Positions 1-64,000 of a DNA stretch of 64,000 nucleotides are shown piece after piece. A model generated the notes under the pieces. The model was not told where the DNA came from. It was given only the letters and a program-made list of their open reading frames with translations, and did no database searches. The first letter of the stretch is position 1; each line of letters starts with the position of its first letter. The translations under genes and the position numbers were made by a program. This DNA is from a virus, in the IMG/VR virus record IMGVR_UViG_3300035564_000075, positions 1 through 64,000 of that record. One strand, 5' to 3'.

Positions 1-25
1 CCAATCTCCCCATGAAAAATCGTGA

Positions 26-31
26 TATAAT
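26..31 (+). promoter_or_regulatory. possible -10 box upstream of the tRNA array
   Basis: A perfect TATAAT lies about 55 bases before the first tRNA. No convincing -35 box is seen 17-18 bases upstream, so this is only a candidate promoter element. Nothing else is recognised in the first 85 bases. Confidence 0.25.
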
Positions 32-85
32 TGTAGTGGTTATGAGCCTGCTCTACTTGCACTTTAACAACTGAAATGCCAACTA

Positions 86-158
86 GCCTTTGAAGCACAT
101 TTGGATGTGCGCCCGTTCCGTAAACGGGAGGTAGTCCGTTCGAATCGGATCATTGGCT
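86..158 (+). tRNA. tRNA-Thr(CGT)
   Basis: The anticodon stem CCCGT/ACGGG closes loop TCCGTAA, which reads anticodon CGT and has C at position 33. The T loop is TTCGAAT. The acceptor GCCTTTG/CATTGGC carries two T-T mismatches, and position 8 is A instead of T. The D stem is GCACA/TGTGC, as in the tRNA-Thr(GGT) gene at 3119. Confidence 0.7.
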
Positions 159-207
159 CATAGTTTCTTGCATCTATAAAATGCAAGTGGTGGACTCTCC
201 CATGAGC
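156..207 (+). other. hairpin unit after the first tRNA
   Basis: GCTCAT (156-161) can pair with ATGAGC (202-207). Inside it, CTTGCAT (167-173) and ATGCAAG (181-187) enclose a seven-base loop CTATAAA that looks like an anticodon arm. There is no T arm, and the outer stem overlaps the 3' end of the tRNA-Thr gene. It may be a degenerate tRNA or a processing hairpin. Confidence 0.3.
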
Positions 208-235
208 ATCAAATTTATGCCCAATTTGGTGTCTT

Positions 236-574
236 ATGTACCAATGTGATTGGTGTGGAGAATTCTTTGATCGTAGAAGGCATGGAAAGAAATCTGTATT
301 CGTTTTTTGTTCAAGAGTATGCAAGGAAAAAGCCCAGTCCATAGAAGGTGGAGACAAGTTCTCTTCCATGCGACCTCATCATTATGGAAATGGGAATTAT
401 CAATACAGACGAAGGGCATTTAGACATTATGGTGCAAAGTGCAATAGATGTGGATATTCCGAAAATGTGAAAGCCTTGCAGGTGCATCACAAAGATGGAA
501 ATCATCAGAACGGTCACATTGAAAATCTAGAAGTGCTTTGTGCTAATTGTCACGCAATTGAAACATGGGCCTAA
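236..574 (+). CDS. HNH endonuclease
   Basis: This 112-residue protein is a small HNH nuclease of the kind common in phage tRNA clusters and introns. The N-terminus has a zinc-knuckle (YQCDWCGEFF, then C-x3-C). The catalytic part has C-x2-C (CNRCG), then VHHKDGN with the paired histidines, then NLEVLCANCH supplying the last zinc ligands and histidine. It should cut DNA with a metal ion. The last codons and the stop lie inside the 5' end of the next tRNA gene (567). The gene looks more AT-rich than its neighbours, in keeping with a mobile or homing origin, which is inference. No intron or intein boundary is seen around it. The start at 236 has no strong ribosome binding site. Confidence 0.85.
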   Translation: MYQCDWCGEFFDRRRHGKKSVFVFCSRVCKEKAQSIEGGDKFSSMRPHHYGNGNYQYRRRAFRHYGAKCNRCGYSENVKALQVHHKDGNHQNGHIENLEVLCANCHAIETWA

Positions 575-639
575 GTTGTTGGTGGGTGGCATAATGCTCC
601 TGCAAAGCGTAGGATAGGGTTCAACTCCCTATAGGTCCA
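567..639 (+). tRNA. tRNA-Cys(GCA)
   Basis: Acceptor GGGCCTA/TAGGTCC pairs fully with one wobble. The loop CTGCAAA gives anticodon GCA with the normal T33; its stem TGCTC/GCGTA has one mismatch. The T arm is TAGGG-TTCAACT-CCCTA. The variable loop is short (GGA) and position 8 is A. The first eight bases overlap the end of the HNH gene. Confidence 0.75.
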
Positions 640-644
640 CCTAT

Positions 645-715
645 GCGGTTCTGTCCATTAGGGACAAGCAATCTTCTCTTGCGGGAAGAGTCTGGTTGAA
701 CACCAGAGAGCCGCA
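645..715 (+). tRNA. tRNA, isotype unclear (Ala-TGC or Glu-TTC)
   Basis: Acceptor GCGGTTC/GAGCCGC and T stem TCTGG/CCAGA pair fully, but the T loop TTGAACA lacks C56. Two anticodon arms compete. One is TCTTC/GAAGA with an eight-base loop TCTTGCGG (reading TGC). The other is GCAA/TTGC with loop TCTTCTC (reading TTC). A CCA end is encoded at 716-718. Confidence 0.5.
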
Positions 716-718
716 CCA

Positions 719-789
719 GCGGGTATGATATATTGGCAGTGTCGTACTCCTCCAAAGTACTGAAAAGGGTTCGATTCCCTTTACCCGCA
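719..789 (+). tRNA. tRNA-Gly(TCC)
   Basis: Acceptor GCGGGTA/TACCCGC is perfect. Anticodon stem GTACT/AGTAC closes loop CCTCCAA, giving TCC with C at position 33. T arm AAGGG-TTCGATT-CCCTT. It starts directly after the CCA of the preceding tRNA. Confidence 0.9.
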
Positions 790-794
790 CCTAT

Positions 795-865
795 GGCCGC
801 TAGTCCGACTGGCTAGGAGATCCTCCGCAAAAGGATCGTGATCGGTTCGAATCCGATAGTGGCCT
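795..865 (+). tRNA. second tRNA-Cys(GCA)
   Basis: Acceptor GGCCGCT/AGTGGCC pairs with one wobble. Anticodon stem ATCCT/AGGAT closes loop CCGCAAA, which reads GCA with C at position 33. T arm ATCGG-TTCGAAT-CCGAT. Position 8 is A. The window thus holds two tRNA-Cys genes, one with T33 and one with C33. Confidence 0.75.
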
Positions 866-866
866 C

Positions 867-900
867 TTGAGCTAGGTTTCACTTCCTTTCCCTAGCTCAA
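867..900 (+). other. 10-bp hairpin between tRNAs
   Basis: TTGAGCTAGG (867-876) and CCTAGCTCAA (891-900) form a perfect stem with a 14-base pyrimidine-rich loop. No T-run follows, so a processing or stability hairpin is more likely than a terminator. Confidence 0.5.
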
Positions 901-967
901 TTCGACCTCCTTTCTAAAAGTGGATGGGGTGGTTACATTGCCCTCAGTGTTTGGCCCCATCCACCAT

Positions 968-1039
968 GCCTCTGTAACTCAATGGCAGAGTAATCGCCCC
1001 TTAAGCGAGAAGTTGACGGTTCAAGTCCGTCCAGTGGCA
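968..1039 (+). tRNA. tRNA-Lys(CTT)
   Basis: Acceptor GCCTCTG/CAGTGGC has one T-T mismatch. D stem ACTC/GAGT. Stem TCGC/GCGA closes loop CCCTTAA, giving CTT with C at position 33. T arm GACGG-TTCAAGT-CCGTC. Confidence 0.85.
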
Positions 1040-1059
1040 CTAACCGTTGGTCTCCATCG

Positions 1060-1137
1060 TGAATGGGCGGGAGACATCTGGAGGGGCACGCCGCGGAGTG
1101 CAGCCAAGCCCCTGAATAAATCTGCATCCCCCATTCA
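1060..1137 (+). ncRNA. tRNA-sized structured unit, unknown
   Basis: TGAATGGG (1060-1067) pairs with CCCATTCA (1130-1137). Inside, GGGGC (1083-1087) pairs with GCCCC (1108-1112). A competing hairpin GTCTCC/GGAGAC uses 1050-1075. There is no TTC-type T loop, so it is not a standard tRNA. Confidence 0.35.
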
Positions 1138-1140
1138 TAT

Positions 1141-1213
1141 GCTTCTCTAGCTCAATGGATAGAGTAGCCGCCCTCTAAGCGGTTGGTTCAGGGTCCGAGT
1201 CCCTGGAGGAGCG
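1141..1213 (+). tRNA. tRNA-Arg(TCT)
   Basis: Acceptor GCTTCTC/GAGGAGC. Anticodon stem GCCGC/GCGGT closes CCTCTAA, giving TCT with C at position 33. T arm CAGGG-TCCGAGT-CCCTG has C at position 55. Confidence 0.9.
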
Positions 1214-1218
1214 CCTAT

Positions 1219-1286
1219 GGAAAGAGTCTGGGTAGCACCCTTGACCGTCTGGTATCAGATAGACTGAAGAGCACTTCTTCCTTTCC
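1219..1286 (+). ncRNA. tRNA-sized structured unit, unknown
   Basis: It follows the same CCTAT junction that separates the tRNAs. GGAAAG (1219-1224) pairs with CTTTCC (1281-1286), and small inner hairpins (GGG/CCC, GTCT/AGAC, GAAGA/TCTTC) give a cloverleaf-like outline without tRNA loop consensus. An alternative long stem GGTAGC (1231-1236)/GCTACC (1329-1334) competes. Confidence 0.35.
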
Positions 1287-1287
1287 T

Positions 1288-1324
1288 GCGTCACCTGCTA
1301 TAAGTGGTGAGACCTGGGCGACGC
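1288..1324 (+). other. hairpin unit
   Basis: GCGTC (1288-1292) pairs with GACGC (1320-1324), enclosing a CACC/GGTG hairpin. It may belong to the unit just upstream. Confidence 0.3.
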
Positions 1325-1337
1325 GTTCGCTACCAAT

Positions 1338-1410
1338 GCTTCTGTAGCTCAACGGTCAGAGCGCTTGTCCTACACACAAGATGTTGGTGGTTCGAATCCA
1401 CTCAGATGCA
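1338..1410 (+). tRNA. tRNA-Val(TAC)
   Basis: Acceptor GCTTCTG/CAGATGC has one T-T mismatch. Anticodon stem CTTGT/ACAAG closes CCTACAC, giving TAC with C at position 33. T loop TTCGAAT. CCA is encoded at 1411-1413. Confidence 0.9.
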
Positions 1411-1414
1411 CCAA

Positions 1415-1483
1415 GGAATAATCAGGCTTACTAAATATCATAATATGGCAACGTTCTGAATACGTTGCGCCCATGGTTATTCC
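1415..1483 (+). ncRNA. 69-base structured unit, unknown
   Basis: A seven-base-pair end stem GGAATAA (1415-1421)/TTATTCC (1477-1483) and an inner hairpin GCAACG (1448-1453)/CGTTGC (1463-1468) give tRNA-like size and closing stem. No T loop is present. Confidence 0.35.
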
Positions 1484-1487
1484 ACGC

Positions 1488-1559
1488 TGCGCGGTAGAGT
1501 ACTGGTAACTCAGAGGTCCCATAAACCTCGGTATGTGGGTTCGAATCCCACCCTCGCAA
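1488..1559 (+). tRNA. tRNA-Met(CAT)
   Basis: Acceptor TGCGCGG/CCTCGCA has one mismatch. Anticodon stem GAGGT/ACCTC closes CCCATAA, giving CAT with C at position 33. T loop TTCGAAT. Elongator Met, initiator and lysidine-modified Ile cannot be told apart here. Confidence 0.88.
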
Positions 1560-1564
1560 CCTTT

Positions 1565-1648
1565 GCCCTCCTGCTGGAATTGGTAGACAAGGACGCCCTA
1601 AAAGCGTTCGCCTTAATCGGCGTGAGGGTCCGAGTCCCTCGGTGGGCA
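1565..1648 (+). tRNA. tRNA-Leu(TAA)
   Basis: Class II tRNA with a long variable arm. Anticodon stem GACGC/GCGTT closes CCTAAAA, giving TAA with C at position 33. T arm GAGGG-TCCGAGT-CCCTC has C at position 55. Acceptor GCCCTCC/GGTGGGC has one mismatch. Confidence 0.9.
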
Positions 1649-1668
1649 CCTGGAGGCAAGAATGATAC

Positions 1669-1699
1669 TTGCAATCCTGTTCTGGACAATCTGTATACT
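1669..1699 (+). promoter_or_regulatory. possible promoter before the VWA gene
   Basis: TTGCAA and TATACT are spaced by 19 bases, ending about 18 bases before the VWA start codon. The long spacer lowers confidence. It would give the VWA gene its own transcript inside the tRNA array. Confidence 0.3.
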
Positions 1700-1716
1700 A
1701 TTTGATAGGAGATCAT

Positions 1717-2715
1717 ATGGGAACAAAAAAGATAGAACATCTCGTGAATCATATCGTATTGGTGCTTGATGGTAGTGGCAGTATGAGAGGACAGCCAGTT
1801 GAAGCGGTTGTCGATCGTGAAATAGATAACCTGAAACAACGTTCTGTGGATCTGAATCAGGAAACTCGCATCTCCATCTATCTCTTCAATACCAAGGTTG
1901 AGAATCTTGTCTTTGACATGGATGTAATGAGATTCAAGACTCTGCGTGGTCTTTATGATGCAGATGGGCAAACTGCCCTAATTGATGCAACCATGAAGGG
2001 TCTTGGAGACCACCAGCACATTCCGGAACTATACGATGACCATGCTTTTCTTGCTTATGTCATCACTGATGGTCAAGAGAATGCAAGTGTACACAGATCT
2101 GGTGAACTTGCAACCATGATCGAGAACCTTCCGGATAACTGGACTGTAGCATGTTTGGTTCCAGATGCAAATGGTGAATACGAAGCCAAGAAGTTTGGTT
2201 TTCCTGCTGGCTCAATCGCCAAATGGGATACTCATTCTGCAAAGGGCTTCGAGGAAGTTGGAAAGCAGTTCACTACTGTAACCAGCAACTACATGACCAT
2301 GCGTGCCTCTGGTGTGAGATCCACAAAGGGTCTATTCACTCTTGACTCTAAGGGATTGCACAAGTCTGACCTGAAACCAATCGATTTCAGTTACCAGATC
2401 TACAACATTCTGCATGATGGCAGAATTGACGAAGCTGTAGAGGATCTTACTGGTCGCAGATATGTTCCTGGCAGCACTTTCTATCAACCAATGAAAGCTG
2501 TGAAGATTCAGGACTACAAAGAGATCCTTGTGCAGAATGTGAAGAGTGGAATTGTTTATAGCGGAGAGAATATCCGTCAGTTGCTTGGATTGCCTTCCCA
2601 GACCGTGGAAGTGAATCCTGGACAGCATAAAGACTGGAAGATCTTCGTGCAAAGTACATCCTTGAACCGCAAACTGTTTGCGGGAACTCAGATCCTAGTG
2701 AGGATGGACTACTAA
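1717..2715 (+). CDS. von Willebrand factor A domain protein
   Basis: This 332-residue protein has a VWA fold with an apparent complete metal-ion-dependent adhesion site: DGSGSMRG near residue 20, a threonine in DGQTALIDAT, and VITDGQEN near 120. VWA domains bind protein partners through a divalent metal. The C-terminal half (from about residue 190) has no motif I recognise; its last part, with GENIRQLLGLPSQTVEVNPGQHKDWKIF split across the end, could bind a ligand or DNA, but that is unknown. The start at 1717 is chosen over an upstream ATG at 1669 because AGGAGA lies just before it. It sits alone among tRNA genes. VWA proteins often act with AAA+ or MoxR ATPases; none is adjacent. Possible roles are takeover of a host complex or tRNA-linked defence evasion, both inference. 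Confidence 0.8.
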   Translation: MGTKKIEHLVNHIVLVLDGSGSMRGQPVEAVVDREIDNLKQRSVDLNQETRISIYLFNTKVENLVFDMDVMRFKTLRGLYDADGQTALIDATMKGLGDHQHIPELYDDHAFLAYVITDGQENASVHRSGELATMIENLPDNWTVACLVPDANGEYEAKKFGFPAGSIAKWDTHSAKGFEEVGKQFTTVTSNYMTMRASGVRSTKGLFTLDSKGLHKSDLKPIDFSYQIYNILHDGRIDEAVEDLTGRRYVPGSTFYQPMKAVKIQDYKEILVQNVKSGIVYSGENIRQLLGLPSQTVEVNPGQHKDWKIFVQSTSLNRKLFAGTQILVRMDY

Positions 2716-2733
2716 TTTACGATAACGCGCCGC

Positions 2734-2780
2734 AGGTAAGCGGCTAGTGCCGACCGCATGAAATAGAAACGGACTTACCT
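2734..2780 (+). other. stem-loop unit between VWA gene and tRNA
   Basis: AGGTAAG (2734-2740) pairs with CTTACCT (2774-2780), enclosing CGGC-TAGT-GCCG. No T-run follows, so it is not a classical terminator. Confidence 0.35.
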
Positions 2781-2791
2781 CCGTAGGCCAT

Positions 2792-2873
2792 CGCAATGTG
2801 GTGGAACTGGTAGACACACCTGCCCTAGGAGCAGACGACTACGGTCGTGGAGGTTCGAGTCCTCTCATTGCGA
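2792..2873 (+). tRNA. tRNA-Leu(TAG)
   Basis: Acceptor CGCAATG/CATTGCG is perfect. Stem CTGC/GCAG closes CCTAGGA, giving TAG with C at position 33. Long variable arm. T arm GGAGG-TTCGAGT-CCTCT. Confidence 0.9.
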
Positions 2874-2951
2874 CAAACCCAATAAACGGGGACTGTTTGT
2901 AGGCTTCATAGTAACGGCCAGTGCACTGGTGTCGTAGCGTAGAAACCCTCA

Positions 2952-3025
2952 TCGCTCCGTAGCTCAATTGGCAGAGCAACAGACTTTTAATCTGGAGGTT
3001 GGGAGATCGTTGCTCCCCGAGGCGA
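2952..3025 (+). tRNA. tRNA-Lys(TTT)
   Basis: Stem CAGA/TCTG closes CTTTTAA, giving TTT with the normal T33. Acceptor CGCTCCG/CGAGGCG has one mismatch. The T loop ATCGTTG between GGGAG and CTCCC is abnormal (A at position 54). The 78 bases upstream (2874-2951) hold only small inverted repeats such as CCAGTGCACTGG. Confidence 0.85.
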
Positions 3026-3029
3026 CAAT

Positions 3030-3113
3030 GGAGTGCTGGCGTAACGGCTATCGCAGTGGTTCGCTAAACCACCCAACCGCAAGGTTGTCCGAGTCCGAAT
3101 CTCGGGCGCTCCG
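3030..3113 (+). tRNA. tRNA-Ser(GCT)
   Basis: Acceptor GGAGTGC/GCGCTCC. Anticodon stem GTGGT/ACCAC closes TCGCTAA, giving GCT with C at position 33. Long variable arm CAACCGCAAGGTTG. T loop TCCGAAT has C at position 55. Confidence 0.9.
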
Positions 3114-3118
3114 CCTAT

Positions 3119-3191
3119 GCTGGTGAAGCACATTCGGATGTGTGCCTTCTTGGTAAGAAGGTGGCAGTGAGTTCGAATCTCACCACTAGCT
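3119..3191 (+). tRNA. tRNA-Thr(GGT)
   Basis: Acceptor GCTGGTG/CACTAGC. Anticodon stem CCTTC/GAAGG closes TTGGTAA, giving GGT with normal T33. T loop TTCGAAT. Position 8 is A. Confidence 0.9.
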
Positions 3192-3251
3192 CTCTGACGG
3201 TGCAAGGTCCACCCCAAGCCCTTGCCGATCCCAAGGGGTCCGTCAGCCCAC

Positions 3252-3325
3252 GCCGACAAAGCTCATATTGGATGAGCAAGCGCCCTGTAAGCGCAAGGTA
3301 GAGAGTTCGAATCTCTCTGTTGGCT
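3252..3325 (+). tRNA. tRNA-Thr(TGT)
   Basis: Acceptor GCCGACA/TGTTGGC pairs fully. Stem GCGC/GCGC closes CCTGTAA, giving TGT with C at position 33. T arm GAGAG-TTCGAAT-CTCTC. Position 8 is A, as in the other two tRNA-Thr genes. Confidence 0.9.
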
Positions 3326-3329
3326 CTAT

Positions 3330-3413
3330 GGAAGCGTGGGGTAATGGCTATCCCTCCTGTCCTGAAAACAGACCAGCCGCAAGGCTGTGCGCGTTCGAGT
3401 CGCGCCGCTTCCG
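3330..3413 (+). tRNA. tRNA-Ser(TGA)
   Basis: Acceptor GGAAGCG/CGCTTCC is perfect. Stem CTGT/ACAG closes CCTGAAA, giving TGA with C at position 33. Variable arm CAGCCGCAAGGCTG. T arm GCGCG-TTCGAGT-CGCGC. Confidence 0.9.
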
Positions 3414-3416
3414 CCT

Positions 3417-3459
3417 TGGGCATATTTGCTCCTGATGCATGCTGTTGGAGATTTGCCCA
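3417..3459 (+). other. stem-loop unit
   Basis: TGGGCA (3417-3422) pairs with TGCCCA (3454-3459), with inner GCTCC/GGAG pairing. No T-run follows. Confidence 0.35.
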
Positions 3460-3555
3460 GAATAGGGTGGCACCTACCCCGTAGTCTCTTGGTGTAGTAG
3501 CAGCTAGCTCTGCTTACTGCCAGGGTAAGGCTTAGATGAAAGTGGCGTTCTACTC

Positions 3556-3573
3556 CCCGAGGAGAGGCTCGGG
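3556..3573 (+). other. hairpin before tRNA-Arg
   Basis: CCCGAG (3556-3561) and CTCGGG (3568-3573) form a stem with loop GAGAGG. The region 3463-3555 also folds locally (GGGT/ACCC, GTAGCAG/CTGCTTAC) but no gene is seen there. Confidence 0.35.
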
Positions 3574-3580
3574 CTAAACT

Positions 3581-3653
3581 GCCCCTGTAGCTCAATGGAT
3601 TAGAGCACTGGTCCACGGAACCAGTAATCCGAGTTCGAGTCTCGGTAGAGGCG
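3581..3653 (+). tRNA. tRNA-Arg(ACG)
   Basis: Anticodon stem CTGGT/ACCAG closes CCACGGA, giving ACG with C at position 33. Decoding of CGN would need A34-to-inosine. T arm CCGAG-TTCGAGT-CTCGG. Acceptor GCCCCTG/TAGAGGC has one mismatch. Confidence 0.88.
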
Positions 3654-3685
3654 CTAGCTCATGTACCATGTGTACAAGGAGTAAC

Positions 3686-3706
3686 GGAATTCCTACTAGG
3701 AATTCC
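3686..3706. repeat. long inverted repeat containing TCCTACTAGGA
   Basis: GGAATTCCTA, a central C, and TAGGAATTCC form a perfect 10+1+10 inverted repeat. It is the longest member of the TCCTANTAGGA palindrome family in this window and lies between tRNA genes. Confidence 0.7.
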
Positions 3707-3711
3707 AGCTT

Positions 3712-3794
3712 GCAGATGTGACGGAACCGGCATACGTGTCTGCCTCAAAACCAGATGTGCGATGCACACGGGAGTTCGAATCTCCCCATCTGCA
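3712..3794 (+). tRNA. tRNA-Leu(CAA)
   Basis: Acceptor GCAGATG/CATCTGC is perfect. Stem TCTG/CAGA plus a C-C mismatch closes CTCAAAA, giving CAA with T33. Long variable arm. T arm GGGAG-TTCGAAT-CTCCC. Confidence 0.88.
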
Positions 3795-3798
3795 CTAT

Positions 3799-3879
3799 GC
3801 GTGGGTTGGACAGGTGGTGAGTCCCCCTGACTGTAGATCAGGAGCCTCGGCTGTGGGAGTTCGATTCTCTCCTCACGCA
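3799..3879 (+). tRNA. tRNA-Tyr(GTA)
   Basis: Acceptor GCGTGGG/CTCACGC. Anticodon stem CCTGA/TCAGG closes CTGTAGA, giving GTA with normal T33. Long variable arm. T loop TTCGATT. Confidence 0.92.
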
Positions 3880-3883
3880 CAAT

Positions 3884-3966
3884 CGGCAATGGCAAAAGTG
3901 AGTTCCTAATTCTGGCGGTAAGGATAACGCTCTACGGTCCTGGGAAAACCTATCACTCCATTGCCG
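3884..3966 (+). ncRNA. 83-base structured unit, unknown
   Basis: CGGCAATGG (3884-3892) pairs with CCATTGCCG (3958-3966). After a CAAA bulge the stem continues AGTGA/TCACT. The interior (3902-3952) has no tRNA loops. The next tRNA follows after TAT, as at ordinary tRNA junctions. Confidence 0.4.
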
Positions 3967-3969
3967 TAT

Positions 3970-4042
3970 GCGCCTGTAGCTCAACGGACTGAGCAAGTGT
4001 TTCCTAAACACTAGGTTATGGGTTCAAATCCCATCAGACGCT
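3970..4042 (+). tRNA. tRNA-Arg(CCT)
   Basis: Anticodon stem AGTGT/ACACT closes TTCCTAA, giving CCT with T33. T arm ATGGG-TTCAAAT-CCCAT. Acceptor GCGCCTG/CAGACGC has one mismatch. Confidence 0.9.
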
Positions 4043-4080
4043 CTTGGCATGCTGGACCTGAAATCCAGCCTCTGCCAACT

Positions 4081-4157
4081 TCCTCCGGTATGTCTCAATG
4101 GTTAGAGCAACTGTCTTATGAGCAGCGAGTTGGAGGTTCGACTCCTCCACGGAGGAC
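4081..4157 (+). tRNA. tRNA-Ile(TAT), probable
   Basis: Acceptor TCCTCCG/CGGAGGA is perfect. Stem CTGT/GCAG (one wobble) closes CTTATGA, giving TAT with T33. T arm GGAGG-TTCGACT-CCTCC. The 3' acceptor strand also serves as the ribosome binding site of the next gene. Confidence 0.75.
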
Positions 4158-4158
4158 C

Positions 4159-4812
4159 ATGCTAAAGTATTTGATTTGTTCCGTACAGAGAAGCGGAAGC
4201 AACTTGCTGTGTGATTACTTGAAGAATACGAATGTCCTAGGAAATCCATTAGAGATGTTCAATCCACAAGGACCTAATGAGGGCTTCTACTTCACAGATG
4301 ATCATATAAGGCACATGATAGAAACAGATTCGCATGATGGTATTTTTGGTGCGAAAGTGATGTTCGATCAGGTAGTGTCTTATATAGGAACAAGAAGTTT
4401 CAATAGAATGTTTCATCATTCGAGGTTCGTCTTCATTCGAAGACAGGATAAGGTAGAACAAGCAATATCATTGTCCAGGGCAATGCAAACAGGAAGTTGG
4501 ATGGGCACACAAGAACCAACAATAGTTCCTGAATACAAATTCTGGCACATTCTCACCTGTCAGTATCTGATATATATGCAGGAAAGAGGATGGACACGTT
4601 TCTTTGAAGAGTATAAAGTTCCACATATAACAGTATGGTATGAGGACCTGCAACAAAACCCAGATGAGCAGTTGAATATAGTTACCTCATATATTCTATC
4701 AACAAAGACGAGTCTTAGCGCAGTAACAGATATGAAAATACAGCGCGATTCGCTAACAGAGATGTGGAAAGAACAGTTCAGCAAGGATCTAACAGAGAAG
4801 ATAAAAATATGA
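4159..4812 (+). CDS. Stf0-type sulfotransferase
   Basis: This 217-residue protein matches the Stf0 sulfotransferase family, known from mycobacterial trehalose 2-sulfotransferase, which transfers sulfate from PAPS to a sugar hydroxyl. The 5'-phosphosulfate loop is at the N-terminus (VQRSGSNLLCDYL, residues 9-21). The family blocks FGAKVMFDQ near residue 70 and RRQDKVEQAISLSRAMQTG near 95 are both present. It is about the expected length. The start is preceded by GGAGGACC, which is the 3' acceptor strand of the tRNA-Ile gene. Its stop overlaps the next start (ATGA). Its substrate in the host is unknown; cell-surface glycan or glycolipid is the natural guess. Together with the methyltransferase and glycosyltransferases nearby it suggests surface modification, for example superinfection exclusion, which is inference. 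Confidence 0.88.
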   Translation: MLKYLICSVQRSGSNLLCDYLKNTNVLGNPLEMFNPQGPNEGFYFTDDHIRHMIETDSHDGIFGAKVMFDQVVSYIGTRSFNRMFHHSRFVFIRRQDKVEQAISLSRAMQTGSWMGTQEPTIVPEYKFWHILTCQYLIYMQERGWTRFFEEYKVPHITVWYEDLQQNPDEQLNIVTSYILSTKTSLSAVTDMKIQRDSLTEMWKEQFSKDLTEKIKI

Positions 4813-5000
4813 TCATAAAACGTGTAAAAGCAATTTTAGCATATGTCTTTGGAAGGATTTTCATCTTCTTCTGGGTAATGTGCGCCAAGATGGATTTTTC
4901 GTCTGCTTTCAATACCTTGACTAGCATGGCAGACAATCTTAGAAGGATGGAACAACAACAAGACATACAAGAAAATTATAATAAGGTCATGCGGGAATAG
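4809..5000 (+). CDS. small single-pass membrane protein
   Basis: A 63-residue protein begins in an ATGA overlap with the sulfotransferase stop, so the two are probably co-translated. After a basic start (MIIKRVKA) comes one hydrophobic segment, ILAYVFGRIFIFFWVMCA, of membrane-spanning length. A polar, glutamine-rich tail follows. No family is recognised. The coupling suggests a membrane partner of the sulfotransferase, which is inference. The stop codon lies inside the next tRNA-Gly gene. Confidence 0.6.
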   Translation: MIIKRVKAILAYVFGRIFIFFWVMCAKMDFSSAFNTLTSMADNLRRMEQQQDIQENYNKVMRE

Positions 5001-5063
5001 CTCAATCGGTGGAGCGTCTTTCTGCCAAGAAGAAGGTTGCGAGTCCGAGTCTCGCTTTCCGCA
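4991..5063 (+). tRNA. tRNA-Gly(GCC)
   Basis: Acceptor GCGGGAA/TTTCCGC. Stem TCTTT/GAAGA closes CTGCCAA, giving GCC with T33. T arm GCGAG-TCCGAGT-CTCGC has C at position 55. The first ten bases overlap the preceding CDS. Confidence 0.9.
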
Positions 5064-5067
5064 CTAT

Positions 5068-5140
5068 GCTGGACTGGCGCAATGGTCAGCGCAATCGTCT
5101 GATAAGCGATAGGTTCTCCGTCCAAGTCGGAGGTTCAGCA
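5068..5140 (+). tRNA. tRNA-Ile(GAT)
   Basis: Acceptor GCTGGAC/GTTCAGC. Stem ATCGT/GCGAT closes CTGATAA, giving GAT with T33. T arm CTCCG-TCCAAGT-CGGAG has C at position 55. Confidence 0.9.
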
Positions 5141-5144
5141 CTAT

Positions 5145-5246
5145 GCTGGTAGTGGCTAATAAATGTGAGTGAGTCTTCAATGCAAGAAGATTCCGCCACG
5201 AGGGTGATCCTGCAGCGCACAGGCCCAACATTCCGCCCTCACCAGC
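5145..5246 (+). ncRNA. three-way-junction RNA unit, unknown
   Basis: GCTGGT (5145-5150) pairs with ACCAGC (5241-5246). Two adjacent stems fill the inside: GTGGC (5152-5156)/GCCAC (5195-5199) and GAGGG (5200-5204)/CCCTC (5236-5240). It follows a CTAT junction like a tRNA would. It has no tRNA loop consensus and no ORF with a ribosome binding site. Confidence 0.45.
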
Positions 5247-5250
5247 ACAT

Positions 5251-5322
5251 GCAACCGTAGTCCAGCGGTTAAGACGGTGGCCCCTCAAGCCTCCGACCCG
5301 AGTTCGATCCTCGGCGGTTGCA
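5251..5322 (+). tRNA. tRNA-Glu(CTC)
   Basis: Acceptor GCAACCG/CGGTTGC is perfect. Stem GTGGC/GCCTC (one mismatch) closes CCCTCAA, giving CTC with C at position 33. T arm CCGAG-TTCGATC-CTCGG. Confidence 0.88.
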
Positions 5323-5337
5323 CCTAGGAGAGCAAAC

Positions 5338-5487
5338 ATGTTCAGATGTAGATCCTGTTCTGCTGATTGTTTTGGTATGTCGCACGATCATGGCAAGTTT
5401 GGTTGTATCTATTGCCATTGTAGAAAGACAGAAGAACAGGTCGAACTGGAAGGAGAGCCTCCAAGTTCGTATGCCCTTGTCGTCTAG
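5338..5487 (+). CDS. small cysteine-rich zinc-ribbon-like protein
   Basis: A 49-residue ORF starts at an ATG with AGGAGA seven bases upstream. It begins MFRCRSCSADCFGM and continues GCIYCHCRK, giving two paired cysteine clusters (C-x2-C-x3-C and C-x2-C-x-C) that could bind zinc. Histidines lie between them. The C-terminus is acidic and proline-containing. Its last 15 bases lie inside the next tRNA-Glu gene, the same arrangement as two other short genes in the array. No family is recognised. The good ribosome binding site and clustered cysteines make it a likely real gene despite its size. Confidence 0.6.
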   Translation: MFRCRSCSADCFGMSHDHGKFGCIYCHCRKTEEQVELEGEPPSSYALVV

Positions 5488-5544
5488 CGGCCAGGACGTA
5501 AGCCTTTCAAGCTTGCAAGCAGAGTTCGAGTCTCTGCAAGGGCA
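5473..5544 (+). tRNA. tRNA-Glu(TTC)
   Basis: Acceptor GCCCTTG/CAAGGGC is perfect. Stem TAAGC/GCTTG closes CTTTCAA, giving TTC with T33. T arm GCAGAG-TTCGAGT-CTCTGC. Confidence 0.92.
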
Positions 5545-5548
5545 CTAT

Positions 5549-5620
5549 TCACGAGTACCATAATGGAAGTGGGCACGACTGTTAATCGTGTACGTGGTGG
5601 TCCGACTCCACCCTCGTGAG
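5549..5620 (+). tRNA. tRNA-Asn(GTT)
   Basis: Acceptor TCACGAG/CTCGTGA is perfect. Stem CACGA/TCGTG closes CTGTTAA, giving GTT with T33. T arm GGTGG-TCCGACT-CCACC has C at position 55. Confidence 0.92.
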
Positions 5621-5624
5621 CTAT

Positions 5625-5697
5625 GGGATCATGGTCTAACGGCCCATGACGCTTCCCTGTCAAGGAAGTAGTGAGAGTTCGACCCTCTCTGGTCCCG
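5625..5697 (+). tRNA. tRNA-Asp(GTC)
   Basis: Acceptor GGGATCA/TGGTCCC. Stem CTTCC/GGAAG closes CTGTCAA, giving GTC with T33. T arm GAGAG-TTCGACC-CTCTC. Confidence 0.92.
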
Positions 5698-5719
5698 CCT
5701 TGTGGTATAATGTACGTAT

Positions 5720-5791
5720 AGGTTGTTCGTCCAACGGCCAGGATAAGCGTCCCCAAAACGTTTGATGGGAGTTCGAATCTCTCACGACCTG
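5720..5791 (+). tRNA. tRNA-Trp(CCA)
   Basis: Acceptor AGGTTGT/ACGACCT. Stem AGCGT/ACGTT closes CCCCAAA, giving CCA with C at position 33. T arm GGGAG-TTCGAAT-CTCTC. A TATAAT at 5706-5711 lies just upstream but lacks a -35 box. Confidence 0.9.
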
Positions 5792-5801
5792 CCTTTCTTA
5801 T

Positions 5802-5875
5802 CTGGGATTAGCTCAGTCCGGTAGAGCACTGCGCCTGGGACGCAGGGGCCACAGGTCCAAATCCTGTATCTCAGA
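5802..5875 (+). tRNA. tRNA-Pro(TGG)
   Basis: Acceptor CTGGGAT/ATCTCAG. Stem CTGCG/CGCAG closes CCTGGGA, giving TGG with C at position 33. T arm ACAGG-TCCAAAT-CCTGT has C at position 55. Confidence 0.92.
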
Positions 5876-5879
5876 CTAT

Positions 5880-5951
5880 TGCCCCCTCATCTAACGGTAA
5901 GGATGGCTGGCCTTGAACCAGAGCATCGAGGTTCGAATCCTTGGGAGGCAG
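5880..5951 (+). tRNA. tRNA-Gln(TTG)
   Basis: Acceptor TGCCCCC/GGAGGCA has one mismatch. Stem CTGG/CCAG closes CCTTGAA, giving TTG with C at position 33. T loop TTCGAAT. Confidence 0.9.
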
Positions 5952-6004
5952 CTAGCTTGTCCTGCAGGCAAGCATGGACTAGACATCAACAGTGTCTAGT
6001 TTAT

Positions 6005-6076
6005 TGTCCCCTCGTCTAACGGTTAGGACCCCTGCCCCTGGAGCAGGGTATCGTAGTTCGAATCTACGGGAGACAG
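6005..6076 (+). tRNA. tRNA-Gln(CTG)
   Basis: Acceptor TGTCCCC/GGAGACA has one mismatch. Stem CCTGC/GCAGG closes CCCTGGA, giving CTG with C at position 33. T arm CGTAG-TTCGAAT-CTACG. Close paralogue of the tRNA-Gln(TTG) gene upstream. Confidence 0.92.
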
Positions 6077-6081
6077 CCTTT

Positions 6082-6154
6082 GCCGCTTTAGCTCAGTTGG
6101 TAGAGCGCATGCCCGAAGAGCATGGCGTCGGCAGTCCGATTCTGTCAGGCGGCA
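6082..6154 (+). tRNA. tRNA-Phe(GAA)
   Basis: Acceptor GCCGCTT/AGGCGGC. Stem CATGC/GCATG is perfect and closes CCGAAGA, giving GAA with C at position 33. T arm GGCAG-TCCGATT-CTGTC has C at position 55. Last tRNA of the array. Confidence 0.92.
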
Positions 6155-6174
6155 CACGAATAATAGAGGAAAAT

Positions 6175-6357
6175 ATGAACTGTCCAAATTGTGGTAGAGT
6201 GATTTATGGTTTTTGGAAATATCCGGTAAGCTTGGCATGCAGTTGGAAATGCTTTCGTAGGCTTATTGCAGAAGGCAAGATCCCCAGAATAACCCCAGAA
6301 CGAAGTTATGAAGAACTTGGCATTTCAGCACCCAATAAGAAGGAAGAAAATTCCTAA
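6175..6357 (+). CDS. small zinc-finger-like protein
   Basis: A 60-residue protein with AGAGGAAA before the ATG. It starts MNCPNCGRVIYGFWKYP and then LACSWKC, giving C-x2-C and C-x3-C pairs that look like a zinc ribbon. The C-terminus is polar and lysine/glutamate-rich. The reading frame is open upstream through the tRNA-Phe gene, but the ATG at 6175 is the only start with a binding site. The stop lies inside the first TTCCTAATAGGAA palindrome, whose AGGA then serves the methyltransferase. No family is recognised. Confidence 0.65.
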   Translation: MNCPNCGRVIYGFWKYPVSLACSWKCFRRLIAEGKIPRITPERSYEELGISAPNKKEENS

Positions 6358-6362
6358 TAGGA
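6352..6362. repeat. TCCTANTAGGA palindrome (A centre)
   Basis: TCCTAATAGGA holds the stop codon of the upstream gene and the ribosome binding site of the methyltransferase at 6369. Confidence 0.8.
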
Positions 6363-6368
6363 AACTAT

Positions 6369-7088
6369 ATGGACATAGCAAATCATACTTGTGCTGTTTG
6401 TAAACACCCATACACGCATCAACTTTATAGCCTTCCTGGACGAGATCCAAATATGTGGGCAGAGATGTATCTCTGCCCTATTTGTTATTCCTTGACTCCG
6501 GACTATGGCACCGTTCTATCAAAAGAGCAGGCCGATGCAGATATGATTGCATCATTCCCTACTCAGGACTGGGTAAAGAATAGAGATGCACTTATGGGAC
6601 TTGTGAAGTTCTATGAAGGGGAAATCAACAGGAACGAACTGGTTGGAGAGGTTGGTGGCGGTCCTGGGTGTTTAGCATCTGCACTTATCAATAGTGGATA
6701 TGACTATATTGGTAGTGAACCTACTCCACTTTGTGAACGAGCCAAGAAGGTCTTTGGCATTCCCGATAATAGGTATATGCAGACAGACTATAATGGCTTC
6801 TTTATGATGACAGAGGGACAGAAGTTTGGAACTATCTTTATGTGGCATGTTCTGGAGCATGTGCAAGATCCCATGGAGCTACTTACTAAGACTTATGATT
6901 CCCTGCTTCCTGGCGGCAAGATTATTGCAGAGATTCCATTGCCAATTCCAGCATATATCTTTCCGGATCATCTCTCCTTCTTTTCGAAGCCAACACTCTT
7001 ATACATAAAGAGCACGATCGGTTTTTCTGAACATATCACAAGAGAAGTCAAGGACTGGAACTATATGTCCTTCATAATGAGGAAATAA
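6369..7088 (+). CDS. class I SAM-dependent methyltransferase with zinc-binding N-terminus
   Basis: The 239-residue protein starts with two C-x2-C pairs (CAVCKH near residue 7, CPICYS near 36), a zinc site often fused to sugar C-methyltransferases. The Rossmann methyltransferase core follows: GEVGGGPG near residue 98 is the SAM-binding motif, and MWHVLEHVQDP near 157 is the motif of the Methyltransf_23 group, ending LLPGGKIIAEIPLP. The C-terminal domain of full-length sugar C-methyltransferases is missing. It is followed one base later by a glycosyltransferase and a HAD-like gene, so a sugar or glycan substrate is likely. The exact substrate is unknown; protein or lipid methylation cannot be ruled out. 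Confidence 0.82.
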   Translation: MDIANHTCAVCKHPYTHQLYSLPGRDPNMWAEMYLCPICYSLTPDYGTVLSKEQADADMIASFPTQDWVKNRDALMGLVKFYEGEINRNELVGEVGGGPGCLASALINSGYDYIGSEPTPLCERAKKVFGIPDNRYMQTDYNGFFMMTEGQKFGTIFMWHVLEHVQDPMELLTKTYDSLLPGGKIIAEIPLPIPAYIFPDHLSFFSKPTLLYIKSTIGFSEHITREVKDWNYMSFIMRK

Positions 7089-7089
7089 T

Positions 7090-7749
7090 ATGCCAGAAAA
7101 AGATGCGGTACTGATACAGCAAAGTTGGCATGGCAGGAACGATGTCAGATGGCCTGGATTGAACAATCTAGGCATGATTGCATTGACGGAAGATAGGAAT
7201 AGGAAGTACTGCCAACTCCACGACATGGATTACTGGTGTGTAAAGGAAACCATCACGGATCTCCCTATGGATGAAAAGACTTGGGAGAGGGTAGAACTGA
7301 TAAAGAAAGCACTTGCTCAAGGATACCAGAAAGTCATCTGGTTGGATGTAGATACTGTCATAAAGAAACCTGAATACGATCTTCGTGATGCATGCATACG
7401 AATTGGCATGTGCTATGATACTGAGTTTGAACTGAAGCACTACAATTGTGGTGCGATGTACTTTGACAATATACCATCCACACGCAAGTTTGTGGATGAA
7501 TGGAACTATGTTCCTGGTGCCTTTTGGGGAGGACACTATTGGCATGAACAGTCTATTCTGAATAAGAATATGCCGCAATATCCAGACACTTTCTACAGAC
7601 TTCCCAATAAGTGGAATGCCTATATTGGCACTCCATGCGCAGAAGATGATATAATAGTGAAAGCATGGCATGGTTATTTCCCAGGCAATGACAAAATTAC
7701 AGCAATGAAAGCCTGTCTTGCAGGACTTTCTGATATAGAGGGAGCATGA
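7090..7749 (+). CDS. GT-A-fold glycosyltransferase
   Basis: A 219-residue protein of the nucleotide-diphospho-sugar transferase fold. The metal-binding DxD motif is in VIWLDVDTV (D86-V-D88). Downstream come NCGAMYFDN, HEQSILN and a late WHGY, a pattern like small galactosyl or mannosyl transferases (GT34-like). It should move a sugar from a nucleotide sugar to an acceptor in the cytoplasm; donor and acceptor cannot be read. It sits between a methyltransferase and a HAD-like gene, with the next start overlapping its stop by four bases, so the three are probably made together as a glycan-modifying set. Confidence 0.78.
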   Translation: MPEKDAVLIQQSWHGRNDVRWPGLNNLGMIALTEDRNRKYCQLHDMDYWCVKETITDLPMDEKTWERVELIKKALAQGYQKVIWLDVDTVIKKPEYDLRDACIRIGMCYDTEFELKHYNCGAMYFDNIPSTRKFVDEWNYVPGAFWGGHYWHEQSILNKNMPQYPDTFYRLPNKWNAYIGTPCAEDDIIVKAWHGYFPGNDKITAMKACLAGLSDIEGA

Positions 7750-9131
7750 ACTCGTGGGATCTATTCGACACGCTTATTGGAAGATGGTATGGGGACCCAA
7801 TCAGTATATTTTTTGAGGTAGAAAGGCGCGCAGACTTCCCTGGATTCGTCAAAATCAGGCGGGATTCTGAATTGGAGCTCTATCCACTTGGCAAAAATGT
7901 CACTTTGGATGACATCTACCTAAATTTTCAGAAGAAAACGGGCGTTACTGACGAAAAAATGAAGGAATTGATGGCTCTTGAGCTTGAAATGGAGCTTTTG
8001 ATGTCATTTCCTATCACCAAGAACTCAAAAAGAGTGCAAAAAGGCGATATTGTTGTCTCCGACATGTATTTGCCAAAGGATTTCATGGAGACACTGCTGG
8101 AAAAGAATGGAATTGGACCAGTAAGTGATATTTATGTAGCCTCTGGTGGTAAGGGAAGTGGAAATATATGGCCGACTGTCCATCAGAAGTTCCGCCCCGA
8201 GATCCATACTGGTGATAATAAGTGGTCCGACTGCGATATGCCACGCAGACGTGGAATTCGCACCGCCTGCTATGAGGATGTCAAGAGTGAAGGCGAAACT
8301 TTGCTGGAAAAGGATGGATTCCAGAGAATAGCAAACCTATCAAGGGTATTACGTTTGTCTTGCCCATATACTAATTCATCTGAAAGACTGGTATGGGATG
8401 AACAAGCTACAATAAACATTCCGATCCTGATCCTGGTATCTCTTTACATACCACTTATCTATAGCGGCAAGCGCGTGCTGATGTCCACCAGAGATTGTAA
8501 CAATCTCCTGAACATCTTTCCGCTTATAGTTCCAAATATGAAGGCAGAAGAGTTCTTCACTTCTAGGAAGTGCTACTGGTCAGGTAGTCAAGAATACATG
8601 TCGTATGCACGTTACAAACTTGGCATTGATGATCCATTGATAGTTGATTTCCATGGAAGCGGCAACAGTCTTGATCACTTCTTCGGACAATTCAGCAAGT
8701 ATCCTAAGTGCTTTACGATCGTACAGACTAGACCGAGAGGAGTTCCTCCAATGCTGTGGAGAAAGTACATAGTCGATCGCACATTTGAAGACATGTTCGC
8801 ATTGCGAGATGGGATCATGTGGGAGATAGAGAATGCAAATCTGGACGAGGTTGGTAGTGTCATGGATGTTCGCAATGGCGTGCCTATTAGGGCACCACTA
8901 CGTTACAAAACAGATATGGTCAAGGTACAACATGCTGCAGTTGCTGCTGCAGTCGATCTACTGAAGAAAGGATTCGATATTCATCCTGTGGTAGAGTCAA
9001 AGGCTGGCATAGAGAGCACTGTAACATCTTTGCTGAAGATCCTGGGACATAACGGCGCTGCGATTCTCAAGACTGGTGTGCCTGATATAAATGACTGGCC
9101 TGGGTCTGTACTTTTGAAAGATATAAAGTGA
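7746..9131 (+). CDS. HAD-like protein of the FDIFDTL type
   Basis: This 461-residue protein opens with WDLFDTLIGR (residues 4-13), the nucleophile motif of the large HAD-like proteins often found in polysaccharide and glycosyltransferase clusters. The second motif VVSDMYLPKDF near 107 and GDNKWSDCDMPRRRGI near 160 are also typical, with the aspartates kept. The second half (from about residue 210) contains RVLMSTRDCNNLL and is not assigned; it may bind or transfer a sugar or lipid phosphate. It overlaps the glycosyltransferase gene by four bases. The likely role is phosphate transfer or hydrolysis during glycan building. Precise reaction unknown. Confidence 0.65.
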   Translation: MNSWDLFDTLIGRWYGDPISIFFEVERRADFPGFVKIRRDSELELYPLGKNVTLDDIYLNFQKKTGVTDEKMKELMALELEMELLMSFPITKNSKRVQKGDIVVSDMYLPKDFMETLLEKNGIGPVSDIYVASGGKGSGNIWPTVHQKFRPEIHTGDNKWSDCDMPRRRGIRTACYEDVKSEGETLLEKDGFQRIANLSRVLRLSCPYTNSSERLVWDEQATINIPILILVSLYIPLIYSGKRVLMSTRDCNNLLNIFPLIVPNMKAEEFFTSRKCYWSGSQEYMSYARYKLGIDDPLIVDFHGSGNSLDHFFGQFSKYPKCFTIVQTRPRGVPPMLWRKYIVDRTFEDMFALRDGIMWEIENANLDEVGSVMDVRNGVPIRAPLRYKTDMVKVQHAAVAAAVDLLKKGFDIHPVVESKAGIESTVTSLLKILGHNGAAILKTGVPDINDWPGSVLLKDIK

Positions 9132-9156
9132 TATAATCAAGCATTGGAGAGCAGAT

Positions 9157-9360
9157 ATGGACATAAAGGATATTAGAGAAAAGAAAATTGAACTTGAGCG
9201 CAATCTTGAGATAGAGATAACCAAACTCTTGTCTCAATTCACCAAGGAAACCGAGATAAGCATCTCCGGTATTCGTGCGTCAATGAATACCATGAGAACT
9301 TATGGAAATAAGGATGTTGATTACATTGTCGAAGTATTTACCGACGTTAATTGGTCATAG
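9157..9360 (+). CDS. small helical protein, unknown
   Basis: A 67-residue protein with GGAGAGC before its ATG. The first half is charged and helix-forming (IREKKIELERNLEIEITKLL), the second half ends in acidic and aromatic residues. No motif is recognised. It lies just before the bacterioferritin gene, eight bases apart, and may share its transcript. A TATAAT at 9134-9139 is a possible -10 box but lacks a -35. Confidence 0.55.
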   Translation: MDIKDIREKKIELERNLEIEITKLLSQFTKETEISISGIRASMNTMRTYGNKDVDYIVEVFTDVNWS

Positions 9361-9368
9361 GAGCTATT

Positions 9369-9833
9369 ATGAATGGGAATCCTGAAGTAATCGATCGTTT
9401 GAACTTTCTTCTCAAGTCTGAACTGGCTGCAATCAATCAATATGTGGTGCATGCGCAGATGGATGAGATCTACGGCTATGATAAACTGTCAGAGTACGTG
9501 ATGAAGCGTGCCAAAGACGAAATGAAGCACGCAGAAATGCTTATTGAGCGTATGCTCTTCCTTAGAGGTATGCCAATTGTGAGCATCCTAGATCCTATCT
9601 TTGTTGGACAGGATGTTGAGACACAATTGAATAATGATCACTCTTCCGAAGAGACTGCCATCAAGAACTACAATGAAGCTATCCGTCTATGCACAAATCT
9701 TGAGGATGTGGGCACTGAAGAAATTCTAGAAGACATCCTGGAAGATGAAGAGCGCCATATTCGTGAGATTGAAGAGAAGCAGTATCATATAGCGCAGATG
9801 GGCATTGCGAACTTCCTGTCTCTACAGGCATAG
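9369..9833 (+). CDS. bfr: bacterioferritin
   Basis: The 154-residue protein has the length of a bacterioferritin subunit (about 158). With the start at 9369 (GGAG upstream) every diiron ferroxidase ligand falls at the Escherichia coli Bfr number: E18, E51, H54, E94, E127 and H130. M52, the axial heme ligand between subunits, is also present (KDEMKHAEM). Bacterioferritins form 24-subunit shells that oxidise Fe(II) and store Fe(III). In a phage it could protect DNA from Fenton chemistry or control the iron supply of the infected cell. A short cysteine-rich gene follows one base after the stop. The gene appears intact and functional. Confidence 0.93.
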   Translation: MNGNPEVIDRLNFLLKSELAAINQYVVHAQMDEIYGYDKLSEYVMKRAKDEMKHAEMLIERMLFLRGMPIVSILDPIFVGQDVETQLNNDHSSEETAIKNYNEAIRLCTNLEDVGTEEILEDILEDEERHIREIEEKQYHIAQMGIANFLSLQA

Positions 9834-9834
9834 T

Positions 9835-10053
9835 ATGAAAACCAAAGATTTCTATGCTACTAGCATGTCTGCTTCCACAAGAACCTTTAGTGACTACAAA
9901 GGCGTAGACGAAAGTAAGACATTATGCACATACTGTCTACTAAGACAGCAATGTGAGATATTCAATGCGAATAGAGCACTGCAAAATGAGTTCAATATCA
10001 GAACCCAGATTGTAGAGTGCCCACGCATGATAGAGGACCCAAATTATGAATAG
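9835..10053 (+). CDS. small four-cysteine protein next to bacterioferritin
   Basis: A 72-residue protein starts two bases after the bacterioferritin stop and overlaps the next gene by eight bases. It contains LCTYCLLRQQCEIF and a later VECPRM, that is C-x2-C-x5-C plus one more cysteine, able to bind zinc or an iron-sulfur cluster. The position recalls Bfd, the ferredoxin that helps release iron from bacterioferritin, but the Bfd fold and cysteine spacing are not matched. It could be an unrelated redox or zinc protein. Confidence 0.6.
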   Translation: MKTKDFYATSMSASTRTFSDYKGVDESKTLCTYCLLRQQCEIFNANRALQNEFNIRTQIVECPRMIEDPNYE

Positions 10054-10996
10054 AATCATTCTTTTGAAAGACGAGTTTCCGGAAGCAGACAAGATAACTA
10101 GTCTACCAGACAATGTTACAGTGTTTGATATGTTTGCGGTAGAGCCACCTGATGCACCAGAGATAACTTCTGTACTTGCCATCCACAATGCCTATCCGGA
10201 AAGAGAATTGGCTGCAATTGTTGGTGTAAAGCCGCGTGATCCAGTTGCTTACATATCACGCATGGTAAATACCTCACTATTCTCTCAGATCATAGTGAGA
10301 GTGACTGACTTCCCGAGAACATCTGCTGCAACCATTCAGGATTTCCGTGGAATGGGCTTCAAGAGTGTGAAGATCGGGATTATGGCACCCATTGACAAGC
10401 TGATCGATGAGGATTCTGCTGCAAGGCGAATCTTTGCCGCCATGGGACTGTCCAATGCGTTTCTTGTCCCAAGTTTCCGTTATATCCCAACCAAAGAGGA
10501 TCATTCACGAATTCTGACTGCACTTCTGCAACTTCGTGAGTCCATGCGTGGAGTTTCCATCGTTCCAAGCATTTCTTTGGTTCCTGGAGACAGTGAACCC
10601 GCAGAAAGCGTTCAGGACTTCTATAAGAAGACACTTTTGCCAATTACGGATGGATTGCTGATCCTTTCTTACAAAACCATCCAAAACAACCAAATCTATA
10701 ATGCACTTATCGGTATGGAGGATGAAATGCCAAAAAAGACCAAAACTGCTGTTGTAACTCCCGTTGATGAGCCTATTGTTGCTCAGGGAACCGTAAATGT
10801 CGATACTTTGTCTAAAAGAAGCAGGCCATCACTTCAGGCGACTGTTCTTGCAGAAAAAGGTCGTCTTCACATGGGCGACACCGTAAAATTCGTTCAAATT
10901 GTCCGTCCATTGCCAGATCTTATTTTCGGTCGCTCTCCGGATGGATTCTGGGCTGTAATCAAGAGTGGTAGTGCAGATTATATCAAGCTAGACTAA
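10046..10996 (+). CDS. unknown protein with C-terminal SH3-like domain
   Basis: A 316-residue protein. Residues 1-225 contain alternating strands and helices (for example LFSQIIVRVTDFP, FKSVKIGIMAP, GVSIVPSISLVPGD) that could form a barrel or Rossmann-type fold; no catalytic motif is recognised. A lysine/proline linker leads to a C-terminal segment (from about 245, GTVNVDTLSKRSRPSLQATV ... FWAVIKSGSADYIKLD) that looks like a bacterial SH3 domain. Such domains often bind cell wall or proteins. It lies just upstream of the packaging genes. Function unknown. Confidence 0.6.
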   Translation: MNRIILLKDEFPEADKITSLPDNVTVFDMFAVEPPDAPEITSVLAIHNAYPERELAAIVGVKPRDPVAYISRMVNTSLFSQIIVRVTDFPRTSAATIQDFRGMGFKSVKIGIMAPIDKLIDEDSAARRIFAAMGLSNAFLVPSFRYIPTKEDHSRILTALLQLRESMRGVSIVPSISLVPGDSEPAESVQDFYKKTLLPITDGLLILSYKTIQNNQIYNALIGMEDEMPKKTKTAVVTPVDEPIVAQGTVNVDTLSKRSRPSLQATVLAEKGRLHMGDTVKFVQIVRPLPDLIFGRSPDGFWAVIKSGSADYIKLD

Positions 10997-11018
10997 AACT
11001 GAAACCAAGAGGTATAAA

Positions 11019-11309
11019 ATGACCAGAACTCTACTATCTAAGAACAAAGACATAACACCAGAGGACAGCCGTGAAGTTGATAATGATGGAATGGTCAAAC
11101 TAATGCGTGCACGTGGCTTTGTGCAGGCTGCTATCGAAGCAGACAACATGCGCTTGATCTACATCTTCCCAAGAAAGGAAACTCAGCCATTGCTGGATGA
11201 GATACTTGCAAATAAGCCAATTATGATCGAATGGCAGAAGTATCGTGATGCAGAGGAAGAGTGGAAGACAACCCTATCCATTCTGAAGGAAATGCGTGGC
11301 AGGAAGTAA
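11019..11309 (+). CDS. small protein before terminase, possible small-subunit candidate
   Basis: A 96-residue charged, helical protein with GAGGTATAAA before the ATG. No helix-turn-helix motif is clear. Its place directly before the large terminase, with the terminase start inside its end, makes it a candidate for the small terminase subunit or another packaging helper. There is no sequence evidence beyond position. Confidence 0.5.
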   Translation: MTRTLLSKNKDITPEDSREVDNDGMVKLMRARGFVQAAIEADNMRLIYIFPRKETQPLLDEILANKPIMIEWQKYRDAEEEWKTTLSILKEMRGRK

Positions 11310-12996
11310 GATCTATGTGATGACGCCTGCCGAAATAGAGATATTGAAAGCAGGTGCATCCGATCCAACCATCATACTTGATTACTTCTCTCGTCGGCCA
11401 GGGCAAGACCATGGCTGGCGCTTTGACTACAACTTTACCGAAGAAGGTAAGTGGCAGAAGGAGATGTGTCAAGCATCCCAGACCTTCATCGTCTGTATTG
11501 CCGGTATTGCTACTGGCAAAACGGTCGGTGTTGGTATGGCCGCTGTTACCCATGCCATTCTCACTCCAGATTTCAAGTTCCTGAATGTGGCACGTGAAGC
11601 ATGGCAGTCACAACTGATGTACAACGCCATCCTGGAACATGCCGCAGGCACATTGCTTGAGAAACTGATCGTTGCCTCTCCTAGAAGGCCCTATCCCATG
11701 ATTGTCATTGAGTATATTGTCAATGGCATTCATATCAGATCTACTTTGGAGTTCATGTCCATAGGAGAGAAAGAAGATGCTGCAAATATATTTTCATGGC
11801 GTGGTGACTGGATCAATATTGATGAAGCTGGCCGACTTGACGACCTTGGTACGATTGTTGCGAACCTTTCAACACGTGGAACTGGTGCTACACCAGGGGG
11901 AAGGTCATATCTGGGTAGGATCTCGCTTACCACGAACCCATGGGACAATCCAGACCTATGGATTCTCTTCGACATGGCAGCGGCTGATCCGGAAAATTCG
12001 CTTGCGCTTAACATTGATACGTCTTCTAATAAGAATACTACTCAGAAACAGATCGACCAAATCATAAAGATCAACCGCATGGTGCTTGGCTCTGGAGATG
12101 TCAACAGATTCCTAACAGGAAAGCGTCCAGAGGGCAAAGGTACTTACTTCCCGAAGAATGTAGTGGATTCTTGTACATCCAGAATACTATCTACTCCAAT
12201 TGCCAATGGCATGAATGAAGGGACCCCTGAATATGAACTTCAGATCATGGGACAGTTGGGTGCATACTACTTCAAGACCCCAAGACAGAATGATAGGTTG
12301 TATTTCCTATTAGGAGATCCTGGTACTGGTGCTCCTCCAGCGCGTAATGCATTTGTAGTACAAGTCTGGGATGTAACTGATTCTGGTGAAGGCAAACCTG
12401 CATTGCTGGTGGCACAGCACTGGGGCAATGGTGGTGGACAGATAGAACCATTTGTAGAGCAGGTGATTGATTGGATAAAGTATTACAAGCCCATCTTCGC
12501 TGGTGTAGATTCTACTGGTCCACAGAAGAACACTGCTGAAATTGTTTCTCTGGATAGGATCTATGGCAAGGGTTATTCGGTAAGTGCGCTAACCCCCATG
12601 GACTTCTCCGGAGGCAAGCGTATTTCTTATTTGGGTTCTTTGCGTATAATACTAGAAGCAGGGCTAATGCTATGGCCTAGTATATGCACAGGAATCGGGA
12701 GTCAATTAAAAAACTATGATCCAGTCGTGGATAGGAATCCAAACTCAAAACTTCCGCAGGATCTTGTCGCAACTATGGCAATGGCTGCGCGTGCGATTCA
12801 TGGTCACTACGGCATCCTTGGTAAGGAAGGAAGCGATAATGACGCAGGACAAGGCACTGAGATTGTCAACCCTCGCAGATTTGATCGAAGCGAAGGTACA
12901 ACTTGGTCCGGTCGTTCCCAGAGAGACAATGCGGGACGCTCGGAGTATGACCCGAGAGCGGCGTCTGAGGAGATAGAAAGACGCATCAGATCCTAA
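11296..12996 (+). CDS. terL: terminase large subunit
   Basis: The DNA-packaging motor ATPase and nuclease. GIATGKT (residues 70-76) is the Walker A motif, WINIDEAG (about 172-179) the Walker B with catalytic glutamate, and ISLTTNPW the coupling motif. The C-terminal nuclease domain shows LLGDPGTG near 340 and FAGVDSTG near 408, supplying acidic residues. At 566 residues it has the usual length. The start is uncertain: GTG at 11296, GTG at 11317 and ATG at 11320 are all possible, the latter two using GGAAG of the overlapping gene. The stop lies in a TCCTAATAGGA palindrome, and a terminator hairpin follows. Confidence 0.93.
   Translation: MAGSKIYVMTPAEIEILKAGASDPTIILDYFSRRPGQDHGWRFDYNFTEEGKWQKEMCQASQTFIVCIAGIATGKTVGVGMAAVTHAILTPDFKFLNVAREAWQSQLMYNAILEHAAGTLLEKLIVASPRRPYPMIVIEYIVNGIHIRSTLEFMSIGEKEDAANIFSWRGDWINIDEAGRLDDLGTIVANLSTRGTGATPGGRSYLGRISLTTNPWDNPDLWILFDMAAADPENSLALNIDTSSNKNTTQKQIDQIIKINRMVLGSGDVNRFLTGKRPEGKGTYFPKNVVDSCTSRILSTPIANGMNEGTPEYELQIMGQLGAYYFKTPRQNDRLYFLLGDPGTGAPPARNAFVVQVWDVTDSGEGKPALLVAQHWGNGGGQIEPFVEQVIDWIKYYKPIFAGVDSTGPQKNTAEIVSLDRIYGKGYSVSALTPMDFSGGKRISYLGSLRIILEAGLMLWPSICTGIGSQLKNYDPVVDRNPNSKLPQDLVATMAMAARAIHGHYGILGKEGSDNDAGQGTEIVNPRRFDRSEGTTWSGRSQRDNAGRSEYDPRAASEEIERRIRS
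12305..12315. repeat. TCCTANTAGGA palindrome (T centre)
   Basis: TCCTATTAGGA lies inside the terminase coding sequence, so it is not simply a stop codon plus ribosome binding site. Confidence 0.8.
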
Positions 12997-13001
12997 TAGG
13001 A
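12991..13001. repeat. TCCTANTAGGA palindrome (A centre)
   Basis: TCCTAATAGGA includes the terminase stop codon. No gene starts close downstream, so its AGGA is not used as a ribosome binding site here. Confidence 0.8.
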
Positions 13002-13027
13002 ATCCGTATTTCGCCTGAAAAGTGTAG

Positions 13028-13033
13028 TATAAT
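13028..13033 (+). promoter_or_regulatory. possible -10 box before the portal gene
   Basis: A perfect TATAAT without a recognisable -35 box, lying just before the terminator hairpin at 13056. If used, transcripts would meet that hairpin before the portal gene. Confidence 0.25.
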
Positions 13034-13055
13034 AGTGTAGTTCCAAAAATATCAT

Positions 13056-13092
13056 AATAGACTATATGGAGACTTCCGTATAGTCTATTTTT
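13056..13092 (+). terminator. intrinsic terminator between terminase and portal
   Basis: AATAGACTATA (13056-13066) pairs with TATAGTCTATT (13079-13089), extended by GGA/TCC around a GACT loop, and is followed by a T-run. It should end, or partly attenuate, the terminase transcript before the head genes. Confidence 0.8.
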
Positions 13093-13110
13093 GTTAGTTT
13101 ACAGGGAATT

Positions 13111-14865
13111 ATGTTCAATTCGCTTGGAAACACCGTTGATAGTTCTCTAAAAGTAGTTGTTGACATCATTTCTCCGTTTTCGCTGTCCAACCTGCCGAAC
13201 TTTCCCTATATTAGGTACATGGCGCAGTTGGATGCCTATCGAGAACTGGAGTCATGGTATCTTGGCACAATTCTGAATGTTGAAGTCCTGGACAAGGCTT
13301 CTGGCAAGAAGTTCGATCGTTATCCCCTAAAGATAAATCCTATTAGAAATACGTGTGAACTTCATGCAACCACGCTGATGGGTAAGCCAGCTAGTAGTAT
13401 TCAAGATGGTGGCGCACCGATCAGTTTTGTGTGCCAGCCCAACACTCCAGATGAACAGAAGGCCAGGATAGAGGCAGCACTCAAGCAAGTATGGATTGAT
13501 AACCAAGGTTCCGCCCTATTCGCATCCAACGCACTCATATCACAGTATCTTGGCGGTTGTGTATTTGAGGCAATGTGGTTGCCAGAGGATCAGAGAATCA
13601 GGATCACCAATCCCAACCCTAAGGAGTTCATTGGAATTCCCGATGGTGCTGATTACTGGCATTTGCGTGAGGCATGGGTAGTAAAGGAACTGAACCGTAT
13701 TGACCTTATTCAGTATGGTTTCGATCCAGACTTGAAGGACAACAGATGGCATTATATTGAGCACTGGACCCCTGAAGATTATGGCGCATCCATAAATGCA
13801 AAGCCACTTCAGGTAGGTGGTGAGCTAACTCAGGGAGACAATCCTTTCAAGCTGGTACCGTTTGTTTATATTCCACATATCAGAAACTGGTCATTTTATG
13901 GCGATGCCGTAATTACAGATTCTGTGCGTGGCTTGATCCGTGAGCTCAACTTGCGTTGGGCAGACATTGGTGATGCTGTATCTGAAGATGCACATGGTTA
14001 TATCTTCATTCGTAACGTGCGTCAGCAGATCAAACTGGAGAACGTTGGTGATGGTAGACCGCTGTACAACCTGGGAAGCACTACTGGCATTGGTAGCAAT
14101 GAAGCGAATCCAGAGATGATAGCGGTAAAGCCAACCTTTGCATCTGATGTGATGATCAAACTTGGCGATAAGCTGTATGAACTGTATCGCCACGAAGTAC
14201 ATCACCCTGCAGTTGCAGATGGTCAAGATGAAGGATCTCAGCGCTCTGCACAGACTATCTCCACTAGGATGAGTCCTTTGACTGACCACATTGAGATGGA
14301 GCGTATGTTCTGGACAGCAGGACTACAGCGCTTCTCACACATCTTGCTTGTTATGATGGAAGAGAAGGGACTGTATGGAATCAAGAAAGGCGATTCTAAC
14401 ATTACAGTCAGCCTACAGTGGCAACCAATGCTTGGCAAGGATCGTACACAGCTTGTAGCTGAAGTTGTACAGCGTGCCGGTGTCAATCTCGGTTCTATGG
14501 AACTTCTACTCAAGATTCTTGGTGATGTTGAGAATCCTGAAGAGGAAGTTGAGAAGATCATGGAAGAGATGCAGAGGATGAATGCCATCAACATGCCTTT
14601 CCAGCAACCTGGAGAGGGTGACGACAATGGCGACAATTCGGATGACAAAAGTGGCAAAGGTGGTAAACCATCCAAGGCCATTCAGCCAAAGACGCCACGC
14701 AACTTCAAGAAGTTAGCTCCCAAAGCAAAGCCAGGAGAGCAAACAACCGGATCAGGAGAACCAGACCAGATGAAACCAGCCCATGTGCAAGACACAACGG
14801 GCATGGGGGGCGGTGGATATGGCCTAGTTGGTACTGATATGGGTCCTGGGCAAACAGGAGTATAA
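13111..14865 (+). CDS. portal protein
   Basis: A 584-residue protein placed between the large terminase and the scaffold/capsid genes. Length, position and composition match SPP1 gp6-like portal proteins, which form the dodecameric ring for DNA entry and tail attachment. Features include an N-terminal helical region, a mixed core with NLRWADIGDAVSEDAHG, and a disordered, lysine-, glycine- and proline-rich C-terminus from about residue 500. The start at 13111 has AGGGAATT upstream. Assignment rests mostly on order and overall character. Confidence 0.85.
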   Translation: MFNSLGNTVDSSLKVVVDIISPFSLSNLPNFPYIRYMAQLDAYRELESWYLGTILNVEVLDKASGKKFDRYPLKINPIRNTCELHATTLMGKPASSIQDGGAPISFVCQPNTPDEQKARIEAALKQVWIDNQGSALFASNALISQYLGGCVFEAMWLPEDQRIRITNPNPKEFIGIPDGADYWHLREAWVVKELNRIDLIQYGFDPDLKDNRWHYIEHWTPEDYGASINAKPLQVGGELTQGDNPFKLVPFVYIPHIRNWSFYGDAVITDSVRGLIRELNLRWADIGDAVSEDAHGYIFIRNVRQQIKLENVGDGRPLYNLGSTTGIGSNEANPEMIAVKPTFASDVMIKLGDKLYELYRHEVHHPAVADGQDEGSQRSAQTISTRMSPLTDHIEMERMFWTAGLQRFSHILLVMMEEKGLYGIKKGDSNITVSLQWQPMLGKDRTQLVAEVVQRAGVNLGSMELLLKILGDVENPEEEVEKIMEEMQRMNAINMPFQQPGEGDDNGDNSDDKSGKGGKPSKAIQPKTPRNFKKLAPKAKPGEQTTGSGEPDQMKPAHVQDTTGMGGGGYGLVGTDMGPGQTGV

Positions 14866-14867
14866 CC

Positions 14868-15089
14868 ATGGCAGCGAAAGTTGACAAAGGCGATCGTGAG
14901 AAATACTCTGCGACAGACGATGGCCGTTTCCCAATCAAGAACAAGTCGCAGGCTAGAAGTGCCCTACGCCTTCGTGGGAAGGCTGGCAGTAAAGAAGCTC
15001 GTCGTGCAATTATCCGTCGCGCAGCTAAGTTCCTACCGGCAGCGGCCCACGCCGCAATGGTAGAGGACAAGAAAGCTGGTAAAGTCTAA
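14868..15089 (+). CDS. small basic head-gene protein
   Basis: A 73-residue lysine- and arginine-rich protein starting two bases after the portal stop. The pattern YSATDDGRFPIKNKSQARSA then AIIRRAAKFLP resembles a small domain that is often found with or fused to prohead proteases in phage head operons (DUF6582-like, from memory). Here it stands alone with no protease domain. It may help head assembly or bind DNA in the head. Confidence 0.6.
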   Translation: MAAKVDKGDREKYSATDDGRFPIKNKSQARSALRLRGKAGSKEARRAIIRRAAKFLPAAAHAAMVEDKKAGKV

Positions 15090-15103
15090 ATAGGAGATTC
15101 AAC

Positions 15104-15823
15104 ATGTTTGACAATAAACGCATGTCCCCTGGTGGTACCTCTGGCGGCAACTTTGGAAACGAAGGAACCAATGGAGCAGGAAACCAGCAGGACCCAGATT
15201 ACAAGAAACTATATGAAGAACTGCTAAAGAAATCAGAAAAGCTGATCGACCCTAGTGATTACGATGTGTCGAAAGACAAGCGTTACACTGGATTGATGCA
15301 GACCCTGCAGAAAACGCAGGATGATAAGAAGGCGATAGCAGACCAGTTTGATGACCTACAGACACAGTTCAAGACTGTCAAGAGTGAACATGAAAGCGCC
15401 ACCCAATCAGTATCAACGCTTCAATCACAAATTGATGCGCTCGAAATAGAGAAGGAAACCCTTTCAGTAAAAAGCGCTCGTGCCGATCTTATTATGAAGG
15501 AATTCCCACAGCTTGCTGGATTTGAGGCTGATGGACTTCTTCCAGAGACTGGTCCCGATGAAGGAGAAGAGGCACTCAAGAAATTGTTTACTTCATTCTC
15601 TGCAAAGCTTGGTTCTGTCAAAGAACAGGCCAAGACTGACTTCGGAAAAGGTGGTCTGCCAGGAAGCGCTGGTGCCGGTGGAGAAAACAACACAAACAAG
15701 ACAGCTACCGCAAAGGTAGAGTACGATCTTGCCGTTGCTGCTTCTCTTAAGGGCGATCAGACCGAATATCGTAAGCACTACGATAACTACTTGAACCTGT
15801 CAAAACCGACAGGACAAGCATAA
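15104..15823 (+). CDS. capsid scaffold protein
   Basis: A 239-residue protein directly before the major capsid gene. Its middle (about 25-125) is a long charged coiled coil, with glycine/asparagine-rich, flexible ends and a glycine-rich linker near 190. That build, with position, is typical of scaffolding proteins that guide capsid assembly and leave or are degraded before packaging. A ribosome binding site AGGAGA lies before the ATG. No protease is visible nearby. Confidence 0.8.
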   Translation: MFDNKRMSPGGTSGGNFGNEGTNGAGNQQDPDYKKLYEELLKKSEKLIDPSDYDVSKDKRYTGLMQTLQKTQDDKKAIADQFDDLQTQFKTVKSEHESATQSVSTLQSQIDALEIEKETLSVKSARADLIMKEFPQLAGFEADGLLPETGPDEGEEALKKLFTSFSAKLGSVKEQAKTDFGKGGLPGSAGAGGENNTNKTATAKVEYDLAVAASLKGDQTEYRKHYDNYLNLSKPTGQA

Positions 15824-15844
15824 CATTAATCATGGAGAGCAATT

Positions 15845-17272
15845 ATGGCTTTTGAAGATTTTTATAACATGAACCCAGTTGCAGTAATTGACCAGAACCT
15901 CTGGACTGACAAAGTACCCGAGATTCTGATGCAGTTCCAAACTGGTCCGAGCATCTATACCCCCCTTATCGATTGGATGGATAGATCTCAGCAGACTGGT
16001 GCACAATTCAGCCAGTTCTTCGAGGTATTGGAAGGTGATGTGAACTTTGACGAGATTGCAATCACCGCCGAATACATTCCTCAACCCGCAGGGGTTGATT
16101 CCAGAATGCGTCAGCTAACCGTAGCACGTTACGGCGATAAGGTACAGCTACACGAGAGCGAGAACATCTTCCAGATGTGGCGCGCAAGTGGTGGTCGTGA
16201 TTGGCGTCCTTTGCTACGTGGTGTTCTGGGCAATAACGTAAAGCGCAAGATCGAACTCCTAAGCCGCAATGCCTATCTGCGTGGCCCTAAGAACTACTGG
16301 ACCTTTGCAAATGGCAAGACCTGCTTCCAGGATCTTGGTGAGAATGACACCTTCGCTCTTGATGCTGTAAACGCATGGAACCTACGTCTTGGTAACTTGG
16401 GTAGCCCCGTTATTCCTGGTGTTGAAGCGACCGTCAAGTTGGCTATGCTTCCTCCTGGTGCTATCTATGACTTCTTCGCTACTCTAGCGAATGCAAGCAA
16501 GAACGAAGCTTCTATGTGGCGTGATAGCTTCATCTATGGTGGTGAGCGTCTTCGTTACGAAATTGGTATGTTCAAGAACGTCCGTTTCGTGGAGCACCCG
16601 AACGATCACTATGGTGTGAACAACGCTGTGCTATATAACGCCGGTAAGGTGTTCTATCAGTATGGTGTTTCTGCAGCTATCAATGCTGGTGATGGTGCTC
16701 CTGATCCTACAACCAGTTCCGTAGATGGTACTTGGTATGTTGGTCAGAAGGGTGCTACGCACTTTGTTCAGTTGAGCGCAGATCCTACCGGACTTGCTCT
16801 CAACGATATGGTATCTATCCATATTGCAAAGCAGAGTGATAGCACATACTTCGACACTGATGCTCCTGATTTCCTAGCAGGAACCACCATTGTTCGTCGT
16901 GTCATCGCAATCGACCACACCAACTATCGTGTTAGCTTCGATCGTCCTATTATGTCACCGTTCACTACTTCATTCTCCGGAACTCCTAAGACCTCTGGTG
17001 GCCCTGCCACGATCTATGCATTCGTGACCTCAGGACAGCACATTGGTTTTGGTCTGGTACTTGGTAGCCGTGGTGGTATCATGGGCAACGTGAACCGTCC
17101 TCTACGCTTCTACGAACCACGTCCTGTGGATGATTTCGATAGCGTATGGCGCTATGTCTGGGACATTGTGGCCGGATACAACATCTGGGAACCACACATG
17201 TTCGAGTCTCACTTCTTTGCTGTAAGCCTACCTAAGCCTGGTGGTGTTATTAGCCCCGCTTCTGTTAGCTAA
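15845..17272 (+). CDS. major capsid protein
   Basis: A 475-residue protein after the scaffold gene with a strong GGAGAGC ribosome binding site. The N-terminal part (FDEIAITAEYIPQPAGVDS, then RYGDKVQLHESE) and predicted mixed alpha/beta core fit the HK97-fold capsid families of the N4-gp56 type. A loop-rich insertion (about 285-330) may be a surface domain. It should form the shell of the head. Family name is from pattern memory; position makes the role secure. Confidence 0.85.
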   Translation: MAFEDFYNMNPVAVIDQNLWTDKVPEILMQFQTGPSIYTPLIDWMDRSQQTGAQFSQFFEVLEGDVNFDEIAITAEYIPQPAGVDSRMRQLTVARYGDKVQLHESENIFQMWRASGGRDWRPLLRGVLGNNVKRKIELLSRNAYLRGPKNYWTFANGKTCFQDLGENDTFALDAVNAWNLRLGNLGSPVIPGVEATVKLAMLPPGAIYDFFATLANASKNEASMWRDSFIYGGERLRYEIGMFKNVRFVEHPNDHYGVNNAVLYNAGKVFYQYGVSAAINAGDGAPDPTTSSVDGTWYVGQKGATHFVQLSADPTGLALNDMVSIHIAKQSDSTYFDTDAPDFLAGTTIVRRVIAIDHTNYRVSFDRPIMSPFTTSFSGTPKTSGGPATIYAFVTSGQHIGFGLVLGSRGGIMGNVNRPLRFYEPRPVDDFDSVWRYVWDIVAGYNIWEPHMFESHFFAVSLPKPGGVISPASVS

Positions 17273-17299
17273 TATGGTTGATCGTGCAGTGAGGACAGC

Positions 17300-17989
17300 A
17301 TGGACTATGCTACGCTGAAGGAAAGAATAGTTAGAGTATTGGGAGATAATGTAACTGGAGGATCGGTCGTAAGTGGCCCCTCTACACCAGTTGCAGGTAC
17401 CCTATATACTGCCGAACTTCTTGCTGATGGCGTGAATGCTGCCCTCATTGCACTAACCACAAGGCAATGGAAAAACTCATTCGTTGACGTTGCAGGAGAT
17501 GCTACAACCTATACTGCTGATGTCCCCGATGGTTTGTTAGAGATTGAAGGTATCTACGATGAGTATTACAAGCAGTTTGTCCCACGTGTGAACTTCCTAG
17601 TGAATGGCACACAATTCAATACCTGGGTCAACTCTTGGTATATCTCACCCACTGGAACTATAAGGTTCCTGAATGCAATAAAGGCTGGCGTGCGCATCTT
17701 TTACAGCACTTATTGGACAGTACCCTCAGACGATGATGACGATTTGGAGACACCAAACTTCTGTGACAATGCTCTGGTTTATTACGCTGCGTCACACTGT
17801 GCTCTTTCTAAGGCCAGTCAGTCAGCATCTATCCGCCAATTCAATACTAAAGTAGATTCCGGTACTCCCGAGCAGAATCCTCTCGAACAAATGTCCATTC
17901 AGTTTATCAAGAGATTTGAGAGAGAGATGTCTATTATGCCGATGATGTTTCACAACAATGTAGAAGCCCGTACAGGAGCGTCACGCTAA
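17300..17989 (+). CDS. head-tail connector (adaptor) protein
   Basis: A 229-residue protein following the major capsid gene. It starts with a helical segment MDYATLKERIVRVLG, as many adaptor proteins do, with a beta-rich middle and a helical end. The order capsid, this gene, tail completion, tail tube fits an adaptor that docks under the portal. Its stop overlaps the next start (TAATG). Confidence 0.65.
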   Translation: MDYATLKERIVRVLGDNVTGGSVVSGPSTPVAGTLYTAELLADGVNAALIALTTRQWKNSFVDVAGDATTYTADVPDGLLEIEGIYDEYYKQFVPRVNFLVNGTQFNTWVNSWYISPTGTIRFLNAIKAGVRIFYSTYWTVPSDDDDDLETPNFCDNALVYYAASHCALSKASQSASIRQFNTKVDSGTPEQNPLEQMSIQFIKRFEREMSIMPMMFHNNVEARTGASR

Positions 17990-18528
17990 TGGCACAAATT
18001 ATCAACATGATTCTTGACACAGTTGTTACGTCTTTGCAGAAGACCATGGCAGACGACATTGAAGACCTCAACACAAAGGCGACACTTGTCAAAAAAGGAC
18101 TTTTACAAGTAAACAAGATCCAGAACTATATCGAGATTGGAGTGATTGGCGGTAATCACGAAGATCCTGAGTATAAGGATGGGATTGTTACCCTTGCACG
18201 CTTGCCAGATATGGCAATGACGATTCCTGCAAGGGAAATAGGTGGAACACAGGTATGGCAGAGGCGCTTTATGGCTATGTTGGAGATTTACTACATTCTC
18301 CAGCAACACACCGAAACTGAAGCCTTTAGATATGCCTATGAAGTACTGGGAAGACTGATGAGCAATATCGAGACAATCGATGTTGCAGGACAGACAGATG
18401 ACTTTGGAGAGACTTCAATAAGCCACCCCTACGTTTATGAAGACACATTCTTTGAAAGTGGTGGCCCCCCACAGAGTTATATCTTTCGTGGAAGTATAGG
18501 ATTTACAGTATTTACTGAACGTCCGTAA
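17989..18528 (+). CDS. tail completion / tail terminator protein
   Basis: A 179-residue protein translationally coupled to the adaptor. It begins with a helical region (MILDTVVTSLQKTMADDIED) followed by beta strands, the common layout of neck or tail-terminator proteins such as lambda gpU/gpZ analogues. It lies directly before the tail tube gene. Assignment is by position and size. Confidence 0.6.
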   Translation: MAQIINMILDTVVTSLQKTMADDIEDLNTKATLVKKGLLQVNKIQNYIEIGVIGGNHEDPEYKDGIVTLARLPDMAMTIPAREIGGTQVWQRRFMAMLEIYYILQQHTETEAFRYAYEVLGRLMSNIETIDVAGQTDDFGETSISHPYVYEDTFFESGGPPQSYIFRGSIGFTVFTERP

Positions 18529-18552
18529 GATTCGTTATTATAGGAGGCTTTA

Positions 18553-19647
18553 ATGGCCGTTACTGCTCAAGCAGGTATCATTGGTTTTGGTCCACAGGCT
18601 GCAAAAGGTTCACCTGCCCTTTCCATCTATCGTCACCGCGCTACTATGGTTGACATTGATGTTGCAGACGATGTGCGCGAAGGCCCACCAGAAGTTGGTG
18701 GACTGGCTGTGCCTACATTCCCTTATAAGGGTGGTCCCGTTGTGGCGGGAGGCTTTACCATCCAACCCCGCCTGGAAGATACTCTAGGATGGTTGCTATA
18801 CGGTATCATGGGTGCTACTAGCACTACCCCTGATGCAGAAAGTGGCGCTTATCTAAACTCATTCAAACTTGCAACCGATTCTGGTTATGTACCGTGGATG
18901 ACAATCCGCAAGTACGTTCCTCAGAATAACGGCGATCCCGAGACTGATATGGGACAGCAATTCAACGACTGCAAGCTAGTTGGCATGACTATGACTCTGC
19001 CGAATGATGGCCCTATCTCTTCTCGTGTCGATGCAATTGGTCGTACCTTTGATCTAGTTCCTTATCCGTTTAGCCTAACATCTGGTCCTAGTGGATCTCC
19101 TGGTGCTGTAGATGGCCCATGGGAATGGGCTAATACAATGGAACCATGGCACTCTATTCCAGTTGGTGTTCAGACTGGTGGTTTCATTAAGATCGGCGGT
19201 GACACTCTTCCAGTAGTTGCCGCACAGGTTGGTTTCCAGAACGTGCCTCTTGACCTACGTCAGGAGCGTGTGTATGGCGACCCATTCCTTGAGGATGTTA
19301 CTGTCGTTCAGCGTCGTTTGACCTTCGACCTCACTGTAAAGTATACCAACCCAGAACTGTACAAGTTGGTTCTGACTGGTACCAAGACAGGCACTGAATG
19401 GAGTGGACAACCACACACTGGCGCTCTGGATATTATGGCTATCTCAGCTAGCAAGATGACTGGCCTACTCAACCCATGGAGTCTGGAGATTACGAGCGAT
19501 GAAGTTATGATGACGCAGGTGGGTGGTATCACACTTGCTGGTAATCAGGCTATCTTGCTTCGTTTCTCTGGCGTTGCTCTTGAAGCAACCAACTATGCTA
19601 CGTTTATCTTGAAGAATAAGGTAAATGGGTATACTTGGCCTGCATAA
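18553..19647 (+). CDS. major tail tube protein
   Basis: A 364-residue beta-rich protein with a strong GGAGG ribosome binding site and the position of a tail tube gene (before the chaperone pair and tape measure). FTIQPRLEDTLGWLLYGIMG near residue 75 and repeated strand pairs fit Phage_TTP-type proteins. The length suggests two tube-like domains or an added surface domain. A stable hairpin after the stop may protect or limit its message. Confidence 0.82.
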   Translation: MAVTAQAGIIGFGPQAAKGSPALSIYRHRATMVDIDVADDVREGPPEVGGLAVPTFPYKGGPVVAGGFTIQPRLEDTLGWLLYGIMGATSTTPDAESGAYLNSFKLATDSGYVPWMTIRKYVPQNNGDPETDMGQQFNDCKLVGMTMTLPNDGPISSRVDAIGRTFDLVPYPFSLTSGPSGSPGAVDGPWEWANTMEPWHSIPVGVQTGGFIKIGGDTLPVVAAQVGFQNVPLDLRQERVYGDPFLEDVTVVQRRLTFDLTVKYTNPELYKLVLTGTKTGTEWSGQPHTGALDIMAISASKMTGLLNPWSLEITSDEVMMTQVGGITLAGNQAILLRFSGVALEATNYATFILKNKVNGYTWPA

Positions 19648-19655
19648 ACCCAATA

Positions 19656-19679
19656 GGAGGGGTGTGAAAGCACCCCTCC
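19656..19679 (+). other. hairpin after the tail tube gene
   Basis: GGAGGGGTG (19656-19664) and CACCCCTCC (19671-19679) form a perfect nine-base-pair stem with loop TGAAAG. No T-run follows. It may stabilise the abundant tube transcript or reduce read-through into the tape measure. Confidence 0.65.
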
Positions 19680-19684
19680 ACAAT

Positions 19685-19695
19685 TCCTAATAGGA
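19685..19695. repeat. TCCTANTAGGA palindrome (A centre)
   Basis: TCCTAATAGGA immediately before the tail chaperone gene; its AGGAG is the ribosome binding site. Confidence 0.8.
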
Positions 19696-19704
19696 GAACA
19701 TAAC

Positions 19705-20136
19705 ATGTCTTTCAAACTATCCACACCCCTTGTTACAGAATTTTCCCTTGCCGAAGTTGACAAGAAGATGGGACTGGAGGAATCTCCGGACCCAACCATG
19801 ATCACCATCAGGCAGGCTGCAACGGGAGAGAACGAGGAAAGGAACAACCTATTTTCCCGTTTTCAAAGAGAGTACACTCCTGATACAGTAAAAGTAACGC
19901 AGGACATCAGCTTCGATGCCGTTAGAAGGAAAGAGGTTTTCTTGACTCTGGCAGCATGCAATATTATGGATGTTGATGGCAGGCCCCTATTTGTATTCAA
20001 GGACGGTCGTCTGCAAGATGAGAAATTGTTTACTAAGGCTTGGTCAAAACTGCCCCCTCTGTATGCAGAAGCTATTCACGAAAAAGTACTCGAAGTGAAT
20101 GTAATGTGGAAGGCAGATGTGGGGGAAGGCTCCTAA
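19705..20136 (+). CDS. tail assembly chaperone, short form (G-like)
   Basis: A 143-residue protein between the tail tube and tape measure genes, where lambda-like siphophages encode the G/GT chaperones that wrap the tape measure during tail assembly. It starts at an ATG with AGGAG upstream. Near the 3' end a run of five G followed by AA offers a -1 frameshift into the next open frame, giving a longer GT-like form. The two in-frame stops TAA TAG end the short form. Confidence 0.8.
   Translation: MSFKLSTPLVTEFSLAEVDKKMGLEESPDPTMITIRQAATGENEERNNLFSRFQREYTPDTVKVTQDISFDAVRRKEVFLTLAACNIMDVDGRPLFVFKDGRLQDEKLFTKAWSKLPPLYAEAIHEKVLEVNVMWKADVGEGS
20121..20127 (+). promoter_or_regulatory. probable -1 ribosomal frameshift site GGGGGAA
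   Basis: Zero-frame codons are GTG GGG GAA. The P-site GGG re-pairs perfectly after a -1 slip; the A-site pairs less well. The -1 frame is open from well before the site to 20420, and the zero frame stops three codons later. Tail chaperone genes in many siphophages use such a shift. Confidence 0.65.
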
Positions 20137-20420
20137 TAGAGAAATTAGACAAATTGAGAACTGCGCTTCAGAACTACTTTGGCATGCTGAATGAGATCAA
20201 GAATAAACTCAAGCCAGAGACAGTCTACGAGAAGCCCGATGTTCTTGAGATTATAGAAATTTGTAGAGACATGGGTATACCTAGGGTGGACGCAGATTAC
20301 GAGCACCAGCCATATATCTGGACGCTCGAATTCCGCACAGCTATCCAGGAAGAGGCGCTATGGAAGAACCTGAATGCCATGGCTGCACAAAGTGGAGCGT
20401 CAACCAATGCCTCCGTATAA
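20121..20420 (+). CDS. tail assembly chaperone frameshift extension (T-like part)
   Basis: Read in the -1 frame after the slip at 20121-20127, this adds about 98 residues (LIEKLDKLRTALQNYF onwards) to the short chaperone, for a fusion of about 238 residues. The extension is helical and charged, as in T domains that contact the tape measure. It has no ribosome binding site and no good start of its own, which supports the frameshift reading. It ends 14 bases after the tape measure start. Confidence 0.7.
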   Translation, partial: GGRLLIEKLDKLRTALQNYFGMLNEIKNKLKPETVYEKPDVLEIIEICRDMGIPRVDADYEHQPYIWTLEFRTAIQEEALWKNLNAMAAQSGASTNASV

Positions 20421-23400
20421 GATTACTGATCTTGCAGGGCTGCTATCTGGCCCAAGTTATGGCCTACGTGTTTCGAAGAGTGAGCAAGAAGATGGTACAA
20501 CCCGTATCACTGTTTGGCAACCTAATAGGCCAGCAAAAAAGCTAACGTTAGATGTTCGCTCTTCCGAAGGGGGTGCATTCGGAGGAGTTTTTGAGATACT
20601 CAATAAGAGTAAGCGCACCGCCTATGTAGAAGCCCCATTACTTCAGGCAGAAGTAAGTGAAGGAGAAGAGACTAAGTTTGCCGGTTCTAGCTCTATGCAG
20701 ATGCTTGCACAGAGAATTTGGACATCCTTCGAGCGCGCCTCAGGACAAGTTGGTGCCACTCCACATTCTGTATTCTGGAGTTCCGTAGTAAGGGGAAACG
20801 AGGAAGTTCAGCCTGCTACTGCACTTGGTTGGCATGCCAATGAGTTGGCACAGAACATCACACGTGGTCAGATACGCTTCAATGTCAATGCAATGGGCAA
20901 ACCTCTATATCCTAGTGATGTAGAGCAAGTCCAGAGAGACCTGATGTCTCAAATCAGGTATGGCAAGAATCAGATTATGGGTCCTGGCAACCAGCATGAT
21001 CAGGGCGTTGGTGCAACCTTTGGTGAACTGGGACGTGGTGGATATGTGCAGAAGGGCGGGTTCCTAATTCCTATCACACAGATAACCAGAACTACTGCAG
21101 AGGGAACTGAATGGTTCCTACCAGGAACTGCAGAAAGTGCCGCAAAGTCTCTTCGTAGAATTGGTACATTGCCTCCAGAAGCACTTCCTTATACTAAGGG
21201 AGTGGGTCCAAATAACGTCTATCAGCAAATGCAAGCAACCCCTGCAACCGGACAGGGAGCAGGCTATGCGCTATTGAATATGATCCATCCTGGTGAAACT
21301 CAGGCACGTACTGCGCCTGTAGGCAACCTTTGGGTATCTGGTGTTAGTGGTATCCCTGGTGGTGGACTAGAGCCTTCTAATGCATGGAGACCATCTGCAT
21401 GGGGAAACACCACGGTTGAGGATCTCGATCTTCCTATTAGGAATATTGGAGAGGCCACTGCTGAAAACTTCCCGTTCAAGTTCCGCAATGTAGTAGGAAA
21501 GAACTATGAACCTGGGGAAGGTTCTCCTATCGTTGGTACATACAATGTTGGCGGAAGTGAAAGGAACCTAACTCTACGTCCAGTAGAGAGTGCTCCACTA
21601 TCTCCTTTGTCACAAGTTGTGCTTGTTCCATCATGGAAGAATCCAGTAACTGGTGAATTCCTTGCAACCAAGAAGAGGGGTGCGGTAGCAGTATCTGATG
21701 CAGAGGTACTGGCTGTATCTCAAAGATCTGGTTTGCCAGCACAGAGAGTAGAGGGTTATACCTCTCTGGCGTTGTCTGTTACCAGTCTATACAGAACTGC
21801 ACAGAAAACTGGTGGTACTATCAAGGCACTTGGCGTTCCTACTGGCATGGAACAGTATGTCCATGTAGGTGGACAGAAGGTACCGATCGATTTGGTTACT
21901 GGTGAACTGAAGTCATCTCTTGCCATCACGCAGGACTTTATGGCTTCTCGTTCTCGTTCTCAGGTACTGATGATGCTTGAGGATTACACCAAGAGAACCA
22001 GTGTTTCCGGTGGTCAAGAATTGGTAGAGTACTACAAGAAAGAGTTTATGTCTGGTAAGAGACCTGCTACTATGGAGGAACTTGCCTCTCAACTTAGCAT
22101 TTATGGCGAAGGACAGACTGAAGAGATCAGCAGACTGCAGAGATGGAAGTCATCTCTGACTGACATGAATACTGTCTTCAACATGAGCGAACTAAGCAAG
22201 GAAGAGTTGAGGATTCATGGTACAACCAATGCATCTAATCTTTCTACCTACATAGACCAAAGAATTTCTACTGTTCGTGACTCTGCATTCTCTGGTAATG
22301 GTATGCAACTTGGTAGTGAGATCTTCAAGAATACAGTTCTTGCAGAGAGTGATGCAGAGAGAGCTATGAAGCGCTATGGCGGCTTCTTGACACCAGAGGG
22401 TAACGAGATAGTCCATGGTGCCATGCATCCAGAGTCTATCAAGTGGGCAATCCAGGCTGCAATGGCAACTGGAATGACACAATCACAGGCAACAAAAGAT
22501 GTCAAGAGAAGGTTCACGTTTCAAGATCCTTCTGGCAATCCTATAACACTTCAGCAAGCTATCAAGCTTGGCGAGAGTGGTAAACTTCCTATTGCCTTTG
22601 AGCATCCAGAAAGAAGAAGTGTAGTTCTGATGGGACAGCCTCTTCCAAGAATGATGGAATGGGCTTCAAGGCAGACAAGAATTGGTTATGAGACTGGTAC
22701 ATATCTGTCTTCTATGTTTCCAAAATTCATGTCAGGTATTGGTGCGAACACACGTGAATCTCACAAAATGAGAGGCATGGAAGGACCCGAGCGTGAAGTA
22801 GATGCTTATGTAAAGTGGTCACTCACTCTTGCAAAGCAGAATGAGCAGTATCCTGATATTACTAAGCTAGGAAAGGGAAGGGAATATACAGGAAAGGAAG
22901 AGACTGCTGCGGCTATGACCGTTGCAGAAGACTTGCTTGTAAAATCTGCTTCAGATCTTGCCGAAACTAGAAACAATCCCGATGCAACTCCAGAGATGAT
23001 CAATCAAATGGAGGATGCATATCAATATCGCAAGTCCAACTTCATGGAAATAAGACAGAAGCTGGATATGCCGCCTGAAATGCCGCTTATGCCAGAGAAG
23101 TATCAGGAAGTAAGCGAATCCAATATGAGTAATATTGGTTCCTGGCTATCTTCCCCAGAGGGACAGCAGGCAAGTGACGAAACCAAGCTAGACTTCATTC
23201 GCTCTACTATTGGAGAGGGAGAGGGACCCCTATTCTATGGTCATATCAAGGATGGCAAACTCGTTTCTGGCCCTGGACATCTAATTCCACGCCCTGAACT
23301 TATCAAGGAACTGCAGTACAACGACAAGATCACTGGAGAGTCAATTGGTAACATCTCTGCTCTCTATACTGGAATCTTTTCTGGTAAGTCTGGACCCGAG

Positions 23401-26400
23401 AGACTATTCAACATCCTAAAGGATCGTCTAGGCGCAAAGAGCGAGGCTTACAAGAATGCATGGGGCTTCAAGACTCCATCTGGTTGGGGTGGTAGATTTG
23501 GAAACCTAGAGGCTCTTGCACCAGATGAAATCTATCTGCCTCCAAGTGAGCGCAAGAGAATGCTTCGTCAGATGGGATTCAGGGGACAGAAGCTATCCAA
23601 GGCCATGCTGCAACTTGAGAAGATGGGTGATGTACAGGGAATCGGATTCCGTATTCCTGTAGGTTCACGCGGCCAGCAGATGATGGCAATGAGACTTGTT
23701 ACAGAAAGGACTCTGCGCGAGAGACTTGGCAGTGCTGTAAATCGTGGTGCGTTACTTGGACAATTGAAGCAGACTACTGGTATGTCCTTTGTCAGCAAGC
23801 AGTTCGCTGCCGTTGGTAAGGGTGACTTCGATGCAGACTTTATGATGTCTTTGTTCGGTTTGGCTAGGGACAAGGATGATAATCTCGTCAAGACCGATAC
23901 CACCGAACTGGGTGCAATTCAGATAAAGACCAGTGAGGATGCTGTAGGGCTTCTTCGTAAGATGGGATTGAATGTAGAGGAAGACATTCCAAAGGAGTCT
24001 CTGGATACTATCAAGGAAGTTCTTGATAAACCAGGATTCCACTCTGCACAAGAGGTTATGGAAGCCTTCTTCAAGCTAGGCGTTTCAGAGACTGGTCGTG
24101 GCACTACCTACAACATCCAGCGTATCTTCACGCCTTTCATGCAGATGGCAGGCTTCAAGACAAAGCAAGTTGATGCAGTTACCTCTGCAATGCAGAAGAT
24201 CTACAGTGCCGCATTGGACAACTGGAATGTAAAGAACAAGCGTGAGCTATTGGGCGACACGCTTACTTCCGCTATCTCTACTGCAGAGATCCGTATGGGA
24301 GATAGTGGTCCATATCTGCACCTGGGAACGCGTATTCCTAAGAAGGGTTCTCCTGGAAACATTGGTTACAACTTTGCGCCCGAGCAACTTGTTCAGGGTG
24401 GCGTAAAGAATCTCATGCTGGAACTTGCACGCAGAGCCAACACTCCTCTTGAGGTTGTTGGAAAGAATGGCGAAATTACCAAGGAATATCAGTGGACTGC
24501 AGAATCTGTAGCACAGCTATTCACTGGTCCTGGCAAGAGCTCTAAGGCGCTAAAGGCAAAACTAGAAGCTGCTGGACTTGGCAACTTCTATGGTCCTCTT
24601 GCTGAAGAGATCAACTCTAAGTTCGAGGGTGCAAAAGATCACGAAGATACCATAAGAATCAGCAATGAATTTATGATGACACCGATCGTGGGCTCTACTC
24701 TTACTTCTGCATTGGTACGTGCTAATGGAGATCCAGATGCAGAGTATGCTGCTGCTGAATTCTTCCGTAAGTCAGGTTACTCTGGCAAGCTGATCAAGGC
24801 TTCTGCAACTCTTGCTCGTATTCAATTGGGCAAGGCAGATGTCTCTGCCGATGAGATCTTCGATGCTCTAAAGGTAATGCCAAAGGGTGTTGATAGAGAG
24901 TCACTTGTTCAGGTTGCCATTCAGCGTGGTATTAGAGTGCCAAAGTATCAGGGCAAGGAAGGCGCTCCAGATCCTAAGAGACAGGTGGAAGCTGCATTTG
25001 AGAGAGCAGTTCCACAACAGGGTGTCCTAGCCACTGGTGCTGCTGCCAGAAGAGGCAGGGGCGGAATGAGTCCCGTAGAGCGTGCAGTAGTTGAGAGTGC
25101 TACTCAAATTGCTCCTGGTGTTGGTAGAAGGGCGGGACTTATCCCAGATCCTGATGCCATTCTGGAGAGGAATATAGACGATGTATCAATGGGAGAGGCT
25201 GACAGACTATTGGGTGCTGCTGTATCAAGTGCTCCTAGAGTTCTGTCTGCTTTGGGCGGCAAAGATACTGGACTATATAGCAGAATCCAGGCCGCTGTAT
25301 CTGCTGCTACAGGTGTTGGCGTTGGTGATCTTGGTTCAAGATTCGGCAATCAACTAGCCGAGCAGATTGGTGGTGCTTCTTCTACTCCCGAGAATCTTGA
25401 GAAGTTCGTGCGCGCATTGGGCGCAGGTGACTTCGACAAGATCAAGGAAGTTCAGAAGGGTGTATCTGCATCCAGAATTGGTGCCTATGTTGCTCCTAGA
25501 GCATCAGCTAAGATGAACATGGCTGCTGTAACTGCACTGAACGCCAGTGGTCAGGCTGCACAGATTGCAGGCATTGGTGATATGAATGCAGTTGAAAGAG
25601 AAGTGGGTAAGCAAGCGCAGGAAGTAACAATATCCCCTGAAGCGCAGAAGGCTGCAAAGCTAGAGACACTGTACAATAACTGGATTGCCATGACTGATAA
25701 GCATGGCAAGATTATGGAGAAGTACCAACCCGCCTTTGATAAGATGGTACATGATTTTGGAGAAGTTGGTAAAGACTTCGAAAAAATGAGCAAGGGCGAA
25801 AAGAGGGGCGTGGTTGGTGGCTTCGCTGCACAGCGTGAGGAAGATGCCAAGTCTGAACAAGCTGCTGCAAGACAGGCTGCTCAGGGAAGAATCGCTGCTG
25901 GTGGCGGAACTGGTACACCAGAAGATATAGCCCTTGCTGCTAGTGGTGGTGACGAGGGCGGTAGTACTCCTGGAAGAAGAATCGCTTCAACCTTCCGCAA
26001 GCTATTAGGCGGTTGGGGCCTAATGTACATGAAGGATATTGCTGGCTACGTGACTGGTGGTGTTGGTTGGGGACAGGGCGAAGCAGAGCAGTATCGTGGT
26101 GCACAGGCTGGCGTGATTGGCAAGCAAGTTGGAATGACTTCTCCATACCAGTCATACGCACAACGTACTGCCACCATGATGGGTCTTGCGGGAAGTGATG
26201 TAAACGCAAAGCAATATCTGGATAGAATACAGGCACAGAACCAAGCAATTCAGCTTGGCTTTGGTGGTCTATCTGCTGGTGTGGCTGGTGCGGCTGGTTA
26301 CTCATTCATTGCGCAAAGTGGTGCACTTGGAGCAGGTCTTGCATCAGAAGCAAGTATTGGTGCAGTTGCTCCTATACTTGGATTGGCAATCGGTGCTGGT

Positions 26401-29013
26401 GCAGTTGCTGCCAATGTTATTGGTAGGGCATCCGATACACAAGGTACTGGTTATGGTCTTTCTAAGGCAACTTCCTTTGGTAGCGCACTTGCTAACATAG
26501 GATCGATTGCCGCAAACAAGATACAGGACAAAACTCAAAAGGCTCAAAGTAATCAATCAGCAATTGATTACACAATAGCAAGAGACATTGTTACCAGTGG
26601 TGGAAGGGTGGCGCAGTTTGCTGGTGGTTCACCAGATGCTGTAAAGGCTGCTTCTCTTGCTACAATATTCTCTGAGCAATATGGACTTGATGCACAGAGT
26701 GCTGCACAGGTGGCCGCATTCTATGTTCAAAATCCTAATATGACGATGAACGCTACTTCTGTAAAAGCACTTGCTGCTAATTATAGCTATGGCGGAAATA
26801 TGGAGGCCATATCAGGTGGTGCCGTTGTAAATTCCGGTTTCAGTGGTAAGCAAGCACAAGATATAGCGCAGAGGGGTATGCAGACACTGGCCGGTGGACA
26901 AAAGATATTCAACGGTGTAACATCCTATGATGTTGCAACGGGCAAGCCTATATCTGGTGACAGGTATTCAACGCCAACCGTGTATAAGCAACTAGAGCAA
27001 GAGGCAATTGCTGGTGGACAGAAGTTCCTTGGTCAGGTTCCTGGTGGTCAGTATCTGCAATATGGTGCACAGGGAGCTACACCAGCCAATGGAATGAATA
27101 TCGTTGCACAGAACCAATATGCACAACAAGCATTTGGTCTAACTCCATATCAGCAACAGGCTATGATGACATCTGGTACTTTTACTGATCAGTTGAGAAA
27201 CTATGGCTGGAAGGGTTCACAGCTTGACGTAAAAGATATGATGGCTGCAGGACAGATCACACAGGCGCAGTCTTATAGGTATGCTCTACAGGCACAGTAT
27301 GGATCACAACTTCTTGGTGGTATGGCTTCTGGAAATCCACTAACATGGTCATCCGTAGCCAGGGCCTCTGGACAGGCTGGCATACCATCTTATGGTGGCT
27401 TGCAGACTACATGGGGACAGAATGTATCAAGTCAGTATCTTGGATTCACTGACATCAATCCTACAACGGGTGCCCCTACTGGACAGGCATGGGGAACCAG
27501 TTCTCTTGCCATGTATGGTACTCCTGCTCCAGCAGTAGCGCAACAGATTTGGAATAGGTTGCCACAACCAAACGAAAGAGGGATTGGTGTAAATGCTGGA
27601 CAAGGATTTACTTTAGGACAGGCACAAGCTGCTTATGGTAAGTATGGTGGTGGCGCAATCAACGCCATGACGAACGGCTTCAATGTCAATGGTACTACTT
27701 ACTATGGACAGCAAGGATTGCAGGGTTTCCAGAATCAGCAATCTTATGACTTCTCTATGGCTTCTGCTGGCTTGGCAATGACAGGCGCAAAGGCAAGTTT
27801 GGCATTTGCAACTGGTATTGGTATCAACAAGTACAACAATATCAATCCTCAGACCGGACAGTACTTCAACATAGGCGCACAGAGCTATGGCTTCGATGCT
27901 GGTAAGTATGGATCATACCAATCAGTAGGTGGTGGTATGTGGGGCATTGAGGATGCACAGCGCTATCTTGGATATGCACAGCAACAGGCTAGCTTTGGCT
28001 TCCAGCAGAAAGGAATGAATTTGCAGGCTACGCAGTTTGGACAGACGATGGGATTGCAGTGGCAAGGCATGCAACTAAGTAGACAACAGGGTACAGAGGA
28101 ATATCAGTTCCAGTCTGGTCTAGCTGCACATCAGTTTGGTTTTGGACAGACGATGTTCAGAGAGCAGGCAAGATTTACTTCTGGCCGTGAGCGTCGCCTG
28201 GAAGAGATGCAGAACAAGGAAAATGTTACCGTCTATGGAATGGAAAAGAATCAGAGAGACAAGGAATTCGCATTCCAGAAAGAGAGATGGAAGCTAGAAG
28301 AGCAACAGCACAAGTTGCAGATCCAGCAGTTTGCAGAGACTAAGAAACTACAGCAAGAAGAGTTGGATGCCAACCGCAAGTTCTGGGAAGAAGGCAAGAA
28401 GCTCTCCGAGGCGGCTGTACAACTACAGCGTGCTGAGTTCATTGAGAACAACAAACTACAGCAACAGTCTGCTGCACTTCAGGCTGCACAAGCACAAGCA
28501 ACCAAGCAGATGGCCGATGTTATGATTCCATACACCAAGTATAGTGGTGATGTAAGTGGTATGCTGGACAGCATGAACGCAACTACCCTTCCAGACATGA
28601 TAGCCTATTTGACAAATGTAAACTCTGGAATGATAACCTTCATCTCAAATCTAGCTACAGTTCAGGCATTACTAGGTGGTGGCTGGCAAGGACCTCTTCC
28701 TGGAGAAGGACAGCATGCTACTGGTGGTTCTCTTGGCCCTGGTGTTTCTTCCGTTGGTGAGGCTGGTTGGGAGTTCGCCGTTGGTAATCAGATTATCCCA
28801 CATGCAACATCCGTAGGACTATATAATGCTGGTATGCGTCCTGGCATGAGTTTTGCACAGGGCACCAATAAGATCAACGAGTATATGGATAGGGCAATGC
28901 TTCCATTCAGTGGAGGCGGTGGTTCTAAGCCGATGCAAGTCAATGTATACGTTGGTAATGAACTGTTGCAGTCCTTTATTATTGACGCAGTTAGCAAGGA
29001 TCTAAACAACTAA
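20407..29013 (+). CDS. tape measure protein
   Basis: About 2,868 residues, by far the longest gene here, following the chaperone pair. The start at 20407 (GGAG nine bases upstream) is preferred to ATG 20374. Long helical stretches dominate; a glycine/alanine-rich hydrophobic region (about residues 1950-2010, LGAGLASEASIGAVAPILGL) may cross the membrane when DNA is delivered. Residues about 2500-2710 are extremely glutamine-rich and turn into a coiled coil. Near 2770 a GGSLGPGVSSVGEAGWEFAV motif like that of many tape measures is seen. At about 0.15 nm per residue, tail length would be near 430 nm (estimate). Confidence 0.92.
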   Translation: MPPYKITDLAGLLSGPSYGLRVSKSEQEDGTTRITVWQPNRPAKKLTLDVRSSEGGAFGGVFEILNKSKRTAYVEAPLLQAEVSEGEETKFAGSSSMQMLAQRIWTSFERASGQVGATPHSVFWSSVVRGNEEVQPATALGWHANELAQNITRGQIRFNVNAMGKPLYPSDVEQVQRDLMSQIRYGKNQIMGPGNQHDQGVGATFGELGRGGYVQKGGFLIPITQITRTTAEGTEWFLPGTAESAAKSLRRIGTLPPEALPYTKGVGPNNVYQQMQATPATGQGAGYALLNMIHPGETQARTAPVGNLWVSGVSGIPGGGLEPSNAWRPSAWGNTTVEDLDLPIRNIGEATAENFPFKFRNVVGKNYEPGEGSPIVGTYNVGGSERNLTLRPVESAPLSPLSQVVLVPSWKNPVTGEFLATKKRGAVAVSDAEVLAVSQRSGLPAQRVEGYTSLALSVTSLYRTAQKTGGTIKALGVPTGMEQYVHVGGQKVPIDLVTGELKSSLAITQDFMASRSRSQVLMMLEDYTKRTSVSGGQELVEYYKKEFMSGKRPATMEELASQLSIYGEGQTEEISRLQRWKSSLTDMNTVFNMSELSKEELRIHGTTNASNLSTYIDQRISTVRDSAFSGNGMQLGSEIFKNTVLAESDAERAMKRYGGFLTPEGNEIVHGAMHPESIKWAIQAAMATGMTQSQATKDVKRRFTFQDPSGNPITLQQAIKLGESGKLPIAFEHPERRSVVLMGQPLPRMMEWASRQTRIGYETGTYLSSMFPKFMSGIGANTRESHKMRGMEGPEREVDAYVKWSLTLAKQNEQYPDITKLGKGREYTGKEETAAAMTVAEDLLVKSASDLAETRNNPDATPEMINQMEDAYQYRKSNFMEIRQKLDMPPEMPLMPEKYQEVSESNMSNIGSWLSSPEGQQASDETKLDFIRSTIGEGEGPLFYGHIKDGKLVSGPGHLIPRPELIKELQYNDKITGESIGNISALYTGIFSGKSGPERLFNILKDRLGAKSEAYKNAWGFKTPSGWGGRFGNLEALAPDEIYLPPSERKRMLRQMGFRGQKLSKAMLQLEKMGDVQGIGFRIPVGSRGQQMMAMRLVTERTLRERLGSAVNRGALLGQLKQTTGMSFVSKQFAAVGKGDFDADFMMSLFGLARDKDDNLVKTDTTELGAIQIKTSEDAVGLLRKMGLNVEEDIPKESLDTIKEVLDKPGFHSAQEVMEAFFKLGVSETGRGTTYNIQRIFTPFMQMAGFKTKQVDAVTSAMQKIYSAALDNWNVKNKRELLGDTLTSAISTAEIRMGDSGPYLHLGTRIPKKGSPGNIGYNFAPEQLVQGGVKNLMLELARRANTPLEVVGKNGEITKEYQWTAESVAQLFTGPGKSSKALKAKLEAAGLGNFYGPLAEEINSKFEGAKDHEDTIRISNEFMMTPIVGSTLTSALVRANGDPDAEYAAAEFFRKSGYSGKLIKASATLARIQLGKADVSADEIFDALKVMPKGVDRESLVQVAIQRGIRVPKYQGKEGAPDPKRQVEAAFERAVPQQGVLATGAAARRGRGGMSPVERAVVESATQIAPGVGRRAGLIPDPDAILERNIDDVSMGEADRLLGAAVSSAPRVLSALGGKDTGLYSRIQAAVSAATGVGVGDLGSRFGNQLAEQIGGASSTPENLEKFVRALGAGDFDKIKEVQKGVSASRIGAYVAPRASAKMNMAAVTALNASGQAAQIAGIGDMNAVEREVGKQAQEVTISPEAQKAAKLETLYNNWIAMTDKHGKIMEKYQPAFDKMVHDFGEVGKDFEKMSKGEKRGVVGGFAAQREEDAKSEQAAARQAAQGRIAAGGGTGTPEDIALAASGGDEGGSTPGRRIASTFRKLLGGWGLMYMKDIAGYVTGGVGWGQGEAEQYRGAQAGVIGKQVGMTSPYQSYAQRTATMMGLAGSDVNAKQYLDRIQAQNQAIQLGFGGLSAGVAGAAGYSFIAQSGALGAGLASEASIGAVAPILGLAIGAGAVAANVIGRASDTQGTGYGLSKATSFGSALANIGSIAANKIQDKTQKAQSNQSAIDYTIARDIVTSGGRVAQFAGGSPDAVKAASLATIFSEQYGLDAQSAAQVAAFYVQNPNMTMNATSVKALAANYSYGGNMEAISGGAVVNSGFSGKQAQDIAQRGMQTLAGGQKIFNGVTSYDVATGKPISGDRYSTPTVYKQLEQEAIAGGQKFLGQVPGGQYLQYGAQGATPANGMNIVAQNQYAQQAFGLTPYQQQAMMTSGTFTDQLRNYGWKGSQLDVKDMMAAGQITQAQSYRYALQAQYGSQLLGGMASGNPLTWSSVARASGQAGIPSYGGLQTTWGQNVSSQYLGFTDINPTTGAPTGQAWGTSSLAMYGTPAPAVAQQIWNRLPQPNERGIGVNAGQGFTLGQAQAAYGKYGGGAINAMTNGFNVNGTTYYGQQGLQGFQNQQSYDFSMASAGLAMTGAKASLAFATGIGINKYNNINPQTGQYFNIGAQSYGFDAGKYGSYQSVGGGMWGIEDAQRYLGYAQQQASFGFQQKGMNLQATQFGQTMGLQWQGMQLSRQQGTEEYQFQSGLAAHQFGFGQTMFREQARFTSGRERRLEEMQNKENVTVYGMEKNQRDKEFAFQKERWKLEEQQHKLQIQQFAETKKLQQEELDANRKFWEEGKKLSEAAVQLQRAEFIENNKLQQQSAALQAAQAQATKQMADVMIPYTKYSGDVSGMLDSMNATTLPDMIAYLTNVNSGMITFISNLATVQALLGGGWQGPLPGEGQHATGGSLGPGVSSVGEAGWEFAVGNQIIPHATSVGLYNAGMRPGMSFAQGTNKINEYMDRAMLPFSGGGGSKPMQVNVYVGNELLQSFIIDAVSKDLNN
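21432..21442. repeat. TCCTANTAGGA palindrome (T centre)
   Basis: TCCTATTAGGA inside the tape measure gene, flanked T and A to make a 13-base palindrome. Confidence 0.8.
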
Positions 29014-29462
29014 TGACAACATACAGTTACTTCACTCTTACTACAATGAACCGTGGTGCATCTGGTCCAACTACTACCAAGAAATTCAGGGTAGTAGATG
29101 GTGGCTATGCTCCCTATCTTGAGAAAGCAGAGAACATGGATGTTACGGTAGAGGGCAAGCTGGATATTTCACAAGGTGCCGTTCATAAAGCCTACGATTT
29201 CATTGTCAAGGTTTATCAGGAAGATCCAAGTGGTGATTCCAGCTATGCAACCTATGCCGACTTAGAGACATTTTTCAGGTATAATAAACCATTGGGCTCT
29301 CCTTCAAACATGTTCTACATGACTGACCACTATGGTGAACATAGCTATGTCAAGTTTGGTGGGCAATTGAAACAACAACCCGCTACTGTGTTTCTTGAAG
29401 GAAAGAATGCAATTTACTTCATTCAAATTTCTCTGAAAGTACTGGATCAGGTTGACATATGA
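29013..29462 (+). CDS. tail tip protein, distal-tail-like
   Basis: A 149-residue protein coupled to the tape measure (TAATG). It is beta-rich (FRVVDGGYAPYLEKAENMDVTV) and sits where siphophages encode the distal tail or first tail-tip protein. Its small size resembles lambda gpM-type tip proteins rather than full Dit proteins. Assignment is positional. Confidence 0.6.
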   Translation: MTTYSYFTLTTMNRGASGPTTTKKFRVVDGGYAPYLEKAENMDVTVEGKLDISQGAVHKAYDFIVKVYQEDPSGDSSYATYADLETFFRYNKPLGSPSNMFYMTDHYGEHSYVKFGGQLKQQPATVFLEGKNAIYFIQISLKVLDQVDI

Positions 29463-32400
29463 GAACAGTTTCTGATGCAATCACCAATGTAATCACCAAA
29501 GAAACGATGTACAAGGTGTTGCCTAGAATCACTGCTTACAAATCACGTGTATATTTTGAGAATGCAGACCTAGACGACCACGCTCCTTCGTTGCCTTTAC
29601 ACTCTGGACAGATAGTTCTTCCAGAGGCTGTTACCCTATCTGCTACAGCCCACAAAGCCATAACAGTTGTTGTCAACACTGGAGTTATCAAGTTTCTGAT
29701 TGAGGGAGACTCTTCTCCACTCACTCCACTTATTAGCAGTTCTCCGATCGTTGCAGATTACTTGAGCAGACCTGCATGGTATGGCAATAAGCTATATTAC
29801 AGCAATGGCAGTGGCTGGCTTGAAACCACCATTGATACAGATAAGGTAGTCGCAAGGAACACTGCATGCGCAAGTGCACCTTCTGTATGGTTGGATGGTG
29901 GTGTTGCCGCTGTACACATGGTAGGAGATGGACAGGCCATCTATGTGTATATCGAAGATGGAAGAGTCAACTTTGGCTATATTGATTCTAACAAGGATTA
30001 CCACGATTGCCCAGGACACATCTTCGATCCAGTATGTGTTTTGGATGCAACCGTAGATGCTGGACTAATACATTATTCTACTGCCGCAAAAGTAGGTAAC
30101 AAGATCTTTGCATACTTCAGCAGGTACGATGGTGCCGTGGTGGGTGTTTACTATCAGACTGAAGACGGTATCAATGGAAGCTGGTCAGACTTCTTCGTTG
30201 CAATTCCAGAGGATCTAAGCGCATTCGACCTAACAAATGCTATAAGCGTCGATGGCAATGTTTTCCTAATAGGAAGATTCTATAGGAAGGATCAGTTTTC
30301 TGCCGATGCAGTATACACCTTGCTTCTACAATCTCCAGATGGCATGACCTTCAATATGGATAGAAGGTCTCTTGTCACTACCATTGACGATCGCTTTGAA
30401 GTATTCTATGATAGCACTACCAAAGAAGTGGGATTCATTGCCAAGAACAAGTCATATCGTTCAACTGCTCCATTCTGGATGATAGGTGAAGATGCAGAAA
30501 GCATAACCATTGACATGGATTCTGTGTCTGGTTCTGTTACTTCTGGTTGGGCTGTGAAGCTGAAGTCTGGAGAAGAGGAATACTTTGCTAATGAATTGGT
30601 AGCAGAGGGAAACTTTGCCGATCTATACCTTGGTGTCGAGACAGGTGTTGCTGGAGATGAAGACGATCCTGGCTTTGAGTTTGTACACTATCACCAATGC
30701 GTTATAGAAAGTGTAGAGAAAGGTTGGGCCGATGGTGTTAGGGAGATGCAGATAAAATTACTACCTGCGGCTCTCTGGCAAACACAGTCTATGACACATC
30801 CCTTCTATATGGAATGGCAGGGCAAGCAGTATTTGCAAGCCAAGATCCTGACCCTAGACAATTTGTATGCTGCCAGCGATAGTAATGGACAGCTATGGTC
30901 GCTATCACAGGACTTCTGGCAGGCAAGCAATCCAAAGGCTTATGCGGTACAGACACATGCTGGACAACAAACAACTGATACATGGGCCGATGATCTCGTA
31001 GATTCTGCACTTGCTGTATCTTATCCCGAGTTCGGTTCTTCTGCAACCTACCAGATGAATATCTATGGCTGGTCTAGGGCTGGTATCCCTTCTTGCAACC
31101 CCAATGAGGCCGATTCTACCCCTACTTCCACCCCTAATGATAAGTTCTATGGATTATTGCTGGTAGAAGACTTGGATGGTGTTGAACATACGATCGTAAC
31201 AACGGATGGAGAACTTGCATCTAACCCAGGCTTCCCTATTGGAGACACATCACACACAAATCCTCCTCAGACATGGTTTGGTGCTGGCGTTAGGGCTGGT
31301 TCCTATCCTGTTTCTTATAACCTGAGCCGTTCAACGCATAGCATCTTGCCAGGATGGAAGATAAAGAAACTAGGAGTAAGGGTTGTCTCAGATCCTGCCA
31401 ATGCCACGCACAGCACCACCTATTATCTTGAACGTGTGGATATGCCAAGGATTACCGTTGCATACTCTACAACGAGTAGTGTTGGTTTCGATGCGGTTAC
31501 AGTTCCTAATACTGTATTCACCACGCAGAAAGGTGTTGCACAGATCCTGTTCTCTGTATCGCCTTACTCTACTTGGAACTTCGAGTTGAGTGGTAGGTTT
31601 ACCTACATAGGACCATACTCTTATGTCGGCTTGATAGGACTGGCTACCGACAAAGACAACTTTGTAGTTGGATATGTGAGATCTGGCTATCTTGGACTTG
31701 CCAGAGTCAACCAAGGAATCCGCACTACCATTCAGGAAGTGCCTCTTGCAGAACTGATAGAAGCAACCCATGTGGACGGAAGCAATCTCATCCACGATGG
31801 ATTGACAGTTGATGTTCGCTTCTGGCACAAAGATGGCAACTTTGGTGTTGAGTACAAACTGCCAAGCACAGTTGATTGGCCTCTAAGGGGTAGTCAGCTT
31901 ACTCATACATGGGAAACCGCAGATGGCGTTATTGCCTATGAAGTTCCAGTTCCTACGCTAGAAGAAACTGGCATGAGTACAGATAGCACTGGTTCTTATG
32001 TCTACCATGTAGGAATCTATGCGATCATCGATCCACCTAAGTTCCGTACAACCGGATTCCGTTCATCTGGTAGTATTGCACCTACGAAGCCATGCGATAT
32101 AGATCCTTTCTCTGGATATTCTCAGCTATACAGGTTTCCACACACAGGTAAGGTATCCTGCGATGATATAGTTTACAACTTTAGCTCAAAAGATGTCTCA
32201 CTTTCGGGCGTAAGTGGATCATCTGGTGGCTATGGCAAGAATCCATACGACTACGATCCCGATACCCTAACAGGACAGTACCTGCCAAAGGCCAGGGGTC
32301 CTTATCTCATCTACAATATCCAGGACTGGGCTTGCTGCAACAAGGATCTTGTTGGTGGCTATCACTTTACTGGTACGCATGCTATTGAGTTCTCTGACTT

Positions 32401-32896
32401 CGCATGGCTATCCTATGATCCAGGATCTTACATGATGTCATCTGCACAGGTGTACAGATATAGGACTCTGGCAACCTCAGATGGCATAGCGTGGGAAGCT
32501 GGTGCCGCATTCTGGATGCCATGGATCACCACCAATAACAAGAAAGTGATGCAGATGGAAAGAATAAGAGTCTACACAGAGGGCGATGTCGTCATCAATC
32601 AGGATGTTGGCTCTGGAGATGTGAAGAAGGTGTGGTTGACAGATGCGCTCAAGGGTTTGTCTCTCGAAACTGCCAGAGATGATGAAGTCACACACGATGA
32701 AGGTACATTTGTCTATCTGCACAGTGGAGACAAGGTTATCATCACAAACTTCATGGGTGTTAGCGGAGATCCGGACAATACCGTAGAAGGACTTCTTGCC
32801 AAACTATGTATTATCTCAGGTACACAGGCATCCTTCCCTGGAGACACAACGCCTGCAAACATTACCCTTGCAAGTGGTGAAGAGGTAACAGTATGA
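29459..32896 (+). CDS. large tail-tip protein
   Basis: A 1,145-residue beta-rich protein overlapping its neighbours by four bases on both sides. The first 400 residues contain repeated strand motifs with regular tyrosine, tryptophan and aspartate residues (VYIEDGRVNFGYIDSNK, KIFAYFSRYDGAVVG) like a beta-propeller. Later parts look like jelly-roll carbohydrate-binding domains. It is probably part of the tail hub or tip and may contact the host. No enzyme motif is recognised. Confidence 0.6.
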   Translation: MRTVSDAITNVITKETMYKVLPRITAYKSRVYFENADLDDHAPSLPLHSGQIVLPEAVTLSATAHKAITVVVNTGVIKFLIEGDSSPLTPLISSSPIVADYLSRPAWYGNKLYYSNGSGWLETTIDTDKVVARNTACASAPSVWLDGGVAAVHMVGDGQAIYVYIEDGRVNFGYIDSNKDYHDCPGHIFDPVCVLDATVDAGLIHYSTAAKVGNKIFAYFSRYDGAVVGVYYQTEDGINGSWSDFFVAIPEDLSAFDLTNAISVDGNVFLIGRFYRKDQFSADAVYTLLLQSPDGMTFNMDRRSLVTTIDDRFEVFYDSTTKEVGFIAKNKSYRSTAPFWMIGEDAESITIDMDSVSGSVTSGWAVKLKSGEEEYFANELVAEGNFADLYLGVETGVAGDEDDPGFEFVHYHQCVIESVEKGWADGVREMQIKLLPAALWQTQSMTHPFYMEWQGKQYLQAKILTLDNLYAASDSNGQLWSLSQDFWQASNPKAYAVQTHAGQQTTDTWADDLVDSALAVSYPEFGSSATYQMNIYGWSRAGIPSCNPNEADSTPTSTPNDKFYGLLLVEDLDGVEHTIVTTDGELASNPGFPIGDTSHTNPPQTWFGAGVRAGSYPVSYNLSRSTHSILPGWKIKKLGVRVVSDPANATHSTTYYLERVDMPRITVAYSTTSSVGFDAVTVPNTVFTTQKGVAQILFSVSPYSTWNFELSGRFTYIGPYSYVGLIGLATDKDNFVVGYVRSGYLGLARVNQGIRTTIQEVPLAELIEATHVDGSNLIHDGLTVDVRFWHKDGNFGVEYKLPSTVDWPLRGSQLTHTWETADGVIAYEVPVPTLEETGMSTDSTGSYVYHVGIYAIIDPPKFRTTGFRSSGSIAPTKPCDIDPFSGYSQLYRFPHTGKVSCDDIVYNFSSKDVSLSGVSGSSGGYGKNPYDYDPDTLTGQYLPKARGPYLIYNIQDWACCNKDLVGGYHFTGTHAIEFSDFAWLSYDPGSYMMSSAQVYRYRTLATSDGIAWEAGAAFWMPWITTNNKKVMQMERIRVYTEGDVVINQDVGSGDVKKVWLTDALKGLSLETARDDEVTHDEGTFVYLHSGDKVIITNFMGVSGDPDNTVEGLLAKLCIISGTQASFPGDTTPANITLASGEEVTV
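30264..30274. repeat. TCCTANTAGGA palindrome (A centre)
   Basis: TCCTAATAGGA inside the 1,145-residue tail-tip gene, far from any start codon. Confidence 0.8.
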
Positions 32897-33864
32897 CCAC
32901 AAAAAAGGGCGCTGTCTCACTAAGATTTACATATACACCCAGTGATAGTGCTTATCTTCTGGTAAAGACATCCATCATTGGCATACCTGCCTATGAGCTA
33001 GATAGTTTTGGCTATCATCTTCTTGACATCAAGATTGTATCTGATTCAGATGGAAATGACAGGTATTTTTGGATCTCTACACTGCTGAATAGCACACCAG
33101 TTGATACAAGCGTTTTCCTGTTCTACAATATTCCAACTGCTCAACCGATCGATGTATGGATATATCTATTTGACACCAATGTATCTGTCTACTTCAATGG
33201 CAATTGGGTTTATTCTTATGTGATGGCCTTCTCTGACTATCTATCCTACACACCTACTATTTCAATCAAGGCGGTAGGTGGCAGTATTGCGCTATCCAAC
33301 ATTCGCAGAGAGGAAATACCTGATCAACGTGATGCAGTGTATGTTGACTACGAATCAACTGGAGACAATGCCATCCAGTCTATCTATCAGCAACGTCCAG
33401 TTCTAACATCTCCTGATGTGGAGAATATTATGAACTTTACCTATGGCGCTACATTGGATGAAGTGCCTTCGAACTTTGTAAGGCAATACAGCTTGGGAGA
33501 AGTAGTGCCAAGTGACCTGTCATCTGATGGACTGGTGTACTACTATGACGTTGCTATCTCAGTTTCTGCAGAAGTTGCCAAGGAAGTTGGCTTTATCACC
33601 AGACTATACCGCTTGTCTGAATTGAATAGTGGTGGACAAGAGGCAACCAATAGGATTCAGAAGATTGCATTGGGACACAGACATCCTGTACAACTGGTTC
33701 AGCGACTAGATCCAAGGTTGCAACTGTTCGATCGCATCATAATAGACCTTGTTGTATCTGGAACTGAAACACACATCACTGATGATATAATTGTTGAAGA
33801 TATTGACATAAGTACTGTCAATGGAAAATACGCCTCAACGATTACAGGAAGAAGGACTACATAA
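32893..33864 (+). CDS. tail protein
   Basis: A 323-residue beta-rich protein. Residues 10-140 look like a lectin-like sandwich (YRWV-type strands, NVSVYFNGNWVYSYVMAF); the rest has RLDPRLQLFDRIIIDL and a late VNGKYASTITGRRT, as in hub proteins that form part of the tail tip. It is coupled to both neighbours by four- or one-base overlaps. Role inferred from position between the tail-tip and fiber genes. Confidence 0.55.
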   Translation: MTTKKGAVSLRFTYTPSDSAYLLVKTSIIGIPAYELDSFGYHLLDIKIVSDSDGNDRYFWISTLLNSTPVDTSVFLFYNIPTAQPIDVWIYLFDTNVSVYFNGNWVYSYVMAFSDYLSYTPTISIKAVGGSIALSNIRREEIPDQRDAVYVDYESTGDNAIQSIYQQRPVLTSPDVENIMNFTYGATLDEVPSNFVRQYSLGEVVPSDLSSDGLVYYYDVAISVSAEVAKEVGFITRLYRLSELNSGGQEATNRIQKIALGHRHPVQLVQRLDPRLQLFDRIIIDLVVSGTETHITDDIIVEDIDISTVNGKYASTITGRRTT

Positions 33865-36800
33865 TGTCAAAACTTGCTGGAAAGATGGTGAAGTTCGGAA
33901 AGCAGAAGCAGATCCCCGCAAAGATTATCGATGTGCTGGGACCGCTTTGTTCTGTCAAGCTATCTGGTAATGGAGAGAAGCTGACAGGGCTCTCCTATGT
34001 TGGACCTACACCAGTCAAGGGACAGAAAGTTATTGTAAACTACCAGACAGGCACTCCATTTGTGCAGACTGGTAGCACATATGCTGCTGCCGAATATTCA
34101 GCACCTGCTACACCATCACCTTCAACATATGCAGATGGCACCGATCGTTCTGTCTTTGGTTCAGTACATCTTGATAAGAACGGTATGGGTGTATGGAATG
34201 ATGACATTCCAACTGGACAGATCTCTACAGATGGAGACTCCTTCTTTGGCTCTAACCTGGACTATGCAGACAACACATCTCTTTCTATCTTCACCAATGC
34301 ACAGTCTTACAATGGTGAGTCAATGGGTGCTGGCGACCTCCTAGTAGGAAGCAACTCATCTGGTTTCGCTAACGTATTCTGGGATGCATCTGCAAAACAA
34401 TTGAAGTTCCGTGGTGGCACTACGGTTCAGGCATATGTTGCCACCGATGGTACGATCGTAGCTGGTGGTGGAAACGTAGTATTGAGCACCACTGGTATCT
34501 CTGCATCTGCAGGAACTATTGGTGGCTGGACACTTGGTGCTAACTCTCTCTCTGCAACTGGTGCAGTGATCAGTGCGGCAGTACCATCTATCGCTCTAGG
34601 TGGTGCAGGCTATCGTACTGGAACGGGATTCTGGGTAGGAAAGGATGTAGATTCTGTCTTCAAGTTCTTTATTGGAGATTCTGTCATTGCACATAAGCAG
34701 TATATGTACTTTGATGGAGTAAACCTTGTCATTACTGGTACATACTCTGGAGAAATGGACATCTCTGGAGTTACTTCAAACACGTTTACTATCAACAGTG
34801 ATCTTACTGATGCAACTGCTCAACTTATCTTTGGCAGAACAACAGGCGGAAACGCTTCTATCGGTTATGATGGAAATGTCCTTACATCCGATAAGACTAT
34901 CAATATTGCTACCCTAAACGAGGGCGTTTATTATACCCTACAATTGGGCTCAAGCGATGGGACCTATGTTGTTTCCTATGCTGATGATGCTCTCAATAAT
35001 CTTTGGGTAGGTGGTAACGTAACAACCGTCTACGGAGATTCAGAACTAAGCCTTCAGAGTGCTGCACAGATCACTCTGTATGGTACATCGGTTTATGCTG
35101 GAGAGGGAACACCCTTCAACCTATGGGATGATATTATCGTAGGTGATTATGTGTTTTTTGTGGATGTATCTCAGGGAAATGTTGGCTTCAACACTGAACC
35201 AGATCCACAGTTTGTAGTTGATATTGGCGGTAATGCAAGAGTGCAAGGATACCTATCTGCAAAGATGGCTATGACCGTCAAGGATGTCTTGATGATCTGC
35301 CACTTCGATGGTCATGAACCATATGCGATCGATTTCAGTGGAGATCCTGGTGGTCATCGTGGACAAGTTGCTACCGTAGTTGGTGGAGTGCAGTATCGCC
35401 CTGGCAAGTTCTACAAAGCTGTGCAATTGGCTGAAGCAACTACCAATCTGGTACCAAATCCTAACTTGGGAACTAATACAACTGGTTGGCAATGGCAGGT
35501 CAATGCACAGGGTAGTGGTTATGGTCGTATCACCAATGAGCAGGTACTATATGGAAATACCTGCGGTAAGGCTGTTTGCTCTGGAACTGGTAGTCGTGCA
35601 GTAGGAACTAACGGATACTGGACAAGACCCGCTGGTGCAGACGTCACTATATCAATCTATGTAAAGCCTCTCACCCACCCAATTCTATATACTATGGTAG
35701 CCTTCTCTGATAACTGGGCACAAAATCAGGGAAGCTCACCTGTAACTGTACCTGTTGGTGAATGGACAAGACTTACTCTTTCTATTTCCAATGCTACGTT
35801 GAATACTTGGCATAATGGTGGACTGGATCTGACCTTCTTCCTGATCGACAATAATGATGGAGTAGCTGAAACATGGCTCTTTGGTGCCGCGCAGATGGAA
35901 GCTGGCATGCACGCTACTCCATATCAGCCTTCAGACCTACTTGAAACTAACCATCGTGATGCCAGTCATCTACAGTACTCTCCTGAAGGCAATATCAATC
36001 TGGATGCTGGTTCTTTCGGCATGACCTATTACAACTTTGGATACCTAAATGACTATCCTTTGGGCTTGTATGTTGTTATCGATAGCAACAACTATATCGC
36101 ACAGTATTTCAATGCAGTTTCTGGTGGAACTCCCTATGTCTACGTCAATTCTGGAGGATCTGGAGTCGTTGCAGGAGAATATGCCCCTCTAAGTATTGGT
36201 TGGCACCAACTTATCGCTACTTGGAAAACTGGAGAGCTATTACTCTATATAGATGGAGAATTGGTTAGCAATGCAGTTTACACGCGTCCTGTTGGTACTC
36301 CATCTATCATGTACCTTGGTTATGGAAATGCCAATGTCTTAATAGACGACTTCTTTACCGTTGATCGTGTCATGGAACCCGATGAGATTCGTGCAGTATA
36401 TGACAGCGATGCACCTATCTTTGCAGAAACTTCTGTATCTGCTTGGCGTAGTTCTCGCCACTATGTCTGGATGGATGATGAGGGCCTTTGGGCTCAACAT
36501 CCAGATGGATCAAATGTATTTGCCATTTCAACCTCAGATGGTAAAAGCTACTCTGGCGGAACAATGGATTGGGGCGATCTACTAATTGGTACTGAAGTAT
36601 CCGGTATATACTGGGACTACTCTGAAGCCAAAATACAGATGTGGGAAGCTCAGCTTTCGCTATCCGGAGAAACGGGTAGCATTTCAATCGGTGACGATCC
36701 TCCTGTGTCCTGTGTTGATGGTACAGGTTTGTGGATAGACAAAGATGGTATCTATGGTCTAAGCAAGACAGGTGCAGTAACAACCCTTGAAGCTAAATTT

Positions 36801-37964
36801 GACGCTATAACTGGCAAGATCATGGCTGGTAGCGGAGTGGTGGTCATGGATAGCAATGGTATAACCATAACACCCGCAATATCCGAGAATGCCTATACCA
36901 ATGGTTATAAGTTTATAAACACACTTGATTATCTGGAGGGATTGTTCTCTTATTCTGCCAGCGACTTGGGCGTAACATGGACATATCTTACTCTTGAGAA
37001 TTCCTCTCCGTATAGCGATTCGACTTACACTTATACAGACGTAGTTGCAGCAGGTGATGCAGCAGGTATTGTTGTTATTGAGGCAAATGATACTGCTGGA
37101 GACACACCTGCTAGACTTCCTGGAGCAGGCATTGCTAAGATAGTCTTGGTAGGAGATAGAGATAGCGATGGATCATACATTGATTTTCAAATCAGTGTTG
37201 CCAATGTGCCAGGAGACTCTATAGCCACAATATTTCCAACAGGACCCGTATTCAATGGTGGTAAAATTGGCACAATTGACTTTACGGTTAGCACCCTTAA
37301 TTATGATGCCATCTTTGTAGATTCCAGTGCCAATAGTATTGAAATCATGCACAATGCGGCAGGATATATTGGTTTCTTTGCAAAAGATCCAGTAGTCCAG
37401 CCTATTGCCACTACCGATCTTGGTACAGTCCTCTCTGACCTGGGTTTGCGTGCGGCTGGTACGGCATACCCCATTACCACATCTGGTGCCATCAGCATGA
37501 CCGGATCTACGATCGCACTTTCCAAGATTACTACCTATAACACGATTGCTACCGCAAATAATGGTGTCGCTTCTGAAATATACTCAAATACTTGGACTAG
37601 TCAAACTGCGGCAATTGGCGCTACTACACTATATGCAGTACCTGCCAGTGGTGGTGGTTATTATCGAGTTACGTGGTTTGCTACCGTTACTACTGCCTCT
37701 TCTGGTGGTACTCCATCAAGCACTCTAGGTGGATCAACCGGATTCCAATTGAAATACACCGTAGGTGGAGTAGTCAAAACTACAACTCCTGTAGCAGTTA
37801 CTTCGATGACCTCTACCACGAACAACACTGCCACTGCCGCTGTGTCTGGTGTTCAAGCATGTTACTGTGATGCCAGCACCAACCTGCAATTCCTATTCGG
37901 ATATACTTCTGCTGGTACATCTCCAATGCAGTATCGGATCAGCGTCATTGTAGAAAAACTGTAA
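33864..37964 (+). CDS. tail fiber / receptor-binding protein
   Basis: A 1,366-residue protein. Residues 1-70 resemble a small OB-like domain that could anchor it to the tail tip. A repetitive beta region follows. About 520-680 looks like a carbohydrate-binding jelly roll (NLVPNPNLGTNTTGWQW). About 690-830 looks like a LamG/concanavalin-type domain (GWHQLIATWKTGELLLYIDG, ALDDFF-like end NVLIDDFFTVDRVMEPDEI). The extreme C-terminus is a threonine/serine-rich beta domain suited to receptor contact. It should recognise host surface sugars or proteins. No protease or depolymerase motif is obvious. Confidence 0.78.
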   Translation: MSKLAGKMVKFGKQKQIPAKIIDVLGPLCSVKLSGNGEKLTGLSYVGPTPVKGQKVIVNYQTGTPFVQTGSTYAAAEYSAPATPSPSTYADGTDRSVFGSVHLDKNGMGVWNDDIPTGQISTDGDSFFGSNLDYADNTSLSIFTNAQSYNGESMGAGDLLVGSNSSGFANVFWDASAKQLKFRGGTTVQAYVATDGTIVAGGGNVVLSTTGISASAGTIGGWTLGANSLSATGAVISAAVPSIALGGAGYRTGTGFWVGKDVDSVFKFFIGDSVIAHKQYMYFDGVNLVITGTYSGEMDISGVTSNTFTINSDLTDATAQLIFGRTTGGNASIGYDGNVLTSDKTINIATLNEGVYYTLQLGSSDGTYVVSYADDALNNLWVGGNVTTVYGDSELSLQSAAQITLYGTSVYAGEGTPFNLWDDIIVGDYVFFVDVSQGNVGFNTEPDPQFVVDIGGNARVQGYLSAKMAMTVKDVLMICHFDGHEPYAIDFSGDPGGHRGQVATVVGGVQYRPGKFYKAVQLAEATTNLVPNPNLGTNTTGWQWQVNAQGSGYGRITNEQVLYGNTCGKAVCSGTGSRAVGTNGYWTRPAGADVTISIYVKPLTHPILYTMVAFSDNWAQNQGSSPVTVPVGEWTRLTLSISNATLNTWHNGGLDLTFFLIDNNDGVAETWLFGAAQMEAGMHATPYQPSDLLETNHRDASHLQYSPEGNINLDAGSFGMTYYNFGYLNDYPLGLYVVIDSNNYIAQYFNAVSGGTPYVYVNSGGSGVVAGEYAPLSIGWHQLIATWKTGELLLYIDGELVSNAVYTRPVGTPSIMYLGYGNANVLIDDFFTVDRVMEPDEIRAVYDSDAPIFAETSVSAWRSSRHYVWMDDEGLWAQHPDGSNVFAISTSDGKSYSGGTMDWGDLLIGTEVSGIYWDYSEAKIQMWEAQLSLSGETGSISIGDDPPVSCVDGTGLWIDKDGIYGLSKTGAVTTLEAKFDAITGKIMAGSGVVVMDSNGITITPAISENAYTNGYKFINTLDYLEGLFSYSASDLGVTWTYLTLENSSPYSDSTYTYTDVVAAGDAAGIVVIEANDTAGDTPARLPGAGIAKIVLVGDRDSDGSYIDFQISVANVPGDSIATIFPTGPVFNGGKIGTIDFTVSTLNYDAIFVDSSANSIEIMHNAAGYIGFFAKDPVVQPIATTDLGTVLSDLGLRAAGTAYPITTSGAISMTGSTIALSKITTYNTIATANNGVASEIYSNTWTSQTAAIGATTLYAVPASGGGYYRVTWFATVTTASSGGTPSSTLGGSTGFQLKYTVGGVVKTTTPVAVTSMTSTTNNTATAAVSGVQACYCDASTNLQFLFGYTSAGTSPMQYRISVIVEKL
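34339..34349. repeat. TCCTANTAGGA palindrome (G centre)
   Basis: TCCTAGTAGGA inside the fiber gene. Confidence 0.8.
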
Positions 37965-37977
37965 TCAGTGTTATAAT
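37948..37977 (+). promoter_or_regulatory. possible promoter before the lysis region
   Basis: TTGTAG and a perfect TATAAT are separated by 18 bases, 18 bases before the start at 37995. The -10 is strong and the -35 weak. It could give the lysis genes their own transcript. Confidence 0.4.
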
Positions 37978-37994
37978 ATCAACGAGGAGCTAAT

Positions 37995-38393
37995 ATGAAG
38001 AATCTCTCAATCTCAATTCCAACACGTTTTGGCATCGATGGTACTGTTTGGCAGGTTGTGCAGACCAATATTGACTGGAATCGTCGCACAGCGCACGTGG
38101 TTGTGTATGGTTGGGCTACCGAAGATACTACTGCAAAGCCTATCGATCAACGTGTCTTTTCTTATGGTCCGAAGGACTTCCCGTTTGATGACTATGCAGC
38201 CATTATTGACACTTGCAATGCTCTTATCATGGCAGAGGCACCAGTAACAGCAAAGCCATCTGAATTCGCAAAGGCAGTTGTTACTGATGCGGTTGTGCCA
38301 GAAAAGCCAGTAAAGGCAATTCCCCCAGGTGGAGAATCTTTTGTATCAGTTGCAGCAGCAGAAGCCATGAAGAAATCTAAGCCTGCTAAATAG
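37995..38393 (+). CDS. unknown protein downstream of the fiber gene
   Basis: A 132-residue protein with a strong GAGGAG ribosome binding site. The first 80 residues are beta-rich (ISIPTRFGIDGTVWQVVQTN), the rest is a proline-, alanine- and lysine-rich tail likely to be disordered. It could be a fiber chaperone or a minor virion protein; no family is recognised. Confidence 0.55.
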   Translation: MKNLSISIPTRFGIDGTVWQVVQTNIDWNRRTAHVVVYGWATEDTTAKPIDQRVFSYGPKDFPFDDYAAIIDTCNALIMAEAPVTAKPSEFAKAVVTDAVVPEKPVKAIPPGGESFVSVAAAEAMKKSKPAK

Positions 38394-38402
38394 GAGAAAC
38401 AT

Positions 38403-39485
38403 ATGCTAATCAACGATCCCGTACTTGGATTTGACGTATCATTGTGGACCCCCGTTATCAAGACGAACGAACTTGAGGACGGTGGTGTGAAAACCGTAGT
38501 AGTTGGCATCTATTCTGCCATTGATTCTACCGGAAAGAAGGTTCTAGATCCTACCAGTAGAGCACAACTTACAGCAGTTGCTAAGAGTTCCATGGTTCTT
38601 CAGGCATATTATTGGGATGACATCACCCTTACTGGTGAATCTCAGATGGCATGGCTACAATCTACCCTAAAGGCAGAAGGATTCCCTATTCGCTGGATGT
38701 GGTTGGATGATGAGCAGTGGTGGACAAACTGGGGTTCCTGGATGCTTGCAAAGCAGAACCAGATCCCATGGAGTTCTGTACCCTATGGCTCTTCTTTCAA
38801 TATCTCCGGTCACTTTGGCAATACTGCAAGTATACTGTACAAGCTGACCAACCAGATGGGGGTGTATACCAATAATGGCTTTGTCTCATCTTGGGCCTCA
38901 GGCATGAATTCATGGCTATCTCTCTATCCATCATGGATTCCATACTATGCACACCAGCCTAGTCAGGCAACGATCCTTACTTGGCAACAGGTAAAGGATC
39001 AATGGATGCCTACCTATGACCCTGGAAGGGCACCAGGACAGATCGCCAGCTTTGTCTATGGACACCAGTTCACTGGTGACGTTATGCTTCTCCCAGGTGC
39101 CTATGGCAAGTATGGCGCATACTCTCCAGCAGATGTGAATGTATTCTCTGCGGCATTCCTGAACAAGATCCGCAACAATCCAGCACTCTTTACTGGTGGT
39201 GTTACCCCTCCTCCAGTTGTAGTACCTCCAGTTGTAGTGACTCCAACCATTCCTTCGGTCAAGTACCATACCGTTTACCCAGTGAATGTGCGTGATTCCT
39301 TCTTGCAAAGCAGCACATTACTTGGTATAATGGAGACAAATACTCATATTCTGGTTGACAAGGATGGTGGCACTGCACCCAATGTGTATCATCACTTCCT
39401 TGGTAAGAACCAGGACCCACAGGGAAGTGTCAAGTTCCCGAATGGTGGTTATGTGTATGCACAGTACTGCCATATAGATTCCTAA
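38403..39485 (+). CDS. GH25-like lysozyme (endolysin) with SH3-like tail
   Basis: A 360-residue protein beginning LGFDVSLW (residues 8-15), the hallmark of GH25 muramidases, and carrying WLDDEQWW near 102-107, where D102 and E104 match the family's D-x-E catalytic pair. A proline/valine linker (about 265-280) leads to a C-terminal domain (YHTVYPVNVRDSFLQSSTLL) like a bacterial SH3 wall-binding domain. It should cut the glycan chains of peptidoglycan at lysis. The catalytic domain is somewhat divergent. There is no signal peptide, so a holin would be needed. Confidence 0.82.
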   Translation: MLINDPVLGFDVSLWTPVIKTNELEDGGVKTVVVGIYSAIDSTGKKVLDPTSRAQLTAVAKSSMVLQAYYWDDITLTGESQMAWLQSTLKAEGFPIRWMWLDDEQWWTNWGSWMLAKQNQIPWSSVPYGSSFNISGHFGNTASILYKLTNQMGVYTNNGFVSSWASGMNSWLSLYPSWIPYYAHQPSQATILTWQQVKDQWMPTYDPGRAPGQIASFVYGHQFTGDVMLLPGAYGKYGAYSPADVNVFSAAFLNKIRNNPALFTGGVTPPPVVVPPVVVTPTIPSVKYHTVYPVNVRDSFLQSSTLLGIMETNTHILVDKDGGTAPNVYHHFLGKNQDPQGSVKFPNGGYVYAQYCHIDS

Positions 39486-39490
39486 TAGGA
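39480..39490. repeat. TCCTANTAGGA palindrome (A centre)
   Basis: TCCTAATAGGA containing the lysozyme stop and the AGGAG binding site of the next gene. Confidence 0.8.
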
Positions 39491-39498
39491 GAATACAA

Positions 39499-39948
39499 AT
39501 GAAACTCAGAATTTTCGATGCCGCTGCTCTGTTCACTGCACTTTCTTCCTTTGCTATTGAGAACAAAGTTCCTTTCTGGATGGCACATACACTGAATAGA
39601 AACCTAAAAGCACTGGCATCCAATGTCGATCTAAAGTCATACGAAGAAGGCCGCATCAAGCTAATTCAGGAAACATTTGGTACTCCAGATGCCAGCGGAA
39701 ACCTTAGTGTTCCACCTGGAAAAAAGCAAGCCTTTCAGGAAAAGCTGAAACCAGTCGGAGATAAAGAAGTTGAGTTCGATCTTGAGACAATTCCGATTAG
39801 GAATGTACCACCTAGCATAAATATCTCAATGGCAGAGTACCTTGCACTTGAGAAGATCTTCACAGAGGATGTTGCTCCCACAACTACTCCGATCGTGCCT
39901 AAGAAGCGCCATACGCCAGCAAAGAAACCAGTTGCAAAGGGAGAATAG
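39499..39948 (+). CDS. unknown protein, host-range region
   Basis: A 149-residue protein: a helical first half (AALFTALSSFAIENKVPFWM, NRNLKALASNV), then a proline-rich region and a lysine-rich end. The layout of the first 110 residues recalls small DUF1617-type phage proteins but the match is weak. It lies between lysozyme and a glycosyltransferase. Function unknown. Confidence 0.5.
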   Translation: MKLRIFDAAALFTALSSFAIENKVPFWMAHTLNRNLKALASNVDLKSYEEGRIKLIQETFGTPDASGNLSVPPGKKQAFQEKLKPVGDKEVEFDLETIPIRNVPPSINISMAEYLALEKIFTEDVAPTTTPIVPKKRHTPAKKPVAKGE

Positions 39949-39950
39949 CT

Positions 39951-41060
39951 GTGCGTCTTCATATTATAGGTATGCCACATTCGATAACTACAGAGGCATT
40001 CCAGACCTGCGCTTTCACGCAAAAGGTCTGGAAGTTCTGTAAGATGATGCCCAAGTATGGTTGGGAAATCGTGCACTATGGGGTAGAGGGTGCAGATGTT
40101 CCTACTAGGAAAATAGACTTGGCGACTAGAGCAGAATGGGATGCGGCCTATGGAGATAGAGATCCCTCAGAATTCTATAATAAATCTCCGAACGATTTTG
40201 TGGTAGAATTCAATAGGCGCGCAGTAGAAAGTGTAATGCAGAACTCTGCAGAAGATGATGCAATCTTGTTCCCTTATGGACAACAGGCCATAGCGGAAAG
40301 ACTGACCAACAGAAGGTTGCAGGTAGAGTCTGGAATAGGCTATGAGGCTGTATTTGCACGCTACAAGATATTTGAGAGTCGTGCATGGGCAAACAGGATC
40401 TATGGAGAACTTGGAGTAGAGGATGTACCTCACTTCGATGGTATAATACCTAACTACTTCGATCCAGAGAAGTTGCCGCTGGTCACAAAGAAGGATGACT
40501 ACTTCCTATATATGGGGCGTTTGATACCGAGAAAGGGAGTGGCGATAGCAGCAGAAGTGTGCAGGATTCTCGGTAAAAAACTGGTTGTAGCTGGACAGGG
40601 CTCTTTGAGAACTGCACATATAACAGATGCTAACGTGGAGTTCCTAGGACCAGTAAATGATCCCATACAGAAAGCAGAACTTATAGGTCGTGCGGCAGCA
40701 GTATTCTGCCCAACGCAATACTTCGAACCTTTTGGTGGTGTTGCGGTTGAAGCTATGATGACTGGTACTCCGGTAATATCATCCGATCATGGTGCCTTTC
40801 CCGAGACAATCGTACAGGGAATTACCGGATGGAGATGCCAAGTATATGATGATTACATTCAGGCCGCACAAAGATTAGATGTCTTCGACCCAATGAGAAT
40901 TCATCGCTATGCAGTAAACAATTTCTCCATGGATCGTATATCAAAACTATATGACCTTTACTTCAGGCGATTGCAACTTGCAAACCAACCTGATGGATGG
41001 CTCAAACCAAATGAAGCTAATACTGAAGAAGCATATTGGCATGAGACCATACCAGCTTAG
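39951..41060 (+). CDS. GT4-family glycosyltransferase
   Basis: A 369-residue protein with a clear GT-B, family GT4 pattern: YMGRLIPRKGVAIAAEV near residue 182, VVAGQGSL, VEFLGPVND, and the nucleotide-sugar-binding block FEPFGGVAVEAMMTG with E-x7-E near 260, then DHGAFPETI. The start is GTG at 39951 with GGGAG before it. It should transfer a sugar from a nucleotide donor. Its place after the lysozyme suggests late expression; it may glycosylate virion proteins, phage DNA or host surface glycans. Acceptor unknown. Confidence 0.88.
   Translation: MRLHIIGMPHSITTEAFQTCAFTQKVWKFCKMMPKYGWEIVHYGVEGADVPTRKIDLATRAEWDAAYGDRDPSEFYNKSPNDFVVEFNRRAVESVMQNSAEDDAILFPYGQQAIAERLTNRRLQVESGIGYEAVFARYKIFESRAWANRIYGELGVEDVPHFDGIIPNYFDPEKLPLVTKKDDYFLYMGRLIPRKGVAIAAEVCRILGKKLVVAGQGSLRTAHITDANVEFLGPVNDPIQKAELIGRAAAVFCPTQYFEPFGGVAVEAMMTGTPVISSDHGAFPETIVQGITGWRCQVYDDYIQAAQRLDVFDPMRIHRYAVNNFSMDRISKLYDLYFRRLQLANQPDGWLKPNEANTEEAYWHETIPA
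40100..40110. repeat. TCCTANTAGGA palindrome (C centre)
   Basis: TCCTACTAGGA inside the GT4 gene, flanked T and A. Confidence 0.8.
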
Positions 41061-41076
41061 ATCCAGGAGATAATTT

Positions 41077-41556
41077 ATGGCACCAGCTAAAATTCTAAAT
41101 AACGCGCTTGAGAAGGCGCAATCAGAAATCAACCCTTATGTTGCAGCAACCCTTGCCACCATCACAGAACGTCTAAATGAAAGTACCAAGGCTCTTGAGC
41201 ACGTAAGTCTAACCGTCTTTGGAAATGGAAAGACAGGTATCAAGGATATAACAGAACAGAATACCAGGGACATCGATCAGATCATCAAGACTCTTCAGCA
41301 GATGAACGAACAACGTTCAGAAGAGCTAAAGGTACGCCAGCACGAGGCCGACTTGCGTGAGCAAGAGAGGCTTACCAGAGAAGATGAAAGGGCGGATCGT
41401 CAAAAGGACATTCGTAACTGGTGGATTGGTGTAGGAATAGCTATTGTGACAGGTTTATTTACTATCATTGCAACAGTAGTTGGGAACATAGACGTTACAA
41501 AGTTGATTGATGCAACTCATCACATCGCAACACTGACTCCAACAATAATTCACTAA
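41077..41556 (+). CDS. XhlA-like membrane protein, holin candidate
   Basis: A 159-residue protein with AGGAGATAA before its ATG. The first 110 residues form helices with a charged coiled coil (RSEELKVRQHEADLREQERL). WWIGVGIAIVTGLFTIIATV near 117-136 is one membrane-spanning helix, with a short outside tail. This build matches XhlA-type proteins and class III holins found beside endolysins. It is the last plus-strand gene and lies close to the lysozyme, so a holin or membrane lysis helper is likely. Confidence 0.6.
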   Translation: MAPAKILNNALEKAQSEINPYVAATLATITERLNESTKALEHVSLTVFGNGKTGIKDITEQNTRDIDQIIKTLQQMNEQRSEELKVRQHEADLREQERLTREDERADRQKDIRNWWIGVGIAIVTGLFTIIATVVGNIDVTKLIDATHHIATLTPTIIH

Positions 41557-41590
41557 AAAAGAAGCCCCACGATTTCTCGTGGGGCTCTTC
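41555..41590. terminator. bidirectional terminator at the convergent junction
   Basis: AGCCCCACGA (41563-41572) pairs with TCGTGGGGCT (41577-41586) around a TTTC loop. On the minus strand it is followed by a run of six T, a strong terminator for the holin-like gene at 41602. On the plus strand the T-rich tail is weaker. It separates the two converging gene blocks. Confidence 0.88.
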
Positions 41591-41601
41591 ATTACAGTAG
41601 G

Positions 41602-41982
41602 TTATTGGTTTCTAGGATCGTCCAGATTGGTATTCAGCTTACGGTAGCCAGTACCGACGCTTACTGCACCAATTGCAGTGATCAGTTCAATAAGCATATC
41701 CTGCGTGATTGGGAAGTTTGGTGCATAAGCATGCACGAATACAAATGCCAAGCTCACTAGCAAGATATAGAACCTAGGCGCAGATAGAATGTCTATATAG
41801 GACGGAACATTGCCCACGGATGCGCTTGCGATAAAGGCAATCAATGCCACAACTGCGGCAATGACATCACCCTGGCTGAATGGCAACACCGGAAAGAATG
41901 CTTTGATTCCAATGAATACCATTGCCAGCGCAAGTGCAATGACACGTGGGGAAGTAAGGATAGCGTACAATTTTTGGTTCAT
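41602..41982 (-). CDS. duplicated multi-pass membrane protein, holin candidate
   Basis: A 126-residue protein with about four hydrophobic segments. It is built from two similar halves: ILTSPRVIALALAMVFIGI with LPFSQGDVI, and ILSAPRFYILLVSLAFVFV with FPITQDMLI. Each half looks like a two-helix membrane unit. The C-terminus is short and polar. A near-perfect promoter lies upstream and the terminator directly after, so it is probably transcribed alone. A holin or antiholin role is plausible given its size and its place across from the lysis genes; a superinfection-exclusion membrane protein is also possible. Confidence 0.6.
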   Translation of the reverse strand: MNQKLYAILTSPRVIALALAMVFIGIKAFFPVLPFSQGDVIAAVVALIAFIASASVGNVPSYIDILSAPRFYILLVSLAFVFVHAYAPNFPITQDMLIELITAIGAVSVGTGYRKLNTNLDDPRNQ

Positions 41983-41989
41983 AAGAGTC

Positions 41990-42000
41990 TCCTAATAGGA
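41990..42000. repeat. TCCTANTAGGA palindrome (A/T centre)
   Basis: TCCTATTAGGA on the minus strand; its AGGAG is the ribosome binding site of the 41602-41982 gene. Confidence 0.8.
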
Positions 42001-42023
42001 ATGTTGGAACATCGCGATACTAT

Positions 42024-42053
42024 ATTATACTACCTTTCTAGCAGGTGTGTCAA
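42024..42053 (-). promoter_or_regulatory. consensus sigma70-type promoter
   Basis: Perfect TTGACA (42053-42048) and perfect TATAAT (42029-42024) with an 18-base spacer. It overlaps the end of the upstream gene and points at the membrane protein at 41982, whose start is about 40 bases downstream. Confidence 0.85.
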
Positions 42054-42282
42054 AGTGCTCCATGCACTGGACGCAGATTGCAGCAATCTTCCGGATATTC
42101 TCCAGTGCTTCCGTGTCGCTATTGGTATTGGTCCAACGCTCAACGGCTCGGTTGAAGTAAGATTGAATCATAATCATGTACTCACCAACGACATGATTCC
42201 TATAATCTGTGCGAGAGGGCGGTAAATGATCCTGGTAGTCTCTCTCTCCATCAATCAGTTTATAAACCTCAGTTCGTTCCAT
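42025..42282 (-). CDS. small conserved-looking phage protein
   Basis: An 85-residue helical protein (TEVYKLIDGERDYQDHLPPS, then NIRKIAAICVQCMEHFDTPA). The pattern of an acidic ER-DYQ start and a C-terminal LENIRKIAAICV helix is common among small phage proteins linked to nucleotide metabolism, but no catalytic motif can be named. It overlaps the preceding gene by 14 bases and the promoter of the next. Confidence 0.55.
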   Translation of the reverse strand: MERTEVYKLIDGERDYQDHLPPSRTDYRNHVVGEYMIMIQSYFNRAVERWTNTNSDTEALENIRKIAAICVQCMEHFDTPARKVV

Positions 42283-42598
42283 TTTTGCTCTCCTGCGGCT
42301 CGTTCAGAGCCGCTCTCAATATGATTAGGTAGTTGATGGCATCGAGGATGGTATCCTCAATAGTCTCATCTTTTACGTGCACTTCACCAGACTGTATAAT
42401 CTTTCCAATACGCGCAATCTTGTCTGCCAATCTTGTCAATATGCCTACCTCCATAGGAATGCCGAGTTGTTCTACCAATCTGAAGTTGCGTAGTGCATCT
42501 TCATCAGCACCATAGTCGGCGTTCTTTGCTTTGATAATTTCCAGTGCCTTGCTAGTCATAATCCCATGTATCTGAAATAGTTGTTCTGGCTTTATCAT
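42269..42598 (-). CDS. nucleotide modification associated domain 1 protein (DUF1599-like)
   Basis: A 109-residue protein with AKNADYGADEDALRNFR near residue 24, RLADKIARIGKII near 58 and DETIEDTILDAINYLIIL near 76. This combination is the pattern of the DUF1599 / Nmad1 family, found in phages and linked by context to modified nucleotides or to all-alpha nucleotide pyrophosphatases. It may act in the dNTP pool. The gene starts at ATG with GGAG upstream and is part of the minus-strand run. Confidence 0.75.
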   Translation of the reverse strand: MIKPEQLFQIHGIMTSKALEIIKAKNADYGADEDALRNFRLVEQLGIPMEVGILTRLADKIARIGKIIQSGEVHVKDETIEDTILDAINYLIILRAALNEPQESKNGTN

Positions 42599-42600
42599 AT

Positions 42601-42801
42601 CTAATCTCCTACATCCAGCATGGATGCAAAATATATCTTGGCTTCGAACCCCAGTCGCCCTAGGGTTTCCGACAGTTCAATTGCCTTTTTCAGATCAAAA
42701 CGAACTGCCTGTTTGATATTGCTTGTCAATTCGGGAGTGTTGTCCTGGATCTCAAGAAGAAACCCAGGACCACTCTCGATAAAGTAAGTAGGAATCTCCA
42801 C
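42601..42801 (-). CDS. small unknown protein
   Basis: A 66-residue protein. The GTG start at 42801 overlaps the stop of the exonuclease gene (TAGTG) and has GAGGA six bases before it, so it is preferred to an earlier start inside the exonuclease. Residues form alternating strands and helices (FLLEIQDNTPELTSNIKQAV, KKAIELSETLGRLGFEAKIY). No family is recognised; coupling suggests a helper of the exonuclease. Confidence 0.6.
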   Translation of the reverse strand: MEIPTYFIESGPGFLLEIQDNTPELTSNIKQAVRFDLKKAIELSETLGRLGFEAKIYFASMLDVGD

Positions 42802-43739
42802 TAGTTCCTCAACAGTACTTCCTTCTTCTCTTTCTCTAGGTTGCCAACACGTGCTCTGGTGTAGGCACCACAATTACCACAATGGTATGAATCGAAACGG
42901 TTTGCAGGAGTGTAATAGTATCCATCGGCAGTGACGTTTGCAGAACCACAGTTATTGCACACTGGAATAATCTCATCAGTGTACAGTCCAAGGTTCGGAT
43001 GACCTTTCATCCATGGTCGTATGGTCAGATAGATCTCTTCCAGCAACGTGACATCATACTTATTGTACTTCAGCATTTCATCTAGTGCAGCTTTGTCACC
43101 ATTGTCACAGCGTTTCCAAAGATCAAAGTCGGTTTTGATTTTATGGTCACTCAATAGCATCATGGCAAGGAATTCCTGCTTGTTGCTATCGAAGCCAAAG
43201 AGTTTCTTGGCAGTGTCCAGCGTATCTATTACCTGCGATGGCTTAGGTGGATTGAAGCCATGCACTAGGAAGCGTGAGTTCATCTTCTTGATGTCAAAGC
43301 CATTGATATTGTGCCCAATGACTATATCGGAACCATTCATAATCTCCCAAAGACTCTGTGATATTCTGCCATCATCTCTTTCGATGGCTTCTTCTGGAGT
43401 CATTATATCGCTCTTCATCTTGGAACTAAACAGTGTTTTGGCAGACCATGAGAGCATGGCAGTGGGCTCAATGATCTGTCCCACGCTCATGTTTATGTCC
43501 CATGGAGTCCAGACATAGCCAATGATGGGCAATGTTTCAATGTCCAGCAAGGTGATTATGGGGAACCTGCGTTCATCTACAAACTTATCTTGGTGTTTAG
43601 CATACTCTCTTCTAAATGCACTTCGTAGTTCTTCTGGTGTCATGCCGTACTTCTGTGCTAGCTCAGGCCAGAACGGTCTTCCGTCCTGTAGAGCCATCTG
43701 CTTTCGTGCTAGGCAATCCTTGAAGATGTTTGAATTCAT
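42801..43739 (-). CDS. DEDD-type 3'-5' exonuclease with zinc ribbon
   Basis: A 312-residue protein; the ATG at 43739 with AGGAGAAAA is chosen over upstream starts. The RNase H-like exonuclease motifs are all visible: LLDIETLP (D-I-E, near 64), VIGHNINGFDIKKMN (near 148) and KYNKYDVTLLEE (near 228, Y-x3-D). The C-terminus has a zinc ribbon (CNNCGS ... HCGNCG, near 262-290). It should remove nucleotides from DNA 3' ends, for proofreading, repair or host DNA breakdown. No DNA polymerase domain is attached. Confidence 0.88.
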   Translation of the reverse strand: MNSNIFKDCLARKQMALQDGRPFWPELAQKYGMTPEELRSAFRREYAKHQDKFVDERRFPIITLLDIETLPIIGYVWTPWDINMSVGQIIEPTAMLSWSAKTLFSSKMKSDIMTPEEAIERDDGRISQSLWEIMNGSDIVIGHNINGFDIKKMNSRFLVHGFNPPKPSQVIDTLDTAKKLFGFDSNKQEFLAMMLLSDHKIKTDFDLWKRCDNGDKAALDEMLKYNKYDVTLLEEIYLTIRPWMKGHPNLGLYTDEIIPVCNNCGSANVTADGYYYTPANRFDSYHCGNCGAYTRARVGNLEKEKKEVLLRN

Positions 43740-43747
43740 GTTTTCTC

Positions 43748-44137
43748 CTAACCAGCTTGTATGTTTAGTAGATAAGCAAAACGGGGATCGTGTACGATAG
43801 GATCTTCGTACCACGTGCCCCATACCAAGATAGCTGGTTTGCTTGGTAGATGCTCAATAATCTCTAGCTGTGATATACTCTGCAATCTGATTATGTCTTC
43901 ATCTACCGACTTGTGCAGGGCGCTAGCTATCTCTTGGAACTCTTCATATGTACCAGTAACAACAAACAGCATGTCCCTATGCATCCATAGGTTGCCAGGG
44001 ACCCAACTGAACATACTACCATCCTTCTTATTCAGGTCAGCGACCAGTGATTCCCATGCATCACACTTGGGATCTGCACAGTGCCTTACTTGCCTGTCAA
44101 ACACTGAATAGACCAGTCTCCAGTCATGTTCATGCAT
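43748..44137 (-). CDS. unknown protein
   Basis: A 129-residue protein starting at ATG 44137, just inside the end of the preceding gene. It has a few cysteines and histidines at the start (CADPKCDAWESLV) and a later FVVTGTYEEFQEIASALHKS. No family is recognised. It lies between the exonuclease and a uracil-glycosylase-like gene. Confidence 0.5.
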   Translation of the reverse strand: MHEHDWRLVYSVFDRQVRHCADPKCDAWESLVADLNKKDGSMFSWVPGNLWMHRDMLFVVTGTYEEFQEIASALHKSVDEDIIRLQSISQLEIIEHLPSKPAILVWGTWYEDPIVHDPRFAYLLNIQAG

Positions 44138-44522
44138 ACTCTGCAAGCCTCTCTCTTATTGCCTTGGTATCAGCCTTAGACAATGTTCTCGAAGCTGGAT
44201 GCGGTGCAGCTATGTATGGATATGGTATTTGATCTAGCCCCGATTGTGCTACCTTGCCACACGCAAGCACCACACTGGGCTTGTGACTGACGATTTCCTT
44301 CAGCATAAACACTGGTTCTGGTGGAAACTTGTCATTGGGATGTGTGCCTACCTGAGTAGTAGATTCTGTAATGTAGACCTCTGCACCATCTGGTATCATT
44401 TCCTTCAGTCGTCTACCAGTTACAGAGCGCCACAACAGTCTCTCCCACACTCTCCTGTTGGTTATCCTATACGGATCTATCCCATTAGGAATGTAGGCAT
44501 TTTGTAGGAAGATAAGTATCAT
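44130..44522 (-). CDS. uracil-DNA-glycosylase-fold protein
   Basis: A 130-residue protein. VVLACGKVAQSGLD near 90 and IAAPHPASRTLSKADTKAI near 107 resemble the core strand and the late HPS-type motif of the uracil-DNA-glycosylase superfamily. The N-terminal water-activating motif is not clear, and it is shorter than true glycosylases. It may bind or cut modified bases, or be a structural relative. It is coupled to the radical SAM gene by an ATGA overlap. Confidence 0.5.
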   Translation of the reverse strand: MILIFLQNAYIPNGIDPYRITNRRVWERLLWRSVTGRRLKEMIPDGAEVYITESTTQVGTHPNDKFPPEPVFMLKEIVSHKPSVVLACGKVAQSGLDQIPYPYIAAPHPASRTLSKADTKAIRERLAEYA

Positions 44523-45322
44523 CGTTCCATCTCTTTTCGTAATGCATCCTTGATATAGAAAAGCTTTGTATCTCCCCTTGCCTGTTTACCATCATCAGGA
44601 TTCATTATACGGCTGTAACCAAGACCCTCAAGTTTCTTGATTGCATCATTGCCAAATTTTTTCCAGTCTATGGTTCTTTCTATATCAGGATTGTGATTCA
44701 GTTTTCCTACCTTGAAATGATCTACCCATGGTGCTGTCAGTTCTATCATGTAGAGTGTCTGATTAGGGTCTATGACTGGTTCCATAGATACCCATGTAGG
44801 AATACCCTTGTCATGGAATGCTTTGAGTGTGTCAAAGCGTTCTTGTGGAGAGGCGGCATTGGGTTCCCAACGTTGCGAATCCTTATCAGTAGCGAATACC
44901 AGTGTGATTGCATAGGCATCTTTGGGTCCAAACATATCCAGATCCTTTAGTGCTCTCTTGCCGCCCTTACTTAGGATGGCTACAGAGAAGCCATGCTCAT
45001 GCAATATCCTGATTGTATCATGTGTGTACTGGTAAGCATCTTCTAGTGCCTGATAGGGATCGGTGGTGAAGCATAGATGCACCTGTCCTGTCTTACCAAC
45101 GCTTTGCAAATAGGCAGCTTCTTTCTCCAGCTTGCCTAGGAAGTCAAAGTTGCGCGGTCCGGCATGGGAGAATGCAGTCTTCCTATCTGGTTGTCCCCTC
45201 ATTACTACATCGGGTCCAAAACAGTATAGGCAACCATGCAAACAACCACGGTAGATATTACATGCTAGTGCAGCATATTCTCTTGCAGCCCCCCTGGGCT
45301 CATACAGCAACGTCGTTTCCAT
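44519..45322 (-). CDS. radical SAM protein (SplB-like)
   Basis: A 267-residue protein with the radical-SAM cluster motif C27-x3-C31-x2-C34 (GCLHGCLYCFGP). The rest follows the spore photoproduct lyase-like (COG1533) layout: LCFTTDPYQALEDAY, SVAILSKGGKRALKD, VSMEPVIDP, and RGDTKLFYI at the end. These enzymes bind a 4Fe-4S cluster and SAM to start radical reactions. Phage copies are common and their substrates mostly unknown; DNA photoproduct repair is one known role in the family. Good ribosome binding site AGGAG. Confidence 0.85.
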   Translation of the reverse strand: METTLLYEPRGAAREYAALACNIYRGCLHGCLYCFGPDVVMRGQPDRKTAFSHAGPRNFDFLGKLEKEAAYLQSVGKTGQVHLCFTTDPYQALEDAYQYTHDTIRILHEHGFSVAILSKGGKRALKDLDMFGPKDAYAITLVFATDKDSQRWEPNAASPQERFDTLKAFHDKGIPTWVSMEPVIDPNQTLYMIELTAPWVDHFKVGKLNHNPDIERTIDWKKFGNDAIKKLEGLGYSRIMNPDDGKQARGDTKLFYIKDALRKEMER

Positions 45323-45500
45323 CTTGTACTCCTTGAATTCTAGGTTGGCGGTAAATTACTTCCCACAACCATTCATGCTTCTTTCCATTCAACTGCAGAC
45401 CATATTTCTCTTTGATATAGTTATCTATACCTTCTGCTGTTGTTGATTCTGGAAACCATATAGATGGCATTTCTGCGTGTGTGGTGATCTTTATACGCAT
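45300..45500 (-). CDS. small unknown protein
   Basis: A 66-residue protein; ATG at 45500 with GAGGTAAT is preferred to an upstream start. Contains IKEKYGLQLNGKKHEWLWEV, a polar surface-like pattern. Its end overlaps the radical SAM gene by 23 bases. No family recognised. Confidence 0.5.
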   Translation of the reverse strand: MRIKITTHAEMPSIWFPESTTAEGIDNYIKEKYGLQLNGKKHEWLWEVIYRQPRIQGVQDGNDVAV

Positions 45501-45501
45501 A

Positions 45502-45852
45502 TTACCTCGGGAAGGTCTGTAGGGCGCTCCAGTGGTCGTTCTGCAGCGGATACCAGTCATCTGTGAAGAACATGGTCATAATTATCTCTACTGCACCCTC
45601 TCTGGTCAAGTTGACAGCACGATCGATGTCAGTCTTGCCATCCTGTAAAGCCTTCTGTCTACACTTCAGAATGAAACCATCAGCAATGACATCCATTGTA
45701 GCTCTTGTTTCTGGCGTTAGCGTATTATAGGTATCCATAATCGCCTTTCGCCTCGCTTGCTGATACAGGCTGGAGCTATACTCCATTTCAAGGATTGCAT
45801 TGTGCGCATGAGTGAATGTCTTGCCACGGTGAGCAGCATCTTTAGATCCCAT
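45502..45852 (-). CDS. unknown helical protein
   Basis: A 116-residue mostly helical protein (LYQQARRKAIMDTYNTL, MDVIADGFILKCRQKALQDG) with an aromatic end (DDWYPLQNDHW). A GGAGAC site precedes the ATG. It starts after a hairpin that separates it from the 257-residue gene. No family recognised. Confidence 0.5.
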   Translation of the reverse strand: MGSKDAAHRGKTFTHAHNAILEMEYSSSLYQQARRKAIMDTYNTLTPETRATMDVIADGFILKCRQKALQDGKTDIDRAVNLTREGAVEIIMTMFFTDDWYPLQNDHWSALQTFPR

Positions 45853-45867
45853 TTTGTCTCCATAGTA

Positions 45868-45891
45868 GGGGCTGGCCTTTCGACCAGCCCC
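45868..45891 (-). other. GNRA-capped hairpin between genes
   Basis: On the minus strand GGGGCTGG and CCAGCCCC pair, extended by T-G and C-G around a GAAA tetraloop. No T-run follows. It lies between the 45900-46673 and 45502-45852 genes and may end, process or protect the upstream message. Confidence 0.7.
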
Positions 45892-45899
45892 ATTTTGAA

Positions 45900-46673
45900 T
45901 TAGCTTGCACCATCAACAATGTGATACCAGCCACGGATAAATTTCTTCACTTCCTCATGGTTTTCGAGCATGTACTTGGGAGCAAACTCATCGCCCATGG
46001 CGGTCTTGATTTGCTCGGGAGTAAACTCACCCTCCAGTTCCTTGACAAGGCGCATCTTACCTTCATGCAAAGAAGGATCTGTAGCAGGTGCCTTAGCTTG
46101 AGCAGGCTTCTGTGTAGCTTCTGCTTTCTTAGCAGGCTCTGCCTTAGTAGCAGGTACAACGGCGGGACCCTCATCGGTTACTTCCTCTCCAGGAGTAGGT
46201 TCGTAACCTGCCAGTTGCATAATCCAAGAGAAACCCAGTCGGAATGCTTTGCCAGTAGCTCGGGTGATTGCCATGGAACGCACTGCATAATCGGCAGCAC
46301 TTGCCCAATGACTTTCCTTGCGAGTGCAGATAGCAGATGAACCACCTATCTTCATGCCATCGCTTGCGCGAATAAGATCCACATAGGCTTCCCAACCACC
46401 CTCTATGGGGAGTACACGGTTCTCTACTGGCAAGATGCCCAACATAGCACCCAGTGTATTCCAGCCTTCCACGAATACATACTTCTTTTCCTTGATTTGC
46501 TTGAACAGCTTCTTGGTGTCAATGATCTTACCCAACTCGGTTGCTATTGCACTAGCACGTGCTACAATCTCCTGCGGCTTGGTAGGAATAGCACCCAACA
46601 TAACATCATCATGTACCAAAACAATCTCACCCTCAACGTGCTCAACAGGGGTACCAGTCTCAGCAATACTCAT
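45900..46673 (-). CDS. unknown protein, possible recombination function
   Basis: A 257-residue protein. Residues 55-160 form a conserved-looking domain: KKYVFVEGWNTLGAMLGI, GWEAYVDLIRASDGMKIGGS, ICTRKESHW, then a helix with MAITRATGKAFRLGFSWIM. It has features of Rad52/ERF-like single-strand annealing proteins, but the match is weak. A long alanine/proline/lysine linker joins a C-terminal helical domain (LVKELEGEFTPEQIKTAMG). GGAGATAT precedes the ATG. It could bind single-stranded DNA in replication or recombination. Confidence 0.5.
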   Translation of the reverse strand: MSIAETGTPVEHVEGEIVLVHDDVMLGAIPTKPQEIVARASAIATELGKIIDTKKLFKQIKEKKYVFVEGWNTLGAMLGILPVENRVLPIEGGWEAYVDLIRASDGMKIGGSSAICTRKESHWASAADYAVRSMAITRATGKAFRLGFSWIMQLAGYEPTPGEEVTDEGPAVVPATKAEPAKKAEATQKPAQAKAPATDPSLHEGKMRLVKELEGEFTPEQIKTAMGDEFAPKYMLENHEEVKKFIRGWYHIVDGAS

Positions 46674-46674
46674 T

Positions 46675-47097
46675 TTATATCTCCTTTAGGCCAAGGGCCT
46701 CGAATCTCTGAAGTGCTTCTTTGCCAACTGTAGGCCAGATAGCAGACATCCTTTGCAACCAATTGTGTACAGGTTCATACCTTTCCCATCCGACTAAATA
46801 TGTTGCGGCTTGCCTAAAGGCTTCATCCCCACCAATGCCACCAGTATGTTTGCATGTCAGTGTATTGTGATGCCTTATCACGCAATTATATCTGGAGTTT
46901 ATCAAGTCACCATCACGTAGCCCTCTTACATGCCCCTTACTGATAAGAGCTTCATGCATATCTGCATCAGCCATAAGAACTGGCATTCCACAGAATGGAC
47001 ACAGTGGTGCAAATGCACGCACTTCTGGTTTATAGACAGAGCGAGTGCCGTATATGTCACTCTTTAAGAGTTGTCGAGAGTTCACGGATAAGCCCAT
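46675..47097 (-). CDS. putative zinc-binding protein, HNH-like
   Basis: A 140-residue protein; the ATG at 47097 has GGAGG upstream and a strong promoter (47124-47152) close by. It has CPFCG near 35 and then NCVIRHHNTLTCKHTGG, cysteine and histidine spacing like some small HNH or zinc proteins, without a complete HNH motif. The rest is helical. Function uncertain. Confidence 0.5.
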   Translation of the reverse strand: MGLSVNSRQLLKSDIYGTRSVYKPEVRAFAPLCPFCGMPVLMADADMHEALISKGHVRGLRDGDLINSRYNCVIRHHNTLTCKHTGGIGGDEAFRQAATYLVGWERYEPVHNWLQRMSAIWPTVGKEALQRFEALGLKEI

Positions 47098-47383
47098 CAG
47101 ACTTGCCTCCTTGGATCTGGTCAATTATCACACTAACCTGCTTTTTTGTCAACTGTTTTGAGCTACCAATATCCTTGCCAGATAGCACTCTCAGGATACC
47201 TATTCTCAGATAACGCATAGTCTTGGTCTTGTTCTTCGCAAGCACCAGCATAGGAGCAAGCGCATCACCAATAAGCATGTTCATCAAGAGAAGCTGTTTG
47301 TCAGACGGTTCTTGGAATCTGTCATCTCCTGCTGATAGCCTTCGTATAGCTTCAATCAGTTGCTGAAGTCTCAGGGATCTCAT
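47057..47383 (-). CDS. unknown helical protein
   Basis: A 108-residue helical protein (LQQLIEAIRRLSAGDD, LTKKQVSVIIDQIQGG) that overlaps the next gene by 41 bases and contains that gene's promoter. AGGAG precedes its ATG. It follows a winged-helix regulator and could be its partner. No family recognised. Confidence 0.5.
   Translation of the reverse strand: MRSLRLQQLIEAIRRLSAGDDRFQEPSDKQLLLMNMLIGDALAPMLVLAKNKTKTMRYLRIGILRVLSGKDIGSSKQLTKKQVSVIIDQIQGGKSDGLIRELSTTLKE
47124..47152 (-). promoter_or_regulatory. near-consensus promoter
   Basis: TTGACA (47152-47147) and GATAAT (47129-47124) spaced by 17 bases, inside the 47057-47383 gene and 27 bases before the start at 47097. Confidence 0.75.
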
Positions 47384-47621
47384 AGTCTAGACTCCTTAGT
47401 TTGTCTAATCCCTTCTCGGTAAGTCTCCAATAACCCTTCTTGTTCTTGGTTATTGGCTCAATAAAACCTTTATTACGCACCAGCACCAGACCTTGCTGGA
47501 CAGTACCGATAGACTTCCCCAGTCTATCAGCCATCTGTCTGTAGCTAAGTCCCTCATATAGAGACCACATTAGCTCTTCATCACGCCTTGCATCCTCCTT
47601 GATCCTGATTTGAACGGTCAT
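47352..47621 (-). CDS. winged helix-turn-helix regulator
   Basis: An 89-residue protein with a clear helix-turn-helix (LSYRQMADRLGKSIGTVQQGLVLV, given here in part) and a wing region KNKKGYWRLTEKGLDKL, as in small MarR/ArsR-like DNA-binding proteins. GGAGAAACT precedes the ATG. It is the only clear sequence-specific DNA-binding regulator in the window and is therefore a candidate to bind the repeated TCCTANTAGGA palindromes, which is inference. Confidence 0.72.
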   Translation of the reverse strand: MTVQIRIKEDARRDEELMWSLYEGLSYRQMADRLGKSIGTVQQGLVLVRNKGFIEPITKNKKGYWRLTEKGLDKLRSLDYEIPETSATD

Positions 47622-47629
47622 AGTTTCTC

Positions 47630-47986
47630 CTACTGCACCTTGCCTCTTCCGAGTAAGGCCAGTTGTTGGATTCTAGTTTCATGGTTGATTACACCTTGCA
47701 CACGCAGTTCTTCGATCGTGTGCGCCCAGACAACTTCTCCAGGCAATACCGATAGCGCAGCACTATACTCGGGGCTATCCAGAGCACCCACTACGCCATA
47801 CATAGTGAAGAGATTGACACCATTTACCAGAGTGCGCATCATAACCCAACTGATTTCACTATCTTTAGGAAAGTTTGTTTCTGGCATATGTAGCATTTTA
47901 CCTGCTTTCTGATGAATCTGCAAGCCCCAGTCTATGAGCCTGCTGGATATGTTCACAAGTTTCATACCAATAAAAGTCTTGAACAT
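47630..47986 (-). CDS. unknown protein
   Basis: A 118-residue protein with hydrophobic stretches (VNGVNLFTMYGVVGAL, GEVVWAHTIEELRVQG) but no clear membrane helix. Its start overlaps the stop of the preceding gene (TAATG). No family recognised. Confidence 0.45.
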   Translation of the reverse strand: MFKTFIGMKLVNISSRLIDWGLQIHQKAGKMLHMPETNFPKDSEISWVMMRTLVNGVNLFTMYGVVGALDSPEYSAALSVLPGEVVWAHTIEELRVQGVINHETRIQQLALLGRGKVQ

Positions 47987-48555
47987 TATCTGTCCTTGGG
48001 AAGGTGCCTAAGCTGTCCCATCGATCGGGCAATAGCTATCTTTGATTTGAAGAACTCCGTTAGGTTTTCCTCTACGTGTAAGGCTGTTGCAAGTATACCA
48101 GCACCATTCACTCTATTGAACTTGAAGTCAGGATTTACTTGTTTCGCATCTGGATGCTGTGTAGCATTGTAAAGCTGGAATATCTTGGCACGTAGGAATA
48201 CTTCAGCAGGATCGTTTCTGGTGGAATCTTCCATCGTGAACATTGGATACACCTGCTGTACATACTGGAACACAGCGCCCATAGGATGGGTTGCAAAGCC
48301 AATGGCAGTAATGATTGCCGCCCTTGCATCATCCAGATTGTCAGTAGCAGTAAAGGCAAAGGATGCTTTGATTGCACCCTGTGTACCCTTGGGGCGTATC
48401 ATCCACTTACATGCAAAATTAGGTGGTTGAGAAAGTTCTACGTGAATCTCAATCTTGTCATACTCCAGCTTGATAAAATCAAGACAGTCCTTTACAACCT
48501 GCTCTATCTTATCTTCATAGGGTTTCAAGTCAATAATCGTTTCACCGTCACTCAT
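47986..48555 (-). CDS. unknown protein of the replication block
   Basis: A 189-residue protein with an N-terminal acidic helix (DGETIIDLKPYEDKIEQVV) and alternating strands and helices (FACKWMIRPKGTQGAIKASF, GAVFQYVQQVYPMFTM). No catalytic motif recognised. It lies between the endonuclease VII gene and a regulator and is coupled to the next gene. A single-strand-binding or recombination helper is conceivable only by position. Confidence 0.45.
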   Translation of the reverse strand: MSDGETIIDLKPYEDKIEQVVKDCLDFIKLEYDKIEIHVELSQPPNFACKWMIRPKGTQGAIKASFAFTATDNLDDARAAIITAIGFATHPMGAVFQYVQQVYPMFTMEDSTRNDPAEVFLRAKIFQLYNATQHPDAKQVNPDFKFNRVNGAGILATALHVEENLTEFFKSKIAIARSMGQLRHLPKDR

Positions 48556-48556
48556 A

Positions 48557-48949
48557 TTAGCCTCGCTTCATCTTCTTTGTTTGTACTAGATAAATAATCG
48601 CTTGTTCAAGTAGTTCAATATCATCATGGAAATTTCCCAGTCCAACATTGCAGTTGTGACAAAGCAAGCCCCTAATGATTCCATCCTCATGGTTATGATC
48701 TACAAATAGATGTTCTCTAGATTCAATTTGATGCTCTCCACATATTGCACACCTTCCTTCTTGTTCTTCAAAAAGTCTGTTATATTCTTCTGAAGAAATT
48801 CCATATGTACCTTTAAGATACCTTTCTCTATTTCTGTCTGGGGTACGAGATTTATTGTTCCATCTCTTGAATCTATCTTTGTTCTCCTTATAATATCTTC
48901 TTGCATTTACTCTTCTCTTTGCAAGAACTTCTTCATGTGTTTGCCTCAT
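48557..48949 (-). CDS. recombination endonuclease VII-like nuclease
   Basis: A 130-residue protein with the endonuclease VII pattern: YGISSEEYNRLFEEQEGRCA (near 48-68), two C-x2-C zinc pairs (CAICG, CHNCN), and LFVDHNHEDGIIRGLLC with the catalytic D-H-N. A basic N-terminus (RRVNARRYYKENKDRFKRW) could bind DNA. The family cuts branched DNA such as Holliday junctions before packaging. The gene looks AT-rich and is inserted between two larger replication genes, so a mobile origin is possible. Good AGGAG site. Confidence 0.88.
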   Translation of the reverse strand: MRQTHEEVLAKRRVNARRYYKENKDRFKRWNNKSRTPDRNRERYLKGTYGISSEEYNRLFEEQEGRCAICGEHQIESREHLFVDHNHEDGIIRGLLCHNCNVGLGNFHDDIELLEQAIIYLVQTKKMKRG

Positions 48950-48957
48950 AATAACTC

Positions 48958-49857
48958 CTATTGACGCAATTCAGGTTGAGTATTTCTAATTGCTTCGTCT
49001 TCTTTAGAGGTTCCAATTAAGCTCAGATCCAGGATAGGCATGTCTTTGATAAGGGAATGCGCACCATTGAATGCAAGGGTGATTGTCTGTCCACCTACCC
49101 ATACACGACCAGGAAGAATGTGAATGTCGATAGAGCCTTCCACTTCTTCCTTACGAACATGGTCTACTGTAGGTACAATTTCCAATGCACCATCGCAATC
49201 TTTATATACAGTTCTACTGCCATGCGCCTTACCCTGCTCGTTCATCTGGTAAACCACGATGAATGTGCGCTTCTTACCGGCATTGGCAGCAGCGTTTCTG
49301 CCAGCAATAAACTTTCTGGAGATAGACTCCAGCCTTGTAGATTCATTGATTTGCCTAGAGTTATCAGTCATCAGTTGCAAGTAATCGATGATGGTAAATC
49401 TGGCATCGTCTTCATTGGCCTTGGCAATTATCTGGTCAGCAGTGTTTACCGCATCTTCAATCCAAAGGTCAGTACTGCGTAGCATCTTCTGGCTTTGTTC
49501 CAAGTCCTTGAATTGTGGTTCATATAGTGACAAGTCTCTAATCATTGTGCGGTCTGCCAGCTTAGTACCATGCACCAATGCTCTGGTGCCCATGCTAGCC
49601 TTGATTTCTTCCAGTTGGAAGTAATCAGTTCTGCCATGGGTACCCAGTACCATAGCCAAGTGCATAGCAAAGGTGGTCTTAGCAGACTTGTGGGGTCCAC
49701 CTATTACATAATAGGCATTGTCCAGTATGCCACCAATGCGACGATCGAGGTCCCGAAGGTTGGTCTTGATAGGACGATATTCTTCAGGGTGCTCCATCTG
49801 CCTCTTCCAGAGTTCTATATTCTGTGCAGCGATTTCGTCTATTCGTTGGATAGTCAT
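48958..49857 (-). CDS. DnaB-type replicative helicase
   Basis: A 299-residue RecA-fold protein without the DnaB N-terminal domain. VIGGPHKSAKTT near 52 is the Walker A motif, FTIIDYLQLM near 155 the Walker B, and YQMNEQGKAHGSRTVYKDCD near 206 matches DnaB motif H4 with the glycine-serine. It should be the ring helicase of phage replication, loaded by the DnaC-type protein just upstream, whose stop it overlaps by four bases. The shorter length suggests a minimal phage helicase. Confidence 0.82.
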   Translation of the reverse strand: MTIQRIDEIAAQNIELWKRQMEHPEEYRPIKTNLRDLDRRIGGILDNAYYVIGGPHKSAKTTFAMHLAMVLGTHGRTDYFQLEEIKASMGTRALVHGTKLADRTMIRDLSLYEPQFKDLEQSQKMLRSTDLWIEDAVNTADQIIAKANEDDARFTIIDYLQLMTDNSRQINESTRLESISRKFIAGRNAAANAGKKRTFIVVYQMNEQGKAHGSRTVYKDCDGALEIVPTVDHVRKEEVEGSIDIHILPGRVWVGGQTITLAFNGAHSLIKDMPILDLSLIGTSKEDEAIRNTQPELRQ

Positions 49858-50648
49858 ACGTTTAGAGTCCTTTGTGCATCAGGTAGGCGATAGTCAGCAC
49901 CGTCAACCATAAAGCGTCGGCAGATTGTACGATCACCAATTCGGCTTGCAATTCTTCTTATTGCAATGTCGGGGCTATTGAATACCCCAACATCATTACT
50001 GGTAATCACAGTAGGGAATTCGGCGCTATTGAGATAGCGATTGTCTATTACAGCAGCCAATGCATCTGTACTCATACTGGATTGATGTTCCAACCCCCAG
50101 TCATCCAGTAGTAAGATAGGCACCTTGGACACGAATTCCACATACTCTTCATAGCTACCGTCTTTCAAGCCACCAAACACTCTGGATTGAAAGTCAGCAA
50201 CAGATACATAGAAGGCCATCTTAGGCATAGCAGTTTTGATAGAGCGCAAGATATGTGTCTTGCCAGTACCATTACCACCGAACATAGAGATCCATGTATT
50301 AGGTTGCTTCATCCATCTTTCAATGAAGTCCAACATCTTGGCAAACTCCAACCATTGTGCATCATAGATCTTCTGCCTAGATGGAGTCTTAGATGTGAGT
50401 GGTCCGAGATCCTTTAGATAGGCAGGCTTCAGTGGATATTCATACTGCTTGAAAGATTCTTCTTGCCTATCCATCCATTGTAGAGTAGAGCACAGGCAGT
50501 ACATTCCATTCTCCAGAATCTTCCAACCCTGGCAAATAGGACATACATCTTCGGTAGAAGTGTAATCCAGTTCTATGCCTTTGTATTTCTCTGGAGATGC
50601 CAATCTTTGTAGCACCCAGTAGTTATAGGATAGCATGCGAGATGGCAT
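49854..50648 (-). CDS. DnaC-type helicase loader
   Basis: A 264-residue AAA+ ATPase. A zinc-binding N-terminus (CPICQG ... YCLCS) precedes the ATPase core: FGGNGTGKTHIL near 123 is Walker A, LLLDDWGLE near 178 Walker B, and VITSNDVG near 217 sensor I, followed by an arginine-rich end (IRRIASRIGDRT). This is the layout of DnaC/DnaI loaders. It should place the neighbouring helicase on DNA. Coupled to both neighbours. Confidence 0.85.
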   Translation of the reverse strand: MPSRMLSYNYWVLQRLASPEKYKGIELDYTSTEDVCPICQGWKILENGMYCLCSTLQWMDRQEESFKQYEYPLKPAYLKDLGPLTSKTPSRQKIYDAQWLEFAKMLDFIERWMKQPNTWISMFGGNGTGKTHILRSIKTAMPKMAFYVSVADFQSRVFGGLKDGSYEEYVEFVSKVPILLLDDWGLEHQSSMSTDALAAVIDNRYLNSAEFPTVITSNDVGVFNSPDIAIRRIASRIGDRTICRRFMVDGADYRLPDAQRTLNV

Positions 50649-51067
50649 TACTCCTCCGATTCGAATATCTTTTTGAAGTCCATATCAGGTATAGAATTTC
50701 TGCGTTCTTCCAGCCATTGCTTGCGCATCCTGGCAGTAGTATCAATCCTTTTATCGTTGTCCTCAATGAAATGCATCAGGCTTGCAAACCTTACATCTAT
50801 CTGTCTTGCATTCTTCTTGATGGCCCAATCAATGCAGAACTGAATCCATCGCTTGAATAAATAGGACTCTTCAGTTGCGCCTATTGCTTTCTGTTCCAGC
50901 CTATCCCATTCTTCAAACTCTGAACCAACTTTGCGCTGTCCTGCAAAGAACTTCTTACCGCAGGCCATAAGACCTTGTTTCGCCAAGTCGGATTTCGGGA
51001 TAGACCAAGATGGGCGCTTACCCCCAATAACAAACTCTTCATCTGGATCGTAAGAGCCAATTCCCAT
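50648..51067 (-). CDS. unknown replication-block protein
   Basis: A 139-residue charged helical protein (FKRWIQFCIDWAIKKNARQI, TARMRKQWLEERRNS). It starts at ATG 51067 with AGGAG and its own promoter (51097-51125), so translation here is well supported although 187 bases are shared with the end of the preceding gene in another frame. Its position before the loader suggests an initiation or loader-partner role, which is inference. Confidence 0.6.
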   Translation of the reverse strand: MGIGSYDPDEEFVIGGKRPSWSIPKSDLAKQGLMACGKKFFAGQRKVGSEFEEWDRLEQKAIGATEESYLFKRWIQFCIDWAIKKNARQIDVRFASLMHFIEDNDKRIDTTARMRKQWLEERRNSIPDMDFKKIFESEE

Positions 51068-51543
51068 AGGGTTCTCCTTTCTCTAAACTCTTCAAGAGTA
51101 TAACGCAACTTCAACCCCCTGTCAATGTTTCTAAGCATAGACTTTATCGCTCTATCAGATGGACGTAGGTCACGCAGTATACCACCTTCATATGGTTCGG
51201 GATCTTCCTGCGTGAGCATGACATCGTAGCTCATCTGGTCTTTAGGAATGTGCCAACGATAGTGTCTCTTTCCTACTAGGAAAGTCATAGAGATTAGGTA
51301 GTTGGTGGAGTAGATTCCACTCCAGCCACATCTATCACAACCTTCGCCATCGCAACTCCAGCACTCATTCGTCTGCACGTGCTCTACCACATACTTGGAG
51401 TAGCCATGCTGGTAGAGATAGCGCATTAGTTGCTCTTTCAGATCATAGACTTCTTCTTTATCAGGCAGGAAACCAGTACGAACTATGTTGTTCAGCACGA
51501 ACATGTCTTGTGCCATTGAAGCAAGGGTGAGTGGTATTCTCAT
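50881..51543 (-). CDS. unknown protein with CxxCxGxGC zinc motif
   Basis: A 220-residue protein with CWSCDGEGCDRCGW near 60, a DnaJ-like zinc knuckle, and a helical C-terminus. The last 62 residues (from about 159) overlap the next gene in a different frame for 187 bases. The first 150 residues look like ordinary coding sequence; whether the overlapping end is under selection is unknown. It is coupled to a 51-residue gene upstream by an ATGA overlap. Confidence 0.55.
   Translation of the reverse strand: MRIPLTLASMAQDMFVLNNIVRTGFLPDKEEVYDLKEQLMRYLYQHGYSKYVVEHVQTNECWSCDGEGCDRCGWSGIYSTNYLISMTFLVGKRHYRWHIPKDQMSYDVMLTQEDPEPYEGGILRDLRPSDRAIKSMLRNIDRGLKLRYTLEEFRERRTLWELALTIQMKSLLLGVSAHLGLSRNPTWRNKVLWPAVRSSLQDSAKLVQSLKNGIGWNRKQ
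51097..51125 (-). promoter_or_regulatory. near-consensus promoter
   Basis: TTGACA (51125-51120) and TATACT (51102-51097) spaced by 17 bases, inside the 50881-51543 gene and 30 bases before the start at 51067. Confidence 0.78.
51271..51281. repeat. TCCTANTAGGA palindrome (C centre)
   Basis: TCCTACTAGGA inside the 50881-51543 gene, flanked T and A. Confidence 0.8.
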
Positions 51544-51695
51544 AGTCCTGGCTGGAAAGAGATTGAAAATTCTCTATTCCCTTTGCCGTACTCATCACAG
51601 TTCCAGGTTACAAGCCACCAACCCAACCAGATAGAACAGATATGGGAACACAGATCAACTTGCCAGATCAATGGATACTTCCAGAATTTCTTCAT
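51540..51695 (-). CDS. very small tryptophan-rich protein
   Basis: A 51-residue ORF (MKKFWKYPLIWQVDLCSHIC start, GKGNREFSISFQPGL end) joined to both neighbours by ATGA overlaps, so it fills the gap exactly as a coupled gene would. The middle is hydrophobic and tryptophan-rich (IWLGWWLVTW) and may associate with a membrane. No family recognised. The double overlap is the main evidence that it is real. Confidence 0.6.
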   Translation of the reverse strand: MKKFWKYPLIWQVDLCSHICSIWLGWWLVTWNCDEYGKGNREFSISFQPGL

Positions 51696-51970
51696 GGTTC
51701 CAATCCTAATAGCTTCTGTTGTTTCTGTACAAACTCTGCCAGTCTTACCATGAATATCTTTGCCTTTGCTTCTTCCCCTTCAGGAAATGGGAACTCAAGA
51801 GATACATACGGCCATGTTCTTGAGCCACCAAACGCTTCAGGACCACTGCCATTATACTTATTCGATATTACTATCTGTATGGCATTTCCAAATACAGCTT
51901 TGCCACATATCCCACGACGAATCAGTTCCTCTTCGCCTCTGAGATGGTCTAATGTCCACTTCTTATCCAT
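51692..51970 (-). CDS. unknown protein
   Basis: A 92-residue protein (AVFGNAIQIVISNKYNGSG, WPYVSLEFPFPEGEEAKAKI). Alternating strands suggest a small beta fold. Coupled downstream to the 51-residue gene. No family recognised. Confidence 0.5.
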   Translation of the reverse strand: MDKKWTLDHLRGEEELIRRGICGKAVFGNAIQIVISNKYNGSGPEAFGGSRTWPYVSLEFPFPEGEEAKAKIFMVRLAEFVQKQQKLLGLEP

Positions 51971-51971
51971 A

Positions 51972-52298
51972 TCAGCAATCCATTGGATCGAAGTCTACGC
52001 ATTTATCACAACCACCATCACATGGATCGGGAGGTCTACATTCTTCTGGCTTGATATAACCATTGTCCCTTGCCCATTTATCCAGCGCTTCACGTGGTGC
52101 AAGTTCTTCTACGGGAGGATTGCATACTGGGCAACATTCTACATGACATGGATTGTCACAGTCGCATGCAACGTTATCTATAAAAGGTAATCCCTTCTTC
52201 TCTCTAGCATGGTTCGGACAAGTTTTATCGTGGAAGAAGTGTATTTCATCTGAATCAGTTTCAATGCGCTTGTGGCAAATAACACATTTGGTATACAC
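51972..52298 (-). CDS. cysteine-rich zinc-binding protein
   Basis: A 108-residue protein with many cysteine pairs: CVICHK near 5, then CDCDNPCHVECCPVC near 50-64, and CDGGCDKC near 95. Histidines lie between. It may bind two or three zinc ions. No known family or role; such proteins often bind nucleic acid or host proteins. Confidence 0.55.
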   Translation of the reverse strand: MYTKCVICHKRIETDSDEIHFFHDKTCPNHAREKKGLPFIDNVACDCDNPCHVECCPVCNPPVEELAPREALDKWARDNGYIKPEECRPPDPCDGGCDKCVDFDPMDC

Positions 52299-52299
52299 C

Positions 52300-52506
52300 T
52301 TAGACTCCTAACCCAGTATCGATGTAGTATAGTATGCCAGTCCATCCATGCTCCCCCTCATCGACTGACATATCATAAGCCTTGATGCCAAAAGTAGACA
52401 GGCGTGAAGCTTCATGTCGTAGGCGCGTCATGGCTTCATACTGATCTTTGCCAGAGACTTCTTTAGATTTCTCGTTCACATTCTTTGGAACTCTTGTTGT
52501 GTCCAT
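52300..52506 (-). CDS. small unknown protein with its own promoter
   Basis: A 68-residue charged protein (VNEKSKEVSGKDQYEAMTRL) with GGAG before the ATG. A near-consensus promoter (52527-52555) lies just upstream, so this gene begins a transcript that runs into the genes below. No family recognised. Confidence 0.6.
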   Translation of the reverse strand: MDTTRVPKNVNEKSKEVSGKDQYEAMTRLRHEASRLSTFGIKAYDMSVDEGEHGWTGILYYIDTGLGV

Positions 52507-52526
52507 ATTAGCTCCTTGGGGTATTT

Positions 52527-52555
52527 AGTATACACCTATTCCTTTTCACTGTCAA
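52527..52555 (-). promoter_or_regulatory. near-consensus promoter
   Basis: TTGACA (52555-52550) and TATACT (52532-52527) with a 17-base spacer, 21 bases before the start at 52506. It lies in the gap after the nucleotidase gene. Confidence 0.82.
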
Positions 52556-53102
52556 TCCATATCTGTTGTCGTAACCATTCTGTTGCACCGCTGAATCCTA
52601 CCACTCTGGTTCCGGTTGTGGGATTAGTCCATGTTGCTCTATTCCATGGCTGGTCAAAGATAAGGCCAAAGCCTGGAAAGCTGGATATATTGTGCAGGCC
52701 ATCATCTATCAGTATGTCAGCACGAATCAGGCTCTTGTCACTTGCCTCTACATAATCGTACTTCGGCTTTTCTATACCAGCAAAGAAGTCATTCCGCATA
52801 AGCCATTCATACTTGGCACCAGCTTCTTTATAGACACTGGTAACAAACACAACACGGTATCCAGAGGCACGCGCAAAGTCAACGAACTTCTTTGCGCCAA
52901 TCTCTGGCAATACATGATCGTATAGACTGGGAATCAGGTACTCAAATATACATGTACCACATTCAGGTTTCATAAACTTCTCGATGTTCCAGGAAGTAAT
53001 GTCCTCTGTTTTCAGATGATCACCATAGTCCAGATTGTATAATGCAAGCCATCTATCTATTGTCTTTGCCACTGTACCGTCAACATCCATCGCTATAATC
53101 AT
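52536..53102 (-). CDS. 5'(3')-deoxyribonucleotidase-like HAD phosphatase
   Basis: A 188-residue protein; the ATG at 53102 with AGGAG is preferred to an upstream start. MDVDGTVAKT (D5, D7) is HAD motif I, VVFVTSVYKEAGAKYEWL carries motif II and the lysine helix, and ADILIDDGLHNI near 130 is the late acidic motif. The layout is that of the NT5C family, which removes phosphate from deoxynucleotides. It may steer the nucleotide pool during replication or base modification. Confidence 0.82.
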   Translation of the reverse strand: MIIAMDVDGTVAKTIDRWLALYNLDYGDHLKTEDITSWNIEKFMKPECGTCIFEYLIPSLYDHVLPEIGAKKFVDFARASGYRVVFVTSVYKEAGAKYEWLMRNDFFAGIEKPKYDYVEASDKSLIRADILIDDGLHNISSFPGFGLIFDQPWNRATWTNPTTGTRVVGFSGATEWLRQQIWIDSEKE

Positions 53103-53112
53103 TATGTATCTC

Positions 53113-54156
53113 CTATTGGTATTCGCTCCAGAGAATCTTGCCACTCCATCTGGGTAGCTTGAACATTTCTACAATCCATTTCCTGTCTTTGTGCTCTTTG
53201 ATAATGTAATCATCTATCTTCTCGGGCAGCTTGATGATGCGCAAATCCCTTTGTGCAAATACAGATACGACGCGGTTGATAGCATACTTCTTGCCATCCT
53301 CGAATGCGTCTGGATCTGGGATATACAGGATGTGCTTTGCGGTAATGCCACCAAGAAGGTCTAGGCTTGGAGTCATTGGCAGGCCATACACCTGAATGTT
53401 CACGTTAGAGGCGGTAATGAAAGTCACCATGGCTTTCTTATCACCTTCTGCCAGGATAGCCCAATCGCCTTTGTTCAAGAGTTTACGGTTGGCAATGAAC
53501 ACACCTTCGCCAGTACCACGATACTCTTGACGATAGCGAATGCCATCCTCTCCAGGTTGCATAAGACGGTGCTTGATATTGATTACCTTGCCATCTAGGT
53601 CACAGATAGGAAAAGTCAGAGTGTTACTCTTGAAGCTAACATACTGCTCATTGCCATTCTGTCTCCAGAATACATGTCCTAGGCTTGCGCCTAGACGCCA
53701 ATATGTAAACCATTCTTCCGCCTTTTCTACTGGCATTCCCAGAGATTCAGCCCAGACTTTCTTGGCACCACTATGCCACATGAGATACTTGTGATAGTCC
53801 TCCCACTTCTTTTCAGTGCGTACCACGTTCCTTGCGCGCTGAACAGCCTTGGCATGCTCTGCAATGGCTCTAAGCCTTTCAGCTTCCAGCTTTGCAACAA
53901 GAGCAGGATCTGGCTTGGACTCCTTTGCAGGAGTCCATTTCCAGCCGCAATGTCTGCACCAAGCTAATGGTTTGCCTGTCTTGCGTGACTTCGGCCATAG
54001 CCGTAGTCGATCAGGCCACTCACCATTCTGATGAACCACACCACCACATTGAGGACAAGAGCCTGCCCACTCGAAGCCATGTACAACTTCATGTGCCCAG
54101 TGAACTTGGTCAGCAATTCCTTCAAATTCGATAGGTAGCAATGCACGTTGTCGCAT
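53113..54156 (-). CDS. DNA primase (zinc finger plus TOPRIM)
   Basis: A 347-residue protein with an N-terminal zinc finger (CPQCGG near 34, WCRHCGW near 67) like the DnaG zinc domain, a helical linker, and a TOPRIM core: WAILAEGDKKAMV near 235 with the catalytic glutamate and ILYIPDPDAFEDGKK near 283 with the D-x-D metal site. It should make RNA primers with the helicase of this region. The start at 54156 lies inside the preceding gene (193-base overlap) with GGAA before it. Confidence 0.85.
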   Translation of the reverse strand: MRQRALLPIEFEGIADQVHWAHEVVHGFEWAGSCPQCGGVVHQNGEWPDRLRLWPKSRKTGKPLAWCRHCGWKWTPAKESKPDPALVAKLEAERLRAIAEHAKAVQRARNVVRTEKKWEDYHKYLMWHSGAKKVWAESLGMPVEKAEEWFTYWRLGASLGHVFWRQNGNEQYVSFKSNTLTFPICDLDGKVINIKHRLMQPGEDGIRYRQEYRGTGEGVFIANRKLLNKGDWAILAEGDKKAMVTFITASNVNIQVYGLPMTPSLDLLGGITAKHILYIPDPDAFEDGKKYAINRVVSVFAQRDLRIIKLPEKIDDYIIKEHKDRKWIVEMFKLPRWSGKILWSEYQ

Positions 54157-54272
54157 TTTTCCTTCTTTCCTAATAGGAGTTTTCGATACTCTTCATCTTC
54201 TTGCATCCAGTGAGCCCAACGCCATTGAGTCTGTTCGGGAGACTCTTCATAACCATCATAGATGGGTTCCAT
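53964..54272 (-). CDS. unknown protein overlapping the primase start
   Basis: A 102-residue protein beginning in a TAATG overlap. The first 38 residues are acidic and aromatic (MEPIYDGYEESPEQTQWRW). The last 64 residues lie over the primase start in another frame for 193 bases. Only the N-terminal part can be called coding with some confidence; the overlapping part may or may not be meaningful. Confidence 0.45.
   Translation of the reverse strand: MEPIYDGYEESPEQTQWRWAHWMQEDEEYRKLLLGKKEKCDNVHCYLSNLKELLTKFTGHMKLYMASSGQALVLNVVVWFIRMVSGLIDYGYGRSHARQANH
54168..54178. repeat. TCCTANTAGGA palindrome (A/T centre)
   Basis: TCCTATTAGGA on the minus strand, 12 bases before the primase start and inside the overlapping 102-residue gene. 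Confidence 0.8.
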
Positions 54273-54562
54273 TACTCTTCCTTATACCCTTCTAGGTCTG
54301 TCAACCTAAGAACCTCATGTAACAATCTAGTAAACTCTTCAGACTTATAACGTGATTCCTTTGCACCACCGTCGATTGCATTCAAGTGCTTGCCAGTAGT
54401 AGGACCCCAGATATTCTCTCTGACATGCAACTTGCCAGCATATCTAAATGCCACAATGGTCTTGTAGGAATAGTACAGGGTTATCCCCTTATCTCCCCAG
54501 TCTTCCTGTCGTGCATTGGCATTATCTGAACGGTAGTAGTAACATACAGTCGGGAGATTCAT
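54272..54562 (-). CDS. small conserved-looking phage protein
   Basis: A 96-residue protein starting at ATG 54562, overlapping the preceding stop (ATGA). Contains VCYYYRSDNANARQEDWGDK, ITLYYSYKTIVAFRYAG and IWGPTTGKHLNAIDGG, a pattern found in many small phage proteins of unknown role. Beta-rich. No enzyme motif. Confidence 0.55.
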   Translation of the reverse strand: MNLPTVCYYYRSDNANARQEDWGDKGITLYYSYKTIVAFRYAGKLHVRENIWGPTTGKHLNAIDGGAKESRYKSEEFTRLLHEVLRLTDLEGYKEE

Positions 54563-54759
54563 TTTTGTTCCTCTACGAATATAGTACCATCGTTGAGCCA
54601 AACGTAATGTTCATGGTTTGCATCGCATCTCCAGTAGCCACAGAACCACTTCTCGGGTCCCATGGGCAAAAGCCCATGATCACAGTCTGGACATAGTTTA
54701 CCATCAAGATACCTACCTGTCAATGGACGCTGGAAGGTTAGTTCTTTCTTTTGCTTCAT
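54559..54759 (-). CDS. small zinc-ribbon protein
   Basis: A 66-residue protein; ATG 54759 with AGGAGG is chosen over a longer upstream frame that lies inside the next gene. CPDCDHG near 22 and CGYWRCD near 41 give two cysteine pairs as in zinc ribbons. It overlaps the preceding gene by 47 bases. Role unknown. Confidence 0.55.
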   Translation of the reverse strand: MKQKKELTFQRPLTGRYLDGKLCPDCDHGLLPMGPEKWFCGYWRCDANHEHYVWLNDGTIFVEEQK

Positions 54760-55180
54760 CAATGTCCTCCTGCGTAATAAGGATTTCGTCTGCCAGAAAA
54801 CACGATTGTCCTTTACCATCTGGATGTTTTGGACGAACATGACCACGCACTTTACAATGGACAACATATCTATTCTCGGTAATCCTGAACATGCGACTGA
54901 AGAATGCTTCCGCATCTTCTCTGGTATATAGAAAGTGCCATCCTGATTGATACTCTTGTCCATGACTGCCATCAGTAACCATCTTTATGTCAGCCTTGTT
55001 CCATGTTCCTAATAGGAAACTGCGACTACCATCAGTACCATGAAACAAGGATCTCACGTAGCCATACTTGATTTCTACAATCCTATAGCCATCACGTTCT
55101 GCATTCCATGGCATCATGGGCACAGTGAAATGAGTCTTGTGAATCTTATTCTCATCCCAGGGTTGCGGTTTATCATCCAC
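54713..55180 (-). CDS. unknown protein
   Basis: A 155-residue beta-rich protein (GYRIVEIKYGYVRSLFHGTD, RYVVHCKVRGHVRPKHPDG) ending in an acidic helix. The first half has a GYRIVEIKYG start somewhat like the GYKVV family seen at 61-63 kb, but the later family motifs are missing. No function assigned. Confidence 0.5.
   Translation of the reverse strand: MDDKPQPWDENKIHKTHFTVPMMPWNAERDGYRIVEIKYGYVRSLFHGTDGSRSFLLGTWNKADIKMVTDGSHGQEYQSGWHFLYTREDAEAFFSRMFRITENRYVVHCKVRGHVRPKHPDGKGQSCFLADEILITQEDIDEAKERTNLPASIDR
55007..55017. repeat. TCCTANTAGGA palindrome (A/T centre)
   Basis: TCCTAATAGGA inside the 54713-55180 gene, flanked T and A. Confidence 0.8.
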
Positions 55181-55400
55181 GTGTCACCTTATATCCAGCA
55201 GATTCAAGATACTTTTTCATCTCTTCAATTGCCACTACCCGATCATTGATTACTATGCCAGCACGCTCTATGACAGTTCCCCTTTTGCCAAGGGCGTCAA
55301 AGAACACACTGTTCGATCCCCAAATCCTTATACCAGTGATTTCCCAGTCACCATTTCTTCCAGTTGCCAATCCAATAGTTTTTCTAGGTAAGGTTGTCAT
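55173..55400 (-). CDS. small unknown protein
   Basis: A 75-residue protein starting at ATG 55400 in an ATGA overlap. Contains KTIGLATGRNGDWEITGIRI and a C-terminal helix VAIEEMKKYLESAGYKVTRG. No family recognised. Confidence 0.5.
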   Translation of the reverse strand: MTTLPRKTIGLATGRNGDWEITGIRIWGSNSVFFDALGKRGTVIERAGIVINDRVVAIEEMKKYLESAGYKVTRG

Positions 55401-55684
55401 TGCAAACCCCAATCTATTATGTCATTCTCCATAACAGAATCCAGTGCAGGACTAAGCCACCAGTTGCACAGATCTTCCAGATGTTGAGAATGTGCACTGA
55501 AGGTTATATCATAACCACCAGTTTTACAATGTACAATCTTCAGCTTGGAACGCGGATCATACATATCATAACCATCAAGTTGATCATCGCCAGCACCACA
55601 CGATAGAATTACTCCATCCCTAAGTTCACCCATTAGGTCTTCAGTCAATGCTGGTGCATGGAATTTCAAGAATACTCTCTTCAT
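55397..55684 (-). CDS. small unknown protein
   Basis: A 95-residue protein with alternating strands (RVFLKFHAPAL, LKIVHCKTGGYDITFSAHSQ) and an acidic end. Coupled to neighbours by four-base overlaps. No family recognised. Confidence 0.5.
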   Translation of the reverse strand: MKRVFLKFHAPALTEDLMGELRDGVILSCGAGDDQLDGYDMYDPRSKLKIVHCKTGGYDITFSAHSQHLEDLCNWWLSPALDSVMENDIIDWGLQ

Positions 55685-56169
55685 TCTTGTTCTCCTTTCT
55701 TAGCTTTCTGCTGGTTGATAGGCAGTATATCAGGATCTGGCTTGCCAAGGAATTCAGCACCTATGGGTCTTGCCATCAGCACCTGCAAGAATGACTGTGC
55801 AAACAGTTCGTCCCAGTGAGTGTATACTATGCCCTGCAATTCATTGACATCTGCAATCTTCTGGTTCTTATCCAGATTGAATACTGCACTACGCATGAAC
55901 ATGAACAAGCTGGCAAACTCATAGACACTACCACCCTGTAGAGTATTGGGTTTCAGGTCGTTAGCACCACTGACTTTATCTTCACCAGCAGCAACTAGAC
56001 TCTTCCATACCTGCGGAATGAGAATGCCAAAGGCATCCTCGATTGACGCATCAGACTTGCTCAATATGTGGGAGGCTACTATCCTCAATCCCTCCGCCAT
56101 CGATGGGACTAGGTAGTATCCTTTCGCCAACAGATATAGATGTCTCAGTGGATTTAGTGTTTCGGACAC
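55681..56169 (-). CDS. unknown helical protein
   Basis: A 162-residue helical protein (VYEFASLFMFMRSAVFNLDK, AQSFLQVLMARPIGAEFLG). The start is GTG at 56169 with GGGAGA upstream, 119 bases inside the end of the preceding gene. No family recognised. The good ribosome binding site supports the overlap. Confidence 0.5.
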   Translation of the reverse strand: MSETLNPLRHLYLLAKGYYLVPSMAEGLRIVASHILSKSDASIEDAFGILIPQVWKSLVAAGEDKVSGANDLKPNTLQGGSVYEFASLFMFMRSAVFNLDKNQKIADVNELQGIVYTHWDELFAQSFLQVLMARPIGAEFLGKPDPDILPINQQKAKKGEQE

Positions 56170-56338
56170 GGTATATCTCCCTTATAACTTCCATTCTGCG
56201 TAACACCCAAGGCTTACAGGTGGCACACAGTTTATCTGCATGCTCTTTCTTTTGAGGGAAAGGAATCTGCAGAAGGTGAGTGCGAATCTTTGCACCTAAC
56301 TGTTCATTCTCTACAATCAGTTCACTAAGTTTGCTCAT
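56051..56338 (-). CDS. small protein with CxxC motif
   Basis: A 95-residue protein with an N-terminal helix (LSELIVENEQLGAKIRTHLL) and KLCATCKPWVLRR near 37. The last 39 residues overlap the next gene in another frame. No family recognised. Confidence 0.45.
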   Translation of the reverse strand: MSKLSELIVENEQLGAKIRTHLLQIPFPQKKEHADKLCATCKPWVLRRMEVIREIYRVRNTKSTETSISVGERILPSPIDGGGIEDSSLPHIEQV

Positions 56339-56340
56339 AG

Positions 56341-56706
56341 CTAATCTTCATCCCAATCTTCGTCATCGTCATCTTCATCAATATCACAGCCACAACGCCA
56401 ATCATCATCGTCCTCTTCCGGATCATCATCATCACCAAAGAGAGCTTTCTCTTCATCTTCATCCTGGTCGTCTTCGTCATCCAGGCGTTCCCACTGTAAC
56501 AATCCCACTGCAACTGCATCAGTCATTACAGATGGGTCCTTGTGAAGATTCCAGAATGTCTCTACTGCCTCTTCCCAGATTTCTCCCTCGGTATATTCAT
56601 CCTCACTAGTATCAGGAAGATGGATATGGACAGTTTCCTCATCCCAAATCTTATGATCGCCAGCGTGACACACAGCCAAATCGACCTTGTAAAATCGCTC
56701 AGTCAT
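56341..56706 (-). CDS. highly acidic protein
   Basis: A 121-residue protein whose last 50 residues are almost all aspartate and glutamate (for example EKALFGDDDDPEEDDDD). The N-terminal 70 residues form a small mixed fold (FYKVDLAVCHAGDHKIWDEE). A GGAGGAAA site precedes the ATG. DNA-mimic proteins that block host DNA-binding proteins, restriction or nucleoid factors have such acidic surfaces; that is a possibility, not shown. Confidence 0.6.
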   Translation of the reverse strand: MTERFYKVDLAVCHAGDHKIWDEETVHIHLPDTSEDEYTEGEIWEEAVETFWNLHKDPSVMTDAVAVGLLQWERLDDEDDQDEDEEKALFGDDDDPEEDDDDWRCGCDIDEDDDDEDWDED

Positions 56707-56902
56707 GTTTTTCCTCCGGAGGATATTTCTCTATGCGTTCCCAATACTTGTCTTCGGGGACATCTAATTCAAAGTTCTCGTCTATACTTTTCAGTTCATA
56801 GATTGTTTTGCACTCATCACATTGCCATACAGAACCTTCCCCAACAAGGTCAATTGAAGGGGGCTGACATTTGTGTGGCAGTGGTACTCGTTTCAGGAAC
56901 AT
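56699..56902 (-). CDS. small zinc-finger-like protein
   Basis: A 67-residue protein; ATG 56902 with AGAGGC is preferred to a longer upstream frame. CQPPSIDLVGEGSVWQCDEC gives a cysteine spacing like a zinc ribbon (H-x-C ... C-x2-C). Acidic end (YPPEEKHD). Overlaps the preceding gene by 53 bases. Confidence 0.5.
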   Translation of the reverse strand: MFLKRVPLPHKCQPPSIDLVGEGSVWQCDECKTIYELKSIDENFELDVPEDKYWERIEKYPPEEKHD

Positions 56903-57413
56903 CTTGTGCCTCTTTCTCAATAAGGGATAGAAGTGAATGGGCTTCTGGCAGTTTCCATCCACCAGTAATACGAATCAGTTCCCATGGATGATAGTCGTCT
57001 GTCAAGCGCTGGATTCCCACTGATTTCTTACCAGCCAGTCCAGCAAGTACCTCTAAGGATTTCCAAGTGGCCCAATCAATCAACCATACCTGTCTCTTCA
57101 TAGTACCCACGGTACCCACGGCAAGATAGCCTTTCCCCTTGGCTTCCTGCCATGCATTGAGCCATTTCCTCTGCACATCCTTTATCTCTGCGAAGGCAAG
57201 AGACTTCTCACGATTGAGATTCACTGCCTTAGCTTCAATAACAGAACCAGCATGCAGAGGATTCAGATTGATTAGATCCGGCCTGCCTTGTTCGAAGTTC
57301 ACCACAGGCTTATGACAGTACTGACAAATCATGGCATCCCGAGCGTGGATGGGCCATAGCCCATAACGCTTGAGCATTTGGTAGACTTCTCTACGAATAT
57401 CACTTTCTTCCAT
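56850..57413 (-). CDS. PD-(D/E)XK nuclease (VRR-NUC-like)
   Basis: A 187-residue protein starting at ATG 57413 with AGGAG. GRPDLINL (D46) and SVIEAKAV (E60-A-K62) are the PD-(D/E)XK catalytic residues; LKRYGLWPIHARDA upstream fits the VRR-NUC or Holliday-junction-resolvase-like group. A C-x2-C pair (CQYC, near 30) is an added zinc half-site. It should cut DNA during recombination or host takeover. The C-terminus is longer than in minimal relatives. Confidence 0.78.
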   Translation of the reverse strand: MEESDIRREVYQMLKRYGLWPIHARDAMICQYCHKPVVNFEQGRPDLINLNPLHAGSVIEAKAVNLNREKSLAFAEIKDVQRKWLNAWQEAKGKGYLAVGTVGTMKRQVWLIDWATWKSLEVLAGLAGKKSVGIQRLTDDYHPWELIRITGGWKLPEAHSLLSLIEKEAQDVPETSTTATQMSAPFN

Positions 57414-57741
57414 TTTCAAACTCCTTCCAATATCTTTCTACAGTTTGTTTGTGGTCATAGTCGCTTATAAACACGGATGCCATGCCATATTTATAAGTTC
57501 TTTCCAAAAGCAACTTCATCGATGGAGTTGGATGAGGAGAACCCACAAATGGCACTATGGTTTCTTCCTTATAGTCATCCAGAACCCAACCATTATCAGC
57601 CGCTACCAATCTGGGATCAGGATCGAAATGATTTAGAGCATATTGTGATGCCTTCCATGCAGTTTTCCAATCAGGTGCATCTACATCTACCCAATGCGTT
57701 GCACGATAAACTCGTACAGGAAACAAACGATAGATAGGCAT
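57400..57741 (-). CDS. unknown protein
   Basis: A 113-residue protein (YRLFPVRVYRATHWVDVDAP, KTAWKASQYALNHFDPDPRL). Mixed strands and helices, aromatic-rich. Coupled upstream by TAATG. No family recognised. Confidence 0.5.
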   Translation of the reverse strand: MPIYRLFPVRVYRATHWVDVDAPDWKTAWKASQYALNHFDPDPRLVAADNGWVLDDYKEETIVPFVGSPHPTPSMKLLLERTYKYGMASVFISDYDHKQTVERYWKEFENGRK

Positions 57742-58076
57742 TACAGTATCTCCTCTATCTCATGCTTTTTGAGATACTCCATCGTCTTGACCTTCCAGTT
57801 ATCCACTTCAGTCCAGTGCGGTAAAGTTCCACCAATACCAGGATCTAGAATCAGAACCCGCACAACTTCGGGGGAAGTCTTCCAATAGGTGGAGTGTATA
57901 CCAAAAGGCTTTTTCGCGTGATGAAGCTGTACACGGTTGCCATCATTACTTACCCATATCTTGAGTGTTTCAGCAGTATAAACAGGCAAGGAAAGAGTAT
58001 TCATCCATACACCGTTCTGCTCTTCGATATAGTGCTCGATCGTCTGGATTACGTCAACACGTGGTTTCTTATCCAT
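57741..58076 (-). CDS. unknown protein
   Basis: A 111-residue protein starting at ATG 58076 with GGAGC. Contains LKIWVSNDGNRVQLHHAKKP and VRVLILDPGIGGTLPHWTEV, a small beta-rich fold. No family recognised. Confidence 0.5.
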   Translation of the reverse strand: MDKKPRVDVIQTIEHYIEEQNGVWMNTLSLPVYTAETLKIWVSNDGNRVQLHHAKKPFGIHSTYWKTSPEVVRVLILDPGIGGTLPHWTEVDNWKVKTMEYLKKHEIEEIL

Positions 58077-58293
58077 TGTGCTCCTCCACAAACTCTAACC
58101 AGCTTTCATGCCAGTTCCAGTTATGAGTAAAGGCTTCAACATAGTGACTGATATACCAACCAGAGTATCCTTCCAATGGTTCTACTTCAATCTCTCTGCC
58201 TATCAGCTTTGCCATGTCTTCAGTGAAGTCGTCATCAAGACCATCAATATCTGCAGTAGTGCCAATCGGTATGTTCTTGACTATGGCTTTCAT
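58069..58293 (-). CDS. small acidic protein
   Basis: A 74-residue protein with a strand-rich start (KAIVKNIPIGTTADIDGLDD) and an acidic, tryptophan-rich end (HNWNWHESWLEFVEEHNG). Coupled by TAATG to the preceding gene. No family recognised. Confidence 0.5.
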   Translation of the reverse strand: MKAIVKNIPIGTTADIDGLDDDFTEDMAKLIGREIEVEPLEGYSGWYISHYVEAFTHNWNWHESWLEFVEEHNG

Positions 58294-58589
58294 TATTGAC
58301 CTTTCAGAAAGTCGTTGACATCTGCAATGGTTGCTTTATCACGCATCTGAATCAACTTGGCTTTGAGAAGAATAATAGTCTCTTCAACACCATCCTCTTG
58401 TTTCTTCGCCTCACCCATCATTCGTTCTGTTGTTGTCTTGAATGAATCCTTATCTTCAGAAGGACCAGACAATACTGCCATCATTACTGAACCAAGCAAT
58501 GCATCAGAAGTAAACTTGGTCTTATAAGCATCCAGAGCAAGCATCAAAGTATCAATATCAGAATTGGTTAGTGGACTTGTCGTTGACAT
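58293..58589 (-). CDS. small helical protein
   Basis: A 98-residue helical protein (SDIDTLMLALDAYKTKFTSD, EETIILLKAKLIQMRDKATI). It lies directly after the 361-residue gene. It could be a partner of that protein. No family recognised. Confidence 0.5.
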   Translation of the reverse strand: MSTTSPLTNSDIDTLMLALDAYKTKFTSDALLGSVMMAVLSGPSEDKDSFKTTTERMMGEAKKQEDGVEETIILLKAKLIQMRDKATIADVNDFLKGQ

Positions 58590-58590
58590 C

Positions 58591-59676
58591 TTATATCTCC
58601 TTTACAAAAGGACTCTTCTTAGTGGCTTGTTCAATTTCTGCAATCATGGCTATCGGATCACTGATACTAAATTGCACCATGTTGGTCAAGGCACTTTGAA
58701 TTGCACGTTCCAGAGTCTGTGGTACTATCATTACAAAGATGTTACCACCTGGGATGGCAGTCATTTGCCCATCATAGATTGTAAACTCGGGTTGTTTTGT
58801 CAGAACAGTTCTAACTGTCTTGTCAGCAGGATTGCTACTCCATGGCTTGACGGTTTCATCAGGAATTACTGCAAGGATAGCCGCAAAAGTGTCATTGAAT
58901 TTCTTTTGTGCCTTCTCCTTCTCCCCTGGTATCTGATCCTGAAGTTTATCAATTTGATCAACTAAGTCGTCATACTTCTCGGCTACAGTCTCGTAGTCGG
59001 GAGTGTCATGCATTCCCATGCCATCAAGTTTGTCCAGCTTGTCGTTCAGTCCGTCCCGTTCCACCCTTTTCTCCTTCAGTTGCTTGTCTAGACCAGTTGT
59101 AGTTGCAACCAGTTCATCAGCAGCATGGCGAATAAAGGGAATTGCGGCTCTTGTCCTAGACCAGTTATCTTCGATGGCAAGCACATCTTCAACACTCCAT
59201 CCAACTGCTTTCATTTGGGTAAGCATCGGGAAGAAGTCTTCCAGCAAGAATTTGATGTCATTGAGTTCCCCGCCTCTATCACGAATTCCAGCATCTACCA
59301 GAAATTCGATGACAGTCTCATATTCACCAAAATGATAGGCACCAGTCTGTTTGACTTTCCACGCTAGAAACGCAAAAGCACGATCGAAGGCTTCACTCTT
59401 CTTTCTAGCATGAATCACGGCAGACATCAGAGACTTTGCCATCTCACGTGTGCGAACAAGCATTTCTGAAGGATCTGGAATTGGACGACCAGCAATTTCT
59501 GCTTCCTTTACGGCTTTCAGGTGCTCACTCCAGAATACAGCAGAGTACAAGTCTTTTGCAATATCTTTCTCCATGCCAGGATAGTCCTCGGTCATCCAGC
59601 GTGGTACATCCTTGATAGGCGGCTCTGGAATCTCCCACTGCTCCATATCTGCGGTCATTGTGCTTAGATCAAACAT
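58591..59676 (-). CDS. coiled-coil protein downstream of the ParB-like gene
   Basis: A 361-residue protein. The N-terminal half is helical (HARKKSEAFDRAFAFLAWKV), residues about 200-260 form a strong coiled coil (LDKQLKEKRVERDGLNDKLD), and the end has strands and helices (GNIFVMIVPQTLERAIQSAL). A promoter inside the small gene just upstream drives it. With the ParB-like gene two positions upstream it may form a partition, replication-initiation or structural complex, which is inference. No family recognised. Confidence 0.55.
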   Translation of the reverse strand: MFDLSTMTADMEQWEIPEPPIKDVPRWMTEDYPGMEKDIAKDLYSAVFWSEHLKAVKEAEIAGRPIPDPSEMLVRTREMAKSLMSAVIHARKKSEAFDRAFAFLAWKVKQTGAYHFGEYETVIEFLVDAGIRDRGGELNDIKFLLEDFFPMLTQMKAVGWSVEDVLAIEDNWSRTRAAIPFIRHAADELVATTTGLDKQLKEKRVERDGLNDKLDKLDGMGMHDTPDYETVAEKYDDLVDQIDKLQDQIPGEKEKAQKKFNDTFAAILAVIPDETVKPWSSNPADKTVRTVLTKQPEFTIYDGQMTAIPGGNIFVMIVPQTLERAIQSALTNMVQFSISDPIAMIAEIEQATKKSPFVKEI

Positions 59677-59685
59677 ATTGTCTCC

Positions 59686-59865
59686 TTATAAGTCCAGTTC
59701 ATCCAGAACATGCAAATCATGTTCCATGGGAACTGATACCTCATCACCGTCTGGAGTATATCCCACAATCTCACCGTTGTCAATATGATCAACAGTGAAT
59801 GGAACATTTCCATCAGACTCAATAACTATGTCACCTTCATTGGGCAATGCGCCATCCAAGTTCAT
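59686..59865 (-). CDS. small acidic protein
   Basis: A 59-residue protein (MNLDGALPNEGDIVIESDGN start) with GAGGA before its ATG, which overlaps the stop of the ParB-like gene. Strand-rich and strongly acidic, like a small OB or DNA-mimic fold. It contains the promoter for the next gene. No family recognised. Confidence 0.6.
   Translation of the reverse strand: MNLDGALPNEGDIVIESDGNVPFTVDHIDNGEIVGYTPDGDEVSVPMEHDLHVLDELDL
59755..59783 (-). promoter_or_regulatory. near-consensus promoter
   Basis: TTGACA (59783-59778) and TATACT (59760-59755) with a 17-base spacer, inside the small acidic gene and about 80 bases before the start at 59676. Confidence 0.72.
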
Positions 59866-60647
59866 TATTCCTCCTGTGCAAGAAGTTTGTCAATATGAGC
59901 CTTGCCTCTCATAACAGCTTGTTCTGGATCGCTCGTTATTAGAATCTCACGAATTTCCATTAAATCATCTCGTGTGAAGATCCTGCGTGGATTGCCAGGA
60001 CCCGAGAATGACATAGTTACAGCAGTTGCTTCTGCCTGTGTCAAGCGATGATGTGCCATAACCATGTCCATGGTCAGTTTCTTCTTGGGGCTCTGCTCCA
60101 TCTCGATCTTGCATTCTGCCTGAACTGGCGTAGATAGCTTGCCAACCTCTTTGGCAACATTTACAACCATATTGCCCTGTTGGATAGCAACAAGTGCCCA
60201 GTCCGGAACTCTGGCAAAGTCCATATCCAGCTTTTTCACGTAAGTAACGGAAGTGCCAATAAGTTTCGAAATTACTGTGTAATTCTTTCCCGCTAATAGC
60301 AGCTTTTTCACAGCTTGATAGTCAGAGACAGGATTTGCACTGGATTGAGCATTTTCAACCAGTGTGATCCAACCACCATCCTCTTCATCACCCTTGAGAA
60401 TGCGAACATCAATATTTCCACTGGAACGACCATCTTCTTTCAATTGTCGCACTGCTAGCAATCTCCGTCTGCCAGCTTCCAGATGAAATATCCCAAGATC
60501 ATCCATCCTGACTATAATTGGGTTCAGTTGCCGAATTGCCATAGTGTCAACAAAGCCCTTATCAGGTTTTTGCCGATTTATATCACTATTTTTGGGCAAG
60601 CGGTTATCATCACAATCCCATACTTGGTCGTCAACCCATGTAAGCAT
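59865..60647 (-). CDS. ParB-like protein
   Basis: A 260-residue protein with ParB/Srx-type motifs: RQLNPIIVRMDD near 39, LEAGRRRLLAVRQL near 57 (the GRRR box), and ITLVENAQSSANPVSDYQAV near 93. A helix-turn-helix region follows (KNYTVISKLIGTSVTYVKKL). ParB proteins bind DNA, and many are CTPases that spread from a parS site; phage relatives also act as nucleases or regulators. An AGGAGG site precedes the ATG. It is another candidate binder of the repeated TCCTANTAGGA palindrome. Confidence 0.82.
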   Translation of the reverse strand: MLTWVDDQVWDCDDNRLPKNSDINRQKPDKGFVDTMAIRQLNPIIVRMDDLGIFHLEAGRRRLLAVRQLKEDGRSSGNIDVRILKGDEEDGGWITLVENAQSSANPVSDYQAVKKLLLAGKNYTVISKLIGTSVTYVKKLDMDFARVPDWALVAIQQGNMVVNVAKEVGKLSTPVQAECKIEMEQSPKKKLTMDMVMAHHRLTQAEATAVTMSFSGPGNPRRIFTRDDLMEIREILITSDPEQAVMRGKAHIDKLLAQEE

Positions 60648-60648
60648 A

Positions 60649-60882
60649 TTAGCCTCCTCTTACGCTATTTTTGAACTCGGATAGCATTTCACCAACCATA
60701 TTCAGCACACCAGATAATGCTTCTGCTTCTTCTGCCGAAAACTCATATGAAACTTTAGATTTGCTTCCATCTGCAAAAGCAAGTTCCAGAGTCATATCTG
60801 GAGAGGCAAGCAAGTCAAGTTGTTTTTTCAGCAAGCCAACATCAACGCCATCTATACATAACCGTTGCAGCTTATTTGCCAC
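60649..60882 (-). CDS. small unknown protein
   Basis: A 77-residue protein; the GTG at 60882 with AGGGAG is preferred to a TTG inside the preceding gene. Mixed strands and helices (MTLELAFADGSKSKVSYEFS, AEEAEALSGVLNMVGEMLSE). It lies just before the ParB-like gene and may be its partner. No family recognised. Confidence 0.55.
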   Translation of the reverse strand: MANKLQRLCIDGVDVGLLKKQLDLLASPDMTLELAFADGSKSKVSYEFSAEEAEALSGVLNMVGEMLSEFKNSVRGG

Positions 60883-60892
60883 TTTTGTCTCC

Positions 60893-61687
60893 CTATAGGC
60901 TAACAATCTTTACAACTTGCAAACGTTCATCCAGTGATTTGAGTGCATCCAGTGCAGCTTTCTCAGTATGCATCTCTTTATCTTCATAAACACGCCAATA
61001 AGCCATTCTGCCAATTGGCAGTTTGAAGAATGCAGCAGGATAGAATTCGGTACCATCCAGAACCTTTGCACCAGTGTAGGTAAAGGATGGCATAGTTCTC
61101 TTTACTGCATCTGTATCCTTGCCAAGAGGTTCACCATCAACCAGTGCATCATAGAGAATGCGATGGCAAGTGATACCAAAGTCAACATGATTGTCATTAT
61201 GGTCTGGAATGTCTCTAGGACACTTCCTGGCACCTACATTACGCCAATATGGAGTAGGATCTACAATGCCAGCACGAGCATGTACTGCATAGTAGTTACT
61301 CTCTGGTGTAAGCAGATTGAATTGCAATGTGCGTTGCACAAGCTGGTGGAATCCCAGTTTCATCACTTCTTCCAGCCAGTCCATAGGATTAGGATAGTTC
61401 TCTGCACCAATCCAATCCCACATATCATAAACTTGCTTTCCTTCCTTGTTGAAAACAGGAAATATGTCCGTCTTAATAGTTTCAAGATTCAGTGCATGTG
61501 TATATCTTGGCCGAAGATCCATACCCTGTCGTGATATATCAAAATTGTCAGTAAGTGGAATGGTGGGACAAATTGCAAATGCCCATACTGGCATTCCCGC
61601 AACTTCACCCTTTTCGTCTACATCAACTACGATATAGGCTTTTCCAGGTTGTGGCATTCCACAACCACGTGGCAGGATTCTATTCAC
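60893..61687 (-). CDS. unknown protein
   Basis: A 264-residue protein; GTG at 61687 with GGAAG is chosen over an earlier frame inside the preceding gene. Contains KAYIVVDVDEKGEVAGMPVW, DFGITCHRILYDALVDGEPL and a C-terminal KAALDALKSLDERLQVVKIV. A mixed alpha/beta protein without a named motif. It lies between the GYKVV family genes and the ParB-like operon. Confidence 0.5.
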   Translation of the reverse strand: MNRILPRGCGMPQPGKAYIVVDVDEKGEVAGMPVWAFAICPTIPLTDNFDISRQGMDLRPRYTHALNLETIKTDIFPVFNKEGKQVYDMWDWIGAENYPNPMDWLEEVMKLGFHQLVQRTLQFNLLTPESNYYAVHARAGIVDPTPYWRNVGARKCPRDIPDHNDNHVDFGITCHRILYDALVDGEPLGKDTDAVKRTMPSFTYTGAKVLDGTEFYPAAFFKLPIGRMAYWRVYEDKEMHTEKAALDALKSLDERLQVVKIVSL

Positions 61688-62057
61688 GTTGCTTCCTTTC
61701 TCTTTTGAAGGGAATCTTCTCAATCAATTTCACTTTCTTGGCAAGATGAGTTCCTTTTGGAAGTTCTGCTAGAAGCTTGGAGTATGAACGTGGCGTCCAT
61801 ATCTTCACTCCATCACTGGGTACATACTCACACATGTATATTGCAACATGGTAAGTTCTGCCCACATAATCCCTCTTGAGAAATACCCTAGCAGCCTCTT
61901 TAGACGAGAACACACAAAGAGGACCAAAATTATACATTGGCACCGTCCATCTATTGATATGGTATTTATGCAGGCCAATCATTGTGTATGAGGTTTTACT
62001 TCCATTCACTTCACTGACAACCTTATATCCATATTTAGTCTTTTCTTTTGTGCTCAT
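61680..62057 (-). CDS. GYKVV/GPLCVF family protein, copy 1
   Basis: A 125-residue member of a family with four tandem copies here. Shared signatures are YGYKVVSEVNGSK at the start, FGPLCVFSSKEAARVFL in the middle, YMCEYVPSDGVKIW, and LPKGTHLAKKVKLIEKI at the end. The fold looks beta-rich and compact. It is a common phage protein type with no known function. It directly follows copy 2. Confidence 0.6.
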   Translation of the reverse strand: MSTKEKTKYGYKVVSEVNGSKTSYTMIGLHKYHINRWTVPMYNFGPLCVFSSKEAARVFLKRDYVGRTYHVAIYMCEYVPSDGVKIWTPRSYSKLLAELPKGTHLAKKVKLIEKIPFKRERKQRE

Positions 62058-62441
62058 TTACCACTTCCTTACTAGCTCAATGAGTTTTACTTTCTTGGCA
62101 AGTTTCGTTGTATACGGCAAAAGAAGCATTGGCATAGTAGTTGGGTATGGATAGTTTGCCTTTGATGGCGTCCATACAGCTAACTCCGGAGATGGCACAT
62201 ACTCACACAGGTATAGTTCTCCTTCGCCAAACTTGAAGCTATCTGCTTGGTTTATCATAAACAGATAGGCTTCTGAAGAATCACTAAAAACGCATAGAGG
62301 TCCACATTTTCGTCTGGGATATACCCATTCATTTACCTTGTATTCAACAATGCTTCTGGGATACCTACCATAGATAATGATAGACATTCTCTTGTCACCC
62401 ACAACTCTTACTACCTTGTAACCCTGCAAAGTCTTAGCCAC
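62058..62441 (-). CDS. GYKVV/GPLCVF family protein, copy 2
   Basis: A 127-residue paralogue: LQGYKVVRVVGDKRMS, KCGPLCVFSDSSEAYLFM, LYLCEYVPSPELAVWTP, and LPYTTKLAKKVKLIELV. The end LAKKVKLIE matches copy 1 exactly over nine residues, so recent duplication is likely. Function unknown. Confidence 0.6.
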   Translation of the reverse strand: MAKTLQGYKVVRVVGDKRMSIIIYGRYPRSIVEYKVNEWVYPRRKCGPLCVFSDSSEAYLFMINQADSFKFGEGELYLCEYVPSPELAVWTPSKANYPYPTTMPMLLLPYTTKLAKKVKLIELVRKW

Positions 62442-62811
62442 GAACGCTCAACCTTTCTGGTGTCCCATATATCTTGACACATTCTGCTGTTTTGGTGCCA
62501 ATGGGTAACATTCCCTTTGAAAACGTAGTATCACCATCCCATAAACTGGAATCGCAAGATGGTACATACTCACATTCGAAAACATACATATTTGTTCTCT
62601 CGGGATTATATCCAACTTGTTCATACTTCCAGAATTCATACAGTTCATAAAGACTTTCGAATACACACAATGGTCCAAAAGTTGATCCATGAGTGACAAA
62701 CTCGTCCGGACGGTACACAACTTCTGCGCCTTTGCCTATATTCTCCAGCATAGAATAGTATTGTCCATTCCAATAACGTACTATCTTATAACCCTTTTGT
62801 GTCTGGGACAT
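62434..62811 (-). CDS. GYKVV/GPLCVF family protein, copy 3
   Basis: A 125-residue, more diverged paralogue: QKGYKIVRYWNGQYYS, FGPLCVFESLYELYEF, FECEYVPSCDSSLWDG and LPIGTKTAECVKIYG. The order and spacing of blocks match the other copies. Overlaps both neighbours. Function unknown. Confidence 0.6.
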   Translation of the reverse strand: MSQTQKGYKIVRYWNGQYYSMLENIGKGAEVVYRPDEFVTHGSTFGPLCVFESLYELYEFWKYEQVGYNPERTNMYVFECEYVPSCDSSLWDGDTTFSKGMLPIGTKTAECVKIYGTPERLSVRG

Positions 62812-63019
62812 TCTCTATCTTTCCTTCCTCTGCAAGATATTGAATCTGAAACTTGATTTCATCAATCAAAGCAACATCACCAAGTGCATCCTTTACAGCT
62901 TCTGCGATAGTATTGAGATCTTTTTTGGACATGCGCTTATATCCGTAATCAACAACATCGGCAAAGTCTACTGTGAACGTAACCGTCATCTTCTTAGAAC
63001 TTTGTGCTTGTTTGCTCAT
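62786..63019 (-). CDS. small unknown protein
   Basis: A 77-residue protein (KKMTVTFTVDFADVVDYGYK, LNTIAEAVKDALGDVALIDE) inserted between copies 3 and 4 of the GYKVV family. It is not a member of that family. Mixed alpha/beta, function unknown. Confidence 0.5.
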   Translation of the reverse strand: MSKQAQSSKKMTVTFTVDFADVVDYGYKRMSKKDLNTIAEAVKDALGDVALIDEIKFQIQYLAEEGKIENVPDTKGL

Positions 63020-63020
63020 A

Positions 63021-63437
63021 CTACCTCATCATAGTTATTCTAGCTTCCATTGTGTCCATTCTTTTGTAAAGTTGTGTGATAATCACCACTTTAGCAAGAT
63101 AGGTGCCATAGGGTAGAATATTCTTTGGCGTTCTATCATATCCAATTGAAATTCCATCATCAGCAACATAAATAGCTCTTGCATAAGATGGAATAAATCT
63201 ACACGTATAGATTTCTCCAATCTTATCACCATGACTTGTTGACTTTAATTCTCCTAGTAGGAAGTCAAATGCTCTCTTATAGTTGCCAAACACACATATA
63301 GGGCCGCAATTCTTCTGTGGAAGAGTGGGTTCCCACAACTTATACTCAAGCATTCCCTGAGGTCTGTCTTCTATAAAAGACACCCTCTTATCTCCTTTGA
63401 CAAGAACAACCTTGTAGCCAAACTTGTAATCGTTCAT
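63021..63437 (-). CDS. GYKVV/GPLCVF family protein, copy 4
   Basis: A 138-residue paralogue: FGYKVVLVKGDKRVSF, NCGPICVFGNYKRAFDFL, YTCRFIPSYARAIYV and LPYGTYLAKVVIITQL, with an added basic tail. It is separated from copy 3 by one small gene. Starts in an ATGA overlap. Confidence 0.6.
   Translation of the reverse strand: MNDYKFGYKVVLVKGDKRVSFIEDRPQGMLEYKLWEPTLPQKNCGPICVFGNYKRAFDFLLGELKSTSHGDKIGEIYTCRFIPSYARAIYVADDGISIGYDRTPKNILPYGTYLAKVVIITQLYKRMDTMEARITMMR
63252..63262. repeat. TCCTANTAGGA palindrome (G/C centre)
   Basis: TCCTAGTAGGA inside copy 4 of the GYKVV family. Confidence 0.8.
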
Positions 63438-63976
63438 TCTTTCCTTTCTGGCTTATAACCTGTGGTGTCCAACCATGTCTTGTCTATCATCATGCTAGCA
63501 ATATGCTTGGAATAGACAGGTACATTCAATATCTCTGCAGCCACTGCTATGGCAACATCATGGTTGAAAAACCAACTGTCGGTAACTGCATCAGTATTAC
63601 GTTGCACAATCCCGATTATCTTGGCACCCCACGATCGTAGAACAAAGGTATGTCGCAGATCGTGCCAACGCCCAGGCTTGGTATTTCCTTCAGGACCATA
63701 CCAGATGTCTACTGTACCATAGAGATTGAGTAGGCAGTATACAGCTTGTGGATGGTCATCATACTCCTTTAGAGCCTCAAAGTTGGGCGAGGAATATAAA
63801 CCGCAGGTGCAATCCTTACCGATCGTACCAGTGAAACCAGGATTGCATTTCTCACACTCTGCAATCATCCTACGGTCAGCAGACCAGAGAAACTCTTGTC
63901 TACCATATCTCACTACTGGTGAACTGAATGCTTTCTTGTCAAGATCCAGCACCAGGATCTTCATGCTTAGTAACAT
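63434..63976 (-). CDS. unknown protein with cysteine motif
   Basis: A 180-residue protein with GGAG before the ATG at 63976. An MKILVLDLDKKAFSSP start is followed by CEKCNPGFTGTIGKDCTCGL near 40-60, a possible zinc site, then WHDLRHTFVLRSWGAKIIGI and a helical end. The last 24 bases of the window beyond it hold nothing recognisable. Function unknown; the VLDLD start resembles HAD or nucleotide-binding folds only superficially. Confidence 0.5.
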   Translation of the reverse strand: MLLSMKILVLDLDKKAFSSPVVRYGRQEFLWSADRRMIAECEKCNPGFTGTIGKDCTCGLYSSPNFEALKEYDDHPQAVYCLLNLYGTVDIWYGPEGNTKPGRWHDLRHTFVLRSWGAKIIGIVQRNTDAVTDSWFFNHDVAIAVAAEILNVPVYSKHIASMMIDKTWLDTTGYKPERKE

Positions 63977-64000
63977 ATTACTCCATTTCCCAACGGAAAC

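Follow-up and report, generated by a model that had tools for sequence, protein, structure and literature searches.

Results

The tRNA array of a complete phage genome carries C in place of the U-turn uridines 33 and 55 at a frequency far above that of other phages and of bacteria. U33, on the 5' side of the anticodon, and U55, in the T-loop, are near-universal and belong to the best-conserved positions in biology. We analysed a 64,000-nucleotide stretch of viral DNA (the window), part of a phage genome of 84.5 kb whose ends join via a 123-bp terminal repeat. Over 32 tRNA genes, base 33, taken from ARAGORN cloverleafs, was C in 20 and T in 12, and the C33 tRNAs serve 15 of the 20 amino acids. 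No purine was found at this site, in agreement with the initial annotation. The T-loop U-turn uridine was replaced by C55 in nine of the 32; among the 30 tRNAs called by ARAGORN, position 55 held nine C and no purine. The two substitutions occurred independently of each other (Fisher p 0.70).

ARAGORN and Rfam together identified 31 tRNA genes at 86-6155 (Table 1), and a tRNA-His just upstream of the array on the circular genome brings the total to 32. Rfam on its own supports 25 of the 31, 14 of these with C33; its matches include Thr(TGT) and Gln(TTG), which ARAGORN overlooked and in which C33 was read directly from the sequence. The initial annotation had likewise counted 31 genes in the window, 19 with C33 and 12 with T33. 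The number of genes and the C33 majority stand, but the membership does not: Ala(TGC), called by ARAGORN, was missing from the earlier list and adds a C33 tRNA, while the second Cys(GCA) given there was not found, the segment 644-718 folding like a tRNA yet having a 4-nt loop. C33 is therefore now counted 20 times, and the 12 T33 include His, outside the window. The anticodon set, previously described as almost complete, spans all 20 amino acids in the ARAGORN predictions once His is counted.

Table 1. tRNA genes of the phage, with the bases reported at positions 33 and 55.
tRNA	Position	Strand	Base 33	Base 55	Called by	Remark
Thr(CGT)	86..159	+	C33		ARAGORN	
Ala(TGC)	567..641	+	C33		ARAGORN	
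Gly(TCC)	719..791	+	C33		ARAGORN, Rfam	
Cys(GCA)	795..866	+	C33		ARAGORN	
Lys(CTT)	968..1040	+	C33		ARAGORN, Rfam	
Arg(TCT)	1141..1215	+	C33	C55	ARAGORN, Rfam	
Val(TAC)	1338..1413	+	C33		ARAGORN, Rfam	
Met(CAT)	1488..1561	+	C33		ARAGORN, Rfam	
Leu(TAA)	1565..1650	+	C33	C55	ARAGORN	
Leu(TAG)	2792..2874	+	C33		ARAGORN, Rfam	
Lys(TTT)	2953..3026	+	T33		ARAGORN, Rfam	
Ser(GCT)	3030..3115	+	C33	C55	ARAGORN	
Thr(GGT)	3119..3192	+	T33		ARAGORN, Rfam	
Thr(TGT)	3252..3325	+	C33		Rfam	loop CCTGTAA
Ser(TGA)	3330..3415	+	C33		ARAGORN, Rfam	
Arg(ACG)	3581..3654	+	C33		ARAGORN, Rfam	
Leu(CAA)	3712..3795	+	T33		ARAGORN, Rfam	
Tyr(GTA)	3799..3880	+	T33		ARAGORN, Rfam	
Arg(CCT)	3970..4043	+	T33		ARAGORN, Rfam	
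Ile(TAT)	4083..4159	+	T33		ARAGORN, Rfam	
Gly(GCC)	4991..5064	+	T33	C55	ARAGORN, Rfam	
Ile(GAT)	5068..5141	+	T33	C55	ARAGORN, Rfam	
Glu(CTC)	5251..5324	+	C33		ARAGORN, Rfam	
Glu(TTC)	5473..5545	+	T33		ARAGORN, Rfam	
Asn(GTT)	5549..5621	+	T33	C55	ARAGORN, Rfam	
Asp(GTC)	5625..5699	+	T33		ARAGORN, Rfam	
Trp(CCA)	5720..5793	+	C33		ARAGORN, Rfam	
Pro(TGG)	5802..5876	+	C33	C55	ARAGORN, Rfam	
Gln(TTG)	5880..5951	+	C33		Rfam	loop CCTTGAA
Gln(CTG)	6005..6078	+	C33		ARAGORN	
Phe(GAA)	6082..6155	+	C33	C55	ARAGORN, Rfam	
His	545-620 of record L002		T33			outside the window

Apart from U33 and U55, the genes have the features of the RF00005 family: a cloverleaf, a 7-nt anticodon loop, G18G19, G53, C56, A58 and C61. 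In the T-loop core of the 30 ARAGORN tRNAs, G53, C56 and C61 are invariant, and T54 and A58 are each present in 29. Unpaired stem symbols are equally frequent in the C33 and T33 groups (means 1.89 and 1.83), which argues against both gene decay and a wrong register. Equal stem quality and the invariant core thus exclude pseudogene decay or a misplaced stem register as the source of C33; the stems are intact, as first reported, and an alternative register giving T33 is not supported. Judged from these features, the array members are genuine phage tRNA genes.

Among 558 unselected phage tRNAs, C33 amounts to 3.0% and C55 to 0.2%. Unselected phage arrays with at least eight tRNAs hold C33 in 16 of 340, against which the excess in the window has a binomial p of 4e-19, and the window array was the most extreme among the 95 arrays seen. 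Mycobacteriophages of cluster C1 (Bixzunavirus) likewise have dense arrays of about 30 tRNAs with some C33, but in ET08, a member of this cluster, C33 is found in 2 of 26 tRNAs (Val CAC and Val GAC) and C55 in none. A literature search covering few subscription papers returned no account of C33-rich phage arrays. The C33 share of 62% also exceeds the level expected from drift toward the genome GC content of 45% (p 0.035), and a runs test indicates clustering of C33 genes within the array (p 0.017); the two results hint at selection or a modular origin.

Relatives found with terminase, portal and DnaQ searches were short contigs only (L003, L004, L389-L394), from which the array is absent. A syntenic phage family of eight members showed 143 T33, 46 C33 and one A33, together with 170 T55 and 20 C55. 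A given isoacceptor may carry C in one member of this family and T in another, orthologous tRNAs switching between T and C at both sites. Searching 84,980 species genomes for tRNAs with both C33 and C55 yielded 53 loci, and the three genomes in which tRNAs were read contained at most four C33 tRNAs each. About 25 records from Treponema and spirochaetes share a conserved tRNA-Thr(GGT) with C33 and C55, and in T. bryantii it is the sole Thr(GGT) found. C33 amounts to about 0.5% in Bacilli genomes. The members of one group of Bacilli MAGs have about 40 tRNAs of their own, 10-14 of them with C55, together with some C33; one Bacilli MAG has C55 in 14 of 40 and C33 in 2 of 40, with TruB present. Loss of TruB as the origin of C55 in Bacilli was ruled out, as TruB was present in 5 of 5 genomes tested. 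In both unrelated phages and the chromosomes of bacteria, C33 and C55 occur separately.

Discussion

The sites are restricted to pyrimidines, the core positions and stems are preserved, T and C toggle in a second phage family and a Treponema tRNA shows the same substitutions. The reading we favour, with about even chances of being right, is that these are functional tRNAs in which the U-turn rule at positions 33 and 55 would have been relaxed from U to pyrimidine in this lineage, the tRNAs probably being unedited. C would then stay in the RNA, and the tRNA would decode with a loop turn that is weaker but still serves; this could be tolerated if phage tRNAs are surplus and abundant during infection, or if host translation is lenient. 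In older work on yeast tRNAs, replacing U33 reportedly reduced function without abolishing it. Eukaryotic initiator tRNA-Met, which has C33 (PMC9023262), is functional despite it, but this is a single initiator, whereas the window concerns most elongator tRNAs. Tolerance alone does not account for the gap to the 3% background, and the C33 share above drift level and the clustering of C33 genes hint against pure relaxation. On top of drift, C may be mildly favoured by selection, through a host factor that reads the U-turn uridines and recognises C poorly.

Alternatively, selection could have favoured C33 and C55 because a host enzyme that recognises the U-turn uridines, such as an antiphage tRNA nuclease, would then overlook the phage tRNAs; the phage would supply a 20-amino-acid set in place of the destroyed host tRNA pool. 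The full amino acid coverage, with a C33 tRNA for 15 of 20, and the slight excess of C33 over the neutral level agree with this reading, as do the phage tRNAs for which resistance to host tRNases has been proposed (van den Berg et al. 2023, PMC10264068), which likewise show anticodon-loop changes and cover many amino acids. We nevertheless consider it unlikely. Position 33 is not named in the text of that study, and the classical nuclease targets of the window keep U33: tRNA-Lys(UUU), cut by PrrC, and all four GUN tRNAs, targets of colicin E5, have T33. Moreover, T33 is retained in 12 tRNAs, and position 55 is not part of the anticodon loop. Were a Cas13a-like cutter responsible, C33 tRNAs should have U-richer anticodons (PMC11042736); this candidate was rejected, their anticodon U content (1.0) being no higher than that of T33 tRNAs (1.25). 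That the host itself has C33/C55 tRNAs, which the phage acquired or matched, seems very improbable. The Bacilli MAG group provides an example of such a trait, but Bacilli as a whole are poor in C33, few C33 tRNAs occur in any of the three genomes read, and the loci with both substitutions are rare in the species collection, outside which the host may lie.

Somewhat more credible, yet still quite doubtful, is a C-to-U activity, from the host or an unrecognised phage enzyme, that restores the uridines in transcripts at both positions. Editing would make T and C equivalent in the DNA, consistent with the replacement of T by C alone at two sites where U is structural and with the free T/C exchange between orthologs. 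In Methanopyrus kandleri, CDAT8 edits tRNA C8 to U8 and most tRNA genes carry C8; the window resembles it in having C at a universal-U site in most tRNA genes, but differs in the sites concerned (33 and 55, not 8), in being known from DNA alone and in the deaminase. In the complete phage genome, six-frame ORFs of at least 50 aa contained no HxE...PCxxC motif and the PF00383 and PF14437 profiles had no match, so that no zinc cytidine deaminase comparable to CDAT8 was found. These searches speak against a phage-encoded deaminase and extend to the whole genome the earlier remark that none was recognised in the window. Of the four other C33-rich phage records longer than 90 kb, three likewise had no PF00383 match and one had it. 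Since C33 and C55 are scattered over unrelated phages and bacterial chromosomes, an editor would be required in each, and a single enzyme would have to serve two different loops. The four GUN tRNAs, which are of the queuosine type, all hold T33 (p 0.014, post hoc). TGT requires U33-G34-U35; were C33 converted to U ahead of queuosine insertion, these tRNAs would have no need to keep T33, and editing, if real, would be placed after this step. Queuosine protection was rejected as a general rule, as other phages have C33 in Asn(GTT), His, Asp and Tyr, which leaves it a weak local lead. A radical SAM protein at 44519-45322 was rejected as QueE, since it resembles PA0069/Rv2578c.

With most of its tRNAs departing from one or both U-turn rules, and always toward C, the array offers a natural experiment on the need for these uridines in decoding. 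The high frequency of C raises the question whether such tRNAs function without editing. It also bears on which factors read U33 and U55, modification enzymes and defence nucleases among them, and on the existence of C-to-U tRNA editing in bacteria or phages; if the editing reading were true, it would amount to tRNA U-turn editing in bacteria. Treponema tRNA-Thr(GGT) combines both substitutions in one molecule, although few tRNAs per genome are concerned there whereas the change is array-wide in the window. As M. smegmatis phages and Treponema carry the same substitutions, the question is accessible in cultured systems.

Positions 33 and 55 in the tRNA array

ARAGORN identified 29 tRNAs in the window, to which Rfam added Thr(TGT) and Gln(TTG), and a tRNA-His lies directly upstream of them on the circular genome. 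Across this array position 33 is C in 20 tRNAs and T in the other 12, with no purine at all. The initial annotation, which counted C33 in 19 of 31 tRNAs, was nearly right: it had overlooked Ala(TGC), a C33 tRNA, and its second Cys was not found. Rfam by itself backs 25 of the 31 window tRNAs (C33 in 14 of these), stem quality is equal in the C33 and T33 groups, and G53, C56 and C61 are invariant. The two groups are clustered in gene order over 86-6155 (runs test p 0.017), with ten consecutive C33 genes at 86-2874 and six consecutive T33 genes at 3712-5141, a pattern suggestive of modules that differ in origin or of local history.

The T-loop U-turn is formed by another uridine, U55. Nine array tRNAs carry C55 instead of T55 (Arg TCT, Leu TAA, Ser GCT, Gly GCC, Ile GAT, Asn, Pro, Phe and His), independently of C33. 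T54 is retained in 29/30 array tRNAs and C8 replaces T8 in none, so the change to "pyrimidine" affects the two U-turn uridines but spares 8 and 54, which are universal as well.

Occurrence in other phages and in cellular genomes

Background rates are all lower bounds, because ARAGORN overlooked two C33 genes in the window array. A pattern scan with positions 33 and 55 unconstrained yielded 558 usable tRNAs from 117 viral loci, with 17 C33 (3.0%), one A33, one G33 and one C55 (0.2%); C33 occurred in 16/340 tRNAs of arrays with at least 8 tRNAs. The window array exceeds this background with binomial p values of 4e-19 for C33 and 5e-16 for C55. For one tRNA shape in Bacilli, 15 C33 matches in 247 genomes versus 478 T33 matches in 40 genomes correspond to about 0.5% C33. 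The window array also has the highest C33 share (0.62) in a set of 95 arrays with 8 or more tRNAs, itself included and most of the others picked for containing C33; next comes an array of 10 tRNAs (0.40).

Sporadic C33 was seen across many phages among the matches listed. Two tRNA-Val genes of mycobacteriophage ET08 have C33. A family of eight records with a common tRNA gene order is a second lineage showing the T/C pattern independently: position 33 is T in 143, C in 46 and A in 1, position 55 is T in 170 and C in 20, and members differ within a given isoacceptor, some having C and others T. A further departure at position 55 is G55, in 8/22 tRNAs of phage array L411.

Both C33 and C55 are found in a conserved chromosomal tRNA-Thr(GGT) of about 25 records from Treponema or other spirochaetes (loci L267-L318), this version being the sole Thr(GGT) found in T. 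bryantii, and in Ala(CGC) of rumen Bacteroidales. The own tRNAs of two Bacilli MAGs, G001 (from L297) and G002 (from L276), have C55 in 14/40 and 10/41 and C33 in 2/40 and 1/41, respectively; TruB is present in both.

Editing, evasion or tolerance

C33 is on record in eukaryotic initiator tRNA (PMC9023262), and a table of 25 phage loops in a study of Shigella phage Sf14 has T33 in all (PMC12482277). In the nearest work, mutations in the anticodon loop are proposed to make phage tRNAs resistant to host tRNases, but position 33 is not named (PMC10264068). Human Elongator exemplifies an enzyme that reads U33: U33C stops tRNA-triggered acetyl-CoA hydrolysis but still allows binding (PMC11096365).

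The presence of C or T, never a purine, is predicted alike by editing, tolerance and evasion. C-to-U editing appears improbable: it requires an enzyme, and the complete phage genome contains no deaminase motif and no PF00383 or PF14437 match; any editor would be a host or unfamiliar enzyme. Moreover, bacterial TGT needs U33-G34-U35, and T33 is kept in 4/4 GUN tRNAs of the array (p 0.014, post hoc choice), a weak hint that C33 remains C in the RNA; this retention does not extend to other phages. There is little support for evasion of known anticodon nucleases: T33 persists in Lys(UUU) and in the GUN tRNAs, and C55 sits outside the anticodon loop. We therefore favour, with only moderate confidence, a pyrimidine that would be tolerated at both U-turns in unedited RNA, evasion of a putative factor possibly adding a push toward C.

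The phage genome and the array spacers

The parent virus record has 84,630 bases, the window being its bases 1-64000. Its first and last 123 bases are identical, and the genome therefore closes as a circle of 84,507 bases (GC 45%). Genes for a terminase (PHROG 2), a portal (PHROG 64), a DnaQ-like exonuclease (PHROG 403), a DnaB-like helicase, SSB and endonuclease VII identify a tailed phage. The phage collection has no record matching the terminase or the portal of this genome; the only close relative is a 4.6-kb contig (81-83%), the remaining relatives reaching 34-46%. One terminase relative, L392, matches a type II hammerhead ribozyme at 1-64. Shine-Dalgarno-like motifs at 49/57 checked gene starts, versus 10% at random positions, speak against a Bacteroidota host.

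Genes interrupting the tRNA array and structured spacers (window positions; z -4.1 to -5.7 for the four strongly structured hairpins)
Feature	Position	Remarks
HNH endonuclease gene	236-574	
Spacer	644-718	full cloverleaf-like fold, encoded ACCA end, "anticodon" loop of just 4 nt (z -3.9)
Spacer	867-967	strongly structured hairpin
Spacer	1414-1487	strongly structured hairpin
vWA-domain gene	1717-2715	relatives in Myrna, Streptomyces and Synechococcus phages
Spacer	3655-3711	strongly structured hairpin
Short hairpin	4044-4079	6-bp stem closing an anticodon-arm look-alike (z -4.0); loop CCUGAAA identical to that of phage tRNA-Ser(UGA); D and T arms absent
Stf0 sulfotransferase-like gene	4158-4812	
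Spacer	5946-6004	strongly structured hairpin

The spacer at 644-718, which adjoins tRNA-Gly(TCC), may be a tRNA mimic. Many array tRNAs are separated by a short CTATG-like linker.

Follow-up and report, generated by a model that had tools for sequence, protein, structure and literature searches.

A phage-encoded bacterioferritin within a tailed-phage genome

A bacterioferritin (Bfr) gene in the genome of a tailed phage raises two questions: whether the gene is intact, and what a phage would gain from it. The gene studied here, bfr, lies in bases 1-64000 (hereafter the window, 64,000 bases in all) of an 84,630-base (84.6 kb) virus record. Phage iron handling has been discussed mainly for tail proteins (the Ferrojan Horse idea) and for Dps. 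The source record is an uncultivated tailed phage, viral and not host DNA, because it encodes a terminase, an SPP1-type portal, 29 tRNAs and a major capsid protein (MCP) with relatives among the MCPs of further viral contigs. Moreover, bfr sits within the virus genome and not in host DNA at a contig edge, with terminase, portal and MCP genes downstream on the same strand, each with viral relatives; the terminase large subunit is 81% identical to that of contig L083 and 34-46% identical to those of six further viral contigs. The MCP and tail genes come after the portal, on the strand of bfr, and the opposite-strand half of the genome carries DnaB-like, SSB, nucleotidase and radical SAM genes. 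The block around bfr is listed in Table 1. Elsewhere in the window, the 29 tRNA genes fall in the first 6.2 kb (86-6155) and cover nearly all isoacceptor types, and the tail region encodes a 2879-aa protein without cysteine (20374-29013), whose C-terminal part matches the L085 phage at 27%.

Table 1. Features of the bfr-terminase block and the start of the head module (window coordinates)
Feature	Position	Strand	Basis or remark
Small gene, 67 aa, just 5' of bfr; PHROG of unknown function	9157..9360	+	phrog_1707, E 6e-7
bfr, bacterioferritin, 154 aa	9369..9833	+	TIGR00754, PF00210, ligands, AlphaFold2 model
Four-cysteine ORFan, 72 aa, C31-x2-C34-x5-C40-x21-C62	9835..10053	+	ORF; translation likely, not certain
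316-aa gene, overlaps the four-cysteine ORF by 8 bases	10046..10996	+	without Pfam or PHROGs match
96-aa gene just 5' of terminase and overlapping it; by position alone, fits a candidate small terminase	11019..11309	+	without Pfam or PHROGs match
Terminase large subunit	11296..12996	+	phrog_2, E 1.3e-7; 1.46 kb downstream of bfr
Hairpin terminator directly 3' of terminase	13056..13089	+	fold -20.1 kcal/mol, z -5.56
Portal protein, start of head module	13111..14865	+	PF05133, E 9.2e-11

The bacterioferritin gene is intact and its product probably active

The original prediction, made from the sequence, described a complete phage-encoded bacterioferritin with all six ferroxidase ligands and the heme-binding M52 at their E. 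coli numbers, and both statements proved correct. The ORF runs from an ATG at 9369 to a stop at 9833, with an AGGAG ribosome-binding site five bases before the ATG. Its full-length product passes the cut-off of the NCBI curated family TIGR00754 (130.1 bits against 125.55; 129.5 in a repeat, again above) and matches the Pfam Ferritin profile PF00210 with an E of 2e-25. Compared with E. coli Bfr (40% identity), the protein keeps E18, E51, H54, E94, E127 and H130, as well as the heme ligand M52 and Y25. D50 is also kept, and four E. coli residues are substituted (H46K, W35Y, Y58L and W133E); since H46, Y58 and W133 are among them, mineralisation kinetics may differ. An AlphaFold2 model built from 22 window and locus sequences (pLDDT 97.4) shows five helices, forming a four-helix bundle and a short fifth helix, and superposes on the solved P. 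aeruginosa and E. coli structures with a TM of 0.97 and an rmsd of 0.8. The protein resembles known bacterioferritins (E. coli Bfr 1bcf, P. aeruginosa BfrB) in length, fold, ferroxidase ligands and heme Met52, and differs from them in being phage-encoded, in the replacement of H46, Y58, W35 and W133, and in that its record holds no Bfd gene.

Conservation points the same way. Across all phage homologues in the comparison, including those only about 30% identical, the six ligands and M52 are unchanged, which argues that this is not a decaying gene. Between the window and L002 proteins dN is 0.365 against a dS of 2.9, the latter near saturation, indicating purifying selection. We conclude that the protein is probably active. 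At the Bfd docking positions, L68 and E81 in P. aeruginosa BfrB (PMC12261321), the phage protein has M68 and Q81. We had considered this an argument against a partner and dropped it, because Q81 occurs in other Bfrs: F68/Q81 and L68/Q81 are found in Bfrs modelled with Bfd (PMC13136788).

The closest relatives are other phage bacterioferritins

The most similar Bfrs are viral, from L002 (a 250-kb contig, 57-58% identity) and L085 (a 65-kb contig, 55%), and the closest bacterial ones are 54% identical. In a maximum-likelihood tree of 89 Bfrs, whose long branches call for caution, the window protein groups with L085 and L002 (support 95/93), with the window and L085 proteins together at 99/80. 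When L085 was left out, the window protein still joined L002 (97/91); leaving out L002 or L086 gave clade supports of 92/83 and 93/95, both below the starred level. By sequence, then, the window Bfr groups with two other phage Bfrs, one of them from a related phage: the L085 phage is a distant relative, whose terminase, portal, MCP and other proteins match ours in the same order at 22-30%, and its SSB at 62%. A DUF1599-like gene of the window (42269-42598) has a 69% identical homologue that adjoins the L085 bfr and overlaps its stop; unlike in the L085 phage, this gene and bfr lie 32 kb apart in the window.

These relationships bear on the idea that bfr is a passenger, that is, a recently captured host gene without a role for the phage. 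Bacterial bfr genes are common, and the related contigs L091 and L093, in which 6-8 kb upstream of the terminase are present, have no bfr there, so the gene is not universal in this phage group. Yet the nearest relatives are phage and not host Bfrs, the related L085 phage keeps the gene too, and the preservation of all ligands at only 57% identity to the nearest known Bfr suggests that the gene has been retained for long. A mere passenger is therefore highly improbable in our judgement.

A viral bfr under purifying selection has already been published (PMC10904782). That Bathyarchaeia virus bfr shares with ours that it is virus-encoded and apparently functional, and it is described as Thermoproteota-derived; the comparison made here is with that published description. 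The window gene, unlike the Bathyarchaeia virus one, belongs to a tailed phage, has other phage relatives and adjoins a terminase. Within the collections searched, two things appear to be new, namely a clade of phage Bfrs and the location of bfr in a terminase block.

bfr is probably expressed late, together with the terminase

Counting upstream from the terminase large subunit along the same strand, bfr is the fourth gene; it is followed by the four-cysteine ORF, the 316-aa gene, the 96-aa gene, the terminase large subunit and the portal. Behind the terminase stands a terminator with a 15-pair hairpin and a T run, and none of 200 shuffled sequences was as stable; the message that carries bfr probably ends here. 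No plus-strand terminator-like site was predicted between 7724 and 13056, a stretch that holds the same-strand block 7746-12996. A scan for sigma-70-like sites predicted none on the plus strand between 7746 and 9369; phage-specific promoters, which may differ, fall outside that scan. Because no internal terminator was predicted and a strong one follows the terminase, bfr most likely shares a message with the terminase, and judging from gene order it is probably made late. This casts doubt on the timing implied by the suggestion that iron handling is a host-takeover trait, since a gene in the terminase block is probably expressed late.

The reading we favour, and hold to be reasonably probable, is that a working heme Bfr cage is made late together with the terminase and limits damage from free Fe2+ and peroxide. 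Ordinary Bfr chemistry is supported because the gene, the metal and heme ligands and the fold are all intact. The subunits would assemble into a 24-subunit heme-bearing cage; Fe2+ would be bound at the dinuclear ferroxidase centre, oxidised by O2 or H2O2 and kept in the interior as ferric mineral. Transcribed with the terminase, the product would appear late, and the lowered free Fe2+ and peroxide would mean less Fenton damage to DNA under replication and packaging; holding iron would be a secondary role of the cage. There are parallels in other ferritin-superfamily diiron proteins carried by phages, the Dps and Mn-catalase proteins, which are proposed to limit iron and oxidative damage (PMC8008677, PMC7881722, PMC4281155); in gut phages (Gratiaviridae and others) they are proposed to act as anti-oxidants that protect anaerobic hosts (PMC8008677). 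Dps differs in being a separate family that forms 12-mers and has no heme, whereas the window protein is a heme-type Bfr.

Another possibility is that Bfr collects iron for phage metalloenzymes, and the original prediction had named a radical SAM enzyme and diiron proteins as recipients. The first part stood, as the record does carry a radical SAM gene (44522-45322; PF04055, E 5e-9). The second did not: no diiron protein besides Bfr was identified in the record, nor was a class I ribonucleotide reductase small subunit or a Bfd found there. Nothing ties it to bfr either: the radical SAM gene lies 35 kb away on the minus strand, in the presumably early half, whereas the bfr block is probably late. 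We regard iron supply as very unlikely to be the main use of the gene. The radical SAM protein carries a CxxxCxxC motif.

Ferritin-family genes lie among packaging and capsid genes in several other phages

A wider scan revealed further ferritin-family genes in viral contigs, several of them close to packaging or head genes. In L098, bfr is directly 3' of the terminase large subunit, and in L110 it lies 2.1 kb upstream of the major head protein. Short ferritin-like genes stand between the major-head and neck/tail-sheath genes of L112 (1659-2147) and between the portal and head-morphogenesis genes of L114 (9992-10450); another lies inside the head/tail module of L113 (855-1341). The three short proteins are about 30% identical to Bfr, and those of L112 and L114 keep the ferroxidase ligands and Met52. 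The pattern was not seen in L002, L099 and L106/L109, where no structural gene is shown beside bfr.

To put a figure on this, the gap between bfr and the terminase was compared with random placement in the five lineages in which a terminase was located, and was smaller (Fisher p 0.0016; 0.0027 without the related record G002), in a small, post hoc, 11-record test on few and partial records. Taken together, the gene orders suggest that phage ferritin-family genes are mostly placed near packaging and capsid genes, and this hints at a use late in infection. Also, three BFVD proteins of uncultured Caudovirales annotated as 'prohead protease' (A0A6J7WPK9, A0A6J7XDU5 and A0A6J7WIS1) resemble the Bfr fold along a stretch of about 140 residues; they may be head-maturation proteins fused to a ferritin-like domain.

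The same pattern could mean that Bfr, or the cage once loaded with iron, is made with the terminase and associates with the virion or the packaging apparatus. Carried on or in particles, it would protect packaged DNA or bring iron or ferroxidase activity into the next cell infected. This reading is a serious competitor, since Dps of phages has turned up in purified particles, namely in Privateer virions (PMC7881722) and in SU10 proteomics (PMC4281155). The head- and packaging-module genes of L098, L110, L112 and L114, the terminase proximity (p 0.002-0.003 over four to five records) and the fold matches of the 'prohead protease' proteins are all consistent with it. Set against this, the precedents are Dps and not Bfr, the gene-order test followed the sighting of the pattern and covers few independent records, the three loci without a structural gene shown beside bfr do not fit, and a 24-mer would be a large cargo. 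Weighing these points, we think a virion role unlikely for the window protein. A Bfr 24-mer is about 12 nm across. The broader proposition, that several tailed-phage lineages independently placed Bfr-type cages in the terminase/head block for a role inside or together with the particle, packaged or attached so as to shield DNA from Fenton damage or to carry iron into the next cell, seems to us quite unlikely.

There is nothing unusual about the protein itself, and viral bfr had been described before; what deserves pursuit is the pattern of locations. An intact bfr in a terminase block, with phage relatives, offers a concrete and inexpensive test of late control of free iron, our preferred reading, against ferritin cages in particles.

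The four-cysteine neighbour is a separate ORFan

The ORF that follows bfr runs from an ATG at 9835, a single base after the bfr stop codon, to a stop at 10053. The motif originally noticed in it, C-x2-C-x5-C plus one more cysteine, is real: C31, C34, C40 and C62 are its only cysteines (C-x2-C-x5-C-x21-C). At the cysteine frequency of this phage (0.535%), at least four cysteines in 72 aa have a p of about 7e-4, an enrichment that makes metal binding plausible if the ORF is translated; the protein possibly binds zinc or an Fe-S cluster. Its codon statistics are poor: the synonymous-codon score ranks at the 4.5th percentile of in-frame segments, a value also reached by 16% of the out-of-frame ones. 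Tight packing, with the one-base gap before it and the 8-base overlap after it, favours a real gene, and translation is likely but not certain.

Relatives were sought in several collections: tblastn gave none in phages or plasmids, back-translated patterns gave none in IMG/VR, and among 89 loci, in which the bacterial DNA covered consisted of Bfr flanks, only the ORF itself was recovered. Within a set of 14 viral records that included the window's own and L083, it was absent from the 12 others that carry bfr or a related terminase. The remark that the neighbour does not match Bfd was upheld, as the Bfd family (PF04324) has no match in the whole record at E 0.1 and the x2, x5, x21 spacing differs from the C-x-C ... 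C-x2-C of Bfd. A single-sequence AlphaFold2 model was uninformative (pLDDT 52). The nearest likeness is to WhiB-type [4Fe-4S] proteins, which share C-x2-C-x5-C and a similar local sequence, at a score below the family cut-off (PF02467, 13.2 bits against 23.6). WhiB, however, has its extra cysteine N-terminally, whereas here no cysteine precedes C31 and the fourth is C-terminal; the ORF also encodes no tryptophan and so, unlike WhiB, no GVWGG-type motif.

Could bfr and this ORF form a storage and release pair, with the small protein as a [4Fe-4S] or [2Fe-2S] donor to the Bfr heme? The genes are adjacent and likely co-translated, and both the cysteine enrichment and the motif shared with WhiB-type proteins at sub-threshold scores would suit a cluster. 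But the spacing fits zinc equally, the ORF stands beside no other phage bfr in the records compared, it is not Bfd, no relatives turned up in which to test cysteine conservation, and the structural model does not help. Such a pairing has, in our estimate, only a slim chance. The earlier suggestion of a redox or iron-release partner thus stayed unsupported, with nothing behind it beyond adjacency, and the neighbour is a separate, unexplained ORFan.

Probable host loci behind some other apparent viral bfr genes

Several further candidates for phage bfr genes were rejected. The Salmonella and Acinetobacter bfr records in the cultured-phage collection are large host-like contigs. Pseudomonas phage Y5 (OQ572407.1) is an unverified record that has no DNA relatives among phages and chromosome-like genes around bfr, and in MT835709.1 a Bfd-like gene adjoins bfr amid bacterial-type neighbours. 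In the phage collection, the bfr regions of CAKLQH020000007.1 and AFYI01000003.1 look like bacterial chromosome as well. Because the cultured-phage matches examined look like bacterial DNA filed as phage, bfr is so far known from uncultivated phages alone. Two contigs filed as viral, L087 (2267-3134) and L088 (335-1202), were set aside too, since they hold a host bfd-bfr pair beside an integrase; a prophage has apparently inserted next to the host bfd-bfr locus, and contigs of this kind give rise to false 'viral bfr' assignments.
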